Source: Prosopocoilus inquinatus
Taxonomy: Eukaryota > Arthropoda > Insecta > Coleoptera > Lucanidae
Length of the DNA: 64,000 nucleotides
Direction of reading: 5' to 3'
Assembly: GCA_036172665.1 (NCBI GenBank)
Contig: CM069872.1
Coordinates: 20,191,001-20,255,000, forward strand
In this document: positions 1 to 64,000 of the stretch, piece after piece
Layout of the letters: each line of letters begins with the position of its first letter
How positions within the stretch are numbered: the stretch's first letter is position 1
Notes under the pieces: generated by a model
What the model saw: only the letters and a program-made list of their open reading frames with translations
Databases searched by the model: none
What the model was told of the DNA's origin: nothing
Program-made: the position numbers and the translations under genes

Positions 1-500
1 ATTTTTCATATTCCCCCCTAAATCCTAAACATTATCCTGCAAAAAATTGCACTCTTGCCACCATTCTTTCAATTATAGCTCGCCATCGCTTCTTTTCAAA
101 TTCAAAGCAATGTTATTGTTCTTTATCAATTGTACAGGGTATCCCAAACCTCTCGACAAGTGCCTCAAAGTGCCTCTTTAAATTCATTTGATCAAGAAAA
201 GGTCTTAACAAAAGTTGTGTTGGTTTTCGTTCCGCATAATCTAAAATTATTTTCAATTATACAGGTTGTTCATTTAATAAGTTACAAACCCAACTTATTA
301 TTTTTTTAATGAAACACTATATATTTAATTGCAGTTTCGGTTAGACCTTGAAGAGACGATAAACATGATATAAAATTATACCTACTTATTTTTTGTATTT
401 ACCGAGTTAATTTTAATTTTATGCAAAAAATGGGTCACGTTTGATCGTCTGCCAAATTGTGAATTTTAATGACACAACAATCAACCTTGGACCTAAATAT

Positions 501-1250
501 TAGTGTCCGACCGAAACCGAATTTCTCGCCGAAACCGAAACCGAATTTCGGTCAATGTCTCAGTTTCGGCCGAAACAGAATCTTATTCGAAAGAAGTTAG
601 AGATAGTTTTACTAAAGTCTAAATTAATAGTTTTATTTATTAAAAACTGAAATTCAATAAATTTATATTGTAAGATAGAAACAAAAACAATTTTAACTTG
701 GTTTTATTTATTAATAATTGAAGTCAAACAAACTTATAACACAAAAGCAAAAACAATTTAAAATTTTCGTCTCGTATCATATTTTACTGAACTCAGAAGA
801 GAATTCTTTTTCAGCTATAGCTCACAGACAAAATTCAAATGTGTATCTTATTAAAATTAAATTTAGGTCAGAATCAAAAACTTTGGTATTTTAAACATTT
901 CACGTCCTGCAAAGCAAATTCACTTTATAATTTGAAATTTTGTGGTAAAGATTGCGTTAATATTACGGTCTGCCTTTTCAAACTGGGGAATTTTGAATCA
1001 GCTTTTGAATCGGTATCGGTCACATTTCAAATGTGTTGTGAAATTTGAGTTAATACAGCTTTAATTCACTCTCAAAATTGACATTTACACTGTTAAAACT
1101 GAGTTTTTATTTGATAACCAAAAATTAGTCAAGTTTGAGATTAATGTGCATTTAAAGCAGAAAAAAGAAAATAAATGTAGTTTCGGTTGTAGCCGAAGGT
1201 TAGGCTATTTTTTGGCCGAAACAGGCCGAAACCGAATATTCGGTCGGACA
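501..1250. mobile_element. hAT-type MITE (TAGTGTCCGACCG ends)
   Basis: Inverted termini TAGTGTCCGACCGAA (left) and TTCGGTCGGACA (right) are flanked by CTAAATAT at 493-500 and 1251-1258, an 8-bp duplication typical of hAT elements. The subterminal sequence is rich in short CCGAAAC repeats. The other arm of the surrounding foldback element (near 4710-4730) lacks this insertion and serves as an approximate empty site. A related copy lies at 39907. No ORF. Confidence 0.75.
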
Positions 1251-1392
1251 CTAAATATTTATAAATCTCTTAACTTTTACAATATTCATGATGTTTAAAA
1301 ACTTAGCGACTATCAACAACACTACGATTCAATGCGTGTATTGTAAAATTAGTCATTTTTTTCAAATGGAACATTCTGTATACTGTAGTATA

Positions 1393-3488
1393 CAGGGTGA
1401 GGATAAAGTATGGAACAAAATTCATATTTCTGTTATCTTGGGTTTGATGAAAAAATCCTGAAACGGGTCGATTTTAGTTTTGTCCCGTGCATTTTATGAC
1501 ATAGTGAATTTTATTCTGTGACCATCTGATTGCACCCAGATGTGACGTCTTCAGTTTTTTCAAATGGTAACATCCGACTTTTATTATCCCTTGTCGTTAA
1601 GTATTCCATTGTGCATACAACGGTATAAAAAGTTTGGTATCTTACATAACAATTTTTTGGAGAAAAACACTTTCGAATTTAAAAAAATTAAAATTGTATT
1701 CCTATGATAAACTAATCAAAAATTATCAACAAATTAGATACGTCTGAGGTGTACCTCGGATTGTCTTCAATCGAGACATCGACCAGTCGACATAAGGGAA
1801 ACAAAAAAACCCTATGCAGGCCTTACCGTTTATTCCTAGAACCGAATGATTTTTTTAAATTTCCGGTTGATGATGTTTTTTACAATTGAAAAACGCAAGT
1901 AACTATGGCGTAGACGAAAGTAATGTCAGAGTACTGTCAATTAGCTTATAACCGTATATCAAGTACTGCACCTGAGTATTCGTTTTGACTAGAACGGAAA
2001 TTTGGTAGTGTTGAAAGTGAATCACGAAAATGGCTTATTTGAGTGAACAAGACAGAATTCAAATTCTTAGTATGGTTGGCTTTGGTGATAAAATACGTAG
2101 CCATGAAGAAGCCTGTCAATTGTTCAATGCAGAAAATGCAAACCGAATACCGATTTCGCGATCAACGGTGAGCAAAATTGTGGCAAAATTCGCAGAAACT
2201 GGCAGTGTGAAAGACAGACCCAAACAAGGTCGTCCAAGAACTTAAGAAGGTACTAGGCTGAACATTCTCTTGGAAGTTCAAAACAACCCCCACACTTCAA
2301 CAAGAAACATTGCCAGAGATAATGCAGTCGACTTTTCCACAGTCGCAAAGTACTTGAAGAAGGAAAAAGTTTATCCATATAAAGTCCATCTCGTTCGGGA
2401 ACTGAATGAAGATGACTTCGACCGTCGAAACGAGTTCTGTGAACAATTGATACTACGATACGATGAGAATCCCGAAATTCTCAGTAATGTGCTTTTTAGC
2501 GACGAAGCAACTTTTAAAATAAACGGTCAGGTGAATCGCCATAATTGTAGATATTGGTCGGGCGAAAATCCTCGATGGGTTCGGGAGAGTCACACCCAAA
2601 CCCAATAAAAAGTTAATGTGTGGTTGGGAATAATAGGAGATCGCATTGTGGGACCTGTCTTTCTCGAGGGAAATTTAAACGCTGAAAGATATGTACATTT
2701 TCTAAGCTTTGACCTCGTGCCAGCATTGGTAATACTGTTTCCGGACGAAGCCAATCCTGATGCGCCTCATCCCAGAATCTAGTTCCAACAAGATGGAGCA
2801 CCTCCACATTTTGGCCAGCAAGTTCGCAGATATCTCGACGAAATTTTTCCAGGGAGATGGATAGGACGAAGTGGAACAATTGACTGGCCTGCCCGCTCGC
2901 CAGATCTCACCCCACTTGATTTTTTTTTCTATGGGGTCATGTGAAATCAAAGGTGTACACAAATAAGCCACATGACTTGGATGACCTGAAACTCGCATTT
3001 ATGAGGAAATTCGCAATATTGACCCAGAGACAATACGACGTTCCGTAGAAAGTGTGTACGTCCGTCTTGGCCAATGTCAAATGGCCAACGGTGGACAGTT
3101 TGAACACCTCCGTTGATATTTTGTCTAATTTGTTGATAATTTTTGATTAGTTTATCATTTTTTGATTAGTTTATCATAGGAATAAAATTTTAATTTTCTT
3201 AAATTCGAAAGTGTTTTTCTCCAAAAAATTGTTATGTAAGATACCAAACTTTTTATACCGTTGTATGCACAATGGAATACTTAACGACAAGGGATAATAA
3301 AAGGCTGATCTTACTATTTGAAAAAACTGATGACGTCACACCTGGATGCAATCAGATGGCTACAGAATGAAATTCACTATGTCATAAAATGCACGGGACA
3401 AAACTAAAATCGACCTGTTTCAGGATTTTTTCATCAAACCCAAGATAACAGAAATATGAATTTTGTTCCATACTTTATCCACACCCTG
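1393..3488 (+). mobile_element. Tc1/mariner-superfamily transposon, decayed
   Basis: Perfectly placed TA dinucleotides (1391-1392, 3489-3490) flank long terminal inverted repeats. The outer 24 bp are CAGGGTGAGGATAAAGTATG... against CAGGGTGTGGATAAAGTATG..., one mismatch, and similarity continues for about 300 bp on each side. The interior holds a broken transposase gene (2030-3116). Inserted inside the foldback element 135-5076. Confidence 0.92.
2030..3116 (+). pseudogene. Tc1/mariner transposase pseudogene with DUF4817-like N-terminus
   Basis: The first reading block (from 2030, beginning MAYLSEQDRIQILSMVG) resembles the DUF4817 helix-turn-helix domain found at the start of many arthropod transposases: an SRSTVSKIV recognition helix, then a GSVKDRPKQGRPRT linker. 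An in-frame stop follows. The second block (2270-2608) carries the second DNA-binding region and the first catalytic Asp in LFSDEATF. Further on are FQQDGAPPH (second Asp), preceded by a stop, and WPARSPDLTPLDFF (third acidic residue). I count 41 residues between the second and third Asp, a DD41D spacing. A frameshift in the run of T near 2925 separates the C-terminal part. At least two stops and one frameshift make it inactive. Confidence 0.88.
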
Positions 3489-3839
3489 TATTTGCACAGT
3501 GCTTTCTACGAACTTTCCAACCATACCATATTTTATCACTTCTCTATAATCAACTTAACGAACGTGCTGTAAAATATTTTCATTCGTCTCAGAATCATTT
3601 AGGATATTTATCCATACAATTTATCGTACTTTAGTAATTTAAATAAAAATAAATAAATGAATTAAAGAACTGATCGACTTTCTTCAGGTAATTCCTGTCA
3701 TGTAAGAACATATTACGAATCGGTTCGATAATCGCTGGATAGAACGTGGTAATGCTTTGAAGTGATCTCCATGGTTCCTAGATGTGTCTCTCGACTTCTT
3801 TTATGGGAACATAAGTAAACAAATGAAAAAAATATGTGA

Positions 3840-3905
3840 TCTTATCACAATTTGTTTATAATCGTAGATACGTATTTCGACAGCCACGCTATTATCTTCA
3901 TTTCT
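3840..3905 (-). mobile_element. Penelope-like element 3' fragment with hammerhead-like hairpin
   Basis: On the minus strand the stretch 3862-3901 reads TGAAGATAATAGC, GTG, GCTGTCGAAATACGTAT, C, TACG. It matches the conserved hairpin downstream of the PLE ORF at 48340-48382. Here the helix III palindrome ATACGTAT and C17 are preserved, but the first core C is A. It sits inside an arm of the foldback element 135-5076. Confidence 0.5.
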
Positions 3906-5076
3906 ATTGGAGATTCAATGAGAATGCCGTCTGGCTCATACCAACGAAAGAACGTGCGCGTGTGGATGATTGAAAATGGCAGCGTACCTGTTGAAATACG
4001 CATAAAAAGATATAATCTAATATTAGTATGAAATAAATTTCAAAAAACTATTACTAAACTGCTTTCGTCTGTACTATTCTTAGTTTATGGGGATGTGTTA
4101 AGAAACAAGGGTATAAAGATGTACTCGGCACATGCAAAGAGAAGAAAATGCATGTTTAAGACATTTTGTTTTTTCTTAGTTAATGTGTAAAAAATGTTAA
4201 GATTCAATTTGTTTCTTTGCTATGTAGCTTCAAAATAATAGAACTTTTTACCGTGTAAATAAATCCTTTCCATTCGTTTTCATAGTTTAATTGGAATTAT
4301 TTAGTGAAAATCGTTCAGTTCGTGTATTTATTCCACATTTTCTTTTGCAACCGCTAAAACAATGATAAATAAATTGTTAATTTGCACAAAAATAGTGTTT
4401 GGATAAATGTCTTGAATGATACTGCAGATAAAATATTTCTGAGACAAATAAAAATCTGATACGGCAAGTTTCTTAAGTTGATTGTAGAGAAGTGATAATA
4501 ACTCATAAGTTATAAATCTAAAGACCCTAAAATATGGTATGGTTAGAAAGCTCGTAGAAAGCACTATCCAAATATTCTATAATATATAGTGTTCCATATG
4601 AAAAAAAAACAAAATGACTAATTTTACAATACGCGAACTGAACCACAGTGTTGTTGATAGCGCAAGGTTTTTAAAAATGATTTATATCTAAAAGTAGAGA
4701 GATCTAGAAATATTATCGTCCGAGGTTGATTGTCGTATCATTAAAACAGACAATTTGGCAGACGATCAAACGTGACCCATTTTTTGCATAAAATTAAATA
4801 TAACTCGGTAAGTATTAAAAATAAGTAAGTATAATGTTATATCAATTTTACCATCTCTTCAAGGGCTAAACGAAACTGCAATAAATTATAAAGTGTTCCA
4901 TTTAAAAAATGATAAGTTAGGTTTGTAACTTATTAAATGAACAATTATTTGTGTATTTGAAAATAATTTTAAATTATGCGGAATGAACACCTACACAACT
5001 TTTGTTAAGAACTTTTCTTGATAAAAAGAATTGAAAGGGGCATTTTTGGAGTGCTCCAGAGGTTTGGAACACTCTG

Positions 5077-6071
5077 TACATTTTTTTTGCAGTCTGATTT
5101 TCCACTCAAACCAGTTTTTACAATTTTGCATGTGTTCAATGCTTACCTCGTAATGAGATAAATTAGAAGCCAAATGTCGTCAAAACACAAAATCCTAAAT
5201 TATCTGTAAGCTTCAATAAAAACAATATCTTTGGGACTCTTTTGCACAATAATTGTTCTTAATTTAGCGAATAGAAAAGTCGGTTAACAATGGGGATCAG
5301 TTAAATTAAAATCTGTGGTCAACGTTTCCGAACAATTTTCGGTGCTAGATTCAGTTTCATGATTGGTACGTTAAATTTAACAGACTGTTGCTGTGGTAAC
5401 AACTAATCATAAAACTTTATGTTACCGTAGCCAATAGTCCGTTAAGTTTAACGTATCGAGCGTAGGATGTCGTTGTTTTACGTACTCGATACAGAATAGG
5501 CCCTAACGACCCTTAATATTTTTCTCAGTGTATTCAACAAGGAAAAAGCTGTATTGCTTATTTATCACTATCATAATAACTTATATAGTACTTTTCGAGT
5601 AAAGATAAGCGAGAACATACCATTTTCGTCCAGACGTCTTCCATATTGGGGTTGAATCATAAGATCTTGAAAACTGCAAACACATAATTACTTTTTATTT
5701 ACTGATAGGAGTATTATTTACGTAATAAATTTGTAATAATATTGGACACCTTTTAATTTGGCGGTTTCACTAAATAAGTTAATGTCTTCTCTAAGGATCT
5801 AAGGATGATGTTCGTGTGTATTTGAGTTTTAAATTCGTGACACTCAATTAATAAAAACCAAACTGATATGAGCTAAAAAGCGCACATCGCTAATGTAAGT
5901 TGATCAGTGAAAAGGTCACGATAAAAGATACACTCCATTTCGCTTAAGAGTTGAAGGATTTTAAAAGTAAACACATACTTAAGGCCCGATGCACACCCGA
6001 CCGTTTCTTTGTGATGCTGCATCGCAATGTCGGTTTTCGCAACTTTTATATTTTAAATTAACAAGTTAAAG
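5077..6071. other. Intergenic, mostly featureless; one short hairpin repeat
   Basis: No convincing gene. The only clear structure is a palindromic stretch at 5370-5455 whose arms read TACGTTAAATTTAACAGAC and, inverted, TACGTTAAACTTAACGGAC, consistent with a small MITE-like hairpin. Confidence 0.5.
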
Positions 6072-6340
6072 CAGCGTTTCCCAAACTTTTAGGTTTCGCG
6101 ACCCCCTTTTGAGCTGTGTTATGATTCACGCCCCCCCCCCTCCCGCGCCATCGAACCTGAAGACTGATGCTGATGTTTTCATAGTATTTTTTTTTAAATT
6201 TGAGACTCACGTTATGTATTTCATAAGTGACAGTAACAGCACATTTGTTTTATTGAAGTTTATTTGCATATACTGCAATGCATTGACCGTTTTTTTCTCA
6301 AATTAAACTTAAGGAATTTCTAACATCTTTCATTATGCTT
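6072..6340. mobile_element. Possible hAT-like element left end
   Basis: CAGCGTTTCCCAAACTTTT followed by GCGACCCCC resembles common hAT-superfamily termini. A GC-rich inverted counterpart (CGCCCCCCTTTGAAGA) occurs near 6842-6857, after the retrozyme insertion, but I cannot define a proper right end or target duplication. Confidence 0.35.
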
Positions 6341-6636
6341 TGACAGCAAGCATGGCCGCCTTGCATGGGGAACTTATTAGGAGCAAATCCCGCTTCAATT
6401 TGTCTACCCTACTGCAATGTCAGGTCAAAAAGCGATAGTAAGATGTCGCTATTTTATCTGTTCATCACTCTTACATCGCAAATGCGAATAAATTGGGCAA
6501 GTCGTTTTTGTTTGCAGCGGGAATGTCGAGCTACGTCTCTGCTGAAGAAGCCCCAAGCAGGGCTGAAACAGCTGTCCAGAGGCTGCTCGAGGTTCTCGCT
6601 GCAATCAAAAACGATTTGCACAAAATTTTTCTAAAG
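6325..6636 (+). mobile_element. Retrozyme-type repeat, single unit (about 310 bp)
   Basis: One full unit of the same repeat that forms the array at 31070-33190, running from ATCTTTCATTATGC to TTTTTCTAAA. The few bases before it (ATTTCTAAC) look like the end of a preceding unit, suggesting it derives from a longer tandem copy. It contains a complete hammerhead (6528-6588). The short reading frames across it are not conserved as proteins. Confidence 0.85.
6528..6588 (+). ncRNA. Type I hammerhead ribozyme (best-paired copy)
   Basis: All conserved parts are present. Helix I is CTCTG (6537-6541) with CAGAG (6577-6581), extended past an internal loop by GAGC (6528-6531) with GCTC (6585-6588). The core CTGAAGA is at 6542-6548. 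Helix II is AGCCC with GGGCT around the loop CAAGCA. GAA is followed by A-C, a short AGCT loop and G-T, then C at the cleavage site (GTC, 6574-6576). Compared with the array copies (TTCTG) helix I has a full C-G pair instead of G-U. Known hammerheads of this type have a very short helix III. Confidence 0.88.
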
Positions 6637-7027
6637 TCAATTTTATAATTAATAAATAAATTAAATATTTAAGAAACTATTCCTAGCATTCAAAATTAAG
6701 AATCTCCTTAGTTCCAATAAAATACAAGTTCAGTGACAACCTTTGACAATTAAGGACGACCAAAATTTATTGCTCGCGACTGCATGTACATGCAATCTCT
6801 TGTAAAAAATAATATGATACGTTTTTTATATATTCTGCTGCGCCCCCCTTTGAAGACTTTCGCGCCAAATATTGACTGAATTTCGGCCTAAGGGTACAAG
6901 CACAGTGGCAAGCGATTTTCTTTTTACGATTAATCGCGGACGACAATGTCGTAAGAGATAAGCGACATCTTGTTCGCCTTAAAACGTTGAATATTTACAC
7001 GTCGATGTGAACTAAATATAATTATAC

Positions 7028-7378
7028 TGTGGCGCGCCACTCAGCTCACTACGTCACACTGAAGGCGTCAAGAAGTCGGTTCGTTATTGTGCGTCATCGA
7101 CACGCCGCGCCGCCTCGCCGTCTACACCGAACAAACTCGACTTCTCCAGCATCTTCGAAGATGGAACAAACGAGAAGGCAGCGTAGAATATAAAATCGGC
7201 CGGGGGTTGACTCAGGAGTCAGTCGAGTTCTAATTAGCGATCGTCGAAGTTAGATTTAGTGTATAAAATAAATTGTTACAAATAAATTAGTTTGTAAGCG
7301 TTATTAAATTACGGTTAAGTTTGTTACCGAGTGTTTTATTCCATTAAATAAATTAATTTAAACCCTAGAAACGTAACA
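7028..7378 (+). repeat. Long terminal repeat (5' LTR) of a Ty3/gypsy-like element
   Basis: A 351-bp block begins TGTGGCGCGCCAC and ends ACGTAACA, that is TG...CA. A TATAAAA-like box is near 7189 and AATAAA-type signals follow at 7266 and 7347. It is directly followed by TGGTGTCAGGTGTGGG, placed like a primer-binding site, and then by the gag-like ORF at 7445. No second LTR copy was seen in the window. Confidence 0.65.
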
Positions 7379-7444
7379 GTGGTGTCAGGTGTGGGTTTGT
7401 GCAAATAAATAAACAATTTAGAGTAAACTAAATTTAATCAGATT

Positions 7445-8488
7445 ATGATAAGTACAGTATCAAAAAAAAAACAATGGCTACGAGAAGTGTTGCTGAAAAA
7501 CTTAAAAGTGGCCGAATTAAAAACCGAATTGGAAGAACGAGAGTTAGAAACCTGTGGCTTGAAAGGCGCACTTCAACAGCGTCTCCGATGCGATTTGTTG
7601 ACAGCTGGTGAAGATCCAGAGACGTTCCTATTCGAAATTTCGTATGGTTCCGTCGATTTTAATAAAATCTTGAAGCATGAATTTCGAGAACAATCAAGAA
7701 ATTTAGAGGAAAAGCTTCTAGAACAATCTGGAAATTTCAAGGACGAACTTCGAGAACAATCCAGAAATTTGGACGAAAAATTTCGAGAACAGTCTGGAAA
7801 TTTAGAGAAGCTTCAAGAACAATCCAGAAATTTAGAGGAGAAGCTTCTAGAACAATCTGTAAATTTCGACAAATTACAAAATAAATTGTTAGAACAATAT
7901 AGAGACTTAGACGAGAAATTTCCAGAGCAATCCAGAAATTTCGACGAGAAACTTCTAGAACAGTCCGGAAATTTGAAGGATGAATTTCTAGAGCAAACGA
8001 AAGGACTCGAAGATAAACTAGTGGTAAAAATATCGGAAGAAACAAGAAACCTGCAAGGAAATGTGGAGGAAATAATATTCCAGCAGGATAACAAAATCAA
8101 GAATCTGGAAAAAATCATGGTGGGGTTACGAGTGTTCGGGGATCAGCCACCAGTAGAAACACTAGAAAATAATGAAACCCAGGAATTGACTCCAGACCAG
8201 AAGACAAAAGCAAAGAATCTGATCGGCCGCTATCAAGATGTATTCGAGGTAGAAAATGGATCCAAGGGAAGAACTGATGTCGTGAAACACAAAATAGAGA
8301 CTGGAGAAGAAAGACCTATCCGTCAAGCTCCAAGGCGATTACCATTGGCGAAGCGTGAGGAAGCGGAACGCATTATTCGCGAGATGGAAAAGGATAATGT
8401 ATTAGTTGGAAAACTTAGTAAGGGATGTTTTAAACTATGTGTTCATATACAAGGCGTTCCATTTAATTTTTTTTTAGAAAAATTGTAA
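7445..8488 (+). pseudogene. Gag-like/pol fusion remnant of a Ty3/gypsy-like retrotransposon
   Basis: A 347-residue open frame. Residues about 20-50 (KVAELKTELEERELETCGLK) look like a SAP-type motif seen in some insect gag proteins. Residues about 75-215 are a long charged coiled coil built from repeats of the kind EQSRNLEEKLL. From about residue 240 the sequence changes to the region just before reverse transcriptase (DVFEVENG, then HKIETGEERPIRQAPRRLP and EEAERIIREMEKDNV). The gag nucleocapsid, protease and the rest of pol are missing, so the frame joins gag to the start of RT by an internal deletion. The last 30 or so codons read into an unrelated repeat starting near 8415. Confidence 0.72.
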
Positions 8489-8920
8489 TTTGCGTTGTGA
8501 ATCACCCTGTGTAAAGTACCCGGAAAAAATTCGAGTTGATCATACATTTCTGTTTTCTAATAGTTAAATAATGTATCCACCAAAATTCAAAGCAAAATAT
8601 TTAAAAATAACTAATTTATGGAGTAACAAATTTTGCCATTTTTTTTACCGGTAAATTGTCAATATCTCGAAAACTATAAACTTTAGGTCAATAAAACCTT
8701 ATATTATTTTCGTCCACTGATAATGAGACATCTAATAATGCAATAATATTTAGTGTTCCATTAAAAAAAAAAAAAAAAAACATATGTTAGGGTCGTCACT
8801 CTCTTACTGAACACTCTGTACAAGAGTAAATAATTTTAGATTATGCATCTAACCGACATGTATGTTGTTGCGCACACAGAATTCAAAAATTTTCAACAGT
8901 ACACCCTGTATAAATTCATG
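8440..8920. repeat. Dispersed repeat with GCGTTCCATTTAA / CACCCTGTATAAA motifs
   Basis: Part of this stretch recurs diverged at 37290-37520: the ATCATGCATCTAACCGACATGTATGT-type run and the preceding poly-A with TTACGGAACGCTCTGTATAAG. It truncates the LTR-element remnant on its left. The ends (ACAAGGCGTTCC, ACCCTGTATAAA) look like Tc1/mariner-derived MITE termini. Boundaries are approximate. Confidence 0.45.
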
Positions 8921-9671
8921 CACTGGCTTGACCGGCATATATTTGAACGGTTCAGTACTTGGAATTATTTTAAAGGGAACGAACCTAATGCACAGACCTA
9001 ACTAAATTAAACAATAGGGGTGCGTTCAGAAACGACTCTCGAGCGACGCGTTGAGCGAACATTCCCACAAAAGTCGTTCGTAAATGCACACTTTGGCCAA
9101 GGAGTTACTTGATCTAGCGTTCCTAAATTACGCTCTTGGAACACTCGGAGTGCAATAAAATCGCCGGTCTCAAAAGCCCGGCGATAAAACACTCGGCATA
9201 CGCATTAGTAATCAGAACGAAAATATGTGGTTATGCGTGTGGTTATGTCGGTTAATTTGTTAGTTATGTCATGTATGTTTGATGGGTTTATTTCAAAATA
9301 AATACTACTGAAAACTGTGAAGATTGATAAATGCGTGATAAAATGAAGGAAAATCTTGTTAGTAATTTCATAGTAATGCAAATCAGTGAAAGAGTATTAC
9401 AAAGTGAAGAATGAATTTGTTTACAAAGCAAAAAAGATAGTAGTTGGATAACAGGCGACAATTTTTAAACTCAGAACGCTCTAAACCGTTCATAAATACG
9501 CAAGGCTCAGGGGACACTCCGGCAGATTACTCGCATTATACTCTGACATCAAACACTCCGACACAGTCGCCAATTTATAAACGCACTCCAGTACTTTTCT
9601 CCTCCTCCTTTCAGTACTTTTATTTTCACACTACAAGCAACACTGCATGTGTCAAATTGGTGGAAATAAAA

Positions 9672-12600
9672 ATGGCGTCGCTTCTGCAACTAACGAAATC
9701 GATAGCAAAATTATCTAGAAATAACAATGTAATTCAGGTAATTATTATTTTTCTCAATCAAACGAATATCTTACATTTATATCCGATTTAATAAATTTGG
9801 GGTTTGGTATTGCTAGCCCGTTCATAAGTGCGGATATTACGTAAGCAAAGCTGCGACTTTTAAAAGTGTAACATTATGCAATTGTTTTTAGGTATCTAAG
9901 AATCTGCGAGGCGCTGCCACCACTGCACATGCAAAGGAAGTCGTATTGAATGTGCCACCCACTAAAGTAACGACACTCGATTCAGGTCTGTAATGTTATG
10001 TCACTTATCGTATCTAAACTCGTCAATTCCCATGTAGGAATCCGAGTGGCCACGGAAGATTGGGGCTCTCAGACGGCAACTGTTGGGATATGGATCGATG
10101 CTGGTAGCCGTTATGAAAACTCAAAAAACAATGGTGTTGCACATTTCATGGAGCACATGGCCTTCAAAGTATGGTGATTTAACTTTCACAATCATATTTA
10201 AGATTATAGGTACAATCAATGATGTAATAAGGTTAGATGGAGTCTAGCAGCATTTTGAATAGGACTGCATCGGCTTTAACATTAGAGAGAGAAAGATAAT
10301 ATGAGCATCCCCTAAGAGTAACAAAGATCAGAAATGGCCGATACCACGTGGTTTGGGGCAAATGAAAGCTTAGTTCAGATGCATCCGGATATACAAAAAA
10401 TTAGCCAATCAAAAACAAATGTCAATAAATATTTTGCGTATTCAGAATGCATCTGAACTAAGCTTAATGCGTTTGCAAACGCCATTGCCATGGCGAGTAA
10501 GCGGTTGATTAGCGATTTGTCAAAATTTAATCAACTTCGTAATTTATAGTTCATATTCCAATTTTAAATTAGACTATCGAATTTATTTTTACAATTTGCA
10601 CATGCGTGTAATACGAAATATATTCAATATTTTAAGTAATTTTAAAATACGTCTACTTTCTCTGTGGATGGATACATTTACATCTTTTTGTCGCATATTT
10701 ATGCAATCCTCAGCGAAACAAGTAGGTATCCTCCATTTTATTAACGTGGTTATTGAAATATTATAATAAAAAATAATTAAGAAACCTGCTTATCTTTTTA
10801 GTAAAATAGTTACTCACAGAAAACTAAAAATCGTAAATACTAGAAACGAAATCAATGGATGTTGAACTTTAATTAAATAATAAACAAAAACTTGATAAGT
10901 CACTTCAAATAACTTAAAATCGAGAAAACGTCCCCACAAAATCCAATTTGAAAACTGACTGACTAAACGCACAGATGACGAATGTTTCCAGGTTTTGACA
11001 TTGTCAAACTAATTTTGACGTTTTACCCCAACCCAGCTGATCGAGGCTAGTTTTCTCTCACTCTAATGTTCGTCGCGATACCTCTCAGTCTACATCCCAT
11101 CTACCCTATACCAGATCATTGGGTACAATTCATAACTTTTAAGACGACAGCAGATAATCATTAATTTCAAGAATGATTCTACACTCTTGGTTCTTAAATT
11201 TTGATGCTGTTGAAACTAAGCCGGGAAAGACCCGATGTGTCTACAATGTTGCTACATCTTATGTGTTCAGTGGACGTGTATGTGAAGCTGGCGTATCATT
11301 TCATGGAAACTCATTAGTTATAGTGATTTCTGGCTTTATCTTTAATAGTTCTACAGGGAGATTCAAGCAACCCATTCATTAAAAGTTTACGGACTTCCTT
11401 TTTAAATTTCTATTTCATATTTTGCGGTTATAAGTTAGCGATAATAATCTATTAAAGTATAACATTTCCAACTTTCGGGCAGTTCCGCTTGTACCGGAAC
11501 TTGCAATCAACTTTCTTATTTTAAATGGAATACCGCATTTTTTATTGCATTTTTGAAATCTTCATGAAATTCTGAAAATATTTTGTGCAACATTCATTTT
11601 GTGCATTTTTTAAAAAGAGTTCAGAGTTATAGTACCTTGTTTATGATACTGCTATCTTTACGTATCAAAAGCCATAATTTTAATTTTTGGCCTGTAGTAG
11701 GCTACACTCATAGGCTTTCAGGTCATACCTAATTGTTATACAAAATTGTTTACGGGCTGGTTGAAAAATAACGTCTGTTCATACTGATTTCAACTGTCGA
11801 AAAGTCAAGTTATTTAAATAGAACACCCAGTATATTTTTATATCGTAAGAATCAGAATTAAATATTCTTTAAAACTATATTAGCAATCCCTAAACCCATC
11901 TCTTCCCTTTCTCTTTCTATTCATGATTTTCTTTTTGACATATCAATTTTTTTTCACTTTATTTAATTTTTTTATTCACTTCAATTGTCGATTTTTTATC
12001 GTCAAAAACATTTAATATATTTGTGTTTGAATATTGATTTTTTGATTGAAGTTGGTTCTTGTCCGATGAAAATTGTAAGTACAAATTTTTTTTAACACCT
12101 GACGAAGCTATAAATCTATAGCGAAACGCTGAGTGTTTTCCCTTCATTTTTCTGTCTGGTTTGAGATTAAAAATACTTTGTACTTATTGATTTTTTGGTT
12201 CTTCATAGCGATTAAATTTTTTTCTTTTGTTTTTTAATTACTAGACGGATGATTTCAAAAATTATAATTTCTCTAGTTTTCGTAGCCCACTATTTAAAAA
12301 TAATACCGAAAAATTAAGAAAGAATTAAGTATTAGAAATCATCGATAACGAATGAACTATAAGATGAATGCTAATACAGGACGAAAGAACATTTAATCCT
12401 GGTATAAATGGTATAAAAATATACTAGGCGTTCCATTAAAAAAAAAAAAAACCACTACTTTTCAACAGTTGAAATCAGTTTGAATAGTGACTTCAACCAG
12501 CCTGTAAACAATCAAGTTGACTGGACTTGATCTGAAAGAATGTTACTGTAGCCTACACTGGCCAAAAATTGGCATCGTTGCACAAAGATGGCAGTATCAT

Positions 12601-15600
12601 AAACAAAGTTCTGCAAGTCTAAGCTTTTTGACAGCAACTTTCGGTATAAGCAGAAGTGTTCGAGAATTGAAAATATTATATTTTGATAGATCATTATAGT
12701 TAATTTATAACCGCAAAATATGAAACAGAAATTCAAAAGAGAAGTTCCTAAACTTTTAATGAATGAGTTCCCTGAATCTCCCTCATTAAAGCGAAAAAAA
12801 GCCCAAGTACAAACTGAGACGCCAGGTACACAGCAACGTCTCACTTTGTCCTATGCAAAATTAACGCAGAATTCTTAAAGGAAATTAAAAGATCTATAGT
12901 TCTACATGGGTTATAGAAAGAGTTCTAGAGAAAAACATTGTTACGTCTTAATTTACAAAACTTATAACACAAAATTCATAGTCACGGGAATAGAGATGAG
13001 ACGCTGTCGAATATTCGACAGTTCTGTGGGCTCTACAATTTTTTTCCTTGTAGTTTGAAACGTATCCAACGACTTTCTGCAGAATTCCAGCCATAAGCCT
13101 CATTAGATTATTTTTTGAGCAATTTTAAATCTCGCGAAATTCGAGTTACACACGTCATAACTGAGATGCTGTCGAATATACGACTGTTCTGTAAGTTCCA
13201 TATTTTTTTCCTTGTAGTTCGGAACGTATTCAATGACTTTCCTCAGAGTTCTGGCCATATATAAACGTAAGTAGATTATTATTTGGCAATTTTAAATTTT
13301 ATAGCTGCGTTCGACAATGCGATCTTTTTCATCAAAGTCATTAGATACATTCCGAACTACAAGGAAAAAATTATAGAGCTCACGAAACTGAGGAACATTC
13401 GACAGCGTCTCACTGATAAAATGTTGAAACCTGAATTTCATGGGGTTTGAAATTGCTCAAAAAATAATCTAATGAGGCTTATGGCTGGAACTCTGCAGAA
13501 AGTCGCTGGATATGTTCTGAACTACAAGGGAGAAATTATAGAGCTCAGAGAATTGTCGTGTTTTCGACAGCATCTCACTTATAACATATACAGGGAGATT
13601 CAGGCAACTCTTTCATTAAAAGTTTACGGACTTCTCCTTTGAATTTCTGTTTCACATTTTGCAGTTATAAGTTAACAATGATAATCTATCAAAGTATATT
13701 TTCAATTTTCGGACACTTCCGCTTATACCGGAAGTTGCTGCCAACTTTCTTATTTTTAATGGAACATTCCATTTTTTAATGAATTTTTGAAATCTTCATG
13801 AAATTCTAAAAATATTTTATGCAACGTGTGGTACAGGAAAAATTAACCGTTTCCGAGGTATTTCCATTTTTTTAAAAAAAGCTCAGACTTGCAGAACCTT
13901 GTTTATGATACTGCCATCTTTGTGCAACAAAAACCATGATGCCCATTTTTGGCCTGTAGTAGGCTACAGTAACATTCTTTCAGATCATGTCCAGTTTTGC
14001 ACTTGATTGCTTACAGGCTGGTTGAAAAGTAACTTCTATCTATTCGAACTAATATCAACTGTCGAAAAGTCATGTTTTTTAAATGGAACGCCTAGTATAT
14101 TTTTATACCATGTGACTCAGGATTAAATGTTCTTTCGTCCTGTATTAGCATTCCCTATCTCTTATAATCTCTTATAATCCACTCGTTATTGTTGATTTCT
14201 TTTTAACACGTAATTTTTTTCCATTTTTCGATATTATTTTTAAATATTGGGCTATGAAAACTAGAGAAATTATAATTTTTGAAATCATCTGTCTAGTAGG
14301 AATTAAAGAAAAACAATTTAATCGCCACGAAGAACCAAAAAATGAATAATCAAAAAGGGACATATTAAAGATATTTGATGATAAAAAAATCGACAATTCA
14401 AGAAGTTAATAAAAAAAAGTTGGTATACCGAGGAAAATGCGTTATTACTTAGATAAGGTAGAAAGTTATTACTAATAAATAATAGCCGAGGAAAACTTAT
14501 GCCGGCAATACATGTTCCAATAATTTCACGTAAAAATTCATGTAAACATGTGTGTATAAATTCATGAATTGTAATTCGCAATACACGTTTCAATTATATT
14601 AATAAAAAGATGTTCCGCTAAATAGTAATTTAGAATGTTAATGTTGGTGAAAATGGTAACTCGTTAATGCTTCTAACTTCAAGTTATTTTCTTTGAATAG
14701 CTGGGAATGTTGGATTATGTTATCAAGGGTATCATCCAAACAGAGAGCACTTGGTTATCAATGATTAAACTATCTTGAAGCTAAAATTATTTATAAACAT
14801 ATACCCACATGAACTAGCTGAAGTCGTTCTTCATTCATCTGAGTCATCAGCCAACAGCAACAATCAAAGTCACTAGAATTTATAAAATTTCACGTCAAAA
14901 ACCTTGAAAAATAGAACTTGCTCTATGTTGTCAATTTTACATGTATAAATTCATGTAATTCTTTTTTCTCGCTATACACGTTGAAGAATAGGTTTTGTCA
15001 TAAATTACATGTAAATTTCATGCAATTTATGATCATGTATTGCCGGCTTTAGAGCCAATATTATAACCAAGGATTTGTGTATTATTTTCGATATTTTTGA
15101 TTTATTTATTAGTTTTCATAAAATTTAGTTTTGTAAGTGTAAATTTCTCCTTGCAAATGTGTAAATAGTCATACCAAGAATTCTAAGAGAAAATCATGAA
15201 TAGAAAGAGAAAGGTAAGAGATGGGTATAGGGAATGCTAATACAGTTCGAAAGAACATTTAATTCTGATTCTTATGTTATAAAAATATACTAGGCGTTCC
15301 ATTTAAAAAACATTACTTTTAGACAGTTGAAATCAGTTGGAATAGAAGTTACTTTTCAACCAGCCTGTAAACAATTTTGTGTAAAATTAGGTATAACCTG
15401 AAAGCTTATGAGCATAACCTACTGCAGGCCAAAAATTGAAATTATGGCTTTTGTTACACAAAGATGGCAGCATCATAAACAAGGTACTGCAACTTTGAAC
15501 TTGTTTTAAAAAATGGAAATACCTCTAAGGTCCGGTTTCACCATCACAGTTTAACTTTAAGCTCCGTTTTATTCCCATGGAAACAATTATCTTTGCAATT

Positions 15601-18241
15601 GTTACTATGAGAATAAAGCGAAGTTTAAAGTTAAACTGTGATGGTGAAACCGGGCCTTAGGGCCAGTTTTTCAATTGGGATTTAACTTTAAACTCCGTTT
15701 TATTCCTATGGAAACAATTGTCCTTATAATTGTTACCATGGGAATAAAGCGAAGCTTAAGGTTAAACTGAGATGGAGAAACTGGGACTTAAACGGCTATT
15801 TTTCTTGTATCACATGCTACACAAAACATTCTTAGAATTTCATGAAGATTTCAAAAATTCAATTAAAAATGGGGTATTCCATTTAAAATAAGAAAGTTGA
15901 TAGCAACTTCCGGTACAAGCGGAAGGGCCCGAAAGTTGAAAATATTATATTTTAATAGATCATTATGCCTAACTTATAACCGCAAAATATGAAATAGAAA
16001 TTCAAAGAGGAAGTCCGAAAACTTTTAATGAATGTGTTGCCTGAATCTCCCTGTATAGTTTTCGAAATCCCCATGGTACACCTTTAATTCATTGTAACCC
16101 TGTATAATCATTATAGTAAAGAAATAATTTATTTTGACTATAATTTCAACATTACAATGTCTTTTTAAAACAGAAAATGAAAATTTTAGAAATGTAATTA
16201 CTAATAGCGTTTTCCACTGGCTGCGCTAGTGCGCACTGAGTGTATTACCATCTGGGTTCAGCTTTATGTAATAAAACGAGTTGGAGATACACTCAGTGCA
16301 CACTTGTGCAGCCAGCGGAAAATGCTATTAGTAGAGATGGGATTCCACCCGGTGCAATCGTTTGCACCGGTGGAGTCACGGAATGCACCCACAATGCACC
16401 CGGTGCATTGCGTGCATTGCCCGGTTGCCAACATTTACATAAAACATAAAAAAATGCTTCAAAATGACACCAAATATAATATATTTTGTACGGACTATTG
16501 CTAGACAATTATTTTGTTACCTTAATTTCAAAAACTTTGTTCATATTTTAAGCTATGTACAAAGCTTCCAGTTAAAGTTAAAAGTTTACTATTCAGCTAT
16601 TCACCATACACTATGAAACATTAAACCTGTAAACCACCTGCAAACAATTAAATAACATCAAGAACAGGTTATTTCTCGTCCGATTTGCGCGGGAAATTTA
16701 AATTTTCGAATGCACCCGGTACATTCATGTATGCACCTTGCTGAATGCACCCATGTGGGTGCTTTCAATGCACCGGGTTCATTCCTGGCCCATCTCTAGC
16801 TATTAGTGTTTTCAATGTGTATGATGTTTAGGGAACTAGCAAGCGATCCCAAAGTCAGCTGGAAATCGAGATTGAAGACTTAGGTGCCCAGTTGAATGCT
16901 TACACAAGTCGAGAACAAACCGTCTACTATTCCAAATGCCTAGCAAAGGATGTCCCGAAGGCCGTCGAAATTCTTTCTGATATAGTTCAGAACGCCAAGT
17001 TGGGCGACCAGGAAATTGAGCGGGAACGTGGCGTCATCTTGCGAGAAATGCAGGAGGTCGAATCAAATTTGCAGGAAGTTGTGTTTGATCATTTACATTC
17101 CATCGCGTACCAGGGAACTCCCCTGGCAAATACAATTCTAGGTAACATTTTTTTGAATAAATATCCTCATCACAAAATAAAAAGGAAATTGATTTAAGGG
17201 CCCACTGCGAACATACGGTCGATAAATGCGGCCGATTTACGCAGTTATTTGGATAATCATTACAAGGCCAGCAGATTTGTCATTGCTGGTGCAGGAGGCG
17301 TTCAACATGAAGAGTTAGTAAAGTTGGTAGAAAAGAATTTCACGTCACTCAGTGAGTTGTGTTCATATATTTTTTGTGTATTATGTTGCTTACAGGCGTT
17401 GTATATATATATATATTTTTAGATAACACGTACACTGAGGAAGTTCCTGTTTTGTCCCCGTGCAGATTCAGTGGATCAGAAGTGCGAGTGCGTGACGATT
17501 CTTTACCTTTGGCCCATGTTGCAATTGCCGTCGAAGGTGCTGGATGGGCCGATCCGGATACTTTAACTTTGATGGTTGCGTCAACGTTATTAGGAGCATG
17601 GGACCGCTCACAAGCTTCCGGCAAGCAGAACGCGACCGCATTAGCCAGAGCAAGTGCTGAAGGTGACCTGTGTCACTCATTTCAGAGTTTCAACACCTGC
17701 TACAAGGACACTGGTTTGTGGGGCATTTACTTTGTATCGGACCCACTGAAGCTTGAAGACATGGTCTTCCACATTCAGGAAGAGTGGATGCGGTTTTGCA
17801 CAAGTCTGACAGATGGTGAAGTTGACAGAGCAAAGGCCTTGCTAACTGCCAATACTCTGCTGCAACTTGATACTACAACAGCAGTTTGTGAAGACATTGG
17901 TAATTAATTTTTTTTATTTCTGCTTTTTGTGTTTTAAACATGCTTCAAAATAAATTTGCAATTGTTCAGTTCTTTTCACAAATAGCACTCTGTAATTCGT
18001 ACATTTGTAATTATAGAATTCTTACATGCTGTTTGTAGGTCGTCAATTACTGTGCTACGGAAGACGTCTTCCTCCAAATGAACTCACTCATCGCATCGAA
18101 TCAATAACAGCCAGAAACGTCAGAGATGTTTGCTATAAATACATTTACGATCGTTGCCCTGCTGTTGCCGCAGTTGGACCAGTTGAACAACTTCCAGACT
18201 ACAACCGTATCCGTAGCGCGATGTACTGGCTAAGATTATAA
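9672..18241 (+). CDS. PMPCB: Mitochondrial processing peptidase subunit beta (7 coding exons)
   Basis: Coding exons: 9672-9737, 9892-9985, 10038-10168, 16832-17141, 17199-17351, 17423-17899, 18039-18241. All junctions are GT-AG with matching phases, giving 477 residues, close to the human 489. MPP-beta is the catalytic half of the matrix protease that removes import presequences; in insects the same protein may also serve as core protein 1 of complex III. The N-terminus ([19 protein letters not shown]) is basic and presequence-like. The zinc-binding motif is intact: H89-F-M-E92-H93, with a Glu (E169, in REMQ) 76 residues further on. This argues for an active peptidase, unlike vertebrate UQCRC1, which has lost the first His. 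The family signature [13 protein letters not shown] starts exon 4, and the C-terminal half ([46 protein letters not shown]) is well conserved. Intron 3 is 6.7 kb and full of transposons, while the other introns are 52-154 bp. Convergent with VPS26. Confidence 0.96.
10228..11107. mobile_element. TIR element with a nested small MITE
   Basis: About 60-bp diverged inverted ends: left GGTTAGATGGAGTCTAG...CATTAGAGAGAGAAA, right, inverted, GGGTAGATGGGATGTAG...CATTAGAGTGAGAGAAA. Nested inside is a hairpin MITE at 10366-10466 with ends AGCTTAGTTCAGATGCAT in both orientations. No ORF of note. Confidence 0.6.
11354..12783. mobile_element. Foldback element, CAGGGAGATTC family, copy 1
   Basis: Begins CAGGGAGATTCAAGCAACCC after TA (11352-11353). 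The inverted counterpart ends near 12783 (CTGAATCTCCCT), having lost the final GTA. The arms share the TACCGGAACTTGC and CAACTTTCTTATTTTAAATGG stretches of the other copies. A PLE-like fragment with a hammerhead-like hairpin is embedded around 12060-12180. Confidence 0.75.
12095..12150 (+). ncRNA. Degenerate hammerhead-like hairpin (PLE-type)
   Basis: CTGACGA (12099-12105), then GCTATA, AATC, TATAGC (a perfect 6-bp stem) and GAAAC (12123-12127) reproduce the core and helix II order of a hammerhead. The helix III/cleavage segment that follows (GCTGAGTG) does not give a proper U-H site, so this copy should not cleave. Part of a diverged copy is seen near 56575-56610. Likely a remnant of a Penelope-like element. 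Confidence 0.45.
12986..13570. repeat. Tandem and inverted copies of a GAGACGCTGTCGAATATTCGACAG repeat
   Basis: Two direct copies of about 160 bp (from about 12992 and 13162) each contain a GCTGTCGAATAT motif, CTTGTAGTT and CAACGACTTTCTGCAG-like runs. Inverted copies of the same runs fill 13310-13570 (GACAGCGTCTCACT, GACAGCATCTCACT). It lies exactly between two foldback elements. Its origin is unknown. Confidence 0.55.
14500..15048. mobile_element. MITE with GCCGGCAATACATG ends and TTA target (PIF/Harbinger-like)
   Basis: The ends GCCGGCAATACATG and CATGTATTGCCGGC are flanked by TTA (14497-14499 and 15049-15051). Related foldback copies at 55655-55680 and 58735-58755 show the uninterrupted sequence, confirming the insertion point. 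The interior is rich in ATTCATG-type repeats. The three-base TTA/TAA target is typical of PIF/Harbinger. Confidence 0.75.
15530..15787. repeat. Two adjacent hairpin MITEs (GGCCCGGTTTCACCATC type)
   Basis: Two neighbouring palindromes (about 15532-15656 and 15660-15787) each have arms containing AGTTTAACTTTAA, TTTATTCC and GGAAACAATT. The second looks like a diverged tandem copy of the first. Confidence 0.65.
16201..16331. mobile_element. Short palindromic MITE
   Basis: The ends CTAATAGCGTTTTCCACTGG and, inverted, CTAATAGCATTTTCCGCTGG frame about 130 bp that is largely self-complementary (GAGTGTAT with ATACACTC). Its right end is the target of the hAT MITE that follows. Confidence 0.65.
16332..16798. 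mobile_element. hAT-type MITE (TAGAGATGGG ends) with perfect 8-bp duplication
   Basis: The termini TAGAGATGGG and CCCATCTCTA are flanked by GCTATTAG at 16324-16331 and 16799-16806. The interior is dominated by a TGCACCCGGTGCATTC-like palindromic minisatellite. Relatives lie at 26102-26552 and 26561-26749, with a fragment at 28130-28287. Confidence 0.85.
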
Positions 18242-18377
18242 GCAAATAACGGCTAGTCTAATTTTTCAGCTTGTTGTTAAACGCTGGTGTAAGTTATTTA
18301 ATTTTGAATGAAAATTTGTAAATATTAATTTTTCACACCCACACACACAAATTTTGTTGTCTCCTCAAAAAATAATC

Positions 18378-18383
18378 AATAAA
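18378..18383 (+). promoter_or_regulatory. Polyadenylation signal AATAAA of the MPP-beta gene
   Basis: AATAAA lies 137 bp after the stop codon and is the only canonical signal in the 349 bp between the MPP-beta stop and the VPS26 stop. The two convergent genes probably have close or overlapping 3' ends. Confidence 0.6.
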
Positions 18384-18590
18384 TGTTCTGAGATACACGG
18401 CAGTTTTCATGTAAATTAATTCCCTTGTAGTTTTGTAATCGTACTATTTGCCAAATATACAATAATAACTGTAAATTATAAATTGATAATATACACGTAA
18501 ACACAGGATTAGTCCGCCAACAGATCACAATAATTATTTACATGCGACTGAGTTCGGAACTTGCCATCTTCCTAACATTCTCCCCGTTAA

Positions 18591-21500
18591 TCACTCGACG
18601 TTCTCATTGCTGATGTCGTTCTGTCCATCTCCAGCTTCCCGCTTCATATTTTGTATCTGATTCTCCCCGTTCTGATCAAACGGATCACTGTGCAAGTTTT
18701 CACTTGATTGCGAGTTGCTTGTTTTCGTGAAGTCTTCCTTGATGGACGGGGCCTGGTCGTTGGTGTTTTCCTTCGCCTCAGAATGCTGGTCGCCCTTGAC
18801 TAAATGTGAAGCCACCAGTGGACCGCTACCGCCTTGTAAATTCGGCTTCCTTTGTTTATCGCCTGAAACAAGGATTTGTAAATTGAAATCAAATATAAAA
18901 ATTATCAGTTGTAATACGATGAGGTAGTCAAGGTTACGCCGATTATTTAATTTGATTAATTAAATATTCATTATTTGATTTGATTCATTAAATAGTCTTC
19001 GGAATACGATTCGTAGTCAACGTGCAGATCATTTTTGTGGTGATGCTACGAATAGTGTGTTCTTTTACTGTGTTCAAATATTTAAATCGTGGTTTAACCT
19101 TTTGCACGAACCCTGTCGTGAACGAACATATGTTTGATTCATATAATGGCGTATTAACAAATCGTAATGGCTTTTGCAAACAGGTAAAAAGGCCTGCCGG
19201 AAGTCTCACAGCCATTTGGCAAATTTCTGCATGCGGAAAGGAAATAATTTTGAAAACATTCGGTTTACGTGAGTTCATATTCATCTTCACGAAGTATTAA
19301 AAAAGAATCGATTTTACAAATTACAGATTCAATTAAATCGATTACTAAATTTACCCGTCAATGAACTTTTTAAACCCGCCTGGATTTATTAAAAAAATGT
19401 AACCTCACTCCAAGTAAATAATTACATTTTTAAGTATTTTCAAATTATAGGCCGACGATTATAATTACTGGACGAAAAATGCGCCTTAACATTGCGGATG
19501 AGTTAAATAATCACATCATCGTCATCCATCGTTTTATTTTTCACAAGTAATAAATAAATTGCGTTTCCATTTCTTAAGTGTGTTTTTACAACGCCGGCCG
19601 CCTCTTCGATTGACGCGCTTACGGTAGGGCAGTATTTAAATAAATGTAACATTTTTTTTAATATTTTTCTTATAAGCAGGACCCATACCACGCTTTACAG
19701 TCCATATAAAATTCATATTCTAACGGCCTGTATATTGTTTTTCCATTTTTTTTTTCATCTTGATGGAACCTTTCACCTTGCTCCTCACTCACCACACCAA
19801 AATTTTCTGGGATATAGTTCAAATGATAAATTAGAAAATGAATTTTTAAGTTCCTGTTACAATCCAAAATGGTCTCTTGGGTCATTACTTTTTTTGTCCA
19901 ACGTAAATTATAAGCCCGGAATACTTACAAATGAACATGGTATTTTTGACGCAGAAGCATTTTAGAAATGTTTAAATGGCCACTATTCTTTCAGCGACCG
20001 AATTTTATCCAACAGAACCTTTAAATTTTCGGATGTTTCCTATTAAAAAAAAAAATACACAAAGTTGGTGCCATAGCAACAAAACAAAAGAGAACACAGA
20101 GAAACTATGTTTGTCAAAGCATGCGTAGAAATACATCAAGAAATTTTTGTACGCGGGCTGCTGGAATATTTTCTGGAATCTAGTAGGTCTAGAATTATTA
20201 GCGTTTATCAATTGCCATAATTGAAAAATTTGACGTCTTTCGCCTATAATTCTATTGACAGTTCCTATCCAAGTGAACTAGTTTTGTTTGCACAGCATTT
20301 GAGAAAAAGTAATTTTGTGTAAACATGGAAATCTCGCGTGAAAATTTTCATGCCATGATTTTTTACGATTTCAAATGTGGTCTAACGCCGAAACAATGCC
20401 TCGGTAGGCTTCATTTGGCTTTTGGAGATGAAGCACCATCAAAGAGCAGCGTTTATAATTGGTTTGCCGAATTCCAGCGTGGACGTACCTCTCTCAGTGA
20501 CGGATTTCGTGAAGGTCGTCCATCAACATCTGTTGTTGCCACTAATGTAGATACTGTGCGTGAAATGCTTGAGCGAGATCGACATGTGACATACCGTGAG
20601 ATTCAAGCATCCTTACGCATTGACATGAAAGCAATACACCAGATTTTGCATAATCATTTGAACGTACGAAAGCTTTGCAGTCGTTGGATCCTACACAATT
20701 TAACAGAAGCGCAAAAGCAGAGTCGTGTCAAATGTTGCGAAGAAATGCTCAAGAAATTCAATGGAGGTCGTTCAAATTTAGTTTATAACATCGTTACTGG
20801 TGACGAAACGTGGATCTATTCGTACGAGCTGGAAAGTAAACAACAATCTACCGTTTGGGTATTTCAAAATGAACCAAAACCAACATAAGTTGTCCGTTCA
20901 CGCAGTGCTGCGAAGCAAATGATTGCCTGTTTCTTTGGTTTAACCGGATATGTAGCAACCGTGGCTTTAGAGGATCGAAAAACCGTGAATGCTGACTGGT
21001 ATACTACAATTTGTTTGCCGGAAGTCATCGATCAAATAAGAAGAAACAATCGAAATCGACGAATTATTCTCCATCATGACAACGCCAGCTCTCACTCAGC
21101 CCGTCAAACAGTTGATTTTTTGTCCAACAAAAATGTTGAATTAATGACTCGTTGTCCATATTCACCTGATTTATCACCTAATGATTTCTTTTCGTCCCCA
21201 AACATCAAAAATAAAATGCGTGGTGAGCGATTTTCGTCGGGTGAAGCAGCGGTTGAAACATTCCGGACACTGGTTTCTGAGGTACCATCTTTAGAGTGGA
21301 AAACGTGCTTTAGAAATTGGTTCGAGCGTATGCAAAAGTGTATTGACGTCAAAGGCGAATACTTCGAAAAACAATGATACCGTTTAACAAATTTCATATG
21401 CGTTTTTTCATACCGTTTCCAGAAACTTTTCCAGCAGCCCACATATCATACATTTTTCATAACTTTCCAAATAAAAAAGTTACAGCTATTATTTGATACT

Positions 21501-24500
21501 TCTGTTCCGCCCTGTATAAAGACCCCATACGTAACAAAAACTGTCAGGATTGTTGATACAGTTTGTACGGGATGAAATTGATGCAATTTTATCACTTTTA
21601 ATAGTTTTGAAAAAAGAAAACTACAGCGATCAGATGTTAATTTTTGATTAATTTGATTTAAATGTTAAAAATGTTGGTAAAGTAGGGACTATTTCTAGCA
21701 CCATCTATTTTGCGAATAGTATTTTAAACTATTTACAGATTTGTTAATGGTTTGTGACTCTTTTCTGAAAACGTCAATAAAAATTCAAACCCCAGATTTA
21801 TTTACCTGTGTAATCCGAGAACTTAAGTTCACTATAAGAACCGCTTACAGCTGAAATTAACTAATTTCAATGAAACGCCCTGCTTATGTTAACATATTTG
21901 AATGGCTCGTAAATTTCTGTTTCTAACAAATGCAACTTGTATTGGTCTGAAGCTTACGGTTTTTCGAGATATCTGCACTTACAGTTAGAACTACTGACAA
22001 GAACAATATTTCAAGAAAGTAAACAAAAAAGAAAGGGAACAATTACGTTTACCTGTTAAATCACAAGGAAATATTGTCATTTATAAATAATTCGAGAACT
22101 TAAGTTCACTATAAGAACTGCTTACAGCTGAAATTAACTAATTGCTAAAGTTCTAACAAAGAAATTCAAAGTGTAATTTTTATTTAATTAAACCTGAACT
22201 CTATCAATCCTTCAATTTATTTCCAACTATTGAGTATCTGCTAATAATTTCTACCCAATTTTTTGAAAAAAATGTATTTGGTAGAATTAAAAAAATAAGT
22301 AATACTACGGGCTAAAACATTTCCAATAACAAATCATTAGCGTTGTATATCGATTAGATGTTCGAAATAAATTGAACGATTGATAGAGTTCAAGTTTCAT
22401 TAAATGAAATGAGAACTTTAGCAATTACTTAATTTCAGCTGAAGGCAGTTCTTGTAGTGAACTTAAGTTCTCGGATTATTTATAAATGCCAATATTTCTT
22501 TGAGGTTTAACAGATAATCGTAATTGTGCCCTTTGTTTTTTGTTTATCTTCTTGAAATATTGTTCTTGTCAGTAGTTCTAACTGTAAGTGCAGATATCTC
22601 GAAAACCGTAAGCTTCAGACTAATACAAATGTGTTTGTATTTCATATCTAAGAACCAAAACAGAAAAAATATTGTATCAAATACACGTTTCATAAGACAT
22701 TTTGGCGGACTTGTCCACTTAGAAAACTCGTTTTCTAAAACCGGACTAAAATTCCGTCTTATGAAAACCTGTTCTTTAAAATACTATTAATTTAGCTAAA
22801 GAATGGTATGCATAATAACCATTTAATGTAGAAAAGAGACGTAAGAATTAGCTAAGACGATTACAAAAATTTAATTAAAAAAAATAACAGAAACAGTAAA
22901 ACAACTTTTTTATTCAATGAAAAAATTAAAGTTGTCTTTCCTGAATGGCTATGACCAGGGATAAGAATTCGGCCCACTTGCTCCGCGTACAGTACGAAAA
23001 TTTAGTATTCGGACTGTATTAGTCACCGCCCAGAGTAACTTCTGCGAAGTGCGAACGCTCGCACTGTAACCCTTCCCCTCGATAACATACGTCACTCAAT
23101 AGGAATTTAAATGGATCAGAGCCGCGGAAGGAGTAAATAGTACATTCGATGTAAAAAGTGTTCAGCACTAAATGGACCGAAATCTTTTCCCCGGCTATGA
23201 CTAACAGCGCGGCTGTAAAACTTGAGGACTTGCTTCAAATTCTTCTTGAAAAACAAATTGCAGGTTTTCGAGATTATCTGGCAAAGCTAGACAAAAACAG
23301 TTGCCGTTCGCTATAAAATTTCCCACATTATAAGGTCAAACCTCTGGCCGCCAGAAGGCGCGCTTTAAATTATTGTCTGCTATTACCGTGGCTTACCGGT
23401 TTAAAATCGGACAAGTCGTTCTGATTACGGTGGAGTTTCTCGAGCTATTCTTCTGCTGATGGGACCCCCAATTAGGGCCGAAATAGCGCTACACAGAGGC
23501 TGCTTGAGGGCCCCACTGCAATCTGAGCAGACTTGCTACAGCGTAAAATTACGATGACACGCGAATGTGTCCGCATTGGCCGCTTTTTGCATTATAGCTT
23601 ACCAGGCAGCAGTACAGTTGCCATTCGCTATAAAATTTCGCACAATATAAGGTCAAACTCCTGGTCGCCAAAGGGCGCGCCTTAAACTGTTGTCTACTAT
23701 TACCGGGGCTTACCGGTTTAAAACCGGACAAGCCGTTCTGATTACGGTGGAGTTTCTCGAGGTACTCTTATGCAGATGAGGCCCCAGTTAGGGCCGAAAT
23801 AGCGCTATATAGAGGAAGCTTGTGGGCCCCACTGCAATCTGAGCAGACTTACTACAGCGTAGAAAACAGCAAGTAAGATATTTGCAACTCATCCGACGTG
23901 TGGGGTCTGGTATTGTCATTTCATAAAATTAAGCTGTCTTCTGTTATAAGATATAACTTAAGCGATTAAGGTCACTTTTATAAAATATTTTAGGGTGGCC
24001 GGTTTTTTCTTTTTGCCAGTCAGCATATTTCTTTCAATCATTTCAACAGAAGAAGAAAGTGCAAGGAATAAGTTTTTTTACCTTTTCTCCACAGCGTAAT
24101 TTCCTGCTGTTTAAAATATCTTCTGTCTTCTGTGTCCATCAGAACTAAGTTCAGAAAATAACGCACAGAGAACTTTTTGTTGATGTCTCGCATGGTAGGT
24201 GTTAACTCATAACCGGCCAAGAAGACTCTTATTGGAATGCTTTCACCTGAAAATATGAAACACAGAAATAAATTTTTAAAGAAAAAAAAAACTAAACTAA
24301 ACTGGGAGCAACCTTTAATTCATAGAATTCGTACAATTAAATCAACGTGTTAAGAAAACAAATAACTTTCTAGGTATTTATGTTAAGTGACTTATTGGCT
24401 TAAAATTCTTTCAGCTAAGGATGTCTGAAGCCTCCTGAAGCCAATAATTACTTAAAATAAAAATCTAGAGAAAGTTATTTGTTGTTTTCTCAACACAGTA

Positions 24501-25546
24501 AATTTGGACTTAACACCATTATGCACTCATCGATTCAATTAATTCCTTGGATAGGTGATGAATATAATGTAGTTAAGAGAAAAATAAACAAAGTAACAAA
24601 CCTCTGACTGGAGCTCCATCCATGATTTCATATTTAGCGATTGTTTCATTTTCAGTAAACATATTAGGCCCTGTTCCAGTCGTTTCTCTTTTAATGATAG
24701 CGATTTCCATGTGCTTGATCTTAATTCTCACCAGTAAGAAATAGATCTTCCCAACAATGACATCTTTTAAGTGATATCTAAAATGACTACTATTGCATTG
24801 CGGTCTTTAAATATGTGCGGAAACTGCTCACTTGGATTTATTATATTCAAATTCGATATGTAGGCAGTCCTCTATGCCCACTTCCATTTTAATTGAGTTA
24901 TTCATTTCTGGATAGCTGGAGAGTGTGTGTACTGCTATGTCCATTTCTTTGACGAGATCAGCCAAGCGACGGACTATAGTAACACGAAGAAAATAACGTA
25001 GTTTTACATTGGCTCCCGTGTAGACTTCAAAGGGTTTCTCGACGCAAGCAAACTCAAACGGATAACTTGTGTGTGCAATCATTTCACCGGGTCTCGCTAA
25101 TTCCTTCACTAAACTAGTGAATTCATGGTGATTACCTCTATCATAATACAATTCTATTTGACCTATGAACTCTATTTTGATACCCTGGTGCTCTAATTTG
25201 CTGCCCGCTTTCTTCAAGCTGATGTTTACCTAAAATCATTAGGAATACCGACTTACAGGTGTTGAGTTAAGACAGAGCGATTACCTTGCCGGAAACGGTC
25301 TCACCATCGTAGTACAACAACAGCCTTTCTTTTTTACCATCTTCGGTTTTCACTTCTGCGGTTTTTCGTGTATCCTGACCGTCCAAATAAATATCGATCT
25401 CGGCTGATTGACCAAAACCAAAAAAACTCTGCGAAACCACCCCTTTGATTAGCAACAGTAAACGCAATAAAAACAAGAGTTGACTTGACATTGATAACCT
25501 AAGTTTACACCTACTTTTGACGGAAGCTGCCAAATCTACTCACCAT
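18591..25546 (-). CDS. VPS26: Retromer subunit VPS26 (6 coding exons)
   Basis: Minus-strand coding exons: 25544-25546, 25285-25428, 24832-25229, 24602-24777, 24082-24246, 18591-18862, giving 385 residues with GT-AG introns and consistent phases. VPS26 is an arrestin-fold subunit of the retromer cargo-recognition complex (with VPS35 and VPS29) on endosomes. It begins M-SFFGFGQSAEIDI; the initiator ATG is the only coding triplet of the first exon and is followed directly by the donor GTGAGT. Conserved blocks include [77 protein letters not shown] and GYELTPTMRDINKKFSVRY. The last exon encodes a polar, low-complexity tail (about 90 residues ending GQNDISNENVE), as is common in insect VPS26. Intron 5 is 5.2 kb and holds a mariner, a retrozyme dimer and other repeats. 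Confidence 0.96.
19680..19900 (-). pseudogene. Fragment of a dispersed arthropod repeat protein (SEEQGERFHQD motif)
   Basis: The minus-strand translation contains NLKIHFLIYHLNYIPENFG followed by VVSEEQGERFHQD. From memory, this PENFG...SEEQGERFHQD pattern recurs in many uncharacterised, probably transposon-derived, arthropod proteins. After this the frame breaks at a run of A and the remaining residues no longer fit. It is a short, decayed fragment in a VPS26 intron with no flanking element ends found. The function of the family is unknown to me. Confidence 0.5.
20152..21443 (+). mobile_element. Mariner transposon, copy 1 (in VPS26 intron 5)
   Basis: TA target bases at 20150-20151 and 21444-21445. 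Terminal inverted repeats are CGCGGGCTGCTGGAATATTT (left) and, inverted, TGTGGGCTGCTGGAAAAGTT (right). Length 1292 bp, typical of mariner. A sister copy lies at 49185-50466 in the other orientation. Confidence 0.92.
20325..21377 (+). pseudogene. Mariner transposase with one nonsense mutation
   Basis: A near full-length mariner transposase of about 350 codons. The N-terminal helix-turn-helix region (MEISRENFHAMIFYDFKCG, then SSVYNWFAEFQRGR) is followed by the catalytic motifs TGDETW, HHDNASSHSA and YSPDLSPNDFF. I count 34 residues between the second and third Asp, so DD34D. One in-frame TAA at about 20886 splits it. The sister copy has a Lys codon there. The block before KNKMRGERF also differs from the sister copy by a few codons. 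Confidence 0.92.
21811..22640. mobile_element. Nested palindromic element
   Basis: The inner part, 22087-22480, has ends CGAGAACTTAAGTTCACTAT in both orientations. An extra direct copy of this end lies at 21817. The surrounding arms are also inverted repeats: the run TTACGGTTTTTCGAGATATC (about 21955-21974) recurs inverted at about 22590-22610, and ATTTATAAATAATT recurs inverted near 22475. This looks like one foldback element inside another. Confidence 0.65.
23442..23506 (+). ncRNA. Decayed hammerhead ribozyme, older lineage, unit 1
   Basis: CTGATG(G) at 23456-23462, a GGACCCC...GGGCC helix II, then GAAAT and AGCGCTAC. Helix I is still pairable (TTCTG with CAGAG, 23494-23498, and GAGC with GCTT). 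The core A9 is G and position 16.1 is C, so cleavage is unlikely. Confidence 0.6.
23759..23820 (+). ncRNA. Decayed hammerhead ribozyme, older lineage, unit 2
   Basis: CAGATGA at 23773-23779 (U4 changed to A). Helix II is perfect: GGCCC, CAGTTA, GGGCC. GAA (23796-23798) is followed by the palindrome ATAGCGCTAT as helix III and A at the cleavage position. Combining the two units suggests an ancestor with a standard CTGATGAG core, but each present copy has at least one core lesion. Confidence 0.65.
24347..24498. repeat. Palindromic MITE in VPS26 intron 4
   Basis: Arms GTTAAGAAAACAAATAACTTT and its inverted, slightly changed copy near 24470-24498 flank AAGTGACTTATTGGCTT / AAGCCAATAATTACTT. No ORF. 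Confidence 0.6.
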
Positions 25547-26101
25547 TATTTTCCGCTCCTTTCTGTGTTGAGTTTCAATGGTTACCGAGCAACGTTACCG
25601 TTTTTGCGGTGTATTGTACAATTTGTTTGCGTTTCGCTTCAAATTATTTCCATTTATTTAGCTTTGACAACTTTAATGAAGTATGGCGTTCGGACATTTC
25701 TATTACCAACCGTCACGTATAATCCGAACGTCCTTCTCATCCAAATAGAATCACTTAGTCATTATGTTTAATATCGTTTTAACCTTTACTAAATATATAT
25801 GCAAATAGGAAGTAAATAAATTATTATTAATTACGTCACTTAATTTTAACTTCACATACATCTTCCATATTGGCAGCACTGCGAATTGGGATGCAGTTAT
25901 GGATGCAGTCATGCCACCATGCCATCTAATTATACGATTCATGCAGTCAGTTGCGAGGAAATGGTAGTTTCTTCAAGGAAAGGTTTTTTTTAATAGGTGC
26001 TTTCTTTCGCTTACAAAATCGTTATCCAAACGTGTTTTGATTCAAAAACAGACATTCTTGTCTTTGAATATCTCTGTTTTTAAAACTTGTTTGGATTGAA
26101 T

Positions 26102-26552
26102 TAGAGATAGACCAGAAAATGAACCCGGTGCATTCACCAGGGTGCATACATGAATGTATCGGGTGCATTCAAAAATTTAAATTTCCCGCGCAAATCGAAT
26201 GAGAAATAACCTTTCTTTGATGTTATTTAATTGTTTTTCAGGTGGTTCGCACGTTTAATATTTCATAGTGTGTGGTGAACAGCTGAATAGTAAACTTTTA
26301 AGATTAACTGAAAGCTTTGTAGCTTAAAATCTGAACAAAATGAGTAAGTCTTTGAAATTAACGTTACAAAATAATTGTCTAGCGATAGTCCATACAAAAT
26401 ATGTTATACTTCGTGTCATTTTGAAGCATTTTTTTTATGTCTGACGTAAATGTAGGTAACCGAGCAATGCACCCAATGCACTGGGTGCATTGTGGGTGCA
26501 TTCCGTGTTTCCACCGGTGCAAACGATTGCACCGGGTGGAATCCCATCTCTA
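26102..26552. mobile_element. hAT-type MITE (TAGAGATGGG family), copy 2
   Basis: Starts TAGAGATAGACCAG and ends GAATCCCATCTCTA. The interior shares the TGCACCCGGTGCATTC minisatellite and unique sequence with 16332-16798, in the opposite orientation. Flanking 8-mers do not match exactly, so the copy may have been rearranged. Confidence 0.7.
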
Positions 26553-26560
26553 CTTGATAG

Positions 26561-26749
26561 TAGAGATGGGCCAGGGAATGAACCCGGTGCATTGAAAGTA
26601 CCCATATGCTCATATGGGTGCATTCACCAGGGTGCATGCATGAATGTACCGGATGCATTCAAAAATTTTAATTTCCCGCGCAAGTTGAACGAGAAATAAC
26701 CTTTTCTTGATATGATTTAATTGTTTGCAGTTGGTTTACAGGGTTTAAT
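26561..26749. mobile_element. Truncated hAT-type MITE (TAGAGATGGG family), copy 3
   Basis: Begins TAGAGATGGGCCAGGGAATG eight bases after copy 2 ends and follows the same sequence until it is cut at 26749 by the MITE at 26750. Confidence 0.7.
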
Positions 26750-27161
26750 AGTTGTCTTTTATTTGCACGTCAGATCAGTTCACTTTTACCCTGGATCACT
26801 TATTCAAAAATTTGTCTGTTTTATTTGGATACATGATCTAACCCAAAGTGATCTAAAAGACTTCCCGCTTTGCTGATACTACACCTCGGAATTTCGAGAT
26901 CAGCTTGGGTCAGTTGGTTCACTTGTAGAGGGGATGTTATTTCAATTGTTTGTCAAATTACATTACTCGTCGAAATAACCTTTTGTTTTTGCTTAACTCG
27001 CTGTAAAGTGATGCAAAAATAATATCTTCATCTGAAGATTAAAATGTAGCAACCGCATCTCGCATGTTTTATTTACTATTAAATCGATCACTTAAGATCA
27101 GTTCACTTTGGGTTAAACTGAACTGACCTGAACAAATCTGCGTTGCAAATAAAAGACAACT
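26750..27161. mobile_element. 412-bp MITE with AGTTGTCTTTTATTTGCA ends, copy 1
   Basis: The ends AGTTGTCTTTTATTTGCA and TGCAAATAAAAGACAACT are flanked by AAT on both sides (26747-26749, 27162-27164). The interior holds repeated GATCAGTTCA-type motifs. A second copy of exactly the same length lies inverted at 30156-30567. Confidence 0.8.
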
Positions 27162-27164
27162 AAT

Positions 27165-28130
27165 AGGTATATTCGTTTTAGAAATGCTGGGTTTGCCACA
27201 ATAGCGTCATCGTCAAGTAGCTGATGCCCATCTAGGTCAAGTTATGGTTGCATCAGAAATTGATCTAAAACGAATAGTTTGTGATGGGCAAGTTGTACCC
27301 AGAGAAAAGAAAAATGTTAAATCAACATAACTTTCGTTTGGGTACGTTCAATGCATTAATTTATTTAAAAGAAAAGCCATTATGTATTCAATTCAAGTAA
27401 AAAAAATGTTTGAATCAACAAGAAACTGCTTGAATTAATGTAAAGTGTGCATCATTCAAATAAATAAATGCATCGACTGTATTCAAACAAAGATTTTTCT
27501 GTGTGATGAAAACCGACCTTGCTGAAAAATAATTAAATTAAGGTTAAGTAAACAATACTTTGGTGTTGAAGCAACTAAACCCTACTCTGGAGTAGGTGCA
27601 CATTGCGTCAACACCAGCACTGCCGCAGTGGCAATTAAAACGAATATGCCAATGTCAAATACCGCATGCCGAAAATCTAAAACGAATACACATTTCGTTG
27701 ACGCAGGTGACTTGCGGCAACCTAAAGCCGACTACTCATTACGCGGTACTTGGCAAGTGAATTAACTTGGCAAGTACTCGGCGAGCATTTGTGCAAGTAA
27801 AAGTCGAACCGTACACATTATTAAGCCGGCTACTCATTACGCGGTACTTGGCAAGTGTCTTAAGTTGGCAAGTACTCGGCGAGTATTTGTGCAAGTAAAA
27901 GTCGAACCGTACACATTACTCGGCTACTTCTACATAGCCAGTCCGTTTAACACTTACCCATTTGACTTTGGATAGTTTACCGACAATGAACGGGAAGTAC
28001 AAGTAACGTGGCAAGTAGTGCCGAGTTGCACGCCGCGTCTTAATACACATTACTCGGTACTTGCTAAGTATTGTCAAGTACTTGCCAAGTACCGCGTAAT
28101 GAGTAGCCGGCTTCAGTAATCTAAAACGAA
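27165..28130. repeat. Cluster of small MITEs
   Basis: A short hairpin with ATTCGTTTTAGA / TCTAAAACGAAT ends spans about 27172-27280, and further TCTAAAACGAAT copies occur at 27677 and 28118. A second element has ends GCCGGCTACTCATTACGCG (left, 27824) and its inverse (right, to about 28112). Its left 98 bp are duplicated in tandem (27726-27823 and 27824-27921). Confidence 0.6.
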
Positions 28131-28287
28131 TGTTTTTGAAATTAACGTTACAAAATAATTGTCTAGCGATAATCCATACAAAATATATCATATTTGGTGT
28201 TATTTCGAACTATTTTTTTATAGAGATGGAATTCCACCCGGTGCATTCGTTTGCACCGGTGGAATCACGGAATGCACCCACAATGTA

Positions 28288-30110
28288 CGTGGACAAAAAA
28301 TTTACATGGGAATTGGCTCTCTCTCTTGACCGCAATAATGTGACCGCTGTTGTGACGTCACCATCGGTCCATATTCAAATACAGCGCCTAATATTTAAAC
28401 GTAAAAATGCCGGCTCCGACCAAAGTAAAAGGAGAAAATGTGCTTTATAATAACTTTCCCAAAGGAAATTACGTAGTTTCTGCAACTATACGAAGGAATG
28501 CATCCGCCGTTGTAAGAAAATACAAAAAAGGAAAGGACTGTGCCAATTAAAGTCATGAAAAACTTTTTGTAAATTAAGAAGAAAAATTAGAATTAAATTT
28601 CCAAAATACTCAAAACGGAACTAAACATTTCAAATGAAAATTTCTACGCATCTTAAATAGTCAAAACGGCAGACACTAAGTAAAAAATTGTTAAATAAAA
28701 ATATATTACTCCAGCTATTTATTTAAATTTACAAGCTTTGTTTTCTTTTATGGAAAAGTTAAATAATTCAAGCACTATCACTTCGATGAAAATTATTATA
28801 ATAATATACATATAATTATTTTGTAGCGGACTTCGGGAAAAATTTATAAATGAAACGTTAAAATTTTTATTACAAAATTCATAATTATTTTTGCTCGGAT
28901 ATTTCCAAGAAAAATTAAATACGTGATTCAGAAATATCTCCCGATATTTTCAGGGTGAATAGAACATCAGATTACCTTTATATAATTTTTTTCCCAAAAG
29001 TGAATAATAATATTTTGCCAATATCTTTTGGATCCTTTAAGTTATTAAACTAATATTTTAAATGTTGGTATAACGCATCTAACTGCTCATAAACAACATA
29101 TTTGTCAGATTCTCGATTAGTCCTTCTTTTTAAGGAATAGTTTTGAGGAGTAACTTTCAGTATTTAATCCCTAACTTTTTATTTTTTAGAAATTTCATCA
29201 AAAATTTATGAAGGAAATATTCTTTAGATAATTTGGCATAAAAGAAGCTTTCTTATTGCATTTCCATATACCAAACCGTTTTCGAATAATTAAAGTTTAA
29301 ATGTAAGAATACATCTATTACGCAATGTTAACACACTACAACTTAGCTAATTTCTTATTTTTCATTTTTCGAAAAAGATTTATATAAAAAGGTGACCTTA
29401 TTTTTTGATGTTCTTTTCACCCTAAAAATATCGGGACACATTTCTGAATCTGAAGAGGGCGGGAATGGAACAGGTTTTGAAAGAGTCTCTAAAGTTTCGA
29501 AATTAGTGAAATACATCACGGGTTTACTTCGTTTAAATCTTTGGATAACAAAAAAAAGTAATATATCTAACTGTTAGCTACAATCCTTATTTCACATCAC
29601 CTGTATTTGCTATTCTGATCTGTCAAATTGGTCCGACTAACCACTTAACGTTTCAGACCACGCTGGTCACATTTTAAATTGCGACCAATTTTTCCAATCA
29701 GCTGATTGATCACATGGTATAGTCTAACCGTTGACTTAACGACTTTGCTTAAAATAACCGTTCACTTAAGGCAACCTAATTGAATTTTGAACGGTCGAAG
29801 TGGTCAGACCAATCACGTGATCACTTTTCTCAATTGCTGATTGGTCGGAGGGTTTAGTCGAACCGTTGACTTGACGATTCTGTGCAATTTGACCGGTCAC
29901 TTAACTCGGCCTTTATTTAAGGAAAGTGTTGTTTCGACAATTTCTTATTAACAACAAAGGTAATTCTAGCCTCCACAACAGGGTATCTATCGACACAGCC
30001 GAAGGCAAACTCGACTCGACAACCTTCGAAATCGAGTTGCGACTCGCTTTCGAATTTGCAAGCCGCAGGCAGGAGAGAGAGCCAAGTGCCATGTACATTT
30101 TTTGTCCACG
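28288..30110. mobile_element. 1.8-kb TIR element with TA target
   Basis: About 40-bp inverted ends: CGTGGACAAAAAATTTACAT on the left and, inverted, CGTGGACAAAAAATGTACAT on the right, followed by GGCTCTCTCTC in both. TA at 28286-28287 and 30111-30112. The middle (about 28342-29460) recurs at 37834-39707. No transposase seen. Inserted into a TAGAGATGG-family fragment (28130-28287). Confidence 0.75.
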
Positions 30111-30155
30111 TAATATGACGTAGTAGTACTTAGTAACGTACTTATCTGTTGCAAT

Positions 30156-30567
30156 AGTTGTCTTTTATTTGCAGCGCAGATTAGTTCAGGTCAGTTCAGT
30201 TTAACCCAAAGTGAACTGATCTTAAGTGACCGATTTAATAGTAAATAAAACATGCGAGATGCGATTGCTGCATTTTAATCATCAGATGAAGATATTACTT
30301 TTGCATCACTTTACAGCGAGTTAAGCAAAAACAAAAGGTTTTTTGGACAAATAATGTAAATTGACAAATAGTTGAAATAACATCCCCTCTACAAATGAAC
30401 CAACTGATCCAAACTGATCGAGAATTTCCAAGGTGTAGTATCAGCAACGCGGGAAGTGTCTTGGATCACTTTGGATTAGATCTTGTAGCCATATAAAACA
30501 GACAAATTTTTGAATAAGTGATCCAGGGTGAAAGTGAACTGATCTGACGTGCAAATAAAAGACAACT
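30156..30567. mobile_element. 412-bp MITE with AGTTGTCTTTTATTTGCA ends, copy 2
   Basis: Same ends, same length and same AAT flanks (30153-30155, 30568-30570) as 26750-27161, in opposite orientation and with only scattered differences. Confidence 0.8.
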
Positions 30568-30626
30568 AATGGCGCCACTATTCTACGCGCGCTTTTTTAC
30601 GCGCCTTTTTAATTTAAATAATTCTT

Positions 30627-30763
30627 TAGGTTTTCTTCTCCATAAATTCATTTAAGTAATATGTTATATTCTGCAAAGACTCTGATATGCTGTAATATAC
30701 ATTACAAGTCTTTACAGAATATAATGTATTACCTAAATGAATGTATGGAGAAGAAAACCTAAA
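30627..30763. repeat. Hairpin repeat, about 57-bp arms
   Basis: Arms TTTAGGTTTTCTTCTCCATA... and its inverse ...GGAGAAGAAAACCTAAA enclose a loop of about 25 bp. A few mismatches only. Probably a small MITE. Confidence 0.65.
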
Positions 30764-31114
30764 GAAACGGAAAATCATGCTTATGATATATACTAGATTT
30801 TAAGCTAACAAAACAAACCACATATTATTGTCAAATTACTATATTTAACTGCAAACGTAACTGCAAGTAATAACACATTATTTGTACATTGTCATTCATG
30901 AAGTTCATAATTTATGGAAATGATTTCAAAATTGCAATTCAATACATTCTTTATCCGTACACATTATTTTTGACTTTAAGTGCGAATATCTTCAAAATTA
31001 CTGCAAATTAAACTTTTTTTTTAACAATTTTTATTCAGAATTCTCTACTTGACCACCTTTAAATTTTATTAGAAAAATTTCGTGCAAATCGTTTTTGATT
31101 GCAGCGAGAACCTC

Positions 31115-31175
31115 GAGCAGCCTCTGGACAGCTGTTTCAGCCCTGCTTGGGGCTTCTTCAGCAGAAACGTAGCTC
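31115..31175 (-). ncRNA. Hammerhead ribozyme, array minus unit 1
   Basis: On the minus strand: GAGC, TACGT, TTCTG, core CTGAAGA, helix II AGCCC/GGGCT with loop CAAGCA, GAAAC, AGCT, GTC, then CAGAG, GCT, GCTC. The cleavage site lies between 31127 and 31126. Helix I has one G-U pair. Confidence 0.88.
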
Positions 31176-31424
31176 GACATTCCCGCTGCAAACAAAAACG
31201 ACTTGCCCAATTTATTCGCATTTGCGATGTAAGAGTGATGAACAGATAAAATAGCGACATCTTACTATCGCTTTTTGACCTGACATTGCAGTAGGGTAAC
31301 AAATTGAAGCGGGATTTGCTCCTAATAAGTTCCCCATGCAAGGCGGCCATGCTTGCTGTCAAAGCATAATGAAAGATTTTAGAAAAATTTCGTGCAAATC
31401 GTTTTTGATTGCAGCGAGAACCTC

Positions 31425-31485
31425 GAGCAGCCTCTGGACAGCTGTTTCAGCCCTGCTTGGGGCTTCTTCAGCAGAAACGTAGCTC
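31425..31485 (-). ncRNA. Hammerhead ribozyme, array minus unit 2
   Basis: Same sequence as the ribozyme at 31115-31175, exactly 310 bp further on. All core bases are intact. Confidence 0.88.
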
Positions 31486-31734
31486 GACATTCCCGCTGCA
31501 AACAAAAACGACTTGCCCAATTTATTCGCATTTGCGATGTAAGAGTGATGAACAGATAAAATAGCGACATCTTACTATCGCTTTTTGACCTGACATTGCA
31601 GTAGGGTAACAAATTGAAGCGGGATTTGCTCCTAATAAGTTCCCCATGCAAGGCGGCCATGCTTGCTGTCAAAGCATAATGAAAGATTTTAGAAAAATTT
31701 CGTGCAAATCGTTTTTGATTGCAGCGAGAACCTC

Positions 31735-31795
31735 GAGCAGCCTCTGGACAGCTGTTTCAGCCCTGCTTGGGGCTTCTTCAGCAGAAACGTAGCTC
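31735..31795 (-). ncRNA. Hammerhead ribozyme, array minus unit 3
   Basis: Same sequence, again 310 bp further on. All core bases are intact. Confidence 0.88.
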
Positions 31796-32044
31796 GACAT
31801 TCCCGCTGCAAACAAAAACGACTTGCCCAATTTATTCGCATTTGCGATGTAAGAGTGATGAACAGATAAAATAGCGACATCTTACTATCGCTTTTTGACC
31901 TGACATTGCAGTAGGGTAACAAATTGAAGCGGGATTTGCTCCTAATAAGTTCCCCATGCAAGGCGGCCATGCTTGCTGTCAAAGCATAATGAAAGATTTT
32001 AGAAAAATTTCGTGCAAATCGTTTTTGATTGCAGCGAGAACCTC

Positions 32045-32105
32045 GAGCAGCCTCTGGACAGCTGTTTCAGCCCTGCTTGGGGCTTCTTCAGCAGAAACGT
32101 AGCTC
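32045..32105 (-). ncRNA. Hammerhead ribozyme, array minus unit 4
   Basis: Last minus-strand copy before the inversion junction at about 32227. All core bases are intact. Confidence 0.88.
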
Positions 32106-32327
32106 GACATTCCCGCTGCAAACAAAAACGACTTGCCCAATTTATTCGCATTTGCGATGTAAGAGTGATGAACAGATAAAATAGCGACATCTTACTATCG
32201 CTTTTTGACCTGACATTGCAGTAGGGTTCGCTTCAATTTGTTACCCTACTGCAATGTCAGGTCAAACATCTTACATCGCAAATGCGAATAAATTGGGCAA
32301 GTCGTTTTTGTTTGCAGCGGGAATGTC

Positions 32328-32388
32328 GAGCTACGTTTCTGCTGAAGAAGCCCCAAGCAGGGCTGAAACAGCTGTCCAGAGGCTGCTC
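32328..32388 (+). ncRNA. Hammerhead ribozyme, array plus unit 1
   Basis: First plus-strand copy, in the unit shortened by about 45 bp upstream. The ribozyme itself is complete and cleaves after GTC at 32374-32376. Confidence 0.88.
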
Positions 32389-32637
32389 GAGGTTCTCGCT
32401 GCAATCAAAAACGATTTGCACGAAATTTTTCTAAAATCTTTCATTATGCTTTGACAGCAAGCATGGCCGCCTTGCATGGGGAACTTATTAGGAGCAAATC
32501 CCGCTTCAATTTGTTACCCTACTGCAATGTCAGGTCAAAAAGCGATAGTAAGATGTCGCTATTTTATCTGTTCATCACTCTTACATCGCAAATGCGAATA
32601 AATTGGGCAAGTCGTTTTTGTTTGCAGCGGGAATGTC

Positions 32638-32698
32638 GAGCTACGTTTCTGCTGAAGAAGCCCCAAGCAGGGCTGAAACAGCTGTCCAGAGGCTGCTC
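32638..32698 (+). ncRNA. Hammerhead ribozyme, array plus unit 2
   Basis: 310 bp after the previous one, same sequence. Confidence 0.88.
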
Positions 32699-32947
32699 GA
32701 GGTTCTCGCTGCAATCAAAAACGATTTGCACGAAATTTTTCTAAAATCTTTCATTATGCTTTGACAGCAAGCATGGCCGCCTTGCATGGGGAACTTATTA
32801 GGAGCAAATCCCGCTTCAATTTGTTACCCTACTGCAATGTCAGGTCAAAAAGCGATAGTAAGATGTCGCTATTTTATCTGTTCATCACTCTTACATCGCA
32901 AATGCGAATAAATTGGGCAAGTCGTTTTTGTTTGCAGCGGGAATGTC

Positions 32948-33008
32948 GAGCTACGTTTCTGCTGAAGAAGCCCCAAGCAGGGCTGAAACAGCTGTCCAGA
33001 GGCTGCTC
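32948..33008 (+). ncRNA. Hammerhead ribozyme, array plus unit 3
   Basis: Last ribozyme of the array. The following partial unit stops at ATTTTATCTG (33190), before its ribozyme. Confidence 0.88.
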
Positions 33009-33202
33009 GAGGTTCTCGCTGCAATCAAAAACGATTTGCACGAAATTTTTCTAAAATCTTTCATTATGCTTTGACAGCAAGCATGGCCGCCTTGCATGGG
33101 GAACTTATTAGGAGCAAATCCCGCTTCAATTTGTTACCCTACTGCAATGTCAGGTCAAAAAGCGATAGTAAGATGTCGCTATTTTATCTGTTTAAATTTT
33201 AT

Positions 33203-34240
33203 ATATCAGCTAATTACTCACACATAATAATATTTGTTACACTTTAATAAAATTATTTAAAGTGATTGTTTCATAGTTGTAGCTCCTACCTTCTGCACTT
33301 TCAATTCTATTAAAATGACGAATTGTCTTGGTAGGTAATATGATGTGGAATACAGGTTAAGTCTTCGTATTAATTTAATCTTCCTGCATTCATGTCCTGG
33401 ATACACATATCTGTAACAATATATATTTTACTGCCACTGTTAACTTGGTAAAATAAAAACCTTATTATGGATTGTTATGATGCTAACGGTATTGCTAACC
33501 ACGCATACACATGTTCTTGCATCGAAATTGTCACAGGGCTTCGTTACCTAAATTAGCAGCCCGAATTCCAAATTGAAGGAAATTTGGTCTGATTGGAAAA
33601 TGAATTGCATCCAATAACTACACATTTAAATCTTCTTTTGCAGATCTTGCGAGGTCCATTTTTCTCAAACTGTTTATATTAGAGACTATTCTCTGGTTAT
33701 ACAAAAATAATTTAATCATCAACAATGTTTATTTAACGGACAATTTGATCTATCCCATTATATTTGTGCCAGTTCTTTAATTTACTTAAACGATCACGAT
33801 CACCACCATCACTAAAGCAATTGACATTGACATGTGACATTTCATTCGCGCCAAATTTACAATTACTCCTAGCGCCATCTCTGCGGATAAATACGTTACT
33901 AAAACAGCCTTGACAAAAATTTTCAATTGCCAATAAACCTCTCTCCTGACCGCAGGTTCGAATCTTCAGAATCCCGCTACAGATTCAAACTTTTACCCGA
34001 AAGAGAGCACGTTAAGATATTCTACGGAACGGTTGGCAACGCTGGTGGCGTGGCGCTCGTGGCGTCTTACGATTTGACAGCTGTCAGTTCGACTTCTTAA
34101 ATTGTAAATATTTTATTTATGGCCGAAAAAACGTATGGAACATGTAATGTCACGTTCATAATCAATTAATTTTTACATGCTGGTTAGATTAAGTCGAAAA
34201 GTGGGTGAAGAATATGTGAGAATTTTCCCGATCGAAACCA
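33203..34240. other. Intergenic region upstream of the SLC17-like gene
   Basis: AT-rich sequence without recognisable repeats or coding regions. The part after about 34030 is less AT-rich and probably contains the promoter and 5' untranslated exon of the transporter. A TTTTAG acceptor-like site at about 34308, just before the start codon, hints at a 5'-UTR intron. Confidence 0.4.
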
Positions 34241-34317
34241 AAGCGGCTTTGTAAGAACCTTCGACCACCAAACAGACCAGCAATCAGAGAATAAATGTTT
34301 TATTTTAGGCTGTAAAA

Positions 34318-35655
34318 ATGGTCAGAGTTTACTGGTTTTCGCGCACGTCGCGCATCGTTGCCCTCTGTAGCGCGGCAAACTTCATCAACAGCGCAGATCG
34401 AGTTATAATGCCAATAACTATTGTGCCCATGACGGACATATTTCAGTGGTCGTTACACGCTCAGGGATGGATACTCTCCGCTTTTGCGTTCGGATATTTA
34501 ACGAGCCAGTTGCTTGGTATTGCACGATGTATTTGTGTGAGTTTAGATGTCGTAAAGATGATGTTCCAGGTAGTTGTTGGGCGACGAGATTGGGGGCAAA
34601 AAACGTGCTCATCAGTAGCGTTCTTCTGTGGAGTATAGCGACTTTTATAACTCCCTGGCTCGCTTCTAGTTTAGTAGCTTTGATTACGTGTAGAATTGTC
34701 CTGGGATTTGCAGAGGGTCTCGGCTTGCCCACTATATTTCACTTATTCGCTCATAGTATACCCGTGGAAGAACGATCCCGAGCTTTTGGATATTTAATCG
34801 CAAGCGGCTCAGTTGGACAAACGGTTGCATCAGTCGTAAGTTCCATTAGTAATTAATCTGTATATAGTTTTAATGAAGCGAGTGTTTTAGGTTTGTCCGC
34901 ACTGGAGTTGGGAGTCTTGTTTTTATGTATTTGGTTCACTTGGATTTGCCTGGGTGTTCCTCTGGGGTGTATTTTACCCGGAAAGGGCCGTTGGAAATGT
35001 TGAAGAGATGATTCCATTGCATATGCCTAATCCTAGCTCACGCTCTCTGCTTTGGACAGATTTCATCTTCAGCAAGGCACTCTGGGCTTTGTACGTTGCA
35101 CACTTTGCAATGAATTGGTGCAATTACATCATTATGCAGTGGCTGCCGACTTATTTAGCAAGAAACTTGGGCGGGAATGCCCATAGCATAAGTCTAACAG
35201 CGATACCGTACGTATTTAATTCTGTATTCAGCATTGTGAGCGGACACGTCGCAGATAACTTGCTGTTAACGAAGAGCTGGAGCGTGCTTAACGTTCGCAG
35301 ACTGATGACTTCGATCGGATTGGTGGGGCCGGCTCTGTTTCTAGCAATATTTTGTGTGGTGGATGATTTGTTGTTTGCCGTTGTTTTGGTGAGCGTTTCC
35401 ATGGGCTTGAGTGCATCCAACTCGGCTGGCCATTTAAGTAATCACGTCGACGTCGCACCCAATCATTCAGGAACTACTTTTGCCATATCCAACACCATCG
35501 CGACCATCCCAGGAGTTTTGTGTGGACCGCTAACGGCACACCTCGTCACTGCCGCAAACGGCAAGTGGTCTCCGGTGTTTCTCTTGGCTACGTTCGTCAA
35601 CCTCACGGGGGCAGTTTTTTATTTTACGAATAGCGCTGCAACTCAAGTTATTTAA
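34318..35655 (+). CDS. Major facilitator transporter, SLC17 (SLC17A9-like) family, 3 coding exons
   Basis: Coding exons 34318-34516, 34570-34835 and 34891-35655, with GT-AG introns of 53 and 55 bp, give 409 residues. Start chosen at the first ATG after the likely 5'-UTR intron. SLC17 members are multi-pass organic-anion/nucleotide/glutamate carriers. Seen here: an N-terminal membrane segment ending NSADRVIMPI, then SLHAQGWILSAFAFGYLTSQ (typical of SLC17 helix 2), RLGAKNVLISSVLLWSIATFITP (MFS loop 2-3), RIVLGFAEGLGLPTIFHLF followed by PVEERSRAFGY, and MQWLPTYLARNLGGNA in the second half. Several more hydrophobic helices run to the C-terminus (GVLCGPLTAHL, FLLATFVNLTGAVFYF). At 409 residues it is slightly short but complete. 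The exact substrate cannot be read from the sequence. Confidence 0.82.
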
Positions 35656-35757
35656 TTTTCTTGCAATCTTGTGTGCTTTAGAATTATAGAGATTGTTTAG
35701 AATCGGGCGAAATTAATTGGCATTTACAGAGTGAGACAGAGTTCAGTTTGTTTTAAA

Positions 35758-35763
35758 AATAAA
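35758..35763 (+). promoter_or_regulatory. Polyadenylation signal AATAAA of the SLC17-like gene
   Basis: First AATAAA after the stop codon, 103 bp downstream. Confidence 0.6.
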
Positions 35764-35804
35764 AATGAATTATTTGTGCCCGGTTTCTGAAAGCAAGTGT
35801 AGTA

Positions 35805-36190
35805 TACAGGGTGGGCTAACAGTGCCTAGGCGAAAGATTGCGACTTTACTACAGAAATTTTTTGAAATCTGTGTGCACACAGATTTCAAAAATTAGATTA
35901 GACACACAATCTAAAATTATTGCGACTTATACAGAGCGTTCCGTAAGAGTATGACGACCCTAACTTGTTTTTTTTTTTTAAATAGAACACCCGATACAGA
36001 GTCTCCCAAGTTGAGTGGCCTATCAAAAGTTCTCGAGGAAAGGAACATACAAATATTCTGAAAATTAACACACTGCCTCAGGAAGGCAGTGAGCCATCTT
36101 TCAGAATAAAATATTTTCACCTTTATATCACTTCCGGTTATACCGGAAGTCACCATTAACTTTCTTATTTTAAATGGAATGCTATGCTTT
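35805..36190. repeat. Remnant of Tc1/mariner-type foldback repeats
   Basis: Begins TATACAGGGTGGGCTAAC, contains a perfect 34-bp palindrome (35859-35892), a CAGAGCGTTCCGTAAGAG run related to 8800 and 37390, and a stretch (CACTTCCGGTTATACCGGAAG, AACTTTCTTATTTTAAATGG) shared with the CAGGGAGATTC family. Boundaries unclear. Confidence 0.45.
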
Positions 36191-36248
36191 TTATTGCAAA
36201 TTCTGATTCAACACGTTATTCCAAGTAAAAGTTGCTAAGTGTGTGGCT

Positions 36249-36309
36249 GCACAAGTGGCTTAGAATATCTGTGAGAAGAAGTCTCACAGATATTCTAAGC
36301 CACTTGTGC
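36249..36309. repeat. Perfect 28-bp inverted repeat with 5-nt loop
   Basis: Left arm 36249-36276 (GCACAAGTGGCTTAG...), loop AGAAG (36277-36281), right arm 36282-36309 fully complementary. It could be a recently formed palindrome or a hairpin-RNA locus. No flanking duplication seen. Confidence 0.7.
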
Positions 36310-37270
36310 TTGTGTCTGAAAGAGTCTCTTAATGTTAAGACATGCCCAACATGAGTTTACAAAATTTAGAAATGGCGACTTTATTCTCCGAAGGTGTCGT
36401 ACCTCGGGTCGACTTTTAAAGATTAACCAATTTTTTTTGCAATTTATTAAATAAAATACGGTTCCTATAACATATCGATTGTCAGGCGAGTTGGGTGCAT
36501 TTAATTCAACGATTTAGTATCACTTAAGAGGTCGTAGTACGATTATTAAACGTTCTACAAAAATTTCACATAACTTAAATGAATCTCAACCTAAACACCT
36601 TAAACATTTGTACAAAATTACTTCAAACTCCCCGCCACAATCGTTTTCTGTGAAAAATCATGATTTATGAAGAAATATGGATTCTTTTAAGAATCCCTAC
36701 TGGTATAAACAGTAGCTTAATCTTCGACAAGTGTCTTTTTCAGTCGCCAACAAAGATCGTTTTGGAAGATAAATAATGTTCAGTGTTTGGTGGAATATCT
36801 TTGGCGTGATCCATTTTGAACTTGTTTCAAATGTCCGTACCCATACAGTTAATTCTGCAGTCTGTTGTGCTCAACTTACCAAAGTACACGAAATTGTAGG
36901 GTACCATGCATTAATAAATACAAATCACCACCAGGATAATACAAAACCGCATAATACAATTAGGTCTCAATAAAAACCGATGGAGCTTGGATGGACTCTT
37001 CTTCCTCTTTCTGCATAAAGTCCGGACATTGCTCCTTCGGGTTACCATTTGTTTTGTTCGATGAAACATTTCCTTAAAGACAGAAATTTTAATGAATATT
37101 GCGAAGTCGATATGGCATATCAAGAATTTCTTGACTCTAGGGAACTTGCCTGCGGCTATCATCGAGTAATACAAATGCTGGCAGAATGATGGCAAAGGAT
37201 CACTAATGAAAATGGCAATTGCATAGATTAATCAAAATTAATATATTTCGTTTAATACAAGCATTCTAAA
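36310..37270. other. Intergenic, nothing recognisable
   Basis: No coding potential, inverted ends or tandem repeats that I can support. Confidence 0.4.
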
Positions 37271-37289
37271 TTAGACAAAAACGACATTT

Positions 37290-37520
37290 TTTTCGAACAA
37301 CCTAATATTTTCATCCACTGATAATGAGCCATCTAGTAGTGCAATAATAATAATGGCGTTTCATTTAAAAAAAAACGTCGTTACACTCTTACGGAACGCT
37401 CTGTATAAGTCTAAATAATTTTATATTGTGCGTCTAACCGATATGTATGTAATGCGCATGCACTTCAAAAATGTTCAATAGTAACGCCACAATTTTCCGC
37501 TCACGCACTGTTGGTCCAGC
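37290..37520. repeat. Dispersed repeat related to 8700-8910
   Basis: Shares ATCCACTGATAATGAG, TTACGGAACGCTCTGTATAAG-like and TCTAACCGATATGTATGT runs with the 8700-8910 copy. Confidence 0.5.
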
Positions 37521-37772
37521 CTGTATAGTTTACGGAAGGCCACATAACCTGTAGGTTTGTTTTCATCGGACACAGCTTCTGATTGGTTGAGAGGCATATC
37601 ATTAGCTGTTTTCCCGTTACGCAATTTGTGCACCCAAACGAGCCCAAAAGCCCAAAAGAGCGCGAAGCGTACGTTCCAGTTAGACAATTTTCCATAAGTT
37701 TATACATGAAGGTCACGCGTTTAAAACCCAAGTGTGCTTGAAACGCAAAATTCAGAGCTAACGATAAAATAT

Positions 37773-39854
37773 CCAAGGATACTTAACACTATAGGATTGC
37801 TCGATCCCTATACCGCAATGTAAGCCCGCTCCGACCGCTGTTGTGATGTCACCATCGGTCCATATTCAAATACAGCGCCTAATATTTAAACGTAAAAATG
37901 CCGGCTTCGACCAAAGTAAAAGGAGAAATGTGCTTTATAATAACTTTCCCAAAGGAAATTACATAGTTTCTGCAACTATACGGAAGGAATGAATCCGCCG
38001 TTTAAAAAAAAAATACAAAAAAGGAAAGGACTGTGCCAATTAAAGTCATGAAAAACTTTTTGTAAATTAAGAAGAAAAATTAGAATTAAATTTCCAAAAT
38101 ACTCAAAACGGAACTAAACATTTCAAATGAAAATTTCTGCGCATCCTAAATAGTCAAAACGACAGACACTAAGTAAAATTGTTAAATTAAAATATATTAC
38201 TCCTGCTATTTATTTAAATTTACAAGCTTTGTATTCTTTTATGGGAAAGTTAAATAATTGAAGCACTATCTTGTTCGATGAAAATTATTATAATAATATA
38301 CATATGATTATTTTGTAGCGGACATTTGAAAAATTTAAATCGACTTCGCTATGGGTTTTGCAACTACTACAGGAAAAATTTATAAATTAAACGTTAAAGT
38401 TTTTATTACGTGATTCAGAAATATCTCCAGATATTTTCAGGGCGAATAGAACATCAGATCACCTTTATATAATTTTTTTCCCAAAAGTGAATAATAATAT
38501 TTTGCCAATATCTTCTGGATCCTTTAAGTTATTAAACTAATATTTTAAATGTTGGTATAAGGCATCTAACTGCTCATAAACAACATACTTGTCAGATTCT
38601 CGATTACCCCTTCTTTTTAAGGGATAGTTTTGTGGAGTAACTTTCAGTATTTTATCCCTAACTTTTTATTTTTTAGAAATTTCATCAAAAATTTATGAAG
38701 GAAATATTCTTTAGATAATTTGGCATAAAAGAAGCTTTCTTATTGCACTTTCATAAACCAAACCGTTTTCGAGTAATTGAGGTTTAAATGTAGTGTTGTA
38801 AATTGGATTATTAACCGGTTATTTACCGGTTAATAACACTCCGTAAATTACTTTATTTACCTGCGGTTATTTATTTTGAATTTGGCGCAAATTCTTTAGG
38901 GATACTGCAATTGAACTTTTTTAAGTTTTTTTGTTTTTAACGATTAGTGGAGTCAAAGCTATAGAGCTGTTTTATGAGACGTTATAAATGTTAATAAAAC
39001 GGAAAACGAAAAGGAAAATCTTAAATACAATAATTTACGAAGTGCACTTGTCATTTTTGCATTGAAGGTTATGGATACAAAAACTTTCTCTAAATTCCAC
39101 ACACATTTTACCATATTGTCCACCGTAGGGAGGAAGTTCTGTTACTTCCTCTACCATAATTATTATAATACTTCCGGTTATAAAATCATAACATAACCTT
39201 TAAATGATTAGAAAATTATTTTTAAACTTTCAGTGGACACTTAAAATTGAAAACAATATACGTTCATTCCACTTTAATCAATGTGTGTTTATAGTTTAAA
39301 AACCATTTTCTCACATTTTTTATGAGACAAGACATAAGACATAAATAAGAAAAAGATTATGTTCTCATAAAATCAGAATTGTGTGGTAGCAGTATTTGGT
39401 CTTTTCTGAAAAGTTAAGTAAAAAGCAACACAATAGAGCCAGTTTTATTTCATTTTGTCATTTACTTTATTTACCGTTTAATTTACCGGTAAAAAATCCG
39501 GTAAATTTAGTTAATTATATAATTTACCGTTAAATTTACAACTTACACTATTTAAATGTAAAAATACATCTATTACGCAATGTTAACACACTACAACTTA
39601 GCTAATTTCTTATTTTTCATTTTTCGAAAAAGATTTCTCTAAAAAGGTGACCTTATTTTTTGATGTTCTTTTCACCCTAAAAATATTGAGACACATTTCT
39701 GAATCTCGGTGGAGAATTTATCCCGAAGAAGCAATTTCTCGAAGCATCCGTGCAAAGATAAATACGTGTTTTATAATAATTTTTGAATGAAAAAGTAAAT
39801 ATTTAAACATAGGAAACTCTAATTTGTGCAATCCTATATGTTAACTATCCTTGG
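37773..39854. mobile_element. TIR element with CCAAGGAT...ATAGGATTG ends, copy 1
   Basis: Inverted ends CCAAGGATACTTAACACTAT followed by AGGATTGCTCGATC on the left, and inverted CCAAGGATAGTTAACATATA followed by AGGATTGC on the right. The interior matches 28342-29460 of the TA-flanked element, and a hAT MITE (38791-39550) is nested in it. The right end abuts a second element with the same ends. Confidence 0.7.
38791..39550. mobile_element. hAT-type MITE (TAGTGTTGTAAATT ends) with 8-bp duplication
   Basis: The ends TAGTGTTGTAAATT and, inverted, TAGTGTAAGTTGTAAATT are flanked by TTTAAATG at 38783-38790 and 39551-39558. The homologous stretch near 29298 has a single TTTAAATG and no insertion, a clean empty site. 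Subterminal TTAACCGGTTATTTACCGG repeats; no ORF. Confidence 0.88.
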
Positions 39855-40256
39855 CCAAGGATCGTTAAGATATAGGATTGCTCGATCGCCCGATTTCGTC
39901 TGCCGGTAGTGTCCGACCGAATATTCGGTTTCGGTTTCGGCCGGTTTCTGCCATAATTTTTGTTTTTGTCTTACAATATGTTTGTTTGACTTCTGTTATT
40001 AATAAATAAAACTAACTTAATAATGTTTTTGTTTCTGTCTTACAATATACATTTATTTAATTTCAGTTATTAATAAATAAAACTATTAATTTAGACTCTA
40101 GTAAAAGTATATCTAACTTCTTTCGAATAAGATTCGGTTTTTGTTTCGGCCGAAACTGAGACATTGGCCAAAATTTCGTTTCGGTGACGTAATCATCGGT
40201 CCAAGCGACAGACGGAATCGGGCGATCGAACAATCCTATATGTTAACTATGCTTGG
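39855..40256. mobile_element. TIR element with CCAAGGAT...ATAGGATTG ends, copy 2
   Basis: Directly follows copy 1. Ends CCAAGGATCGTTAAGATATA and, inverted, CCAAGCATAGTTAACATATA, both followed by AGGATTG(C/T)TCGATCGCCCGA. A TAGTGTCCGACCG-family MITE is inserted from 39907 to about 40186. Confidence 0.7.
39907..40186. mobile_element. hAT-type MITE (TAGTGTCCGACCG family), right end decayed
   Basis: Begins TAGTGTCCGACCGAATATTC and shares the ATTAATAAATAAAACTA and TCGAATAAGATTCGG-type runs with 501-1250. The right terminus has been lost. Confidence 0.65.
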
Positions 40257-40456
40257 AAAACACCTATTGACGCAGTCGGAATCAGCTGAGATGACGAAGT
40301 AAAATAATTGTTTACTTAGGGTATTAATAAATAGTTTTGGCTGAAAATTAATGTAGTAACAGATGTGTTCTTTTTACCGCAAAATTCAGAATAACTCAGC
40401 GGCACTCAGTAACCTTGGAAATTTGTATGTTTTTTACACACTCGTTGGTGAGATTC

Positions 40457-40988
40457 GGGCCTATTCTGTAACATTGATATGCATATCAATTGCTATGCAT
40501 CTTCAAGGTCTTCAATAATTGAAAAGAACTTGAACGCGAATTGAAGAGATGCACAACTTATGGATTGCGCATGCGTTGCCAATTGTAAGGTTATCGTGAT
40601 TTATTTGTACTTATAGCGAGAAATAGAAAAATAAGTAACAATTTGACCTTCCAAATTCACGCTAAAATCACGCTTCTTCTAACCTTTCGATAACCCGACA
40701 ACTAATTATGGACAGATTTTTATTTTTTAATTCTGAATGCTTACGCATGTACCACCTAGCGCTGTATTTCTTGGCAGATAGTTTTAAAATGCATTTACAT
40801 TGACGCTCGGAAAAAGATATTTCTGCATACGTAAAAGCAGTGATTATTTTTGTGACAACGTTTCAATTTGCTAGACAGCACGGCCTCTTCAATTAATTGA
40901 TATGCTTAGCAAGTGACTTTGCAAGGTCACGTCCCATATCAATAATTGTTACGTTTCAAGTCCATATCAATGTTACAGAATAGATCCC
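40457..40988. mobile_element. MITE with GGGCCTATTCTGTAACATTG ends
   Basis: Ends GGGCCTATTCTGTAACATTG and, inverted, GGGATCTATTCTGTAACATTG. A shorter relative lies at 61494-61743. No clear target duplication. Confidence 0.65.
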
Positions 40989-41048
40989 ATTATGTGAGCT
41001 ACCTCCGAATCAATCAAATAGGGATTTAGATTAGAATGCATCTGTATG

Positions 41049-41656
41049 GGGCGAGTTCTTTATTTCATCAAGAAGCCTGCTGGATGGCATCAATTCCATG
41101 AAAATCGTTCTTTTATTGCTTGATGGATAACGCAGATTCATTAACAATCGTTCTTTTATTCTAGTTGATTTTCATCAGATGGCATCACAAATCCATCATT
41201 CGTTTCAGATGATGGAACTGTTTGAAAGTTAAAATCTCAAACCTAACCTGGCTTTTTTAAACGTGTTAAAGTCAAGTGAAAGTTTTATTCGTTTTATCTG
41301 CATTATTTAAAATTGCTTGCACCTACCGGTTCTGTAAAAATGCGGTACCTATAAATAAGTAGGAGTGCAAACAAGTTAAAAGTCAAGACAGTGCAAAACA
41401 AACCTAAAATTAATTGGAAATTGTACTAGTATGTGTATCGTGTTTAGGACAATGCAAGAGTTAGATGAGATGATCAATTATTTTAAGAACAAACAAAATG
41501 TTTAATTTTTGAGGTTAGAAAGAATTTTATTTGAACGTATTTGAAGCGTTCTTTTATTCCTAATCTGTTGCATTCATCAGTAGATGACGTCTCTGCATCA
41601 AGCTCCAACACTGATGCTTTCAACCACAAAATTGCGTTGAAATAAAGAACATGCCC
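41049..41656. mobile_element. MITE with GGGC..GTTCTTTATTTCA ends
   Basis: Left GGGGCGAGTTCTTTATTTCA, right, inverted, GGGCATGTTCTTTATTTCA. Several CATCAGATGG and TTCTTTTATT motifs inside. No ORF. Confidence 0.6.
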
Positions 41657-42318
41657 ATGATGTACTGGCCGAATGTCTCGTTTGACGTTTGTGCGATGTC
41701 AGTGAAATTAACTTGTTTTTTTTTTAGAACGTTTCAACTCATCAAAACTCACCTCACTTCTGATATTTACTGATCTGGGTCGAAAGTAAAACGAACACAC
41801 CTAACGTGTCTCCTGATTGATTCCTGTGGTATTTGTGGTATCATTTATTAGAGGAACTAATCTGTTACTCAAGTTTCAAGTTAATGTTTGTTAAAATGTA
41901 AGCAAGTCAGCGGCGTTGCGTATGTTTTACGTGTTCAAATCGGCTAAATCAAATTTCAGTGGCGTAGCGCGTGCGAAGGATGAAAGGTGCCTCTGCCTTT
42001 ACTACGTATTGTAGAATTAGAACTTTGTGTTTGAATATTTTCTACAGATTCTTTTCACTAGATTATGGGAATCGCGACTAGGGATGTGGAAATTTAAAAA
42101 AAAATGTATTTTTTTTTCTTGAGAAAGAAACGAGGAAGTTTCGTGATTTTTAAAGTGAAACGTCTCAACAAAATGCAATGAGGTTTCCAAGAAATTTACA
42201 ATAAGTAAAAGAGAATGAGATTTCTTTGAAATTACAATGATGTCAAAAAAAATTTCTTTGAAATTTCAAAGAAAGAAAAAATAAGTATAAATAATAATTT
42301 ACTATAACAATAATAAAA

Positions 42319-42670
42319 CTTTTTGCTGCAAATCATTTCTGATCTGACATTGCAGTAGGATAACAAATTGAAGCGGATTTGCTACATAATAAGCTACCCC
42401 ATGCAAGGCGGCCATGCTTGCTGTCAAAGCATAATGAAAGTTTAAAAAAATTGCAAATCGTTTTTGATTGCAGTGAAAACCTCCAGCATCTCTGTACAGC
42501 TGTTTCAGCCATATTTGCAGCAATTTTTTTTAAAACTTTCGTTATGCTTTGACAGCAAGCATGGCCGCCTTGTATGGGGGACTTATTAGGAGCAAATTCG
42601 CTTCAATTTGTCTATCCTACTGAAATGTCAGGTCAAAAAGCGATCGTAAGATGTAGCTGTTTTATCTATT
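42319..42670. mobile_element. Diverged retrozyme copy, inverted type
   Basis: Starts on the minus strand (CTTTTTGCTGCAAATC) and ends on the plus strand (GTTTTATCTATT), with units joined in inverted orientation. Flanked by CAATAATAAAA (42308-42318) and CAATATTAAAA (42671-42681), an 11-bp duplication with one mismatch. The only ribozyme segment present lacks its CTGAAGA half (minus strand, CTGTACAGCTG near 42490-42510), so it is non-functional. Confidence 0.7.
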
Positions 42671-42784
42671 CAATATTAAAAAAAAATACATAAGATTATT
42701 AAAATAGATAAAAATTAATAAACTCTCATTGAAATTATAAAATCTCAGTCACTACTTAACTTTGACTTTATTATTATTATTCTA

Positions 42785-42928
42785 AGGCCCGATTTTCTCA
42801 CCTCTTGATAAATTTATGTGGCAGGTAATATTTTCAGAAACTATTATCGATATAATGGTTCCCAAGGATAATACCTGGAAGATAAATTTATCAGCGAGTC
42901 AAGTGAAGTCAAGTGAAGAAATCGGGCA
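42785..42928. repeat. Hairpin MITE
   Basis: Ends GGCCCGATTTTCTCACCTC and, inverted, GCCCGATTTCTTCACTTG; inner arms ATAAATTTAT on both sides. Similar in style to the hairpin at 46565-46685. Confidence 0.55.
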
Positions 42929-43055
42929 TTACTGCAATAATTGTCCTGCAGTCAAGGAACAGTTATACAGATAACTAATAAGAAAGGTTTCTGTAAGGAA
43001 AACCCACCCACCCAAATAATTTCAATTTTAAACAAAATCAGGTAAGAAAAAACTC

Positions 43056-43600
43056 AGTAAAATGGGGAGGCAGAGACGTTCAGTTAATTGAACAAATAAG
43101 AAACGCATTGCTTTTAAATATTGATTGTAACTCAAGAACGCGTTCGCCGATTGTTTTTTTTTTTTTGGTAAGCGGCGTTGGGAAGCTGAGGAAAAGCTCT
43201 ATAAATCCCCCACTTAAATTGAACTCAAAAATTACTAGCGCGATCGCGAGGGGAGGCAGAGATGTTCTGTAAATTGAGCAAATAAAAAACGCGTCGCTTT
43301 TGAATTTTGAATGTAACTGAAGAACGCGTTCGTCGATTGTTTTTTGGTAAAAACCGTTGGAAAGTTGAGAAAACGCTCTATAAATCCCCTACTTAAATTG
43401 AATTAAAAAATTACAAACGCGATCGTAAGGGGAGGGAGAGACGTTCAGTTAATTAAAAAAATAAAAAACGCAGCGCTTTTGAATTTTGATTTTAATTCAA
43501 GAATGCGTTCGTAGATTTTTTTTTTTTGTAAAAAAAGGCGTTGGAAAGTCGAGAAATAGTCCAGTAAATTTCACGCATAAATTTAGTTTAAAAATTACAA
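43056..43600 (+). repeat. Three tandem copies of a repeat of about 180 bp
   Basis: Copies begin GGGGAGGCAGAGACGTTC at about 43062, 43251 and 43429. Each contains AAAAACGCRKCGCTTTTGAAT, AAGAACGCGTTCG, a poly-T run and CTCTATAAATCCCC. Copies differ by 10-20 percent by eye. Confidence 0.7.
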
Positions 43601-43941
43601 GCACCGAAAAACAAATTTATTTGGAAAATGCATCCACTTTTCCGTTTGCAGTAGTTTAGCCCACCCGCAGGAAATCATCACGTGCCGCCACTGTCAGGTA
43701 CTGTCCATTCTACATATTTTGTGGCGATTTGTTAACTGCCAAAAGCTTAACAAGTATCATAAGCATTGTGTTATGCAAAATGCGAAGATTGATATCTGGA
43801 AATTTCTGTGAAATTTCCGAAAATTAAGGAATTTTCACAAAAATTTCAATAACCTAGAAATTTCCATTCTTTTGGCAATTTCGAAGTGTTGAAATCTTAG
43901 GAAATTTCTTCAATCATTTCGCTGCACATCCCTAGTCGCGA

Positions 43942-44800
43942 AAGAAATGATGCTTTTTTGTATCGTGCGCTTTGATGGTACGCCGATGGTAATGTGGGAA
44001 ATATAAACAAATCTGCAGGTTATACTGACTTCTCTGTTTTAACGTTGCATGATATTTCTAAGCTTAGAAATTCATTGGTTACAACGAATCGGGTTTCTAG
44101 AAACGTCAAATTAGCATGACCTGGTTTAATCCTGAACCGAAAGTTATGCTAGTATCGAACAGCTGGCGCCACTATCTTTCCAGTAATTTTTATATTTTTG
44201 AGTCTAATTTCTTTTCCACAAATAAAAGTTGGAATACTAAAAAATGGAAGAAAAACGCCACGTTCAGGGCAAACCATTACACGAAATGTGAAAGAAATAT
44301 TTGTCGATTACGGGGAAATGTAGGGTTACCTAAATTGCGAATACGCCAATTAAGTTAACGGTCCCGTTTGCGTCGTTAAATTAACTAAGCATTAAAATGT
44401 TTCCAGAAACTAATTTCCTATATTAACGAGAAGTTAACTTTAATCGGCTAATTAAATTCGTTTCAGAAACTGGGCATTAATATAAGGCATTTGAAAACCT
44501 GTACGACTTTTTAAAGTAGAAATATTTGTTTTTTTTATGTAAAAGAGATGAAAGACGTTTTTTCCGTTTTGTTTTGCCAGAAACAAACGCCAATTATTTT
44601 TGCTTTACTCGACTGTATGTAATTTAGGCATTTTCAAATGAGTGAGACAGAACTCTGTATATTGGTGTAAATTTCATAATGTTCCTTGCAGTTTAACAGT
44701 GTTTGAAAAAAGAAGTAATTGTACAATCGTAAGGAAATACACGTACTTTATTTTTAAGCGGGCCTTTGATTGATGCGAATGAAAAACACGTGGGTTTTTA
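43942..44800. other. Intergenic, nothing firm
   Basis: An 80-codon open frame at 44116-44358 has no recognisable domain and is probably chance. Short inverted AGTTAACTTTAAT / TTAAGTTAACGG motifs around 44335-44480 hint at a small MITE, but I cannot define it. Confidence 0.35.
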
Positions 44801-44804
44801 CAAA

Positions 44805-46190
44805 TGTTTATTTTTTTTGTAACTGAATTGTTTTAAAATAACATTTCAATATAAATAATGAGAGTGTGTGGTTGCGGTTTTGCCGCAACCCTGATAATCC
44901 GTGAATGTTTTACCAAACTATAACCTCCTATAACTGTTAAACACCACAAGATGCAGGCACGGCCTCCGGACACACATCCCCGCTCCTCATCTAGACCCTG
45001 AAAGCACGTGCTCATAATTGACTGTCCCCCTTTTTTATCGACCTCATCAGGGCCTAGTCGCATCTTCTATCCGTCCAAATATCACAGATGTTCAAGGAGG
45101 CCCTAGGAAGACGTGCATGTGCAGGGACCGTGCCTCGTAAGCCTACCTATAACATCTATTACCAATGAAGTTAGAGAACACAATGCCTTACCTAAACTGA
45201 CATGCGCGCTTGACTCGAGAATCCCCTCAGTCGAGGCTCAGTAAAAACAGTGGCAGCGTTGAAAAAGTAAAATCGAATGCGTTGCCCCCCCAAGGTGGGC
45301 TAACCCGAGTCAAGCAAGAGTCGGACTCGTGTTTAATGTCCGGCGGCCGTCTTTTTTAAAGACGGTCGTCAGACCATGCTCTATTACATGTATTCAATTA
45401 TAATAATTAGGTACTAGAAAGGCTCGAAGCGTCAGCACCACCGATGACTATGAACAGAGATAACTTTAATCGGCTAAGAATGCTATGAAATGGATGGCAG
45501 AGCGGTGGTACCGGGTTCGAGGGTGGGTCAGGCTTGTTAACGGAAGGGCGAGAGGGCCGCAAGGCCGACATTCCCATCCGGTAATTGCACCCTATGATCT
45601 TCGATCAATAGAATATTATGATAAAATGTCCAGCATTTTCAGCAATATTCATATATAATTAATAATAATAATAATAATAATATAATTTATTCTCCTCAAA
45701 TACAATCAGCAACATTCATAATATAATTTAGAGTCACTAAAAGCTGACAGACTGGTCAGACCGGGGCCAAGGCGGTCCTCGAACACGCACAAGAGTTATC
45801 CGGCCCACAGTCTGCAGATCTCTAGTCCAACGATAACTAAAAGAACAAACAAACGAACTTTTGTCGTCGTCGCCGCACTAGTACGCGTCGTGTGGTTCAG
45901 TGGTGGTGATGGTGGTCAACGGGGTGGACGGGGAAGGGAGGGCGGTACAAGAGAGAGCGTGGAAAACGAGATGGAAACGACGAGATGACGATGACTAGGC
46001 TACAAACGATCAAAAACAAAATAACTGAAAAACGCGGCGGCGGGGCCTCGAAGGGAGGAGAGCTAATCACAATCGGTCGTGACGAGAGAGTACGGAAGCA
46101 AACTGTGCCTCCGGTCGCGCGCTTCTTCTGATGCACACCAGCGACTTTGCGTCGCTCTTATTTCAAAGCCGGCCCCGTGTCTTGCTGCGT
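44805..46190. other. GC-richer island, possibly LINE-derived
   Basis: This stretch differs from its surroundings in base composition, with hairpins such as GGCGGCCGTC...GACGGTCGTC and a (TAA)n run at about 45660-45682 that could be a LINE tail on the plus strand. Minus-strand frames (44833-45063, 45897-46136) give no domain I recognise. It ends close to the retrozyme/PLE composite. Confidence 0.3.
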
Positions 46191-47007
46191 TCCATTACCC
46201 TGCAATCAATCATACAAAATAAATTTCTTTTAACTCTTAACAGAAACAAATCATTATAAACATTTTTGTTGCAAATCGTTTTTGATTGCCGTGAAAGCAT
46301 CGAGCAGCGTCTGTACAGCTGTTTCGGCCCTATTTGGAGCTTCTCCAGCAGAAACGTAGCTCGGGAGTTCCACTGCAAACCAAAACGATTCGACTAAGGA
46401 CAATCGCACTTGCGATGTAATAGTAATGAATAGCAAGGTTGGTAGAGCTGGAGTGTGTATTAGAAGGTTGCCGTGACAGGGCAGGGTAAAGAGAGAAAAA
46501 ACGTGAAAAATTCAATTGCGCATATTAACCAAAGAATTGATTCCATTTTTAGTGAATTAGATTAAGGACCGTTTTCATAATCAGACTTTAAATTTAAAGT
46601 TACTCTAACCTAAAAAAATACATTTGTTTCCCTGTACTTAAAGTGACTTTAAATTAAAGCGTCCTTAAAGTCCGATTACGAAGATAGCCGTAAGCTTTAG
46701 GAAACAGATTTTAACTCACTATGTACTTCACTGTGACGAATAAAACTTTCGTATGTTATGAACCGTCGGAAAAACCTTACAAATAAATTCTAACCAAACA
46801 ACACGGAAATACGGAAATAAATAGTCCAAAGACCCGAAAAAAGTTCGTATTCTAACGAATAAATAAGTATAAATTCCCTGTTATTTGATACCTAAAAGTC
46901 TTGAAAATAAACTATATATGTTGCTAATTATACGAGTGTCTAAAAAGGGAATCGCACCGTTTTCTTCCTTTTCGTATGTAAATTTAATACAATTAAATTC
47001 AAAATTT

Positions 47008-47807
47008 GATAGTATTAAATTTGCATATGAAAAGGAAGAAAACGGTGCGATTCCGTTTTTAGACACTCGTACAATTTATCGTAAAGATACAAATACAAGC
47101 CGGTTTATAATTAATGAATCTCAACATTCTGTACGACACAAACTCGCGAATCTAATTTTTTTAGTAAATAACTCTCTTTTCCACTTACTAAACCCCGGCA
47201 TGATAAAGAACTTAAATATATTAAAAATGTTGCGGTTCATAACGGTTATACCCCCCAAATAGTAGATAATGTGATTAGGAAGATTAGCTATAGGAAACAG
47301 GTCCAAAATTCTAGCACTTTAACAGCAACTTCATCTCTAGGAAAATTTGTTAAAATGCCTTTCGATCCGTTTTGCACCAAAGGTTTAAAACATATTTTTA
47401 AAACCCAAAACTTACGATTAGGTTTTTCAACTAACAACACCACAAAGAATTTATTGGGAAACCCGCAAGATAAAGTTGATGTTGAACAGAAATCTGGAAT
47501 TTATGAAATTAAGTGTAACAAATGTACTAGTAAATATATTGGACAAACAAAAAGAAATATATTAACACGTTTTAAAGAACATTTAAGTCACTATAGGTAC
47601 AATAGGTTTGAGAAATCAAGTGATGCACAACATATTTACAATACAGGACACAGTATTATCAAGGATAATTTAAAACTCATTAAGGAAGTTTCAAATAATA
47701 GGGAATTAAATGCTTACGAATGTATTTTTATTCGGAAAAATAAAAACAATTTAATGAATTCAGACAACGCACCCATACCTAATTCCGTATTATTTGAATT
47801 ACTCTAA
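47008..47807 (+). pseudogene. Penelope-like RT (C-terminal) plus GIY-YIG endonuclease fragment
   Basis: The forward frame starts inside the reverse transcriptase (IKFAYEKEENGAIPFLDTR, the last RT motif region of PLEs), followed by NTSRFIINESQHSVRHKLAN. It breaks near 47200 (stop and frame change) and resumes at 47271-47807. This second block ends in a GIY-YIG nuclease: GIYEIKCNKCTSKYIGQTKR, then RFKEHLSHY, SDAQHIYNTGHSI and the C-terminal NAYECIFIRKN. The paired GIY and YIG motifs, the downstream Arg and the Cys-x-x-Cys spacing (KCNKC) are visible. The first two thirds of the RT are absent, so this copy cannot be autonomous. A minus-strand duplicate of the RT piece (FEFNCIKFTYEKEENG) spans 46881-47066. 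Confidence 0.88.
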
Positions 47808-48339
47808 TTTGTAGGTTGTTATTTGACGAGGTTCATATTTAGATATACTATATGATTATTATCATTATTTTCTAGACCTTAACTCAAAAATTGGCCGCTA
47901 GATGTCGTACTTGTTATGTCAAAAATCATCCGCTAGATGTCGCTACCTGAATCATATATAAAGGAGTGTTGACAGTTAAGCGCATTTGCACTGGATATTT
48001 GATGAGGAGAGGATTCTCCGAGATAAAATTTTCCTAAAGTACTCTTAACTTGTGGAGTGTGGGTGTGATCTGTAGGTTGATTTTTGACGATTTATACATA
48101 ATATATATATTTTATTTTATTTTCAGGATTTTTAGATATCAAATGACAGTAAATTATATACTTATTTATTCGTTAGAATAAGAAGTTTTTTCGGGTCTTT
48201 CGACAATTTATTTCGGTATTTGTGTGTTGTTTGGTTAGAACTTATTTGTAAGGTTTCTCTGACGGTTAATTTTAGATCTTTAGATTTTATCAAGATGATT
48301 AGGTTGTTTTTAGATCTTTTTAGTGCTTTTAGTTGGTAG

Positions 48340-48382
48340 CGTACTGAAGATAGCAGCTTAGCTGCCGAAATACGTACCTACG
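48340..48382 (+). ncRNA. Hammerhead-like ribozyme motif of the Penelope-like element
   Basis: Helix I CGTA (48340-48343) with TACG (48379-48382); core CTGAAGA (48344-48350); helix II GCAGC, TTA, GCTGC (with TA and C unpaired beside it); GAA (48367-48369); helix III ATACGTAC; C at the cleavage position (48378). The only core deviation is C instead of U at position 16.1. The sister fragment on minus 3862-3901 has U there. PLEs are known to carry hammerheads in their repeated ends. Confidence 0.65.
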
Positions 48383-48841
48383 GATATAAAAATTATTGCT
48401 AAATGCAATATCAGTTTTACCAACCTTGATAAATAGTTTAAACAGCGACAACCTACGATCGCTTTTCGACCAAACATTGCATTAGGATTGACAAATTGAA
48501 GCCGGTTTACAAAATAATAAGTCATTCTGAGCTACGTTTCTGCCGAAGAAGCCTCAAATAGGGCTGAAACAGCTGTACAGAGGCTGCTCGAGGGTTTCAC
48601 TGCAATCAAAAACGATTTGCAACATTTTTTTTAAACTTTCATTATGCTTTGACAGCAAGCATGGCCGCCTTCCATGGGATGACTTATTATGTAGCAAACT
48701 GGCTTCAATTTGTCAATCCTTTTGCAATGTTAGGTCAAAAAACGATTGTAGGACGTCGCTGTTTAAACTATTCAGAATCATTGTACATATACAAAAGTAA
48801 TTGGAGTAAGCTCGATCATAATTGCAACTCAAGAGAGAGAG

Positions 48842-49070
48842 AGGGAGATTTAGGCAACCCATTCATTAAAAGTTTACGGAAGTTGCTGTCAACTTTCTTA
48901 TTTTTAATGGATTTTTTAATGCATTTTTGAAATCCTCATCAAATTCTAAAAATATTTTGTGCAACAAGTGATACAAGAAAAATTAACCGTTTCCGAGGTA
49001 TTTCCATTTTTTAAAAAAAGCTCAGATATGCAGAACCTTGTTTATGATACTGCCATCTTTGTGCAACAAA
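48842..49070 (+). mobile_element. Fragment of a CAGGGAGATTC foldback element
   Basis: Shares GGGAGATTTAGGCAACCC, AAAAGTTTACGG, TTGCTGTCAACTTTCTTATT and the run up to CCTTGTTTATGATACTGCC with the other copies. Truncated on the right, about 115 bp before the mariner. Confidence 0.7.
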
Positions 49071-49184
49071 GGGGATGTGACGTCAACCGCGGGCCAGACA
49101 ATACGTACGGCATACTTTACAAACTTGTTTTATAAATTTTCTTATTTTATTTCACATCATTATTAGGTTTCTTTCGACATAATA

Positions 49185-50466
49185 CGTGGGCTGCTGGAAA
49201 AGTTTCTGGAAACGGTATGAAAAAACGCGTATGAAATTTGTTAAACGGTATCATTGTTTTTCGAAGTATTCGCCTTTGACGTCAATACACTTTTGCATAC
49301 GCTCGAACCAATTTCTAAAGCACGTTTTCCACTCTAAAGATGGTACCTCAGAAACCAGTGTCCAGAATGTTTCAACCGCTGTTTCAGCCGACGAAAATCG
49401 CTCACCACGCATTTTATTTGGGAACAAAAAGAAATCATTAGGTGATAAATCAGGTGAATATGGACAATGAGTCATGAATTCAACATTTTTGTTGGACAAA
49501 AAATCAACTGTTTGACGGGCTGAGTGAGAGCTGGCGTTGTCATGATGGAGAATAATTCGTCGATTTCGATTGTTTCTTCTTATTTGATCGATGACTTCCG
49601 GCAAACAAATTGTAGTATACCAATCAGCATTCACGGTTTTTCGATCCTCTAAAGTCACGGTTGCTACATGTCCAGTTAAACCAAAGAAACAAGCAATCAT
49701 TTGCTTCGCAGCACTGCGTGAACGGGCAACTTTTGTTGGTTTTGGTTCATTTTGAAATATCCAAACGGTAGATTGTTGTTTATTTTCTGGCTCGTACGAA
49801 TAGATGCACGTTTCGTCACCAGTAACGATGTTATAAACTAAATTTGAACGACCTCCATTCAATTTCTTGAGCATTTCATCGCACCATTTGACACGACCCT
49901 GCTTTTGCGCTTCTGTTATATTGTGTGGGATCCAATGACTGCAAAATTTTCTTACGTTCAAATGATCATGCAAAATCTGGTGTATTGCTTTCATTCAATG
50001 CGTAAGGATGCTTGAATCTCACGGTATGTCACATGTCGATCTCGCTCAAGCATTTCACGCACAGCATCCACATTAGTGGCAACAACAGATGTTGATGGAC
50101 GACCTTCACGAAATTCATCACTGACAGAGGTACGTCTACGCTGGAATTCGGCAAACCAATTATAAACGCTGCTCTTTGATGGTACTTCATCTCCAAAAAC
50201 CAAATGAAGCCAATCGAGGCATTGTTTCGGCATTAGACCACATTTGAAATCGTAAAAAATCACGGCACGAAAATTTTCACGCGAGATTTCCATGTTTACA
50301 CAAAATTACTCTTTCTCAAATGCTATACAAACAAAACTAGTTCACTTGGATAGGAACTGTCAATAGAATTATATGCGAAAAACGTCAAATTTTTCAAATA
50401 TGACAGTTGATAAACGCTAACAATTCTAGACCTACTAGATTCCAGAAAATTTTCCACCAGCCCACG
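49185..50466 (-). mobile_element. Mariner transposon, copy 2
   Basis: TA at 49183-49184 and 50467-50468; inverted ends CGTGGGCTGCTGGAAAAGTT and, inverted, CGTGGGCTGGTGGAAAATTT. Length 1282 bp. Oriented opposite to copy 1. Confidence 0.93.
49251..50293 (-). pseudogene. Mariner transposase with one frameshift
   Basis: Minus-strand frames 49991-50293 and 49251-49994 are the two parts of one transposase, split by a 1-base deletion (ATTGAATG where copy 1 has ATTGACATG). The catalytic motifs TGDETC, HHDNASSHSA and YSPDLSPNDFFLFPN are present. It lacks the stop seen in copy 1. Confidence 0.92.
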
Positions 50467-50468
50467 TA

Positions 50469-51810
50469 TTATATTTTTTTTTAAATCTAAATAATGTAAA
50501 TACACTACGTTAAGTTTTGCATAGTGCATAGAAAAGTAAAAGATATTAATCGTCTCGTATGTCTGGCTTTGCCAATAAGCGCTGCATAACGAATTAGTGT
50601 CACTTTATCGTCAAAAATATTTGTCAATATATTGAAGCTTGTTTTACAAAATAGTGATGTCAGGTGTTTTAAATTTTTAGAATAATCTCAAAATTTCACA
50701 TATTAAAACTTAACTTTAGAATTTCATATTTTTGGGATTTATAATTGAAAAAAAATAGTAAGAAAGATTAACGACTGCTTCGGATATTTTGATTATTTAT
50801 TGCAAAGTAATATTTGTGCATATTTTTTACGTTTTTGATGGAAAGTACTTTTTAAGAGAAATATTTTTCAGAAATAAAATTAATAGGTATTTAAATAACT
50901 TCTAAAAACTCTAGTCTATTCCTTTTAATGAATAATTTTGGCAAAAAAAAACGGTAAATGTTCGTTTATAGTGGCCTTAACCAGGAGATGTGAAACTTTA
51001 AAAGTACATATTCTAAAAATTGAAAAAAATCAATTCTTCAAGAAATTAAAGAAAACTAATTTATTTTCGGGCCTAAACATTGTCCAATAAGCTGAAGGTA
51101 ACCCAGGTTAAAGAAATCTTATCGAAATCTTGATTAGTTTTCGAGGAATAATAATTTTATGATTTTGACTATTGCGAAAAACTCCATTTTCTAACTAAGT
51201 AGAATTCACTCGGTATTTCTGATAGGGGCTAAACAGGATTTTCTGACAAGCAGAAATTATTGGCATACAAAGTTCTTCCAAAAAATCAAAAATACAGATT
51301 TTTCCCGTTTGATGTCGACTTTTTGGCGATTACTGTGTAATAAAAATCACCGGATAATAATCTTGGTTATCAACACAAAAGTATTTGGTATTAAAAGGAA
51401 CAGAATAAAGAGTCCAGTATGAAAATTCCATTATCAAACAAAAATATATATATTTTAAGCCGTTTTTTTTCTGTCCGGCTAAAAAGCCGCGGTCAGTTAA
51501 GAAAAAATTGCTCAGCTAAATTAACATCACTATTACAAAACTAAAATAACTCAAAATTTGTTCACTTTTATTTGCACCCTATACATATATAAGTAAAAAG
51601 AGTCCTCCAAAAAATATTGGAAGTAAAAAGAGTTTAATTCACTTTATTACTCAAAAAATTTAAAATTTTATGCTTTTTTTCGCTGCCCTTCTTTTCACAT
51701 CGCAGTCGTACTTTTGCGTGTCATAGAAGTTTTACCAATATCTGAAATGTTTTTGGTATTCAAATAGTTAATGTGTACAATAATTCTTAATGCGTAGAGA
51801 AGTTTAATAA
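50469..51810. other. Intergenic, AT-rich, nothing recognisable
   Basis: No coding potential or repeat boundaries that I can support. Confidence 0.4.
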
Positions 51811-51944
51811 TACAGGGATATTCACGGTGAGTGGCCTATTAAAATATATTGGAAACTACCCCTTACAGATCGCTGAAAATTTGTATACGGCAGTAATCGA
51901 TGACGATCTATTCAATAAATATAAAATCAGTCATGAAGTGCTTC

Positions 51945-53023
51945 CCGTTCTATCGGAAGTCGATAGTAACTTTCCTATTTTAAATAGAACATCCCGTATA
52001 TTATTACATTTTTGAATTCCCCTTTCAATTCTACATCTTTTGTATTCACGTACATCCTGGCTAAAACGTACTATTTTTATGATATTCAATTTTTTCTACA
52101 AATTTTGGTGATTCCAATGGTTTTTTAATGACTTTTCTATGCCATCGGATGCAAAATCTTATTTTCGTTCGTGTTTGTATAAACAATTTTTTCGCTATCT
52201 TTAATGGTTTTCAAGATATTTATGCATAATTGATTTTTTGTTAAGTACTGACGTTATAAAGATTTGGTTTTTGAATTTCTTGGCCATCCAATTGTTCAAA
52301 TGCATTTCTGCCCCTTCGATCTAGATTGTCTCTAGTATTTGCAAGAGTATTATGCAATTTATCTTTTTAATTTATTCCGTAAATAAAAATCTACTTGAGT
52401 TAGATCGGGTGAACCAGGAAGCCAGACCCATTGATCACCGCACCCTATTAAAAAAACTTCAAACATTATAAAAGTTCTTATTAGCATTTTGTACAAAAAT
52501 TATGAAAGATCAAGCTAAGCGTTCTGTCTGTAATAAGAAATTGCGTATTTATAGTGCCGGTATTTATCAAGAAATCAATTTGTACGCAAATATCTTGAAA
52601 ACCTTTAAAGATAACCATTATATGGTTTACACAAAATAGAAAGTAAATTACATTTTGCATCAGATGCCATAGAAAAAAGCTAATGGTCACATTAAAAAAA
52701 AATAAAATTATTCATACTTGAAAACTATCAACTTCTGTGTATCCCCTGTAAGCTCTTTGAAAAGTGTATTGTTTATCTTTTACCAGGAAAGTGTTACTTC
52801 ATCTCTGTGTTCAAGCAGAGGAAAGTACAATTCTCTATCCTTTTCAGCTTTCGATATATTCCAATTTATTGTGACCACTGTAATCGCCAAGATTTTTAGC
52901 AAAAAAAATGTGAATATAAAAGATGTAAAACTGAATGGGGAATTCAAAAATTTAATAATATACGGGATGTTCCATTTAAAATAAGAAAGTTAGTATTGAC
53001 TTCCTGTACGTACAAGCGGAAGT
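51945..53023. mobile_element. Foldback element with arms of about 450 bp
   Basis: ACTTTCCTATTTTAAATAGAACATCCCGTATATTATTA at 51970-52007 recurs inverted at about 52955-52990. Further inward, GGTTTTCAAGATATTT and TGCCATCGGATGCAAAAT recur inverted near 52595 and 52660. No transposase. Left relatives may extend to 51813 (ACAGGGATATTCACGG). Confidence 0.6.
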
Positions 53024-53887
53024 ACTCCAGGACTGATTTTACACTTGCTTGCAATAAAATCGCATATACCTTCAAAATCAAGTAGCCAAGTTTTCACCTA
53101 TTTTTTGCTTTGTAAATGGGTATTTTGACAATTTTGTCATGATTCGAAACATACAAGTTAGGAACGGCCATTGAAATTATTAATATTTTACCTGATATGA
53201 GTAGCTATTTAGTAAATATCACGACATTCCAAATATTTAAGGGCCCATAAATGTAATGTAATTTAATCGAAATGCAATTGTCGATTGCTGTCCTAGCACA
53301 ATTTGGAAAGTATGCCGTACTTGTTGAAACACAAAATTTGGAGAGTTTTGGTAGTAGGGTTGTTCGGAAGGATTGGGTTGGATTTGTTTTTAAGACACTC
53401 TCTTGTTGTACGCCTTATATTTCGAAACAGATTTGTCCCATCATCAGAGGCTAACAACTTGAGGGTTCTAATTTAAGTAGCACATTACAATAAAAAAGAA
53501 ATTACAAGAAAAAAAATTGCTTAAAATATGTTAAAAAAAACCAATGTAAAAGGGGCGGACAAAAATTGTAGGTTTAAAGCGTTAAAAATCTGTTCTATTC
53601 ATATAATTTTTTAATACTCGTCAAGATTCTTCAAAGCTGAATTTGTAATTCCGGACGTGTTGGTGACAAGAGTATAGGAAAATTTATTAAAACATGGAAT
53701 CCTTTGCGGTTTATAATGGATTTTTTCTTAATTCAGAAGGGCATTATCCGAATCGTAAATCGTCATTTTTGGCCATCTATGTCCAACCATCTTTCTATTT
53801 GCAAATTTTTCCTCTTATCACATATTATTTGTGCATCATAGTATTTTTATTGAGCTACAATCATTCGCTACTGCTGTGAATCATGCT

Positions 53888-54209
53888 TGGTTTATACAGT
53901 CACTAAAACTAAAACTAAAAATTAACTAAAACTAAAATTAAAACTATGCAAAAGTTTCCGTTCATACAAGCAAAAATTACGCATGCTCGTTGCACACCTA
54001 GCTGTGAAAATTCCGTGGAGGGAATGTTAACTGGAGAGAAAGTATAGTCAAATTTACGGTCATCCCACTTTTTCCACTAAAAATTGAAATAAACGAATTC
54101 TTAATTTTTAGTGAAGTTGTATAAACCGCTTCGTATCAGTATGGCCTTTTAATTTCTTAGTTGATAGTTATTAATGTTTAGTTATTAGTTTTAGTGACTG
54201 TATAAACCA
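53888..54209. mobile_element. MITE with TGGTTTATACAGTCACTAAAA ends
   Basis: Inverted ends TGGTTTATACAGTCACTAAA are identical on both sides over 20 bp. No convincing target duplication found. Confidence 0.7.
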
Positions 54210-54824
54210 CACTTTACTATTCGTGTTCTAAGTTACCCGTTTTCTATCAGCCTGAATTTTAATTGTTTGACACTGACAAATTAAATCTCAAGACCAACTT
54301 AATACAAAAACAGGTGTACGCGTTTTTATTTTTTGCAAGCTACAGTATAATATTTGAATAGTTCGTTATCGATTAAAACCATAAACAAATTTTCAGCGGT
54401 CTGTAAGGTGTAGTTTCCAATGTAATCTAGTAGGCCAGCCACTGTGAATATGCCTGTATAAATGAAACGACAAATTTTACTTGTATCTATCTAAATTCCA
54501 AGTGTCGGATGCGAAATCATTCAATTTAGGAATGTTGTGATTAATAATTTCTACATTAGTGACTTTCGTAGAAATGCGAATGTTATTACAACCAAATACT
54601 GCACAACAGCGTTCTGACATTTTCACAATAATACGAATTAAAACACTTTTAATAACTCTAAAAACACATTAAACGCTCAAGGAATACACGGATTTGGTCA
54701 GTGTATGACGTCACACAGTAGTGGGGACATGGTGGGGACGCGATAACATAGCAAGTATAAGAAACTGGCTATCATACGTACTTTAGTATCCCTGCCCTAT
54801 ACCTATCTCTTATAATTAAGCATA

Positions 54825-55635
54825 GGATTTGAATAAGTACACGCCATCGTTTTAGTACCGCCGTAAAAATGTATCGAACAGACACATTGTGTAATGGGAC
54901 GGTTAAAATAATTTACGGCGTTCTTACTATATGACGCAATGTCGCAATAAAATCCGCCGGTCGAGGTACAACTGGTCAACTAATTACTCTGAAAATCTTT
55001 ACACATTTAAACAGGAAGAGTCGATTACACAACTGTAATTTTTATTGCGGCAATATTGCTCTGTTTTTTGCTAAACTAAAACACCATTGCTGTAGCGGCG
55101 TTAATTGTCTCCGCAGCCCTCGGGTTTGTTTACATGCTACTTCTAATATTTTATATTGCCTGCTTTACTAGAATTTGAACCGCGCAAAATATATTTCTCC
55201 TATATATACTTATAATTCACTCGTTATCGATGAAAGTTATTAATATATATCGGGGAAAAATATTTTGCGCGGTTCAAATTCTAATGAAGCGGGCAATATA
55301 AGATATTAGACCGTAGCATGTAAACAAATGCGAGGACGGCGGAGACAATTAACGCCGCTACAGCAATGGTGTTACTTAGTGTAACAAAAACCAGAGCAAC
55401 ATTGCCGCAATAACAAATATAGTTATGCAATCAACTATTCTTGTTTCAATGTGTAAAGATTTTTAGAGTAATTAGTTGACCAGTTGTACTTCGATCTCCG
55501 GAGTTTATCGCCACATTGCATCATACAGTAAGAACGCCGTAAATTATTTTCACCGTCCCATTACACGATGTGCCTGTTCGATGCATTTTTACGGCGCTAC
55601 TGAAACGATGGCGTGTACTTATTCTAATCGTATCC
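54825..55635. mobile_element. Large palindrome, about 400-bp arms
   Basis: Almost the whole block is self-complementary around about 55230: GGCGTGTACTTATTC-type ends, TTACGGCGTTCTTACT, GTACAACTGGTCAACTAATTA, TTAACGCCGCTACAGCAATG and TTTGCGCGGTTCAAATTCTA occur in both orientations. It sits in a sequence related to the interior of the CAGGGAGATTC elements. A foldback element of unknown class. Confidence 0.75.
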
Positions 55636-56029
55636 TTAGTTATGACTAATAAATAATGGCTCAAGACAACTTAGAGCCAATAAATAAAAATTTGTTTTGT
55701 AAGTGTAAATTTCTCTTTGTAAATGTGTAAAACGTCATACCAAGAATTCTAATGCATTTGGCATATGTAAATAAAAAAATCATCATCATCATAGATATGT
55801 ATTTAAATATTATTTTTCGGTTTTTAAAATGAAATTGAAATTAATTTTAAAAAACCTCAGTTTGTTAAATGTTCATGGCACACTATTCAGGAATAATACT
55901 GAAAAGTGAAAAAAAATGATGCGTCAAAGAGAAAATCATATACAGTGTGTCCCACTTAAGGCGGTTTCTTTCATACCTCTCTAGTTATTAATTGAAATTA
56001 ACCTCCGCCCACAATAAGTTTTATATCCG

Positions 56030-56310
56030 TAGATACGTAATTCGGCAGCTAAGCTGCTGTTAAAATGTTAAAGCTAACAACAACCTAATTATCCTAAAAG
56101 ATATATATGTCTAAATGTAAGTAAATGTAAATTAATGTGTAAAAATTTTAAGTAAACTATATATGTTTATGTTAATGTATAAATCGGAAAAAAAAATGTG
56201 AACACCTAAAAGCAACTGTCAGAAAAACTTACAAATGAGAGCTAACCAAACAACACAGAAATGCGGAAATAAACAGTCCAAAGATGCGAAAAAACTTCTC
56301 AGTTTGTGTT
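56030..56310 (-). mobile_element. Penelope-like element 3' fragment
   Basis: Minus-strand match to the PLE 3' region: GCTTAGCTGCCGAATTACGTATCTACGG and the AACCAAACAACACAGAAATG stretch also found at 46790 and 48230. Its hammerhead-like hairpin is broken (GAATT for GAAAT). Confidence 0.65.
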
Positions 56311-57139
56311 AACCGTCTAATATCATTTAGATAATATTTATTGATTCTTCCTCTTCCGACAATTGAATGTTAGTTGTTAATATTAACAAATAAAAAAGAG
56401 TAGTTAGGAATAAATTTACTTATTAAGAAAGAAAAACATAATGAAATTGTATCAGTTATTTCTGACATATTTTAACTTTACTACAAGAAGGTATTAAGTA
56501 TAAGACATTACCGAAATCACCAGAAAAAAAAAATGCTATCGAATAGAATAATAAAAAGAAGCTGTTAATCAATAGCGAAATGTTGAGTATTTTCTCTTCA
56601 TAATTTTGTCCGTTTCAAGTTTAAAAATCTTTTTACTTACAAAAACTTTAAATTATGTAGTAGGTATTATATAAAATTTTTATATAAAATCTGAATTATT
56701 TAATCTTCAAATTAATGTCAACTATTAAGTGTGATACATCATTACAATCAGGAGAAGAAATGCTATCGAATAGAACAATAAAAAGACATACATTGTATTT
56801 AATAAATCGAAACTGATGGTGGTGGTGGAAAGACGAAACGTTTAACTTCAATTCTATTACTCCTATTCGATGCAGAATCAAAAAGTGCCTGCAGAAAGTT
56901 AAATCAGAATTTCAAAATTATGTATAATAAAAGAAACACAGAGAGAAAAAGAAAATCTTTTTTTTACATTTTTATTAATATCTCGAGAAGAAATAAGAAA
57001 AAATCATTCTGTTAATGAATACGAGTTAGACATTGATTCGTACAATTTTTCTTCCATTTAACCAAATTTGTATCTCTTACGGTTTAGGAGATCCCTTCAG
57101 TGCACACCCAATTTGAAAGAGCCGATTAACTGTTAGAAA

Positions 57140-57236
57140 ACCTTACAAATAAGAGCTAACCAAATAACACGGAAATACGGAAATAAATAGTCCAAAGACC
57201 CGTAAAAACTTCTTATTCTGACGAATAAATAAGTAT
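57140..57236 (-). mobile_element. Penelope-like element 3' fragment
   Basis: The AACCAAATAACACGGAAATACGG, CAAAGACCCG and GACGAATAAATAAGTATA runs match the inverted PLE end at 46790-46870. It abuts the foldback element at 57241. Confidence 0.65.
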
Positions 57237-57371
57237 AGAGGGAGATTCAGGCAACCCTTCCATTAAAAGTTTACGGACTTCTCCTATAATTTCTGTTTCA
57301 TAGTTTGCAGTTATAAGTTAACTTATTAGAAAAATTTTGTGCAAATCGTTTTTGATTGCAGTGAGAACCTC

Positions 57372-57432
57372 GAGCAGCCTCTGGACAGCTGTTTCAGCCC
57401 TGCTTGGGGCTTCTTCAGCAGAAACGTAGCTC
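57372..57432 (-). ncRNA. Hammerhead ribozyme
   Basis: Same 61-nt structure as the array copies: TTCTG/CAGAG helix I, CTGAAGA, AGCCC/GGGCT, GAAAC and GTC all present. Confidence 0.88.
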
Positions 57433-57683
57433 GAGATTCCCACTGCAGACCAAAAACGACTTTCCCAATTTATTCGCAATTGCGATGTAAGAGTGATGAA
57501 CATATAAAATAGCGACATCTTACTATCGCTTTTTGACCTAACATTGCAGTAGGATAGACAAATTGAAGCGGTATTTGCTCCTAATGAGTCCCCCATGCAA
57601 GGCGGCCATGCTTGCTGTCAAAGCATAATGAAAGATTTTAGAAAAATTTTGTGCAAATCGTTTTTGATTGCAGTGAGAACCTC

Positions 57684-57744
57684 GAGCAGCCTCTGGACAG
57701 CTGTTTCAGCCCTGCTTGGGGCTTCTTCAGCAGAAACGTAGCTC
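57684..57744 (-). ncRNA. Hammerhead ribozyme
   Basis: Second intact copy in this insertion; the unit is cut immediately after its outer GAGC segment by the strand switch. Confidence 0.88.
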
Positions 57745-59639
57745 AAAAACTTACTTACTTTACTCGTTAAAAACGATTTGCACAAAATTTTTCTAAAATC
57801 TTTCATTATGCTTTGACAGCAAGCATGGCCGCCTTGCATGGGGGACTCATTAGGAGCAAATCCCGCTTCAATTTGTCTATCCTACTGCAATGTTAGGTCA
57901 AAAAGCGATAGTAAGATGTCGCTATTTTATATGTTTATAAGTTAACGTTAAGGATCTATCAAAATATAATATTTTCAATTTTCGGACACTTCCGCTTATA
58001 CCGGAAGTTGCTGTCAACTTTCTCATTTTAAATGCAATACTCCATTTTTTAATGCATTTCTGAAATGCTCATGAAATTCTAAAAATATTTTGTGCAACAT
58101 GTGATACAAGAAAAATTAACCGTTTCCGAGGTATTTCTATTTTTTAAAAAGACCCTCAGACTTGCAGAACCTTGTTTATGATACTGCCATCTTTATACAA
58201 CAAAAACCACGATGTCAATTTTTCGCCTGTAGTAGGCTACAGTAACATTCCTTCAGATCATGTCCAATTTTTCACTTCGAACTAATTTCAACTGTCGAAA
58301 AGTTGTGTTTTTTAAAAGGAACGCCTAGTATATTTTTGTACCATGTGACTCAGGATTAAATGTTCTTTCATCCTGTTTTAGCATCTTTGATAGTTTACTC
58401 GTTATTGAAGATTTCTTTTTAAAATCTATTTTTTCCATTTTTCTGTATCGTTTTTAAATAGTGGACTATGGAAACTAGACGAACTATAATTTTTGAAATC
58501 ATCCGTCTAGTGGGAATTAAAAAATAAAATTTAATCGCTACGAAGAACCAAAAAATGAATATTCAAACACAAACATAGGAAATGTATTTGATGATAAAAA
58601 TGTCGATAAATCAAGAAGTTAATAAAAAAAATTGTTATATCAAGGAAAATATGATACTAATTAGACACAATAGAAAGTTATGTTATAACTTGGACATAAT
58701 ACAGAGTTATTACTAATAAATAATAGCTGAGGACAACTGAGAGCCAATATTATAACCAACAATTTGTGTATTATTTTTAATATTTTTGATTTATTTATTA
58801 GTTTTCATAAAAGTTTGTATTGTAAGTGTAAATTTTTCTTTGTAAATGTGTAAGAAGTCATACCAAGAATTCTAATTCTATTTGTCGGTTAAAAATGAAA
58901 TTGAAATTACAGTCAGAAATTAATTTAAAAAAACCTCAGTTTGTTAAATTTTCAGCATACTATTCAGGAATAATACTGTAAGTGAAAAAAATTGATGTGT
59001 CAAAAATAAAATCATGAATAAAAAGAGAAAGGGAAGAGAAGGGTGTAGAGAATGCTAAAACAGTTCGAAAGAACCATTTAATTCATAACATTCTCTTGAT
59101 ACAAAAATATACTGGGTGTTCTATTTAAATAACATGACTTTGACAGTTGAAATCCTTCTGAACAGACGTTACTTTTCAACCAGCCCGTAAACAATTTTGT
59201 ATGCAATTAGGTATGACCTGAAAGCCTATGAGTAGAACCTACTACAGGTCAAAAATGGAAATTATTATTAAAATATTTTTTAATTTCTTTCTTTTTACGC
59301 CTGCCCTATAGTAAAGAAAATAAGTTATGTTGAACTTTTGCAGAAACCACAATCGTGCACCACCATAAAATCTATTTTTAAAGATTAACTATGTACCTTT
59401 TTTAATCAAATTGAATTTCTGCATTTTATTTTTTTTTATTCTTTATGCATTTTATGGTATGACTGGTATGACCTGTAAAATTTTACAGGCTTGTAATTTC
59501 CATTTGGTTTTTTAACTTTTTTTTTATTAAAACCGAAAATATCATCGAAACGCATTCAGAATGTCATACTAATTATGTCTCTGAAATATTTTCTTCCAAA
59601 GCCTAATATTTTTTTTATTATTTGGTATGTAAAACTTGG

Positions 59640-60640
59640 TATTCAAGAAAAATGTCTACAATAGCCAAGTTTTTTATTTGAAATGTCACACGGTAACTTA
59701 AATTAGGAAAGTTAAGTTAAGGAAAGTTAGGAAAGTTATACCTTTTCCGCTCGATTTAATGGCAGTTTCAGAAAAACAAAAGGCCGTTTGGTTTTCGAGA
59801 TTTTCGATTGTTTTTAATTTTTTTTAACGGAATATCAGCTTTTTATCGTCGCAACGCGTTCAGGACATCTAATTCAGTATGTCTCTAAAAAGTTTTTTTT
59901 TTGTAGCTGTCATACGGTTTACCGCGAAAGCCCTGTATACATGTTTTTTTTCTTCACTTTAATCTGTAGGATATATCATTGAAGTAGCTGCTACTTCTGA
60001 GACATTCCTAAACCAAAATGAAGAAAAAGTTCAAATAAACGTACATCCAAAAAAACAGCTGTTTTTATGTTATAGTTAAATTATTAAAGGAAATTTAAAA
60101 TTAAAAATTTAATCAAATTGTTATGATAAAATGTAGAAAAAAACTCATTTACACATGTATACAGGATGTTCGCGTTAAACCGTATCGTATCGATAGCTAG
60201 AAAATACTGTTTTATAGACGAATTTAATTAGACATCCTGAACGGTTTATAGTGATGAAAAGCTGATATTCCGTAAGAAAATACAAAAAGAGTAGAAAATC
60301 CTGAAAACCAAATAGTCATTTATTTTTTCGATACTGCCATAAAATCTAGCAGAAAAGGTCCTAAAACTTTCCTATTTTAAGTTACCTCGTAAAATTTCAA
60401 ATAAAAACGTTAGCTGTTGTAGGCGTTTTCCTTTAACATCAAGGTTTATTTGCCAAATAATAGAAAGATACGCGATGCGATGATAAAAAAATATGTTTTA
60501 TTAAAAAAAAAGTTAAAAACAACTGAAAATCTCAAATACCTGACAGTTATTTGTTTTTCCGATGTTGCCATAAAATTGGGCAACAGATGTCCTGAAACTT
60601 TTCCAATATAAGTTATTTCGTAAAAATTCAAATAACAACA
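59640..60640. repeat. Inverted/tandem repeat cluster of unknown class
   Basis: GTTTTCGAGATTTTC...ATCAGCTTTTTATC...CATACGGTTTACCGCG at 59780-59930 recurs inverted at 60175-60310 and partly at 60540-60620. Inner ends CCCTGTATACATG and CATGTATACAGG frame about 59927-60170. The same family closes the window (about 63790-64000). Confidence 0.5.
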
Positions 60641-60886
60641 AGAACAATGTCGATCATCTTCATTCCTATCTTGTGTAATTGTGACACGTTTATTTTGATG
60701 ATTCACAGTTCTCTTAGCTCAAAATAAACAAAGAATTAAACAAATACATTCTAGATTAATATTTGACGGAAAATTCAATACAATTACCAGTTTTTAGAAT
60801 TTAAGATCATCAAAAAACATCAAAAAAATTATGTGTAAACAAATTCCGGAAACTTTTATGACTCCCTGTATAACAACAATTTTATT

Positions 60887-61207
60887 AACAGATAAAATAG
60901 CGACATCTTACGATCGCTTTTTGACCTGACATTGCATGGGGGACTTATTAGGAGCAAATCCCGCTTCAATTTGTCTATCCTACTGCAATGTCAGGTCAAA
61001 AAGCCATCGTAAGATGTCGCTATTTTGTCTGTTCATCACTCTCACATCGCAATTGCGAATAAATTGGACAAGTCGTTTTTGTTTGCGGTGGGAATGTCGA
61101 GCTACGTCTCTGCTGAAGAAGCCCCAAGCAGGGCTGAAACAGCTGTAGAGAGGCTGCTCGAGGTTTTCACTGCAATCAAAAACGATTTGCACAAAATTTT
61201 TCTAAAA
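60887..61207. mobile_element. Retrozyme insertion, about 320 bp
   Basis: Begins with a short minus-strand piece (AACAGATAAAATAGCGACATC to TGACATTGCA) and switches to a plus-strand unit ending TTTTTCTAAA. Flanked by AATTTTATT (60878-60886 and 61208-61216), a 9-bp duplication. Both termini are the same as in the other insertions. Confidence 0.85.
61099..61159 (+). ncRNA. Hammerhead ribozyme with altered cleavage region
   Basis: CTGAAGA, helix II and GAAAC are intact and helix I has CTCTG. The cleavage triplet is GTA rather than GTC, and the next base is G instead of C, which breaks the first helix I pair. Activity is probably weak. Confidence 0.7.
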
Positions 61208-61493
61208 AATTTTATTCATTTAATTACCTCGTTTTGTATTTTGTATGTTAATAATTTCTTCAGTATTCCGCAATATTAAGTCATTTTTACGGTCTTAAAA
61301 AGTAATTATTAATTTCTGACCCTATATTGTATAATGAAAAAAGTCTTATTTTGGCCTTCTTACTTGCCCTAGAAATTTGGCAAACGAATTTTTCAACACC
61401 CTGTAGCGCATTTAAAATTCTTTGCCGACCGTTTATAAATTTCAATTATGTAGTTTTCTCGAAGATTTGCCTAGTTGGGTCCATATGACACTG

Positions 61494-61743
61494 GGGTCTA
61501 TTCTGTAACATTGATATGGACTTGATATTGCTACGATTCAAGTGACCTTGCAAAATTGGTATTCTGTGAAATAGTTTAATAACAACTTGCAATCCATTTC
61601 AAGTGTGATTTCGAGTTAAATATGTATTTCTCTTCAATTTGCGGTCGGCAATCGACGTGAAATGTTATGAAATCGTAACAAGTTTTCTTCAAATATTGAA
61701 AACCATATCAATTGATATGCATATTAATGTTACAGTATAGCCC
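61494..61743. mobile_element. MITE with GGGTCTATTCTGTAACATTG ends
   Basis: Ends GGGGTCTATTCTGTAACATT and, inverted, GGGCTATACTGTAACATTAAT. Shorter relative of 40457-40988. Confidence 0.6.
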
Positions 61744-62211
61744 TGACTATATATAAGATTTGATATAAATCTTGTGCAAAGTGACAGAGAAGTATCGAAT
61801 CAAACAATATGAGTATGGTAGCCGGTCTCTTAACTTGATATCTTTATAAAGTTAGTTTGCCACAACGATTATTTATTTATTTAAGATAATTATTTAATTG
61901 TTATATTTTCTGACAAGTATAATTTGTAATGACACACTGGTTTTGTATTTTATGAGGTTTACATGGCTGTCGGTTTCTAATTTTAAAAATAACTTGTTTT
62001 ATTTACTACTTATTAGAGGTCAGAGAAAACGAAAATGAAAGAAAATTTAAAAAAATCAAGTAGGTTTCTTTAATGTGACTGTTACTGGAATTCTCATTCC
62101 AATGACAGATTTCATTGTTCTTTATAACTGCACTATTTAAAAATGTATCGAAAGGTTATTTGAAAATGTATCGATATTTTTACCGATATACTGAATGATA
62201 ATATTGATATA

Positions 62212-63601
62212 CAGGGAGATTCAGGCAACCCATTCATTAAAAGTTTACGGACTTCCTCTTTGAATTTCTATTTCTAGTTAGCGATAATGATCTATTAAAA
62301 TATAATATTTCTAACGTTCGGACACTTCCGCTTGTACCGGAAGTTGCTGTCAACTTTCTTATTTTAAATGGAATACACCATTTTTTATTGCATTTTCGAA
62401 ATCTTCATGAAATTCTAAAAATATTTTGTGTAACATGTGATACATGAAAAATTAGCCGTTTTAGAGATATTTCCATTTTTTAAAAAAAGTTTAAAGTTGC
62501 AGTACCTTGTTTATGATGCTGCCATCTTTGTGTAATAAAAGCCATAATTTCAATGTTGGGCCTGTAGTAAGCTATGCTCATAAGCTTTCAGGTCATATCT
62601 AATTTTACACAAAATCGTTTACGGGCTGGTTGAACTTCTATTTGAACTGATTGCAACTGTCGAAAAGAAAGAGAACCACTTACAGCCAATATTATAACTA
62701 ACAATTTGTGTATTATTTCCAATATTTCTGATTTATTTATTATTTTTCATAAAATTTTGTTTTGTAAGTGTAAATTTCTCTTTGTAAATGTGTAAAAAGT
62801 CATACCAAGAATTCTAATACATACGGCATACGTAAATAAAAAATTCAGATGATAGATATTTAAATATTATTTTTCGGTTTAAAAATGAAATTGATATTAC
62901 AGTCAGAAATTAATTTAAAAAATCTTATTTTGTAAAATTTTCATAGTACACTATTTAGGAATAACACTAAAGAGCGAAAAAATTGATATGTCAAAGAGAA
63001 AATCATGAATAAAAAGAGAAAGGTAAGAGATGGGTCTAGGGAATGCTAATACAGTTCGAAAGAACATTTAATTGTGATTCTTATGGTATAAAACTATACT
63101 AGGTGTTCCATTTAAAAAACATGACTTTTCGACAGTGGAAATCAGTTTGAATAGAAGTTACTTTTCAACCCGCCCGTAAACAATTTTGGTTAAAATTAGG
63201 TATGACCTGAAAGCTTATGAGTATAGCCTACTACAGGCCAAAAATTGAAATTATAGCTTTTGTTACACAAAGATGGCAGTATCATAAACAAGGTACTGCA
63301 ACGTTGAACATTTTTTAAAAAGTGGAAATAACTCTAAAACGGCAAATTTTTCTTCTATCACATGTTGCACAAAATATTTTTAGAATTTCATGAGCATTTC
63401 GAAAATGCAATAAAAAATGGGGTATTCCATTTAAAATAAGAAAGTTGACAGCAAGTTCCGGTACAGGCGGAAGTGCCCGAAAATTGGAAATATTATATTT
63501 TAATAGATCATTATCGCTAACTTATGACCGCAAAATATGAAATAGAAATTCAAAGAGGAAGTCCGTAAACTTTTAATGAGCGAGTTGCTTGAATCTCCCT
63601 G
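62212..63601. mobile_element. Foldback element, CAGGGAGATTC family, copy 4 (complete)
   Basis: Ends CAGGGAGATTCAGGCAACCC and, inverted, CAGGGAGATTCAAGCAACTC; TA at 62210-62211 and 63602-63603. Length 1390 bp, arms about 400 bp or more. The cleanest member of the family. Confidence 0.88.
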
Positions 63602-63602
63602 T

Positions 63603-63770
63603 ATAATTCCCTGTTATTTGATACCTAAAAATCCTTAAAATAAAAAAAAAAAACGACGATTTATACATAATATATATTTTTTATTTTGTTCTCAGGATTT
63701 TTAGGTATCAAATAAGAGGAAATTATACAGGGAGATTCAAGCAACTCACTCATTAAAAGTTTAGAGTATA
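63603..63770. mobile_element. Penelope-like element scrap and a truncated CAGGGAGATTC end
   Basis: CCCTGTTATTTGATACCTAAA and its inverse TTTAGGTATCAAATAAGAGG flank about 125 bp that match the PLE 3' region at 48090-48150. A fifth CAGGGAGATTC end starts at 63728 and is cut at about 63765. Confidence 0.6.
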
Positions 63771-64000
63771 GAGGCTGTTCATGGGAAGCCGCTACAATAG
63801 CTAACTTTGTTATTTGTATTTTTACGAAGTAACTTAAATTAGAAAAGTTTTAGGATCTTTCCTCCTCGTTTTTATGGTACTTTCGAAAAACAAATGACAA
63901 TCATGTTTTCGAGATTTTCAATTGTTTTCAACTTTTTTTAATGGAACATTATATTTTTTATCAGCGTATCGTGTTTAGGATGTCAGATTAAGTACTTCTC

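Follow-up and report, generated by a model that had tools for sequence, protein, structure and literature searches.

Mirror-image insertions of a 310-bp repeat family with type I hammerhead motifs in a Prosopocoilus inquinatus contig

Animal retrozymes with type I hammerheads are already known, and PMC7229834, on metazoan non-LTR retrozymes, names insects among the hosts. For the return of circular retrozyme RNA to DNA, a route has so far been proposed. A 2.1-kb inverted array of 310-bp units in the genome of the beetle Prosopocoilus inquinatus (Lucanidae) raises the question of how such a return could produce copies that are mirror images of one another. The window, i.e., the whole stretch of DNA that was analysed, comprises 64,000 nucleotides (contig CM069872.1 of assembly GCA_036172665.1, positions 20,191,001 to 20,255,000 of the forward strand). 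As far as we can tell, the repeat family found in it is a new one of a known kind, and its insertion anatomy is without a precedent that we could find. Mirror-image copies ending at the same two spots suggest how circular RNAs may re-enter chromosomes, and the two recurrent 3’ ends, the scattered 5’ ends, and the head-to-head rule make the mechanism of return directly testable.

The array and its hammerhead motifs

The array, termed insertion B, consists of two period-310 tandem repeats, which TRF located at 31069-32227 (3.7 copies) and 32269-33192 (3.0 copies), each with 100% matches. The left arm (31070..32227, minus strand) contains 3.7 antisense units with four intact hammerhead motifs and has its outer end at unit position ~58, which we call alpha, while the right arm (32269..33192, plus strand) contains 3.0 sense units with three intact motifs and ends at unit position ~196, called beta. 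Unit coordinate 1 denotes the base directly after the predicted cleavage point. The head-to-head inner junction occupies 32228..32268, where the right arm opens with unit positions 126-163 and then continues at 203. The minus arm thus comprises 3.7 laps of the unit and the plus arm about 3.2, with zero substitutions; a 39-nt skip near the inner junction is the sole break. The arms are reverse complements of one another, with 100% identity over 924 nt. The first-pass annotation had described identical 310-bp units, a retrozyme-like repeat, and an inverted array with ribozyme motifs on both strands, and at the sequence level all of this was borne out. The unit has a GC content of 44%, and no coding function was found in it, as judged from frame lengths. 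The array thus has a unit within 150-450 bp that carries a type I hammerhead and occurs in multimers, as is expected of retrozymes. Because the whole array is identical, the family has probably moved recently.

Array B is flanked by a 12-bp target-site duplication, TTTAAATTTTAT, with its left copy at 31058..31069 and its right copy at 33191..33202. The interval given in the annotation, 31070-33190, is exactly the one between the two copies; that B is a discrete insertion, that six further family insertions exist, and that inversion occurs repeatedly were absent from it.

A type I hammerhead is defined by CUGANGA, GAA, A15.1-U16.1, H17, three helices, and an open end at helix I. A descriptor and the Rfam model RF00163 together recovered every one of these features in the unit, which contains stem I (UUCUG/CAGAG), CUGAAGA, stem II (AGCCC-CAAGCA-GGGCU), GAA, stem III (AC-AGCU-GU), and C17, with the predicted cleavage point directly 5’ of CAGAG. 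The array motif, CTGAAGA-AGCCC-CAAGCA-GGGCT-GAA-AC-AGCT-GT-C^CAGAG, occurs seven times, the number that had been annotated: four times on the minus strand in the left arm (31122-31161, 31432-31471, 31742-31781, and 32052-32091) and three times on the plus strand in the right arm (32342-32381, 32652-32691, and 32962-33001). In the first of the plus-strand motifs, our representative, cleavage is predicted after 32376. When a generic descriptor was run over the window, it picked up ten intact type I motifs: besides the seven in B, there is one at 6542 and a pair at 57379-57730. The same descriptor scored no hit on either strand of 60 first-order Markov sequences as long as the window. That the array units carry type I hammerhead motifs is thus confirmed as far as their sequence goes.

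The annotation had also named a covariance-model match at the array as a check, and this was obtained in part. One copy aligned to RF00163 (Hammerhead_1) over the full model (positions 1-45 of 45) at 23.8 bits and an E-value of 4e-4, which refers to a hand-picked 101-nt stretch around that copy, and no non-standard pair was marked. Structurally, the unit and the Rfam family therefore match over the full length, but the score is below the curated gathering cut-off of 34 bits, and the full 64 kb yielded no Rfam match at the gathering threshold. A 3-kb Rfam scan at an E-value threshold returned a single hammerhead row, HH9, for one copy (14.5 bits, E 8.4). The same 3-kb scan listed several microRNA families (MIR169_2, mir-1000, mir-17, and others). 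These matches were rejected: none reached gathering, and those with the highest scores span the inverted junction, whose fold-back was probably scored as a hairpin.

At position 10.1-11.1 of hammerheads a G-C pair is customary; in the young copies of the family an A-U pair closes stem II there. Stem III consists of two base pairs and a tetraloop, an arrangement comparable to that of invertebrate hammerheads described in PMC7229834. Loop II of the young copies is CAAGCA; in the older copy E, which scored 17.4 bits against RF00163 (cut-off 34), it is CAAAUA, as in the model. A contact between the internal loop of helix I and the CAAGCA loop, as annotated, is plausible only. In a nearest-neighbour model, pairing of the core (GCUG/CAGC) gave a fold 6 kcal/mol more favourable than that of the hammerhead, in a comparison that gives no credit for the catalytic core; this predicted preference counts against the ribozyme.

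Seven insertions in the window

BLAST searches with the unit, combined with end mapping, identified seven family insertions (A, B, C, D, F, GE, and H), which are dispersed through the window and diverged to different degrees. Inversion characterizes five of the seven (B, C, D, F, and GE), and A and H are without it. Insertion A (6317..6638, plus strand) is a single sense copy of 321 unit positions with an intact hammerhead motif at 6542-6581 and a 3’ end at unit 60-62, i.e., at alpha; no clear target-site duplication was found at A. The head-to-head insertion C (57323..57934) has a minus arm aligned at 57326-57744 and a plus arm aligned at 57769-57938, which end at alpha and beta, respectively. 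Its minus arm spans 417 unit positions and contains two intact hammerhead motifs, so that among the six other insertions C alone (1.3 laps) has more than one. Copies of the duplication TTATAAGTTAAC occupy 57311-57322 on the left of C and 57935-57946 on its right. Between the left copy and the unit are three bases that match neither, and the inner junction contains 24 extra bases.

Insertion D (60887..61207) is also head-to-head, with a minus arm at 60887-60936 ending at beta and a plus arm at 60932-61207 ending at alpha, between copies of AATTTTATT at 60878-60886 and 61208-61216. Its cleavage site is changed to GTA GAGAG, and it was excluded from the count of intact motifs. The older head-to-head copy GE (46254..48774; minus 46254-46433 and 48427-48508, plus 48529-48774) ends at alpha and beta, is flanked by AATCATT at 46249-46255 and 48776-48782, and has mutated hammerhead cores. 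It is split by a later insert of about 2 kb, and G and E were counted as one element because, by eye, unit positions nearly adjoin on both sides of this insert. Insertion F (42336..42672; minus 42336-42510, plus 42513-42672) is head-to-head with an incomplete hammerhead and no target-site duplication; its right end is at beta, and its left end, at unit 165, is an exception. Insertion H (23404..23523, plus strand) is an old 120-bp fragment surrounding a decayed hammerhead, and no clear target-site duplication was found around it.

Target-site duplications were thus present at four of the five inverted insertions, with lengths of 12 bp (B and C), 9 bp (D), and 7 bp (GE). When 400 pairs of positions were drawn at random from the window, five had a match of at least 7 bp and none had one of 9 bp, so that the duplication of GE is the weakest of the four.

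Insertion ends and the explanations they favour

Polarity was uniform: in 5/5 inverted insertions the left arm is antisense and the right arm sense, with the sense 3’ ends facing outward. This order would follow if both 3’ ends created by a double-strand cut primed on the same sense RNA. In unit coordinates, the left and right outer ends are 58/196 in B and C, 196/60 in D, 58/198 in GE, and 165/198 in F. After hand trimming of aligner ends that ran into the duplication (199 to 196 for the plus arm of C and the minus arm of D, 69 to 60 for the plus arm of D) and a shift of the end of A by two positions, from 62 across a mismatch to 60, 10 of 11 arms had their outer 3’ ends in two 5-nt windows, which 0/20000 random sets matched. 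In the untrimmed set, the minus arm of B was entered at 58 from BLAST, since the aligner had halted at 310; here the figure was 9 of 11, matched by 0/5000 random sets. The outer ends counted do not include H or the inner piece of E on the minus strand. The inner 5’ ends, by comparison, are scattered, and the best two windows took 3/11, the chance level (the inner end of the plus arm of B was entered as 126 from BLAST, the aligner having halted that arm at 203). Recurrent 3’ ends together with scattered 5’ ends are the hallmark of fixed reverse-transcription start sites, and we consider it likely that the family is a non-autonomous animal non-LTR retrozyme whose RNA circle serves both cut target strands as the template for reverse transcription, with two internal starts.

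Two simpler causes of the ends were rejected. A DNA transposon with terminal inverted repeats does not agree with insertions B, C, D, and GE, whose outer ends correspond to two different unit positions rather than to a single repeated end, and a Pol III stop at a T run as the cause of alpha is contradicted by ends 3-6 nt beyond the run.

The same outer ends bear on a retrozyme that a LINE would move by ordinary twin priming, in which the 3’ end of the RNA and an arbitrary internal place would be the two starts. Inverted copies made by twin priming are head-to-head. PMC2837659 describes twin-primed inverted copies between target-site duplications, duplications of 7-12 bp are equally compatible with a LINE, and a passage of PMC4918200 likens retrozyme repeats of a sea anemone, which have 15-bp duplications, to LINE insertions. 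However, ordinary twin priming should leave one outer site fixed and the other variable, whereas nearly all of the outer ends are recurrent in either set. In addition, alpha is on the left in B, C, and GE and on the right in D, i.e., either site serves either side, and by eye no insertion has a long poly(A) or simple-repeat tail. We regard this alternative as unlikely.

A second alternative is a self-primed antisense transcript that yields a hairpin cDNA. It has been proposed for rotifer Penelope elements and was argued there from palindromes at the junctions (PMC3846280). The inner arms of B and D do overlap in unit coordinates (126/140 and 96/147), as self-priming would have it. On the other hand, the junctions of C, F, and GE link distant positions (31/262, 38/295, and 121/262), that of C includes the 24 extra bases, and self-priming does not foresee two recurrent outer ends, all of which makes it quite improbable. 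An ordinary satellite shaped by unequal exchange, or an assembly artefact at an inverted repeat, could produce the perfect identity of units and arms, and hammerhead satellites are described in PMC7229834, but target-site duplications at B, C, D, and GE and dispersed, variably diverged insertions that agree in polarity and, for the most part, in their ends leave this explanation with very little probability.

A circular template and its relation to known elements

Insertion A, with its 321 positions on a 310-nt unit, covers more than one lap, as do the arms of B and the minus arm of C. A circular template would explain arms of this length; an uncut multimer of the transcript could also yield them, but the intact motifs make it the less natural source. 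Relative to B, the two arms of C have six substitutions and one inserted base in common and differ from each other at two positions, indicating that one RNA lineage templated both arms; their common origin appears clear. For E, with nine substitutions in common and ten differences, a common origin is supported by nearest identity. The arms of D have one substitution in common and two differences, and those of F two variants in common and ten differences.

The predicted fold of the 310-nt circle has an energy of -117.1 kcal/mol, whereas 100 dinucleotide shuffles average -76.5 (sd 4.7), which gives a z of -8.7; the antisense circle is predicted at -93.7 kcal/mol. In its predicted fold, the sense circle forms a long rod with the hammerhead at its tip. 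The mean unpaired probability is 0.77 at alpha (55-62) and 0.67 at beta (193-200) versus 0.34 for the whole circle, and 8-nt windows at least equally open make up 3.9% for alpha and 11% for beta; at the alpha junction proper (58/59) the values are 0.57/0.48. In this model, the openness of the two sites as a start-site feature is suggestive, but not strong. In the diverged copies, the substitution rates were similar, with 8.0% at paired and 9.1% at unpaired positions. Changed pair cells were still paired in 40/78 cases (51%), compared with 42.7% (sd 2.6) under a column-reassigning null, and 1/2000 nulls reached the observed share. Double changes numbered 8 with 2.4 expected (reached by 4/2000 nulls), but they are confined to four pairs, one of them common to C, D, G, and H, so that few independent covariation events underlie them.

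The proposed route would begin with transcription of tandem units. Type I hammerheads would cut the transcript into 310-nt monomers, and a host ligase would close these to RNA circles. A Penelope-type reverse transcriptase/endonuclease would cut both strands of an AT-rich target, and both target 3’ ends would prime on the circle, one per start site (unit ~58 and ~196), the two sites lying on either side of the foot of the rod that carries the hammerhead. The polymerase would be able to circle several times, and joining of the two cDNA heads would yield a head-to-head array between target-site duplications. Cleavage, circularity, and a Penelope-type enzyme as the mobiliser are what we infer, and for the mobiliser this is the most likely type of enzyme. 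More tentatively, the circle could be a built-in double-priming template, with its two starts opposite one another at the rod base, on which a dimeric Penelope-type enzyme could prime both cut target strands and paste in a mirror-image array of several laps. If this were true, retrozymes would imitate, as RNA, the start module of Penelope elements and would be more than casual passengers.

With the metazoan non-LTR retrozymes characterized in PMC7229834, the family has in common the type I hammerhead, small tandem repeats, the lack of an LTR, a unit size within 170-400 nt, a GC content below 50%, target-site duplications of more than 4 bp (at B, C, D, and GE), and a highly self-paired predicted circle. 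That article proposes that tandem cDNA is copied from an RNA circle, with Penelope-like elements given as a strong, not demonstrated, candidate mobiliser. The copies described in it are tandem, whereas here they are head-to-head with two recurrent 3’ ends, and the term ‘inverted’ is absent from its main text. In a survey of open-access papers, most of them by title and opening of the abstract, none was found to deal with inverted retrozyme insertions; PMC7761336, PMC11722881, PMC4918200, and PMC6431247 use ‘inverted’ in other senses only. Viral contigs gave no match for exact or degenerate hammerhead patterns or for one other exact stretch of the unit, and prokaryote genome contigs gave none for the degenerate hammerhead pattern; as these records are viral and prokaryote, they say little about animals.

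A further likeness is to Penelope-like elements. The experiments reported in PMC11167929 describe a Penelope-like protein that acts on AT-rich DNA, where it cuts both strands and extends them, with reverse transcription starting internally at two sites that bound a ‘tail’ and no apparent difference between the strands. Examples in PMC3846280 include Penelope copies with head-to-head pLTRs and duplications of 8, 9, and 10 bp. Head-to-head copies (5/5 inverted insertions), short duplications (in four of them), an AT-rich target, two internal starts, as judged here from the insertion ends, and an association with hammerheads are thus found on both sides. The differences are that Penelope-like elements encode their own reverse transcriptase and endonuclease, whereas frame lengths gave no indication of either in the 310-bp unit, and that the Penelope tail between the starts measures 30-40 bp on linear RNA, whereas alpha and beta are ~140-170 nt apart on a predicted circle, on facing sides of the rod base. 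In PMC11167929, hammerhead mutants were without effect on insertion, and the main substrate was suggested to be linear RNA that had not been cut, so that the results described there lend no support to the circle.

A Penelope-type relic is present in the window within the later insert that splits GE (46434..48427), whose ends we take to be hAT-like. The relic is head-to-head, with a palindrome at 46926-47076 and pairing of 46758-46914 with 48113-48270. Its GIY-YIG reading frame (47172-47807) matched Pfam at 23.0 bits, a margin of 0.4 bits over the cut-off of 22.6, and a comparison of the frame with solved structures revealed no convincing relative (best E 0.23). An intact Penelope-type gene was not found in the 64-kb window, the GIY-YIG relic being the only trace. 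By eye, the relic copies seem to end at two recurrent places ~127 nt apart, between which, at about 48344, lies a hammerhead-like motif, CTGAAGA...GAAATACGTACC, for which Rfam returned no hammerhead row. From its sequence, the relic is possibly a non-intact relative of the mobilising enzyme. In keeping with an animal nuclear genome, the window also contains Vps26, an MFS transporter, a peptidase M16, and two mariner copies.

Ribozyme variants in young and older copies

In the young retrozyme copies A (6317-6638), B (the head-to-head array, 31070-33190) and C (57323-57934), loop II of the hammerhead is CAAGCA and the cleavage triplet is GTC, whereas E (48529-48774) and G (46254-46433), both parts of the older head-to-head insertion GE, carry CAAATA and GTA. 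GTA was also found in the head-to-head insertion F (minus arm, 42336-42510), the loop II of which falls on the inversion junction. The contrast in loop II and triplet between the young and the older copies possibly reflects a subfamily switch in the ribozyme.

When the unit at 32377-32686 was read as a 310-nt circle, stop-free runs of up to 125 codons were observed; 310 is not divisible by three.

The insert splitting GE

GE is interrupted by a hAT-like insert at 46434-48427, with the ends CAAGGTTGGTA...TACCAACCTTG and a near-duplication of 8 bp (ATGAATAG/ATAAATAG). Inside this insert lies a Penelope-type relic, arranged head-to-head, that includes a GIY-YIG frame (47172-47807). Matches to this relic were found at 56012-56299, 57125-57237, 63600-63730 and 3855-3900, and several of these fragments appeared, as judged by eye, to share a common pair of end points.

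Further repeats and reading frames

Two mariner transposase copies are present, one on the plus strand (20313-21377), interrupted by an in-frame stop, and one on the minus strand (49251-50305), split over two overlapping frames. Neither the 98-bp tandem repeat (27725-27918; 2.0 copies, 94%) nor the 179-bp tandem repeat (43064-43524; 2.5 copies, 82%) gave a hammerhead match. A short way left of array B lies a 60-bp inverted repeat (30622-30766; 25-nt spacer, 92% complementary), and a SAP-domain reading frame (7427-8485) contains an internal 33/66-bp repeat at 7679-7996.
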